Below, piece by piece: positions 1 to 19,685 of a stretch of 19,685 nucleotides of DNA. The notes below the pieces were generated by a model. The model did not search any database. It saw only the letters and a program-made list of their open reading frames with translations, and was not told the DNA's origin. The translations under genes were made by a program, and so were the position numbers. This DNA is from Desulfobacterales bacterium (GTDB lineage: Bacteria > Desulfobacterota > Desulfobacteria > Desulfobacterales > JAFDCJ01). The first letter of the stretch is position 1; every line of letters begins with the position of its first letter. The stretch is from positions 1 to 19,685 of the forward strand of contig JAOZSC010000005.1 in NCBI GenBank assembly GCA_029939875.1. The letters run 5' to 3'.

Positions 1-1649
1 ACGTTGATCAGCGTCTCCTGGAAAAGGGGTTCGTGGGTCCGCGGAGTGCAGGCCGCCACCACCACCCGGTTCAGTTTCTGTTGTGCGATGACCTCCGTCA
101 TTTTGTCCTGGGTGTCCTGGGAACAGGTAAACAGGTTTTCTTCCACGTACACCACCCCGGGCAGGCTCCGGGCATACGCGGCGACTTCCGGCACCCGGAC
201 AATGCCGCCGATGTTGATGCCGCAGTTGCAGACGAACACCCCGATGCGAGGTTCTTCCCGGCTCACATTGCGTTCAACCGGTGTTTCAAGTGTTTCGGTC
301 CGGGTGTTGCGGGCGGCGGCCAGATTTTCAGTGGCCGCACACGCCGCGGCACTTGCCTCCATTACTGATTGGGGAATGTCCTTGGGGCCGGTGAACACAC
401 CGCAGGCGTAAATTCCCGGCACCGAGGTGCTGACCGGATGAAAACTGTCGCTGCGGGTAAAGTGATACTTATCCAGTTCAACCCCCAGGGTACTGGAAAG
501 CTCAATGGTCTCCCGACTGACTTCCAGTCCGGTGGACAACACTACCATATCAAAGGTTTCTTCCTGTGGGTGGCCGTCCTCGTCGAGGTAGCGCATCCGC
601 AGATCGTCGCTGTCGGGCATCGAATCAACGGTGTGGATTTTTGCGGGTATAAACCGTACGCCGCGTGCTCTGGCGTTTTCGTAATAGCGGTCGAAATCCT
701 TACCCTGGGTGCGGATATCCATGTAAAAAACCGCGCAATCCAGAGGGCTGTCGCTGTGATCTTTGGCCATGACCGCCTGTTTGACGGCGTACATACAGCA
801 CACCGAGGAACAGTATCCGTTATCGCAGCGATTGATATCCCGGGAGCCGACGCATTGCAGCCAGGCGATCTTGCGCGGCGGTTGGCCTTGCGGGTGTTTG
901 CCGCGCATGCTCGACGGGCGCAGCAGGTGGCCGGTATAGGGACCGGTGGCTGAAAGGATGCGCTCAAATTCCAGGGAGGTTACCACATCGGGCAGCCGGG
1001 CATAGGAGTAGGTGTCAAAACGGGAGGGGTCGAAGGCGGTAAATCCCGGTGCCAGGATGACTGAGCCGACTTGCAGGGAAATGGTTTTTTGGGTGTCATC
1101 AAAATTGATGGCCCCTGAAGGACATATTTTTTCACAGGCGCCGCATTTGTTCTTGGTCAGATAAATGCAGCTTTTCGGATCGATGGCGTATTTGAGCGGC
1201 ACGGCCTGGGAATAGGGGACGTAAATCGCCTTGCGTTTAACCAGTCGTTCATTATAATAGTCGTCAACTTTTTTAGGGCATTTTTCCGCGCACATCCCGC
1301 AGGCGATGCATCTGTCCACGTCCACGTAGCGCGGATGCTGCAAAACGTTGACTGTAAAATTGCCTTGCTCACCGCTAATGGACTGCACCTCGGCAAGGGT
1401 GAGCAGCTCGATGTTGATGTGCCGGCCGACCTCGACCAGTTTCGGGGAGATGATTCACATCGAACAGTCATTAGTGGGAAAGGTTTTGTCCAGCTGGGCC
1501 ATTGCGCCGCCGATGGCTGGCGATTTTTCCACCATGTAGACATAATAGCCGGAGTTGGCCAGGTCCAGGGCGGCCTGCATGCCGGCAATGCCGCCGCCGA
1601 CAACCATAACGGCCCCCTGTAGTACGATATCTGTGTGGGTAGTGCTCAT
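1..1649 (-). CDS. hdrA: HdrA-like heterodisulfide reductase subunit A, probable selenoprotein, 3' end outside the window
   Basis: Iron-sulfur flavoprotein that carries electrons between a donor and a HdrBC/MvhD-type partner; cytoplasmic. Translated through one in-frame TGA (codon 65) it stays open for 549 codons to the window edge. It shows an FAD Rossmann motif VVGGGIAG (16-23), TFPTNDCSM then the TGA then IISPKLVEV, a 4Fe-4S motif [12 protein letters not shown] (114-125), a second Cys set (161, 169, 172, 176), then the flavoprotein core ([41 protein letters not shown]). Near residue 468 a further domain begins ([13 protein letters not shown]), the one that opens the other HdrA of this window, so the full protein is probably over 1000 residues. 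The ATG at 1649 has AGAGGAAA about 8 nt upstream. It is last of the visible four-gene cluster, 40 bp after the receiver gene. The TGA replaces the Cys that homologues carry; selenocysteine is the best reading (HdrA is a known selenoprotein family). A point-mutation pseudogene is less likely because the frame is intact on both sides. Confidence 0.9.
1422..1439 (-). promoter_or_regulatory. SECIS-like stem-loop downstream of the UGA
   Basis: On the minus strand, 15 nt after the UGA, CUGGUCG and CGGCCGG can form 7 bp (two of them G-U) closed by the loop AGGU. The loop begins at nt 23 after the UGA and contains GGU. Bacterial SECIS elements lie just 3' of the UGA inside the coding sequence, with the apical loop roughly 16-37 nt away and G among the first loop bases, so distance and loop both fit. 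Folding was done by eye. Confidence 0.65.
1455..1457 (-). other. In-frame TGA, probable selenocysteine codon (Sec65 of HdrA)
   Basis: The sequence shows TGA directly after NDCSM and before IISPK in the hdrA frame. The second HdrA of the window has DCAACIGTPK here, with Cys195 aligned to the TGA. This is an FeS-binding position that alternates between Cys and Sec in the HdrA family. Reading through restores more than 480 codons of conserved HdrA sequence. Confidence 0.85.
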
Positions 1650-1689
1650 GGAGATGTTTCCTCTTTATTGCGTTCCGACAGCTTCAATG

Positions 1690-2070
1690 TCATTTCAACT
1701 TATTTTTTACCCGACAGGCCTTTTCAACGGCCTCGATCAGTTCATCATCGGTAAACGGTTTGGCCAGATAATTGTCGGCGCCCTGCTTGATGGCCTCAAC
1801 GGCATTGGAAATACTGGAATACCCGGTCATGACGATGATGCACAGGCCGGGTTTTTCCTCCAGGACAGTTTTGAGAATCTGCATGCCGTCCATATCGGGC
1901 AGTTTCATGTCCAGCAGCACGATGTCATAGACCTGCTGCCGGATGGCGCGTATGCCGTCGGTGCCGTTGGTGCTCTTTGCCACCGTGTGCCCCTTTTCCG
2001 ACAGCACCATTTCACAGGCATCGCAGATCACGCTTTCATCATCGATAACCAGTACTTCAAGCGGTTTCAT
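1690..2070 (-). CDS. Single-domain response regulator (CheY-like receiver)
   Basis: A 126-residue protein that is only a receiver domain. The acidic pair is D10-D11, the phospho-acceptor D54 lies in LLDMKLPD, the switch residue is T82 and the conserved lysine K104 lies in AKPF. No output domain follows, so it probably acts by protein contact or as a phosphate sink or relay. Its ATG overlaps the stop of the kinase gene (ATGA, 2067-2070), which implies translational coupling and makes that kinase its likely partner. The N-terminus (VIDDESVICDACEMVLS) and the LLDMKLPD block closely match the receiver of the sigma-54 regulator at 4394-5806, suggesting recent paralogy and shared or competing phosphorylation. 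HdrA follows 40 bp downstream. Confidence 0.92.
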   Translation of the reverse strand: MKPLEVLVIDDESVICDACEMVLSEKGHTVAKSTNGTDGIRAIRQQVYDIVLLDMKLPDMDGMQILKTVLEEKPGLCIIVMTGYSSISNAVEAIKQGADNYLAKPFTDDELIEAVEKACRVKNKLK

Positions 2071-3305
2071 GCATCCTCCTTTGCGTTGGCTTTTTCAGCC
2101 ATGGCCGGCAATTCAATCGTAAAACGCGAGCCTTTGCCCAGCTCGCTGAAGACATTGAAATCGCCCTGGTGATTTTTGATGATGCCGTAGCTGACTGCCA
2201 GTCCGAGCCCGGTTCCGTTGGAGCGGGTGGAGTAAAACGGCTCGAATATTTTTTTGACTTCAGCTGCGGGGATGCCACAGCCGTTGTCGGCGATTTCCAC
2301 TGTGATGCTGTTGTGCTCCGGATTTACCGTGCTTTTGATGGAAACCCGCCCGTGGTCTTCTACAGCATGCAGGGCATTGAGCAGCAGGTTGATAATCACC
2401 TGCTCGATCTGGTTTTCATCCAGAAACGTTTGGATCATGTCGGGGGCCAGGTGTTTTTCAAGGTTGACACGTTTCAGATAAAATTCATTTTGCACAACGC
2501 CCACAGCGGTGGTGACAATATCATTGATGTTGGCTGCAACCTTTTGGGGTTTTTTATCGCGGGCGAATTCGAGCAGCCCCTGAATGATGGTTTTGCACCG
2601 CTGGGTCTCGCGGATGATAATTTTTAAGCCCTTTTCAAAGGGGCTGGCTGGTTCGACTTTTTTGCTCATGTTGGAGGCGAACAGCAGGATGCCGCCCAGC
2701 GGATTGTTGATTTCGTGGGCAATGCCGGCGGCCATGCGCCCCAGTGACGACATTTTTTCCATCTGGGTGGCCAGGTGGGTGAAGTGTGCCTGCTGGTATT
2801 CTATCAACTGGACCCGTTCGATAATACAGGTACACTGCTCGGCCACTGTCAGGATAAATTCGAGCTCGTCATCTGAAAAATCCCGCTGTTTTTCAAGATA
2901 GACACGGATCAGTCCGATAAGTCTGTCCTCGATGGCCATCGGGACATCCAGCATCATTCGGATACCTTCATCCCAGGCCTGCTGGGGGTATTCCACCCGG
3001 GGGGCATTCCAGATGTCGGTGATAATAATCACCTTGTGCAGCTGGTTCGGATCGGGAAGCATCTTTTCGGTGGTCAGCGGGCCCTTGTGAAGATAGCGCT
3101 CCCCCATCCCGAAGCCCGCCCCAACTTCGAACTGGTTGGTTTCTTTATTGAGAATTCGCAGAAAAGCCCCCCGGGCGTTTAAAACCTCGGTGGTTTTTTG
3201 GACCACCACGTCCAGCACCTCTTTGACACTGGTGCTGGAGTGGACTGCCCGCAAAATATCTCTGAAGACCTGAAAATAGTTTTCAAATTTTGTTTCTGAT
3301 ATCAT
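2067..3305 (-). CDS. Soluble GAF-domain sensor histidine kinase
   Basis: A 412-residue kinase with no transmembrane segment, so it should sense a cytoplasmic signal. A GAF domain spans about residues 15-165, followed by a short helical linker (to 185). The dimerisation/phospho-acceptor box is GIAHEINNPLGG with H197. The N-box is QVIINLLLNALHAV (N310), G1 is DNGCGI (D340) and G2 is GTGLGLA (364-370), so all catalytic boxes are present. Its stop overlaps the start of the receiver gene by 4 nt; upstream lies the 229-residue response regulator, 58 bp away. The start ATG has only a weak GA-rich ribosome site. The kinase likely phosphorylates one or more of the neighbouring receivers, including possibly the sigma-54 activator. 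The GAF ligand cannot be read from the sequence. Confidence 0.92.
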   Translation of the reverse strand: MISETKFENYFQVFRDILRAVHSSTSVKEVLDVVVQKTTEVLNARGAFLRILNKETNQFEVGAGFGMGERYLHKGPLTTEKMLPDPNQLHKVIIITDIWNAPRVEYPQQAWDEGIRMMLDVPMAIEDRLIGLIRVYLEKQRDFSDDELEFILTVAEQCTCIIERVQLIEYQQAHFTHLATQMEKMSSLGRMAAGIAHEINNPLGGILLFASNMSKKVEPASPFEKGLKIIIRETQRCKTIIQGLLEFARDKKPQKVAANINDIVTTAVGVVQNEFYLKRVNLEKHLAPDMIQTFLDENQIEQVIINLLLNALHAVEDHGRVSIKSTVNPEHNSITVEIADNGCGIPAAEVKKIFEPFYSTRSNGTGLGLAVSYGIIKNHQGDFNVFSELGKGSRFTIELPAMAEKANAKEDA

Positions 3306-3363
3306 AGGCTGCTCGCAATCTTCAGGTGAAGATCAAAGTTTCATCATTGACGGTCCGTTGTGG

Positions 3364-4053
3364 TTACCAGGCTTCGCGCTCCAGGCGTTTGAAGATGAAC
3401 GTCAGTTGCCGGCGGGAAAGCCCAGCCACATTTTTGTTGATCCACTTCAGGTCCCCCGAGGCGATGGCCGCCTTGGCCTCATCCGACAGGGGGTAATCGC
3501 TCAGTGCAAAAGATCCATTTTCCATCAAATCAGACCAGAAATCCAGATCTTCGGTGGTGCGGCTCAACACCCGGTGCACCTCCTTTTTCTGGATCAGTTT
3601 TTCTTTTTCGGTTTCCGCCTTTTTGACAACGGTTTCCTTCGGCTTTTGCTTATGCCCGGCAAGGGCCTCGTTGATGGCCGTCTTGATTTGATCTTCGGTA
3701 AACGGCTTGGGCAGAAAATCATGGGCGCCCAGCTTCATGGCTTTTACAGCGGTCGCCGGGGTGCCGTACCCGGTAATGACGATGACCTCGGTTTCGGGCT
3801 TGCGGGCCTTGATTTGCCGGATGACTTCCATGCCGTCGATGTCCGGCAACCGCAGATCTGCCACCAGCAGGTCAAAGCGTTTTTGTTCAAATGCTTCCAG
3901 GGCCAGCCTGCCCGTGTCCGCCAGGTTTACCTCGTACCCCGCTTCGCTGAGAACCGTTTCCAGGCCTGCGGCCACACCGAGGTCATCTTCCATGACCAGG
4001 ATCTGGGGGCTCGGCCCGTAAGGGGGCGTTTTACGTTCCCGTAATGCTGTCAT
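3364..4053 (-). CDS. Response regulator with an unassigned C-terminal domain
   Basis: A 229-residue protein, first gene after the sigma-54 promoter at 4127-4141. The receiver covers about residues 16-135, with acidic E22-D23-D24, phospho-acceptor D66 (VADLRLPD), T94 and K116 (LPKPF). A Lys/Glu-rich, probably helical linker (about 137-165) leads to a C-terminal region of about 65 residues, which includes LSDEAKAAIASGDLKWI and ends RRQLTFIFKRLEREAW. I do not recognise this end as a standard DNA-binding output; the SDEAKAAIASGD stretch vaguely recalls small helical LigA-like or protein-interaction modules, but that is not an assignment. The ATG has a perfect AGGAGG 7 nt upstream. Confidence 0.9.
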   Translation of the reverse strand: MTALRERKTPPYGPSPQILVMEDDLGVAAGLETVLSEAGYEVNLADTGRLALEAFEQKRFDLLVADLRLPDIDGMEVIRQIKARKPETEVIVITGYGTPATAVKAMKLGAHDFLPKPFTEDQIKTAINEALAGHKQKPKETVVKKAETEKEKLIQKKEVHRVLSRTTEDLDFWSDLMENGSFALSDYPLSDEAKAAIASGDLKWINKNVAGLSRRQLTFIFKRLEREAW

Positions 4054-4126
4054 AGTGATGCCTCCTGTGGCAGCTGTACCGCTGTCCGGTTTGATAGGCG
4101 TTGTCTGTCATTTGATGGTAATAAAA

Positions 4127-4141
4127 GCAAAGGATGTGCCA
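4127..4141 (-). promoter_or_regulatory. Sigma-54 (RpoN) -24/-12 promoter of the hdrA regulatory operon
   Basis: On the minus strand the sequence reads TGGCAC-ATCCT-TTGCT. The invariant GG (4140-4139) and GC (4128-4127) are exactly 10 nt apart, a near-perfect match to the TGGCAC-N5-TTGCW consensus. Transcription would start near 4115 and give a leader of about 60 nt before the response regulator at 4053. An NtrC-family activator is encoded immediately upstream on the same strand. Confidence 0.88.
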
Positions 4142-4248
4142 GATAACTGGTAAAACAGGTATAAAGATAAATTCGGTTGTATTGTCTTTTGTATCAAATA
4201 GTTGCGTTCTGATGGGATCGTGTGAATTCGGCGCCTGGCAGGTGGTGA

Positions 4249-4268
4249 ACGTATATATCCTTATACGT
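4249..4268. promoter_or_regulatory. Palindrome, candidate enhancer (UAS) for the sigma-54 promoter at 4127-4141
   Basis: The sequence ACGTATA-TATCCT-TATACGT has perfect 7-bp inverted arms and a 6-nt spacer. Its centre is about 124 bp upstream of the -24/-12 element, the usual range for a bacterial enhancer-binding protein. The same GTATA-N6-TATAC pattern recurs at 4319-4334. Confidence 0.7.
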
Positions 4269-4318
4269 GCAGATCGCTCCGTTTTAATTTTTTGATGTGA
4301 TTTAAAGCCGTTATATTA

Positions 4319-4334
4319 GTATAAATGGTTATAC
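4319..4334. promoter_or_regulatory. Second palindrome, candidate enhancer (UAS)
   Basis: GTATA-AATGGT-TATAC has the same arms and the same 6-nt spacer as the site at 4249-4268, with centres 68 bp apart. It sits about 192 bp upstream of the -24/-12 element. A third half-site, TATACG, occurs at 4350-4355, about two helical turns further upstream. Together these look like a cooperative activator-binding array, probably for the product of the gene at 4394-5806. Confidence 0.65.
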
Positions 4335-4393
4335 GCAGATATGGGGCCTTATACGGCTTCACCGGGGGGACACCATCGACGTTTAAGACGCCG

Positions 4394-5806
4394 TCAGTTT
4401 TGCTGTTGGACGGAATTTGCTGCCAGACCGTGTCTTTTCATGAGGGCCGAAAAATTGGAGCGCTGCATGCCTACCTGCCGGGCCGCCCGGGTGATGTTGC
4501 CGTCGGCAGCGGCGAGAGCCTTTTGCAGAAACGCTTTTTCGATTTGACCGAACTGGTTTTCCAGCCAATCCCGTTTGATTGCTTTGAGCTCTTTCATGGT
4601 TTCCGGAACGGTCGGCCGAGGCAGTTGCGGTTTTACTTCCCAAAAATCCGACAGGCTCTGGTAGTCCAGCACCCGCTGGTCAGAGAGGATGACCAGACGC
4701 TCGACGACATTTTTGAGCTGCCGCACGTTTCCGGGCCAGTTGTGGTTTACCAGTGTTTCGAGGGCCTCGTCGGTAAAACCGTCGACGCGTTTTGCAGTCT
4801 GGCGGCAATATAATTTTAAGAAATGGTAAAGCAGCCGGGGGATATCGTCTTTGCGGTCCCGCAGCGGGGGAATAAAGACGGGAAACGCGTTGAGGCGATA
4901 ATAAAGATCTTCCCGAAAACCGCCTTCGTCCACCATTAATTTCAGATCCCGGTTGGTGGCGGCAATAATGCGCACGTCGGCTGTTTTTACCATGCTGGCA
5001 CCGACCGGTTTGAATTCCCGGGATTCCATGACCCGCAGCAGTTTGGACTGAATATCCATTTCCAGGTTGGCCACTTCGTCCAGAAAAAGGGAACCGTGGT
5101 CGGCGATTTCAAAAATACCGGCTTTATTTTTAACCGCTCCGGTAAACGCTCCTTTGACATGCCCGAACAGCTCGCTTTCCACCAATGATGAGGAAAAAGT
5201 ACTGCAATCCATGGCAATAAACTGGCGCGAAGCCCGTTTACTGTGCGCATGGATGGCCCGGGCGAACAGTTCCTTACCGGTGCCGCTTTCCCCGCAAAGC
5301 AGCACCGTGCTGCCGGTGGGGGCAACTTTTTGGATTTGATCGAAAATTTTGATGATGCCGGCGTTTTCACCGATAATGTTGCCAAAGTCATAGCGTTCGC
5401 TGAGCTGGGTGCGCAGAGCCAGATTCTCCTCTTTCAGACGCTTGTTCTCCATGGCCCTTTGCACGGCAATGATCAGTTCATCATCGACAAATGGCTTGGT
5501 CAGGTAGTCGAAAGCACCCAGTTTCATGGTCTGCACGGCGTTTTCGACACTGGAATAGCCGGTGATGATAATCACGTAAACCTCGGGGCGCTCTTTTTTA
5601 ATGGACCGCAGAATTTCCAGCCCGCCAAGATCCGGCAGCTTCATGTCCAGCAGGGTCAGGTCGTATTGGCCGCCCATCAGCATTTCCAGCCCCCGGCGGC
5701 CGCTCAGGCAGGTATCCACCGCAAAACCATAATCTGAAAGAACCAGACGGCAGGCCTCACAGATGACCGTTTCATCATCGACAACCAGGATTTTGCCTGT
5801 TTCCAT
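4394..5806 (-). CDS. NtrC-family sigma-54-dependent response regulator
   Basis: A 470-residue enhancer-binding protein with the complete order receiver, AAA+ and Fis-type HTH. The receiver has D10-D11, phospho-acceptor D54, T82 and K104. The AAA+ domain (about 141-375) has Walker A GESGTGKE (172-179), the sigma-54 contact loop GAFTGA (219-224), Walker B GSLFLDE and the arginine-rich FREDLYYRLN segment. The HTH near 440-462 reads NITRAARQVGMQRSNFSALMKRHGL. It should bind the palindromes at 4249-4268 and 4319-4334 and open the promoter at 4127-4141. The receiver is very like the stand-alone receiver at 1690-2070. Transcription probably starts from a housekeeping-type promoter at 5852-5880; only a weak ribosome site precedes the ATG. 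Confidence 0.95.
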   Translation of the reverse strand: METGKILVVDDETVICEACRLVLSDYGFAVDTCLSGRRGLEMLMGGQYDLTLLDMKLPDLGGLEILRSIKKERPEVYVIIITGYSSVENAVQTMKLGAFDYLTKPFVDDELIIAVQRAMENKRLKEENLALRTQLSERYDFGNIIGENAGIIKIFDQIQKVAPTGSTVLLCGESGTGKELFARAIHAHSKRASRQFIAMDCSTFSSSLVESELFGHVKGAFTGAVKNKAGIFEIADHGSLFLDEVANLEMDIQSKLLRVMESREFKPVGASMVKTADVRIIAATNRDLKLMVDEGGFREDLYYRLNAFPVFIPPLRDRKDDIPRLLYHFLKLYCRQTAKRVDGFTDEALETLVNHNWPGNVRQLKNVVERLVILSDQRVLDYQSLSDFWEVKPQLPRPTVPETMKELKAIKRDWLENQFGQIEKAFLQKALAAADGNITRAARQVGMQRSNFSALMKRHGLAANSVQQQN

Positions 5807-5851
5807 TTAAATAGTCCCGATAGTGGAGAGTCTCCATTTCCCAAGGGTCTC

Positions 5852-5880
5852 AATATATACCGGACCGTGGCGTCAAACAA
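5852..5880 (-). promoter_or_regulatory. Candidate sigma-70-type promoter of the NtrC-family gene
   Basis: On the minus strand, TTGTTT (5880-5875), a 17-nt spacer and TATATT (5857-5852) lie about 46 nt upstream of the ATG at 5806. The -10 matches five of six consensus bases and the -35 about half. Confidence 0.4.
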
Positions 5881-5893
5881 GGACTTTTCCCCT

Positions 5894-5921
5894 TTTGTCA
5901 ACAAGGGTATCCATTGACAAA
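5894..5921. promoter_or_regulatory. Inverted repeat in the divergent region, possible operator
   Basis: TTTGTCAA and TTGACAAA form perfect 8-bp inverted arms with a 12-nt spacer. The palindrome lies between the divergent regulator gene and the exporter operon. Its right arm contains TTGACA (5914-5919), a perfect -35 hexamer on the plus strand, though the corresponding -10 (near 5937-5943) is poor. A bound regulator could therefore control the exporter. Confidence 0.4.
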
Positions 5922-5994
5922 TTCAACGGCCTTCAGGTAAATGTATGCAATAGTGAGAGTTGTCCCTGGCAATTGCTGGTTTATGCCTGCTGAA

Positions 5995-6017
5995 TGCTGT
6001 TGTGACAGCACTTTTTT
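5995..6017 (+). terminator. Small hairpin with T-tract in the exporter leader, possible attenuator
   Basis: TGCTGT-TGTG-ACAGCA forms a 6-bp stem followed by C and six T residues, ending 5 nt before the ribosome-binding site of the adaptor gene. The geometry is that of a weak intrinsic terminator. The stem is short, so it may instead only shape the leader. Confidence 0.35.
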
Positions 6018-6034
6018 AGGCGGAGGTGCGGGGT

Positions 6035-7201
6035 GTGAAAAAACGTCTGATTCTGATTTTATTTGCGGTTTTGCTGCTGGCGGTGGGATCTTTCGTGTAT
6101 GTGGGGCAGTACCGGCAGCGCAACGCCGCTCTGTATTATTCGGGGACTATCGAGGCCACCCGGGCCGATCTGGCGTTCCAGGTCGCAGGGGCCGTCAAGG
6201 TGGTACTGGTCGATGAAGGGCAGACCGTCTCCAGGGGTCAGGTGCTGGCCATGCTCAGGCCGGAAGAATTCGAGGCCCGGCGGGACCAGGCCAGGGCCAA
6301 TTGGAACCAGGCGACCGAAAAAATGGAACAGCTGCAGACCGTTTTGGAACTGCAGCGCAAAATACTTCCCGCCGAGGTTGAAAAGGTCCGGGCCGCCGTG
6401 CGGGCACTTGAGTCTCAGCTGGCGCAGCTAAAGGCCGGCTATCGGGCCCGAGAAGTGGAACGGGCGCGGCTGGCCTTTCAAGAGACCAAGGTCACCATGG
6501 AAGAAGCCCGCAAGGACAAGCTGCGTTTCGATACCCTTTACCGGAAAAAAATCATCGCCGAAAAGGACCGGGATGCGGCCGATCTCAAATATACCACGGC
6601 TTTGAAAGAATATGAACGGGCCAGACAGGCTTACGAACTGATGAAAGAAGGCTATCGTCAAGAAGACATCGCAACGGCCGAAGCCCGGCTGGCCGAAGGC
6701 CGCGCCGTCCTTGAACAGGCACAGGCCAATCTGGCTAAAATAGAGACCACCCGCCGGGAGGTGAAAGGCGCCCAGGCCCGGATCCAGGTAGCTCGCGCCG
6801 CATTCGATCTGGCAGAAATTAAACTGTCCTATACCCGGCTGAAGGCTCCTTTTGAGGGCATCCTGGTCAGCCGCAACGTGGAGCCCGGGGAAGTGGTCTC
6901 ACCGGGCCGTGAGGTTCTGTCCGTGGCCGACCTGTCCCGGGTGGATCTCAAGGTTTTCGTGGACGAGACTGAAATCGGCAGGGTCAAACCCGGCCAGCCG
7001 GTGGATGTTAAAATCGATACTTTTCCCAATAAGGTTTACACCGGAACCGTTGCCTTTATTTCACCGGAAGGTGAATTTACCCCCAAAATTATCCAGACCC
7101 GCAAGGAGCGGGTCAAACTGGTTTATATGGTTAAAATCTCCATTGACAACCCCCGTTTAGAACTCAAATCCGGGATGCCCGCTGATGCCTGGTTCAAGTA
7201 G
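6035..7201 (+). CDS. HlyD/YbhG-type membrane-fusion protein of an ABC-2 exporter
   Basis: A 388-residue periplasmic adaptor anchored by one N-terminal helix (about 4-22, LILILFAVLLLAVGSFVYV). It has a split lipoyl/barrel-sandwich domain (YSGTIEATRADLAFQVAGAV near 33-52; LKAPFEGILVSRNVEPGEVVSPG near 270-292). These halves bracket a long Ala/Glu/Gln/Arg-rich coiled-coil hairpin (about 80-255). A beta-barrel end follows (VDVKIDTFPNKVYTGTVAFI). The GTG at 6035 is chosen because GGAGG sits 8 nt upstream; an in-frame GTG at 6026 overlaps that ribosome site. It opens the adaptor-ATPase-ATPase-permease-permease operon, the order of E. coli ybhGFSR. There is no lipobox cysteine. The substrate is unknown. 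Confidence 0.9.
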   Translation: MKKRLILILFAVLLLAVGSFVYVGQYRQRNAALYYSGTIEATRADLAFQVAGAVKVVLVDEGQTVSRGQVLAMLRPEEFEARRDQARANWNQATEKMEQLQTVLELQRKILPAEVEKVRAAVRALESQLAQLKAGYRAREVERARLAFQETKVTMEEARKDKLRFDTLYRKKIIAEKDRDAADLKYTTALKEYERARQAYELMKEGYRQEDIATAEARLAEGRAVLEQAQANLAKIETTRREVKGAQARIQVARAAFDLAEIKLSYTRLKAPFEGILVSRNVEPGEVVSPGREVLSVADLSRVDLKVFVDETEIGRVKPGQPVDVKIDTFPNKVYTGTVAFISPEGEFTPKIIQTRKERVKLVYMVKISIDNPRLELKSGMPADAWFK

Positions 7202-7253
7202 CCATCCGGGTCCGCCGTCCGAACCTGGAGCGCACCCGGTGGCGGGTTCGCCC

Positions 7254-7997
7254 ATGATTCAACTGGAGGCCGTGTCGAAAAGTTTTGGTGAGGTGGCCGC
7301 GGTTAGCGATGTCACCCTTAATATCCGCCGGGGGGATACGGTCGGTCTGGTGGGTTCCGACGGTGCCGGCAAAACGACACTGCTGCGCCTGGTGGCCGGC
7401 ATGATCCTGCCCGGCGAGGGCCGCATTTACGTGGGAGGCCTGGATGCCGTCGGGCAGCGCTCCCGGGTCAAGGAATTGATCGGCTATATGCCCCAGCGCT
7501 TCGGCCTGTACCCGGATCTGAGCGTGGGTGAAAACCTGGATTTTTTCCTGGACATTTTCAGTATTTACGGAAAGGAACGCACCCGGCGGCGACAGCGTTA
7601 CCTGGGATTTTCAAATCTGCTGCCTTTTGTGGATCGCCGGGCCGGGGACCTTTCCGGTGGGATGAAGCAAAAGCTCGGCCTGGCCTGTGTGCTGGTGCAC
7701 CAGCCCGATGTGCTGATCTTAGATGAGCCCACTAATGGAGTGGATCCGGTGTCGCGGCAGGAATTCTGGAACATCCTGGCGGAAATGCGAAAAAACGGCA
7801 TGACTATTTTTGTATCCACGGCTTACCTGGATGAGGGTGAAAAATGTGACCGCCTGATGCTCATGCACAATGCCCGCATTCTGACCACCGACACACCTGC
7901 CCGGATACAGGCCGGTTTTGACAATCTGGAAGAGGCAATGATCCACCGCATTCTGGCTGCTGACACTACATTGGCCGAGGACCGCTTTGGAACCTAA
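7254..7997 (+). CDS. ABC transporter ATP-binding protein 1 (N-terminal half of a split YbhF)
   Basis: A 247-residue nucleotide-binding domain for the ABC-2 exporter. Walker A is GSDGAGKTT (34-42), with Asp where GPNGAGK is usual, as I recall for the first domain of YbhF. The Q-loop is Q81 (YMPQRFGLYPDLS), the signature is canonical LSGGMKQK (133-140) and Walker B is VLILDEP (D157-E158). The switch histidine is missing: the motif reads VSTAYLDE with Ala190. It should pair with the next gene's product. The start is uncertain: ATG 7254 begins right at the conserved MIQLEAVSKSFG; in-frame GTG 7239 or ATG 7185 (overlapping the adaptor gene) would add residues with no ABC similarity. Confidence 0.9.
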   Translation: MIQLEAVSKSFGEVAAVSDVTLNIRRGDTVGLVGSDGAGKTTLLRLVAGMILPGEGRIYVGGLDAVGQRSRVKELIGYMPQRFGLYPDLSVGENLDFFLDIFSIYGKERTRRRQRYLGFSNLLPFVDRRAGDLSGGMKQKLGLACVLVHQPDVLILDEPTNGVDPVSRQEFWNILAEMRKNGMTIFVSTAYLDEGEKCDRLMLMHNARILTTDTPARIQAGFDNLEEAMIHRILAADTTLAEDRFGT

Positions 7998-8727
7998 CGC
8001 CGTCAGGGTGAAGAAGTTGAGCAAAACCTTCGGCGATTTTATCGCCGTCGACCACATCTCCTTTGCTGTCAAGCGCGGTGAGATTTTTGGTTTTCTGGGC
8101 CCCAACGGCGCCGGCAAGTCCACCACCATTCGCATGCTTTGCGGGATCATCGCCCCCAGCAGCGGCTCCGGCCAGGTGGCCGGGCTGGATATTTTTACCC
8201 ACCCTGAACAGATCAAACAGAGCATCGGTTACATGTCCCAAAAGTTTTCGCTTTACCTGGACATGACCCCGCTGGAAAATATTCGCTTCTACCTGGGCAT
8301 ATATAATGTTGCTGCCCGTCTGTGGCCGGAACGCACTCGCTGGGTGCTGGAAACCACCCGTTTAAACCCGGTTCGCGACCGACTGACCCGGGAGTTGCCG
8401 CCGGGCTGGCGCCAGCGGCTGGCCCTGGGCTGTGCGTTGCTGCACCGGCCGAAAATTTTATTTCTCGATGAGCCCACCTCCGGGGTGGATCCCATCACGC
8501 GCCGGCACTTCTGGGAGTTTATCCAACAGCTGGCCGGCCAGGGGGTCACGGTCTTTGTCACCACACATTACATGGAAGAAGCCCGGCACTGCAACCGGGT
8601 GATTTTGATCAATGCCGGCAAAATTGTGGCCGGCGGATCCCCGGCTGAAATCATTGCCGGCCTGTTTCCGGACCGGCCCACAGCGGATCTCAATGATGCC
8701 TTTATCAAACTGGTGGGGGCGCCATGA
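7987..8727 (+). CDS. ABC transporter ATP-binding protein 2 (C-terminal half of a split YbhF)
   Basis: A 246-residue nucleotide-binding domain. Walker A is GPNGAGKST (38-46), the Q-loop is Q85, Walker B is ILFLDEP (D161-E162) and the switch histidine H194 is present (VTTHYMEE). The signature is degenerate: LPPGWRQRLAL (137-147) replaces LSGGQ, as in the second half of YbhF. Together with the preceding ATPase, one composite ATP site (this Walker A/B/His plus the other LSGG) is canonical and the other is defective. Translation starts at TTG 7987, with GAGGA 5 nt upstream, overlapping the previous gene by 11 nt; its stop overlaps the next gene by ATGA. A GTG at 8008 is an alternative start. Confidence 0.9.
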   Translation: MEPNAVRVKKLSKTFGDFIAVDHISFAVKRGEIFGFLGPNGAGKSTTIRMLCGIIAPSSGSGQVAGLDIFTHPEQIKQSIGYMSQKFSLYLDMTPLENIRFYLGIYNVAARLWPERTRWVLETTRLNPVRDRLTRELPPGWRQRLALGCALLHRPKILFLDEPTSGVDPITRRHFWEFIQQLAGQGVTVFVTTHYMEEARHCNRVILINAGKIVAGGSPAEIIAGLFPDRPTADLNDAFIKLVGAP

Positions 8728-9857
8728 ACCTGCGAAAAGTACAGGCAGTGGCCAGGAAAGAGTATTACCATCTCATCCGGGATTTTCGTAGTCTTTACCT
8801 GGCGTTTTTTATCCCCTTGCTGCTGATCCTGCTTTTTGGCTATGCCCTCAGCCTGGATGTGGAAAATGTCACCACCGTGGTCGTTGATCAGGACCAGACG
8901 ACCCAAAGTCGTGACTTTATCCACAAGCTGGACGCATCGGCCTATTTTAACGTCATCGCTCACCTGGCCGACACGGCTGCCGTTATCCGGTATCTGGACC
9001 ACAACCGGGCGCTGCTGGGAATCGTTATTCCGCCGGACTGGACCGAAAACCTTCAGGCGGATCGGCCCTCCCCACTGCAGGTGATCATCGACGGCAGTGA
9101 CCCCAATTTTGCCGGCATCACCCGGGGCTACATCACGGCGTTTATCGCGCGTGCCAATCGCCGGCAGCTGCTGGAATTTCTCAACCGGCAGGGCAAAGAG
9201 GAAATCCGGCCCCCGGTGCAGGGCCGCATCCGCGTGTGGTTTAATGAAGACCTGGAAAGCCGCAATTTCATCGTGCCGGGCATTGTGGCGCTGATCCTGA
9301 TGATTGTCGGTGCGCTGCTGACGTCGCTGGTGGTTGCCCGGGAATACGAAAACGGCACCATGGAAACCATCCGGTCCCTGCCGCTGGGGGCGGCTGAATT
9401 TCTGGCCGGCAAGGCGCTGCCGTATTTTTTCATCGGCATGGCCGATGTGCTGGTGGCCATTTTAATGGGACAGCTGCTGTTCGGGGTGGTGATGAAATCC
9501 AGCTTCTGGCTGATGGTCAGCGCCTCATCCATTTACCTGGGGGTTGCCTTGGGAATTGGGTTGCTCATTTCCACGTTGACCAAATCCCAGCTGGTGGCCA
9601 ATCAGCTGGCTATCCTGGTGACTTATCTGCCGTCGCTGCTGCTTTCCAATTTCGTTTTTCCGGTGGAAAATATGCCGCCGGTTCTCAAGCTGGTCACGCG
9701 CATCGTGCCGGCCACCTATTATATCGACATTCTCAACGGGTTGTACCTGCGCAACCTGGATTTCTGGCACCTGTGGCCCAGCTATCTCATTTTGGCGGCC
9801 ATGCTTTTCTTTCTGGGCACTGCGAACTTGCTGGTGTTGAAAAGGGAGGGCCTGTGA
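8724..9857 (+). CDS. ABC-2 type permease (YbhS/YbhR-like), first copy
   Basis: A 377-residue inner-membrane permease with the ABC-2 export architecture. The N-terminal cytoplasmic segment (RKEYYHLIRDFRSL) leads to a transmembrane helix (about 25-43, FFIPLLLILLFGYALSL). A large periplasmic domain follows (about 45-185). A five-helix C-terminal block then starts with FIVPGIVALILMIVGALLTSLV and includes the EYENGTMETIRSLPL coupling segment. It starts at ATG 8724, overlapping the upstream ATPase by 4 nt, and is followed after 1 nt by the second permease, with which it should form the heterodimeric pore. Drugs, bile-type compounds or lipids are typical substrates of this class; none can be assigned here. 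Confidence 0.92.
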   Translation: MNLRKVQAVARKEYYHLIRDFRSLYLAFFIPLLLILLFGYALSLDVENVTTVVVDQDQTTQSRDFIHKLDASAYFNVIAHLADTAAVIRYLDHNRALLGIVIPPDWTENLQADRPSPLQVIIDGSDPNFAGITRGYITAFIARANRRQLLEFLNRQGKEEIRPPVQGRIRVWFNEDLESRNFIVPGIVALILMIVGALLTSLVVAREYENGTMETIRSLPLGAAEFLAGKALPYFFIGMADVLVAILMGQLLFGVVMKSSFWLMVSASSIYLGVALGIGLLISTLTKSQLVANQLAILVTYLPSLLLSNFVFPVENMPPVLKLVTRIVPATYYIDILNGLYLRNLDFWHLWPSYLILAAMLFFLGTANLLVLKREGL

Positions 9858-9858
9858 T

Positions 9859-10980
9859 ATGAGCTGGCTCAGGGTGCGGGAGCTGGTCCGCAAGGAATTT
9901 ATCCAGCTGTTTCGGGACAAGAAAAACCGGCCGCTGCTGCTCATCGCGCCGCTGATCCAGCTAATCGTCTTCGGCTACGTGGTCACCACCGATGTGCGTG
10001 ACATCCGGGTGGGGGTGCTGGATCAATCCCGCACGGCGGAAAGTCGCCGGCTGATCGATGCCATCGCCGGCAACAAGACCTTTCGCATTACCCATGTGGT
10101 GGATCATCCTCGGGATCTTGACCGCCTGCTGATGAAACGTCAAATCAACATGGCCGTGAAAATTCCACCGGATTTCAGCAACCGCATCCGAAAGGGCCAG
10201 ACCGCCGAGGTTCAGATCCTGGTGGACGGGTCCATGAGCAATATGGCTTCGGTGAGAATTGCGTATACCTCCACCGTGCTGGACAACTTCAACAGCCGGC
10301 TGATCCGGGAGCTGTATGCCCGCAGAATCGACTATGGGCAGATAGACGGCCGCATCCGAACCTGGTACAATCCCAACCTGGACAGCCAGTATTTCTATGT
10401 GCCCGCCATCGTGGCATTTCTGGTGATGCTGCTCTCCCTGCTGTTTACCTCCATGGCCATTGTCCGGGAAAAAGAGGCGGGCACCATGGAGCAGTTGATC
10501 GTCACGCCGCTCAAAGCCTTTGAACTGATTCTGGGCAAGACCATCCCCTTTATCATCATTGCCCAGGCCCAGATGGTGATGGTGATTGTTTTCGCAATTT
10601 TGTGGTTTAAAATTCCCATGGCGGGCAGCGCCTGGCTGCTGATGGGGGCCACCGGCGTTTTTTTGCTCAGCACCCTGGGAATCGGCCTTTTTATTTCCAC
10701 GGTTTCGCGCACCCAGCAGCAGGCCATGATGACCAACTTTTTTTTCATCATGCCGTTTTTCATGCTCAGCGGCTTTGTTTTTCCCATTGCCAACATGCCC
10801 ACCGTGGTACAGTGGTTTACCTACTTAAATCCCCTGCGCTATTTTCTGATCATCATCCGGGGTATTTTTCTCAAAAATGCGGGTTTTGAGATCTTGTGGC
10901 CCCAGTTTGCCGCCCTGGCGATCCTGGGCGCGATTGTCTTCACAGGGGCCGTCAACCGTTTCCGGAAACGGCTGGACTAA
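9859..10980 (+). CDS. ABC-2 type permease (YbhS/YbhR-like), second copy
   Basis: A 373-residue paralogue of the preceding permease with the same plan: cytoplasmic RKEFIQLFRDKKNR, first helix (about 28-45, LLLIAPLIQLIVFGYVVTT), periplasmic domain, then FYVPAIVAFLVMLLSLLFTSMAIV and four more helices, with EKEAGTMEQLIVTPL as coupling segment. GGGAGGG, about 10 nt before its ATG, lies inside the end of the upstream gene. It is the last gene of the exporter operon; no convincing intrinsic terminator follows, only a weak GTATT/AATAC hairpin near 10987-11000. Confidence 0.92.
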   Translation: MSWLRVRELVRKEFIQLFRDKKNRPLLLIAPLIQLIVFGYVVTTDVRDIRVGVLDQSRTAESRRLIDAIAGNKTFRITHVVDHPRDLDRLLMKRQINMAVKIPPDFSNRIRKGQTAEVQILVDGSMSNMASVRIAYTSTVLDNFNSRLIRELYARRIDYGQIDGRIRTWYNPNLDSQYFYVPAIVAFLVMLLSLLFTSMAIVREKEAGTMEQLIVTPLKAFELILGKTIPFIIIAQAQMVMVIVFAILWFKIPMAGSAWLLMGATGVFLLSTLGIGLFISTVSRTQQQAMMTNFFFIMPFFMLSGFVFPIANMPTVVQWFTYLNPLRYFLIIIRGIFLKNAGFEILWPQFAALAILGAIVFTGAVNRFRKRLD

Positions 10981-11030
10981 GTGCATGTATTCACAAATAC
11001 TGTTACGCTTTCCGGGTTTTTTTAATTAAT

Positions 11031-11138
11031 CGCAGAGAGCGAGCGACAAAATACTTTGGCCGTTCCCGGCGGCCTGTCGGGTCGTAGCTCGAAGATCGAA
11101 GGCTGAAGTCGGTAAATATTTTTTAGTCTCTCTCTGCG
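11031..11138. repeat. Intergenic inverted repeat (CGCAGAGAG arms)
   Basis: CGCAGAGAG (11031-11039) and CTCTCTGCG (11130-11138) are perfect inverted copies 90 nt apart. The right arm continues into GTGCTCAGCGAGCTCTGCGGTGA (stretch 11139-11160), a second partial copy of the TCTGCG theme. This resembles dispersed CGCAGAG-type intergenic elements; a genome-wide count is needed to confirm it. Confidence 0.45.
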
Positions 11139-11230
11139 TGCTCAGCGAGCTCTGCGGTGAGTTTTTTTATATGGCATCGTATTGATGAAATTGTGTACTA
11201 AGCAACATTAAGGTTAAATCTGAATTTTCA

Positions 11231-11259
11231 TTGACCTGGAATCCGGGAAAGTATATTTT
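11231..11259 (+). promoter_or_regulatory. Candidate sigma-70-type promoter upstream of the hybrid kinase
   Basis: TTGACC (11231-11236), a 17-nt spacer and TATTTT (11254-11259), or TATATT at 11252 with a 15-nt spacer. It lies about 180 bp before the kinase start, so the REP doublet would fall in the leader RNA. No -24/-12 element was found here. Confidence 0.4.
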
Positions 11260-11299
11260 TATTAAATCCGGTTATCTGAAAAGAACAAGTTGTATTGGT

Positions 11300-11357
11300 T
11301 GTGGGAGCGGCGTTCAGCCGCGAAATTAAATGATCGCGGCTGAAAACCGCTCCCACA
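11300..11357. repeat. REP doublet (REPIN-like element)
   Basis: TGTGGGAGCGG and CAGCCGCGA are followed by a 10-nt spacer and then TCGCGGCTG and CCGCTCCCACA. The two REP-type units are thus in inverted orientation and form a 58-nt near-perfect hairpin with 4-nt internal mismatches (CGTT/AAAA). The unit resembles the GTGGGAGCGGCTTCAGCCGCGA-type REPs mobilised by RAYT (TnpA-REP) transposases. There is no RAYT gene in the window. Confidence 0.8.
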
Positions 11358-11436
11358 GGAAGTTTTTATGGTAACTTGGGCTTTGCGGATAAGCGCCTTA
11401 TTAAATTATCACCATCATAGCATCAGGGAACGATTT

Positions 11437-12984
11437 ATGACCGGGCTGTCTGACTGGAAAATCGTTTTAATCGACGATGAGGAGGATATCCGGGATGTTT
11501 TGACCATGGCGCTGGAAGATGCCGGCTATGAGGTTCAATCCGCCGCCGATGGCCAATCCGGTATCCGTTTGTGCAAAACCGTGTCCCCACAGATTGTCAT
11601 CACCGACATTCGCATGCCGGGTATGGACGGCCTGCAGGTGCTGGAAGCCCTTAAACAGGCAGATCCCGACATTGAAGTCATCGTGGCGACGGCTTTCGGG
11701 GAGATGGATCTGGCCATCCGGGCGCTTCAGCTGGACGCCTCGGATTTTATCACCAAACCCATCAGCGATGAAGCACTTCATCTGGCCCTGGAGCGTGCCC
11801 GACAGCGTTACACGTCAAAAAAACAGCTCAAGGATTACACCGGTCTGCTGGAAAAAGAAAAGGCTGAAACTATCCAGCAGTTATTGAAAAACATCAGCTT
11901 CCAGCGAAATCTCGTTGAAAATTCCATGGACGGTATTCTGGGGTGCGACGAGCGCGATCGGGTTGTGATTTACAATCACAGCATGGAACTGCTGGTTGGC
12001 TATCAGAAAGCCGAGGTGATCAACCGGATGGCCCTGGAGCAATTTGTTGCCCCGGACGAAGCCCTGCGGTTGAAAGAGGCCCTGGCCTCAGACGGGTACG
12101 GCGGCGAAAACCGGCTTTTTCTGTTTGAAACCCACCTGCAGGATAAATCCGGCCGGAAAGTTCCCGTCCAGGTTTCGGCCGCCGTCCTGTTTACCAATGG
12201 ACGGCCGGCAGGGCGGGTGTGTTTTTTCCGGGATTTGCGTGAAATCCGAAAGCTGGAACGGGAAGTTACCGATCCGGCCCGTATCCTGCATCAGGATAAA
12301 ATGATGTCCCTGGGCAGGCTGGCCGCCAGCGTGGTGCATGAAATCAACAACCCTCTGTCCGGAATTCTGAACTACCTGCGTCTGATGAGCCGTATTCTGC
12401 GTCAGGGCCGACTGTCCGAGGACCACCACCGCAAATTTACGCGTTACCTGGAGCTGGTGGAAGCTGAAACCGACCGTTGCTCCCGGATTGTATCCAACCT
12501 GCTCAGTTTTTCCCGGCTGTCTCCGCCGAATATCGAGGCCGTTGCCGTTGACGAATTGCTGCAGCGTTGCATGATGTTGAGCCGGCACAAGTTGGAACTG
12601 AGCAACATTCGCCTTGAATCCCGGACCCCGGAAAATCTACCGGCGGTGGAAGGTGATTTCAACCAGCTGCAGCAGTGTGTGATCAACCTGATTTTTAATG
12701 CCATCGACGCCATGCCCGGTGGCGGCACATTACATCTTGAAGCGGCGCTGGATGAACAGCAGTCCATGGTGGCTATCACGGTGCGTGATACCGGACCCGG
12801 GATATCCCCGGAAGACACGGCACACATTTTTGAACCTTTTTTTACCACCAAACAGGAAGGGCACGGGGTGGGACTCGGTCTTGCCACGGTGTACGGAATT
12901 ATGCAGCGGCACAAGGGCACGGTGGATGTCACCAGCCGGCCGGGGCAGGGGGCGGCTTTTATACTCCGCGTGCCAACGGTGTGA
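11437..12984 (+). CDS. Receiver-PAS-histidine kinase (soluble)
   Basis: A 515-residue cytoplasmic kinase. The N-terminal receiver (8-125) has D13-D14, phospho-acceptor D57 (ITDIRMPG), T85 and K107. A short coiled coil follows (125-155), then a PAS domain (about 156-270; LVENSMDGILGCDERDRVVIYN). The phospho-acceptor box is SVVHEINNPLSG with H301, and the HATPase has N-box CVINLIFNAIDAM, G1 DTGPGI and G2 GVGLGLA. The receiver precedes the kinase core, so it probably tunes the kinase or receives phosphate from another system. ATG 11437 has CAGGGAA upstream and begins just before the receiver. Only 22 bp separate it from the sigma-54 activator, so the two are probably co-transcribed. Confidence 0.93.
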   Translation: MTGLSDWKIVLIDDEEDIRDVLTMALEDAGYEVQSAADGQSGIRLCKTVSPQIVITDIRMPGMDGLQVLEALKQADPDIEVIVATAFGEMDLAIRALQLDASDFITKPISDEALHLALERARQRYTSKKQLKDYTGLLEKEKAETIQQLLKNISFQRNLVENSMDGILGCDERDRVVIYNHSMELLVGYQKAEVINRMALEQFVAPDEALRLKEALASDGYGGENRLFLFETHLQDKSGRKVPVQVSAAVLFTNGRPAGRVCFFRDLREIRKLEREVTDPARILHQDKMMSLGRLAASVVHEINNPLSGILNYLRLMSRILRQGRLSEDHHRKFTRYLELVEAETDRCSRIVSNLLSFSRLSPPNIEAVAVDELLQRCMMLSRHKLELSNIRLESRTPENLPAVEGDFNQLQQCVINLIFNAIDAMPGGGTLHLEAALDEQQSMVAITVRDTGPGISPEDTAHIFEPFFTTKQEGHGVGLGLATVYGIMQRHKGTVDVTSRPGQGAAFILRVPTV

Positions 12985-13006
12985 AGCAATTGAACCTCAA
13001 AAACCA

Positions 13007-14746
13007 ATGACCACGAAAAGAAACCATAGCAGCGCCAGCATTGCCTGTGATCAGTGGCTGCACATCCTGGATGAATTAAGCATCGGGGCCTTTATCGTGG
13101 ACGAGCACCGCCGGGTGACTGCTATCAATTACAGCGCCCAGGCGCTGATGGGGCTGAAGGCTGCTGATGTCATCGGCCGGGACTGCCGGGAGGTTTTTCT
13201 GGGGATCCCCTGCATGGTGGACTGCATGGTACCGGGGATAGGAGATTCATCACCGCAGGGGGAAACCGCTGAAATTCCGCACGGGCACGATTCGCGACGC
13301 CTGATCACCCGCCTGGCCACTCCCGTCTGCAGTCCGGATCGCCGGGTAATCGGCTGTTTGACCATTTTGCAGGACCATTCTCCGATTGCCGATCTTGTGG
13401 ACCGCATTCACTTTGAAGAACGCAGCCAGAAGATCATTCTTGACAACCTGGACATTGGTATTTTTACCGTCAACCGTGGCGGGCACATCACCTTTTTCAA
13501 TACCGGCGCTGAGAAGATCACCGGCTACGATCGTCGCCAGGTTTTAGGCAAACCCTGTTCGATTCTGTTTGACGGTAACCATTCCGAAGACCTGCACATT
13601 CTTAAAAAAGCCATTGCCGAGGATGGGGTGCGTATTATTCGGCAAGGCAAAATAGCCACCTGCGATGGTGTCGTCATACCAGTGCGGGCCAGGTGTCTGG
13701 CCTTGAAAAACGAAAAAGACGCCGTGGTAGGGGGGCTGGTCACCTTTCACGATTTGAGCCTGGTTGTGCAGCTGGACCAAGCGATTCGGGAGCGGTACAC
13801 GTTTCACGATATGATCGGCAAGGGTCCGGAGATGCAGAAGATCTTCGAGATGGTGGATGTGGTGGCGGTCACTGATGCCACGATTCTGATTGAGGGCCCT
13901 ACCGGTACTGGCAAAGATTTGCTGACTCAGATCATTCACTCCGCCAGCCGCCGGTCCGAAAAACCCCTGGTGAAAGTCAATTGCGCAGCCATCCCCGAGA
14001 ATTTGCTGGAATCCGAATTTTTCGGCTACGTGAAGGGCGCTTTCACCGGCGCGGACCGGGATAAACCGGGACGCTTCCAGGAGGCCAACGGCGGGACCAT
14101 TTTTCTGGATGAAATCGGGGAACTGCCGTTGCCTCTACAGGCCAAACTGCTGCGGGTCCTGGAAGACAAGGAGTTTTATCCCCTGGGAAGCCGGCGCACC
14201 AGCAAAGTGGATGTGCGCATTATTTCAGCCTGCAACCTTAACATGGAGCAAATGGTGGCCAAACGGCTATTCAGGGAAGACCTTTTCTACCGCCTGAATG
14301 TTTTCAGAATCGAGTTGCCCCCTTTGAAAGAGCGCCGGGTGGACCTGCCGGTGCTCATCCGCCACATTGTCCACAAGCTGTGCGCTGCACGGGGGGAGCG
14401 GCCCCGGGAAATTTCTGAAAACACCATGGAAATTTTGCTCAATTACGAATATCCTGGAAATGTCCGGGAGCTTGAAAACATTCTGGAACATGCCCTGATC
14501 GTCTGCCAGGATGAGAAAATAAAGCGCCGGCATCTTCCGGCCTACCTCCAAAAGCAAAATGCCGCCCGCCAGCTCAAATCACCGCCCGACCAAAACATGG
14601 GTGCTGCATCCGGCGATGGGGAGCGTGAAAAAATTCTCAATACGCTTCGGCAGTACAACTGGCACCGCCAGAAAACAGCCAGTGCACTGGGAATGGAGCG
14701 CACCACCCTCTGGCGGAAGATGAAAAAGTTCGGCCTGGGTTCATAA
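13007..14746 (+). CDS. PAS-PAS sigma-54-dependent activator
   Basis: A 579-residue enhancer-binding protein without a receiver domain, so it probably senses a signal directly or through protein contact. PAS1 (about 16-120) contains the cysteines C60, C69 and C73 in CREVFLGIPCMVDC. PAS2 spans about 140-255 (NLDIGIFTVNRGGHITFFN). The AAA+ domain (about 265-500) has Walker A EGPTGTGKD (296-304), GAFTGA (344-349) and Walker B GTIFLDEIGELPL. The Fis-type HTH ends the protein (WHRQKTASALGMERTTLWRKMKKFGL). The likely target is the -24/-12 promoter at 15104-15117 with its TGTTGCA palindromes. ATG 13007 is chosen because it precedes the first PAS helix; upstream in-frame sequence overlaps the kinase gene. 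Its ribosome site is weak, so translation may be coupled to the kinase. Confidence 0.93.
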   Translation: MTTKRNHSSASIACDQWLHILDELSIGAFIVDEHRRVTAINYSAQALMGLKAADVIGRDCREVFLGIPCMVDCMVPGIGDSSPQGETAEIPHGHDSRRLITRLATPVCSPDRRVIGCLTILQDHSPIADLVDRIHFEERSQKIILDNLDIGIFTVNRGGHITFFNTGAEKITGYDRRQVLGKPCSILFDGNHSEDLHILKKAIAEDGVRIIRQGKIATCDGVVIPVRARCLALKNEKDAVVGGLVTFHDLSLVVQLDQAIRERYTFHDMIGKGPEMQKIFEMVDVVAVTDATILIEGPTGTGKDLLTQIIHSASRRSEKPLVKVNCAAIPENLLESEFFGYVKGAFTGADRDKPGRFQEANGGTIFLDEIGELPLPLQAKLLRVLEDKEFYPLGSRRTSKVDVRIISACNLNMEQMVAKRLFREDLFYRLNVFRIELPPLKERRVDLPVLIRHIVHKLCAARGERPREISENTMEILLNYEYPGNVRELENILEHALIVCQDEKIKRRHLPAYLQKQNAARQLKSPPDQNMGAASGDGEREKILNTLRQYNWHRQKTASALGMERTTLWRKMKKFGLGS

Positions 14747-14886
14747 AGCCGGATTTTGGATTGTCTCCGCCTTTCTGTCGCCAAAGGCAACACCACCTGC
14801 TGTCTTTCCCTGATGATTCAATACCTTTGGCGGCTACCTGATCACTCCCGCTCCAACCGATCCACATTGTTTCCGAAGAGCAGCGG

Positions 14887-14931
14887 TGTTGCACGAATAT
14901 AATGGTGCAACAAATGTTGCATATTTGTTGC
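14887..14931. promoter_or_regulatory. Distal TGTTGCA site cluster, candidate enhancer
   Basis: TGTTGCA(C) at 14887-14894 is inverted at 14905-14912 as GTGCAACA (8-bp arms, 10-nt spacer). Further direct copies follow: TGTTGCA at 14915-14921 and TGTTGC at 14926-14931. It shares the heptamer with the palindrome at 14997-15019 and lies about 200 bp upstream of the -24/-12 element. Confidence 0.6.
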
Positions 14932-14996
14932 GAAGCACGAGGCAATGTATCTGTATCAGCTGTAAAACAGGAAATTCACGGTTTGATTTTTTCTAA

Positions 14997-15019
14997 GATG
15001 TTGCAACCGCTGCAACATC
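14997..15019. promoter_or_regulatory. Proximal palindrome, candidate enhancer (UAS)
   Basis: GATGTTGCA and TGCAACATC are perfect 9-bp inverted arms separated by ACCGC. The centre is about 102 bp upstream of the -24/-12 element. A TTGCA-N5-TGCAA core has the general layout of NtrC-type enhancer sites. The product of the adjacent gene (13007-14746) is the obvious candidate to bind it. Confidence 0.75.
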
Positions 15020-15079
15020 AAAGGATGTCATTCGGGCCCAGGCCAGGCTGTAAGTATTAAAATTTATTGTAAAAACAGA

Positions 15080-15097
15080 TAGATAAAATATTATCTA
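15080..15097. promoter_or_regulatory. Promoter-proximal dyad, possible operator
   Basis: TAGATAA-AATA-TTATCTA has perfect 7-bp arms and ends 6 nt before the -24 GG. Its position abutting the sigma-54 holoenzyme site suits a repressor or IHF-like bender better than an enhancer protein. As an AT-rich palindrome it could also be chance. Confidence 0.35.
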
Positions 15098-15103
15098 CCA
15101 ATC

Positions 15104-15117
15104 GGCACGGTTTATGC
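15104..15117 (+). promoter_or_regulatory. Sigma-54 (RpoN) -24/-12 promoter of the right-hand hdrA operon
   Basis: CGGCACG-GTTT-ATGCT has GG at 15104-15105 and GC at 15116-15117 with exactly 10 nt between, and GGCACG matches the -24 consensus. The predicted start near 15129 gives a leader of about 67 nt to the TTG at 15196, close to the roughly 60-nt leader of the left-hand operon. Confidence 0.82.
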
Positions 15118-15195
15118 TTTTTGTATCAGTTGGTTTTTATAGGATACCGGGAATATTTTTAATGATCCATTCAAATTGCTGAACAGGGGGCTTGC

Positions 15196-15624
15196 TTGTC
15201 AACAGGGATTGAACGCAAAAAGATTTTAATTATCGATGATGAAACGGATATGCGGATCTTTCTTTGCAATCTTTTGGGGACCTGCGGCTTTGAGCCCATT
15301 GATGCCGAAGACCGGGTCCAGGGGCTGCAAAAGGCCAAAGCCGAAAAGCCGGATTTGATTATTCTGGACGTGATGATGGCCGGAGAAGCTGGAATCCAGA
15401 TGTACCGTGACTTGAAAAGCGATGAGGCACTTAAAACGGTTCCGGTGATCATGGTTTCGGCCATCGATAAAAAAATATTTTTGCATTATCAAAAAGTTCA
15501 GGCTCTGCCCCAGGCGCCGGAAATTCCGGATCCGGGGGCCTATCTGGAAAAACCCCTGGAGGCCGAGGAACTCATGCAGCTGGTACACCGACTGACGGAA
15601 AAAGATGCCTGCAGCCCGGCCTGA
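15196..15624 (+). CDS. Single-domain response regulator
   Basis: A 142-residue receiver-only protein, first gene after the sigma-54 promoter. D14-D15 form the acidic pocket, D58 is the phospho-acceptor (IILDVMMAGEAG), S88 takes the switch position and K119 is the conserved lysine (YLEKPLEAEEL). An insert between beta-4 and beta-5 (about 92-113, including QALPQAPEIPDPG) makes it longer than CheY. As I recall, receivers of this DVMM/YLEKP type sit beside Hdr-like genes in other Desulfobacterota; this is not checked. The start is TTG 15196, with AGGGGG 5 nt upstream; no ATG lies near the conserved N-terminus. The hdrA gene follows after 21 bp. Confidence 0.9.
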   Translation: MSTGIERKKILIIDDETDMRIFLCNLLGTCGFEPIDAEDRVQGLQKAKAEKPDLIILDVMMAGEAGIQMYRDLKSDEALKTVPVIMVSAIDKKIFLHYQKVQALPQAPEIPDPGAYLEKPLEAEELMQLVHRLTEKDACSPA

Positions 15625-15645
15625 AGGGATAAAAAGGAACCGGCC

Positions 15646-18600
15646 ATGTCGACGAAAATCGGATTTTACATTTGCCATTGCGGTATCAATATTGCCTACC
15701 GGGTGCGTGTGGCCGAGGTGGCGGATTTTGCCCGCAAGCTGCCCAATGTGGTAGTGGCCCGGGATTACAAGTTTATGTGTTCGGACCCGGGCCAGGAGAT
15801 GATCGAAACGGACATCAAACAATACGGTCTGAACCGGGTGGTGGTGGCATCCTGCTCCCCGCGGCTGCACGAGAAGACCTTTCAGAGCGCTTGCCAGCGG
15901 GCCGGGCTCAATGCCTATTTTTTCCAGATGGCTTCCGTACGGGAGCAGGTTTCCTGGGTGACTGAAAACGAAGACGACGCCACGCGCAAGGCCAAAACCC
16001 TGGCAGCGGCGGCCATCAGCCGCGTCAATTACCACAGCGAGCTGGAAACCCGGGAAGTGCCGGTTCACCCGGACATGATGGTGGTCGGTGGCGGCATCGC
16101 AGGTATGCAGGCCGCCCTGGATCTCGGCAATTCCGGTCACAAGGTATACCTGGTGGAAAAGCAGACCACTGTCGGCGGCCACATGCTGCAATTTGACAAA
16201 ACTTTTCCCACCCTTGACTGTGCGGCCTGCATCGGAACCCCGAAAATGGTTGAAGTGGCCCAGAACCCCAACATCGAGCTGCTTTCCTACAGTGAGGTGC
16301 AAGAGGTTTCCGGCTACATCGGCAATTATACCGTCAAGATCCATCGCAAACCGCGTTACATAAAGGAGGGGGTGTGCACCGGCTGCGGGGAGTGCACCAA
16401 AGTTTGCCCGGTTTCCGTACCCAGTGAATGGGATGAGGGCCTGGCGGCACGGACGGCGATCTACCGTTCTTTTCCCCAGGCGGTACCCATCACATTTTGT
16501 ATCGACAAAAAAGACCGGGCGCCGTGCACGGTCACCTGCCCGGCGGGCATCAACGTGCAGGGCTACGTTCAGCTTATCGGCCAGGGGAAATACCGGCAGG
16601 CCGTTGAGCTGATTATGGAACGGCTGCCGCTGCCGGGAGTGCTGGGCCGGGTTTGCCCGCACCCTTGTGAGATGCAGTGCCGGCGTGGGGAAGTCGACAC
16701 ACCGGTGGCCATCCGGGATTTGAAGCGTTTTGTCGCCGACCAGATCAATCCGGATGATCTACCGCTGCCGCAAATCGAAGATCGCGCTGAAAAGGTGGCG
16801 GTGGTAGGCTCCGGTCCGGCCGGGCTGACAGTGGCTTACTATCTGCGGCGCAAGGGATTCCAGGTAACGCTTTTTGAATCCCTGCCGGTGCTTGGAGGCA
16901 TGCTGAGGGTCGGCATCCCGGATTACCGGTTACCACCGGAAATATTAGACCGGGAGATTGATTACATTGTTCGTTTAGGGGTGGAAGTACGCACCGGGGT
17001 GCGGCTGGGCACCGACGTCAGCCTGGAGGATCTTAAGAACCAGGGCTACGGCGCAGTTTTTCTCGGCACAGGCGCTCATGGGTCCATGAAGCTCAATATT
17101 GCCGGCGAATCGCAGACTGACGGGGTTATCGATGCGGTGCAATTTCTAAGACGGGTCAACCTGGGGGATCGCAATGTTCCCGGCCAGCGGGTGGCCATTG
17201 TCGGCGGGGGCAATGTTGCCATCGATGCCGCCCGGGCGGCGTTGCGCCTCGGAGCACAAAATGTCAGCATTGTGTATCGGCGCAGCGAAAGAGAAATGCC
17301 GGCCTATGCTGAAGAGATCCATGACGCCCGTGAGGAAGGCACTGAGTTTTTCTTTCTCACCGCTCCGGTGCAGATCATGACCGAACAAGGACGGGTGCAG
17401 GGGCTTGAATGTATTCGCACCGAGCTGGGGGAGCCGGATGCCAGCGGTCGGCGGCGTCCGGTACCGGTCAAGGGATCCGAGTTTGTGATTGACTGCGATG
17501 CGGTCATTCCGGCCATCGGGCAGAAAGCGGATACCGCCTGGGCGCAGCAGGCGCCCGAGTTGAAGTGGTCGCGCCGGGCGACGCTAATCGTTGATGCCGG
17601 GACCATGCAGTCGTCGATCCCGTATGTATTTGCCGGAGGAGACATGGTTACCGGTCCGGCTTCGGTGATCGAGGCCGTGGCCGCCGGTCACCGGGCGGTT
17701 GAGGCGATCTGTGCTTATCTTGACGGTGAAAATCTCGATATCCTGTCCGGCGGGGCGCAGGATCAGGATGCGCCTGGAAGGGACTGGCGAGAGGTCCCCG
17801 CGGAATTGGCCGCCGGGGCCCGGGTTCAATCCGGCCGCCTCGAACCTTCGGCCAGGGCACAGACCTTTGACGAGGTTGATCGTGGTTTTGATGAGGCCGC
17901 CGCTCATCGGGAGGTCGATCGTTGTCTGAACTGCGGCGTTTGCTGTGAATGCATGCAGTGCGTACAGGTCTGCGAGGCCAAGGCCATTGACCATGACATG
18001 CAGCCCCAGGACCTCGAAGTTAAAGTCGGCAGCATCGTACTGGCCACCGGCTACGATATTTTTGATGCCGCACGTATGAAACAATACGGTTACGGAAAAT
18101 ATCCCAACGTGTTCTCCAGTCTGGAGTTTGAGCGTCTGTCCAACGCCACCGGGCCCACCGGGGGCAGGATTATGATCCGCGACGAAAACGGCGAATTCAC
18201 CCGGGTTCCACGCAGCGTGGCACTGCTGCACTGTGTCGGCAGCCGGGACGTGAACTATCACGAGTACTGCTCCCGGGTATGCTGCATGTACGCTTTGAAG
18301 TACAGCCACCTGATCAAGGAAAAAATTGGTCACGACACCGAGGTCTACGATTTTTATATCGATCAGCGCTGTTTCGGCAAAGGCTACGAGGAGTTTTACC
18401 GCCGCTGCCAGGAGGAAGGCTCCACCTTTATCCGGGGCAAGGTGGCCGAGATCAGTGATCGGGCTGAAAAACCGGAAGAAGAGGGCAAACTGGTGGCCAT
18501 TGCCGAAGACACCCTCCTGGGTTCCAGATTGCGCGTGCCGGTAGACATGGTGGTTTTATGCGTGGCCATTGAAGCCCGTGCGGATGCCGGCGAGGTGGGC

Positions 18601-19056
18601 CGCATTTTCGGGATCAACCTGGGGGCCGACGGGTTCTTCCTGGAAGAACACCCCAAGCTCGGACCACTGAACACGGCCACCGACGGGGTTTTTATCGCCG
18701 GCGCCTGTCAATCGCCCAAAGACATCCCCGACACCGTCGCCCAGGCCTCCGGGGCGGCCGCCAAAGCGCTTTCCCTGGCTACGCGGGGAAAAGTGATCAT
18801 TCCATCGACGATTTCCTGGATCGATCCGGATATCTGCATCGGGTGCCAGACCTGCATCGGTCTGTGCCCGTACAGCGCCATTGAGTTTGATGCCCGCCGG
18901 CAGGTGTCGGTGGTCAACGAGGCTCTGTGCAAAGGTTGCGGCAGCTGTGCGGCCTGCTGCCCCAGCGGTGCGGCCCAGGTGCGTCATTTTAACAAGAAAC
19001 AGCTTTTCGCGGAGTTTGAAGGCATTATGGATGCGCTGGATGCTGTGGGGATGTAA
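15646..19056 (+). CDS. hdrA: HdrA with inserted GltD/NfnB-like NAD(P)H:flavin oxidoreductase module
   Basis: An 1136-residue cytoplasmic iron-sulfur flavoprotein. An N-terminal domain (1-135; FYICHCGINI) precedes the HdrA FAD motif (VVGGGIAG, 146-153). The cluster motif DCAACI follows (191-196; Cys195 sits where the other HdrA has UGA), then 4Fe-4S CTGCGECTKVCP (244-255). From about 285 to 690 lies a GltD-type module: Cys294/298 and RVCPHPCEMQC for its own clusters, FAD site VVGSGPAGL (386-394), NAD(P)H site VAIVGGGNVAIDAAR (516-530) and VFAGGDMVTGPASVIEA. HdrA then resumes with a Cys cluster (760-776), VGSIVLATGY and CVGSRD, and ends with two 4Fe-4S motifs (1064-1074, 1095-1105). The fusion should link NAD(P)H to Hdr electron transfer, possibly with bifurcation (inference). 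AAGGAA precedes the ATG; mvhD lies downstream. Confidence 0.93.
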   Translation: MSTKIGFYICHCGINIAYRVRVAEVADFARKLPNVVVARDYKFMCSDPGQEMIETDIKQYGLNRVVVASCSPRLHEKTFQSACQRAGLNAYFFQMASVREQVSWVTENEDDATRKAKTLAAAAISRVNYHSELETREVPVHPDMMVVGGGIAGMQAALDLGNSGHKVYLVEKQTTVGGHMLQFDKTFPTLDCAACIGTPKMVEVAQNPNIELLSYSEVQEVSGYIGNYTVKIHRKPRYIKEGVCTGCGECTKVCPVSVPSEWDEGLAARTAIYRSFPQAVPITFCIDKKDRAPCTVTCPAGINVQGYVQLIGQGKYRQAVELIMERLPLPGVLGRVCPHPCEMQCRRGEVDTPVAIRDLKRFVADQINPDDLPLPQIEDRAEKVAVVGSGPAGLTVAYYLRRKGFQVTLFESLPVLGGMLRVGIPDYRLPPEILDREIDYIVRLGVEVRTGVRLGTDVSLEDLKNQGYGAVFLGTGAHGSMKLNIAGESQTDGVIDAVQFLRRVNLGDRNVPGQRVAIVGGGNVAIDAARAALRLGAQNVSIVYRRSEREMPAYAEEIHDAREEGTEFFFLTAPVQIMTEQGRVQGLECIRTELGEPDASGRRRPVPVKGSEFVIDCDAVIPAIGQKADTAWAQQAPELKWSRRATLIVDAGTMQSSIPYVFAGGDMVTGPASVIEAVAAGHRAVEAICAYLDGENLDILSGGAQDQDAPGRDWREVPAELAAGARVQSGRLEPSARAQTFDEVDRGFDEAAAHREVDRCLNCGVCCECMQCVQVCEAKAIDHDMQPQDLEVKVGSIVLATGYDIFDAARMKQYGYGKYPNVFSSLEFERLSNATGPTGGRIMIRDENGEFTRVPRSVALLHCVGSRDVNYHEYCSRVCCMYALKYSHLIKEKIGHDTEVYDFYIDQRCFGKGYEEFYRRCQEEGSTFIRGKVAEISDRAEKPEEEGKLVAIAEDTLLGSRLRVPVDMVVLCVAIEARADAGEVGRIFGINLGADGFFLEEHPKLGPLNTATDGVFIAGACQSPKDIPDTVAQASGAAAKALSLATRGKVIIPSTISWIDPDICIGCQTCIGLCPYSAIEFDARRQVSVVNEALCKGCGSCAACCPSGAAQVRHFNKKQLFAEFEGIMDALDAVGM

Positions 19057-19093
19057 TAGGAAGTGGGAATTCGGAAGGCGGAATGCGCTGCGC

Positions 19094-19133
19094 ACAGGTA
19101 CAGGGTGCAAGGTACAAGGTACTGGGTAAAGGG
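19094..19133. repeat. Short GGTACA-type tandem repeat before mvhD
   Basis: Degenerate units of about 7-8 nt (CAGGTACA, GGGTGCAA, GGTACAAGG, TACTGGG) fill the gap between hdrA and mvhD. The same motif recurs after mvhD at 19612-19650, so mvhD is bracketed by the repeats. They have no spacers and no palindromic units, so this is not CRISPR. Confidence 0.6.
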
Positions 19134-19185
19134 AATGGGGAAGGTGGAATTGAAGGAAGAGGCATAGAATTATACGGAGGTTTGC

Positions 19186-19608
19186 ATGGAAGACTTTGAA
19201 CCGACCATCATCGCGTTTGTCTGCAACTGGTGTACGTATACGGCGGCGGACCTGGCGGGAACCTCGCGCCTGAGCTATCCAAAGAATGTGCGCATGATCC
19301 GGGTGATGTGCACCGGTATGGTGGATCCTCAGTATGTGATCAAAGCCCTGCTGGAAGGGGCCGATGCAGTGCTGGTCAGCGGGTGCCACCCGGGAGACTG
19401 CCATTATATCAACGGCAATTTCAAGGCCCGCCGACGCATCAAACTTTTAAAGGAAATTTTGCCGCAGTTCGGCTTTGAGCCCGAACGGCTTCGACTGACG
19501 TGGATCGGAGCCAGCGACGGCATCCAGTTTGCCGAGATCATGCGAGACCTGGTGACCCAGATCAAGGCGCTGGGACCCAACCAGGCCAGGCTGAAGATGG
19601 TGATATAG
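19186..19608 (+). CDS. mvhD: MvhD/FlpD-like electron-transfer subunit (methyl-viologen-reducing hydrogenase delta family)
   Basis: A 140-residue cytoplasmic protein of the family that binds a [2Fe-2S] cluster and passes electrons to the HdrA flavin. The conserved pattern is present: FVCNWCTYTAADLAGTSR (Cys13 and Cys16), RVMCTGMVDP (Cys42), and VSGCHPGDCHYINGN (Cys67 and Cys72). The length matches the family. Strong GGAGG lies 6-9 nt before the ATG. It is 129 bp after the HdrA-GltD gene, separated by a GGTACA repeat, and is most likely in the same operon and complex. Further subunits may lie beyond the window edge. Confidence 0.93.
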   Translation: MEDFEPTIIAFVCNWCTYTAADLAGTSRLSYPKNVRMIRVMCTGMVDPQYVIKALLEGADAVLVSGCHPGDCHYINGNFKARRRIKLLKEILPQFGFEPERLRLTWIGASDGIQFAEIMRDLVTQIKALGPNQARLKMVI

Positions 19609-19611
19609 ATA

Positions 19612-19650
19612 TGGTTCAAGGTACAGGGTACATGGTTCAAGGTACAAGGG
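19612..19650. repeat. Short GGTACA-type tandem repeat after mvhD
   Basis: Units TGGTTCAAGGTACAGGG, then TACATGGTTCAAGGTACAAGG, follow the mvhD stop directly. GGTTCAAGGTACA occurs twice in 30 nt, and the theme equals that at 19094-19133. The remaining bases to the window end show nothing I can assign. Confidence 0.6.
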
Positions 19651-19685
19651 AAGTAGTTGAAAGTGAATCTGTTTCAGAACCTTGA

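Follow-up and report, generated by a model that had tools for sequence, protein, structure and literature searches.

The in-frame TGA that seems to cut short an hdrA gene in Desulfobacterales DNA is best explained as a selenocysteine codon, and the gene as one intact HdrA selenoprotein in which UGA is read as Sec, a reading to which a probability of about 95% is assigned on comparative sequence evidence. The gene lies at one end of the analysed stretch of 19,685 nucleotides (hereafter the window). An initial annotation of the same DNA had proposed a selenoprotein here, and the proposal is now supported by the recurrence of the TGA at the same codon, by the cysteine codons that stand in its place in other HdrA genes, and by the conservation of a SECIS hairpin.

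The interrupted hdrA gene

Translated with TGA as U, the HdrA frame on the minus strand of the window comprises 549 codons (1649..3) and is still open at the contig end. It holds a single TGA (1457..1455) and no other stop, with 64 codons before the TGA and 484 after it. The initial annotation had described a 64-codon ORF with its TGA after NDCSM and a frame open for more than 480 codons beyond; the ORF was found at 1649..1455(-) and the 484 codons counted extend to the contig end, with the correction that the window is the entire contig (C127) and that hdrA (3..1649) is cut by its end. The source assembly is a 3.04 Mb draft of 515 contigs with an estimated completeness of 79.7%. On reading the sequence, a GAGG resembling a Shine-Dalgarno site was seen 5' of the ATG at 1649.

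The frame had been rightly recognized as HdrA: sequence homology to 5odc_A, the HdrA chain of a structurally solved heterodisulfide reductase complex, runs across the FAD and inserted ferredoxin domains (439.2 bits), and the match to the NCBIfam HdrA2 model (NF040770) scores 557.5 bits, under the full-length cut-off of 1100, as would be anticipated for a gene truncated by the contig end. The TGA (1457..1455) occupies the place of the second Cys in DCxxC. In an alignment to HdrA homologues, a check that the initial annotation had suggested, the codon falls on residue 197 of 5odc_A within an ungapped stretch (14→146), and its earlier placement at the cluster-ligand Cys, Cys195 of the window's other HdrA, agrees with the alignment (codon 16228). 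That second gene, on the plus strand, was named HdrL-like by reading, as an HdrA with an inserted glutamate-synthase-like part. The features are collected in Table 1.

Table 1. Coordinates of the HdrA features in the window and the basis of each assignment.
Feature	Position	Strand	Description	Basis
hdrA, 5' part	3..1649	-	549 codons with TGA as Sec, open at contig end; corresponds to the first half of the double HdrA fused in relatives	Translation, 5odc_A, NF040770, relatives' chains
N-terminal 64 codons	1458..1649	-	Contain FAD-binding GGGIAGM; the ORF of a simple gene caller	Translation; motif by reading the sequence
In-frame TGA, predicted Sec	1455..1457	-	Residue 65; U is the second position of DCxxU and is matched to residue 197 of 5odc_A	Translation and alignment
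SECIS hairpin core	1422..1439	-	CUGGUCGAGGUCGGCCGG; 7-bp stem, loop AGGU; 16-33 nt 3' of UGA	Exact recurrence, synonymous variation, fold
ORF from GTG at residue 88	3..1388	-	Start point of database relatives	ORF list; P0002, P0005
Ferredoxin-like domain, inserted	1080..1315	-	Cysteines at about residues 114-124 and 161-176; approximate boundaries	Translation and 5odc_A alignment
HdrA N-terminal-type cluster domain	3..257	-	Residues 465-549 (...CTPRTHEP), after the Sec half; aligns to 5odc_A residues 2-82	5odc_A alignment and chain comparison
Second HdrA, HdrL-like	15646..19056	+	Cys195 is TGC at 16228; without SECIS core; comparison gene	ORF list, site readout

Recurrence of TGA at the HdrA site

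Two further HdrA genes of the source genome, both on contig C238 (locus L034), carry TGA at the identical codon (sites 4375(+) and 1108(-)), and Cys HdrA paralogues coexist with these TGA copies in the same genome. By reading, both C238 genes run on into a glutamate-synthase-like part and are HdrL-like; the frames next to site 4375, also named by reading, are MetF-like upstream and MetV-like and MetF-like downstream. A single in-frame TGA interrupts an HdrA match in each of the eight genus genomes searched, among them the source genome; the nearest matches to the window HdrA have 90% and 82% identity. The position of the TGA was read out in seven of the eight and then in the eighth (G007, L046) with a wider pattern, the first having missed sites of the form KTY or KVY; the wider pattern read nine loci (L046, L050, L051, L052, L054, L055, L061, L066 and L080, among which L052 and L061 had been read earlier too), and TGA stood at the site in 9/9. 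In another locus (L068, end of contig C312 in G002), a TGA falls within the N-terminal cluster domain, and it was rejected as a Sec site: homologues carry glycine there, the codon lies at a contig edge, and it is probably a sequencing error.

In named genomes, 93 HdrA sites in 75 loci were occupied by TGA (48), TGT (27) or TGC (18), these loci coming from the best 80 of at least 569 confirmed stretches found with a query that favours double HdrA, so that the frequencies are no census. In the remaining 5 of the 80 loci the site pattern was not matched, and they were left out. No codon besides TGA, TGT and TGC was seen at the 93 sites of this best-80 set, even though the pattern also admitted S, A, G and T. 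On a tree from a quick search of 88 of 94 rows (short rows were dropped), the Sec/Cys label of the same best-80 loci changes 12 times, 9 of these changes being forced by well-supported branches, vs a mean of 29.5 for shuffled labels. This pattern suggests that Sec is old among the HdrA of Desulfobacterota and has repeatedly been exchanged with Cys.

Some TGA genes come from more distant lineages. In the pair L177 and L186, an HdrA of a Peptococcaceae (Bacillota) with the TGA and the exact SECIS core is joined on the tree, on a long branch, to a deltaproteobacterial HdrA, which may reflect transfer or a mis-binned contig. A Freyarchaeota HdrA (L178, 8510(+)) likewise carries TGA at the corresponding codon, but no bacterial-type hairpin lies 3' of it. 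A bacterial SECIS is not expected in an archaeal gene, the archaeal SECIS being located elsewhere in the mRNA, and the lack of a bacterial hairpin in L178 is consistent with archaeal use of Sec.

Conservation of the SECIS hairpin

A bacterial SECIS is, by consensus, a hairpin just 3' of the UGA with GG in its loop. In the window gene, codons +6 to +11 after the TGA, which encode LVEVGR, are CTG GTC GAG GTC GGC CGG. Within the best 80 of at least 569 loci, CTGGTCGAGGTCGGCCGG occurs exactly at 28 of the 29 TGA sites that code for LVEVGR and at 0/4 Cys sites with identical residues, a comparison that draws on 29 of the 48 TGA sites and 4 of the 45 Cys sites. Similarly, the SECIS core was present in 16/16 distinct TGA rows within the genus vs 0/5 Cys rows, and it was exact in eight of the nine loci read with the wider pattern, the ninth (L066) having a different hairpin sequence. 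In 30 TGA genes from the best-80 set of at least 569 loci, the window's gene included, mean synonymous heterozygosity was 0.02 over codons +6 to +11 vs 0.56 over 43 other conserved degenerate codons (minimum 0.24); codons +5 and +12 on either side, counted in neither set, had 0.19 and 0.51.

In TGA genes with other residues at these positions (LVECGR, LVEAGR, LMDVGR or MLDVGR), different stems are formed whose loop is displaced by five bases in the 3' direction, and GGUC is in each loop; loop and structure are therefore kept while sequence and register vary. Examples of differing stem and register, which follow residues +6 to +11 and keep GGU(C) in the loop, are L115, L133, L151 and L135. By a score of our own devising, a hairpin of at least 14 was found at 46/48 TGA sites vs 6/45 Cys sites in the best 80 of at least 569 loci, the two TGA sites below 14 being L162 and the archaeal L178; a hairpin of some kind was present at 18 of the 45 Cys sites of that set. 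SECIS-like hairpins were observed in the Cys-HdrA genes L140, L144, L147 and L153, and these are possibly remnants of a SECIS after a change from Sec to Cys.

Folding of the single sequence is less distinctive. The 24-nt piece has a fold energy of -10.2 kcal/mol, and a 57-nt fold retains five of the seven stem pairs. The fold is unexceptional against dinucleotide shuffles (z = -0.54), and 3.3% of synonymous recodings fold equally well. An Rfam search of the whole window at the gathering score returned no SECIS match, and near the site there was one sub-threshold snoRNA match. The case for the predicted SECIS is thus one of comparison between genes and not of single-sequence folding. Judged from this conservation, SelB carrying Sec-tRNA would bind the hairpin 16-33 nt 3' of the UGA, and the ribosome would insert selenocysteine at residue 65.

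Selenocysteine machinery

The initial annotation had pointed to the sel genes as a check, and half of the set was recovered in the source genome itself. There, contig C250 carries selA (619 bits) and contig C70 the wing domain of SelB (71 bits). Searches of this 79.7% complete draft recovered neither selC nor selD, and both occur in genomes of the same genus. For selC, 150 of 453 first-look tRNA-Sec candidates were scored; four tRNA-Sec matches in the source genome lay below the cut-off and were rejected as tRNA-Trp, tRNA-Leu, tRNA-Arg and tRNA-Leu, and neither the contigs of selA and selB nor the window yielded a tRNA-Sec with ARAGORN. For selD, two weak matches (28.9 and 20.7 bits, with a cut-off of 125 bits) were obtained in the draft. 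Across the eight genus genomes, selA was present in 8/8 and the SelB wing in 6/8; selD exceeded the cut-off in six, each copy having a single in-frame TGA and one copy being partial, and tRNA-Sec exceeded it in five, all called SeC(tca) by ARAGORN. In the closest sister genome (G004, 78% complete), neither selC nor selD was over the cut-off. We provisionally read the missing selC and selD as draft incompleteness, because loss of both should not leave selA, selB, the TGA codons and an intact SECIS behind.

Alternative explanations for the TGA

The most mundane alternative is that the TGA arose from TGC or TGT in an ordinary Cys-HdrA gene, as a sequencing or assembly error or as a real nonsense mutation. 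The assembly behind the window is indeed a draft in 515 contigs, and the TGA of L068 at its contig edge resembles just such an error; but an error or a private mutation would not be repeated identically in paralogues and other species, nor be followed by a conserved SECIS that comparable Cys genes lack, and this explanation is barely conceivable. Alternatively, the TGA could be a true stop that separates a 64-aa peptide from a 933-aa HdrA started on its own. A GTG start is available at residue 88, and the 933-aa form is what databases contain. Such a split, however, would strip the enzyme of its FAD-binding N terminus and of DCxxC, which belong to one chain in the solved HdrA and in Cys homologues; 45 of the 93 sites in the best 80 of at least 569 loci are Cys and unbroken, and the residues between the TGA and the GTG are conserved, which leaves two separate genes very unlikely.

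It may also be asked whether UGA is translated as an amino acid other than selenocysteine, by reassignment or near-cognate reading, given that the organism is known here from a draft assembly in which selC and selD were not found. Against this, TGA is a working stop codon that ends 7 of the 14 main frames of the window, the alternatives at the HdrA site are always Cys codons (best 80 of at least 569 loci), a SECIS lies 3' of the TGA, and the source genome has selA and selB, so that only a slim chance is left for another amino acid. Reading of UGA as selenocysteine remains the preferred explanation.

Domain architecture and predicted role of residue 65

The window HdrA opens with the FAD domain, and an N-terminal-type cluster domain follows at residues 465-549. 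The same order is found in other Sec chains: of 38 seen to their end (best 80 of at least 569 loci plus L074 and L034, the latter two coming from genus genomes and not from named-genome loci), 36 have a cluster domain downstream and none has one upstream, and the second half is without CxxC in all 32 Sec chains of that set that could be parsed. Cys chains built in the same way likewise carry the cluster domain downstream in 32/41 cases (best 80 of at least 569 loci). Among all 79 chains followed to their end, the second half was unparsed in 13, of which 9 are Cys and 4 Sec. The order is therefore a property of the double HdrA and not of Sec. Outside this set of chains, one locus of the genus (L066; G003:C381) is a Sec-HdrA with an N-terminal cluster domain of its own upstream and an mvhD-like C-terminal part, by reading an HdrA-mvhD fusion; its TGA is at the same site and its hairpin is GATGTC-GGTC-GACATC.

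According to the accessible text of PMC9012536, the N-terminal cluster of an HdrA is ligated in the solved complex by Cys197 from its partner HdrA, electron flow to ferredoxin goes via this cluster in the proposed HdrA heterodimers, and fused HdrA shows complementary loss of Cys197 and the N-terminal domain. This description of Cys197, together with the 5odc_A alignment, supports the naming of the position as a cluster-ligand Cys in the initial annotation. In relatives, the fused double HdrA consists of a first half with the FAD domain and Sec65 and without an N-terminal cluster domain, and a second half with the cluster domain and without CxxC. Sec65 stands at the Cys197 position, and by analogy with the ligation across HdrA subunits it would most likely contribute one ligand to the other half's [4Fe-4S] cluster, on the ferredoxin branch. 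The fuller proposal, that Sec65 is a cross-domain ligand and forms a natural selenolate-ligated [4Fe-4S] cluster on the ferredoxin branch of flavin-based electron bifurcation, tuned by exchange of Sec and Cys, is argued from analogy and is given even odds. The shared domain order of the Cys chains and the upstream cluster domain of L066 argue against the ligand role being specific to Sec. Within the open-access literature, to which coverage extended, no HdrA with Sec197 was found, and HdrA with Cys197 appeared in one paper, PMC9012536, whose accessible text mentions selenocysteine in connection with FdhA only. Nothing usable on selenolate as an iron-sulfur cluster ligand was returned in the literature listing.

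Operon context

HdrA is the flavoprotein subunit that bifurcates electrons by way of FAD, together with HdrBC/MvhD or further partner proteins. The window ends inside hdrA, and the operon partners were seen in the sister genome G004 (L074, contig C345), whose HdrA is 90% identical. There, hdrA (TGA) is followed by an mvhD-like gene (TGA), an Fe-S subunit gene and an fdhA-like gene (TGA), all named by reading. The mvhD-like gene runs from about 7419 onward with TGA at 7608 (VGGUHIGDCHY), and the fdhA-like frame occupies about 8.7-10.8 kb with its TGA in CARLUHS, so that this cluster probably holds three selenoprotein genes with in-frame TGA at redox sites. Because the operon contains mvhD-like, Fe-S subunit and fdhA-like genes, a formate-linked complex is suggested, which may bifurcate or confurcate electrons among formate, ferredoxin and a second carrier.

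Between the two HdrA genes of the window, several two-component regulators and histidine kinases were recognized by reading at 1690-5806(-) and 11368-15624(+), and response-regulator genes lie upstream of hdrA in G004 too. At 6026-10980(+), HlyD-like, two ABC ATPase and two ABC-2 permease-like genes stand in a row and, as named by reading, make up an export system flanked by the two blocks of regulators.

Database annotation and significance

The initial annotation had expected standard gene calling to lose the gene and report a fragment. The true N terminus is indeed missed, but the gene is not lost, since databases carry it in a truncated 933-aa form. This picture comes from three proteins among 120 relatives listed: P0002 (99% identity, 84% of query) and P0005 both have 933 aa and start with MQSISG, which is residue 88 of the window HdrA, and P0004 has Cys at the Sec site. 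The 933-aa forms are without the FAD motif and the Sec site. The same truncation point was raised for Methanocaldococcus HdrA in 2025, according to the accessible text of PMC12054007.

The reading of UGA as Sec restores the N terminus, FAD motif and redox site included, which the truncated database versions of this energy-conservation enzyme lack. The affected HdrA site recurs across Desulfobacterota, and the near-invariant SECIS could serve to locate such genes and mend their annotation. Should Sec indeed be a cluster ligand, the effect of selenium on an Fe-S cluster of bifurcation would become directly testable through the many Sec/Cys pairs found in HdrA.

Comparison with known HdrA selenoproteins

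The window gene is a well-supported further example of a published family. The initial annotation had named HdrA as a selenoprotein of methanogens and of some sulfate-reducing Desulfobacterota, and Sec-HdrA in Deltaproteobacteria has been in print since 2006, when HdrA was listed as a bacterial selenoprotein family of 16 members (PMC1794560, accessible text). A review of 2026 gives the motif of Sec-HdrA as CxxU (PMC13188914, accessible text), and heterodisulfide reductase is among the selenoproteins of a marine deltaproteobacterial genome (PMC8318568, accessible text). As in the source genome, several copies per genome are known in some species, with seven in Syntrophobacter fumaroxidans and four in Syntrophus aciditrophicus, besides one in Desulfotalea psychrophila (PMC1794560). 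The accessible account of those genes stresses hdrA-frhD-frhG-frhA operons (PMC1794560), whereas the nearest relative here has, by reading, hdrA with mvhD-like, Fe-S subunit and fdhA-like genes.

Desulfobacterium autotrophicum HRM2 has Sec in HdrA1, HdrA2, HdrL1 and HdrL3 and in four mvhD, and its Sec HdrA/HdrL genes lie beside mvhD and, in some loci, fdhB-fdhA (PMC2702500, accessible text). Compared with its Sec-HdrL, the TGA copies on C238 of the source genome are HdrL-like by reading, whereas the window's own HdrL-like gene uses Cys. In Desulfococcus multivorans, hdrA (dmul_C02770/80) likewise has a UGA and a SECIS and was placed under two locus tags (PMC5109826, accessible text); that species is a cultured strain, whereas the present gene comes from a draft genome and is cut by a contig end. 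The methanogen HdrA (5ODC, with a Sec form in Methanocaldococcus jannaschii) shares the FAD domain and the inserted ferredoxin domain and has Cys at residue 197 in 5odc_A; it is a single HdrA of about 650 aa that acts as a dimer, whereas the relatives of the window gene have a fused double HdrA.
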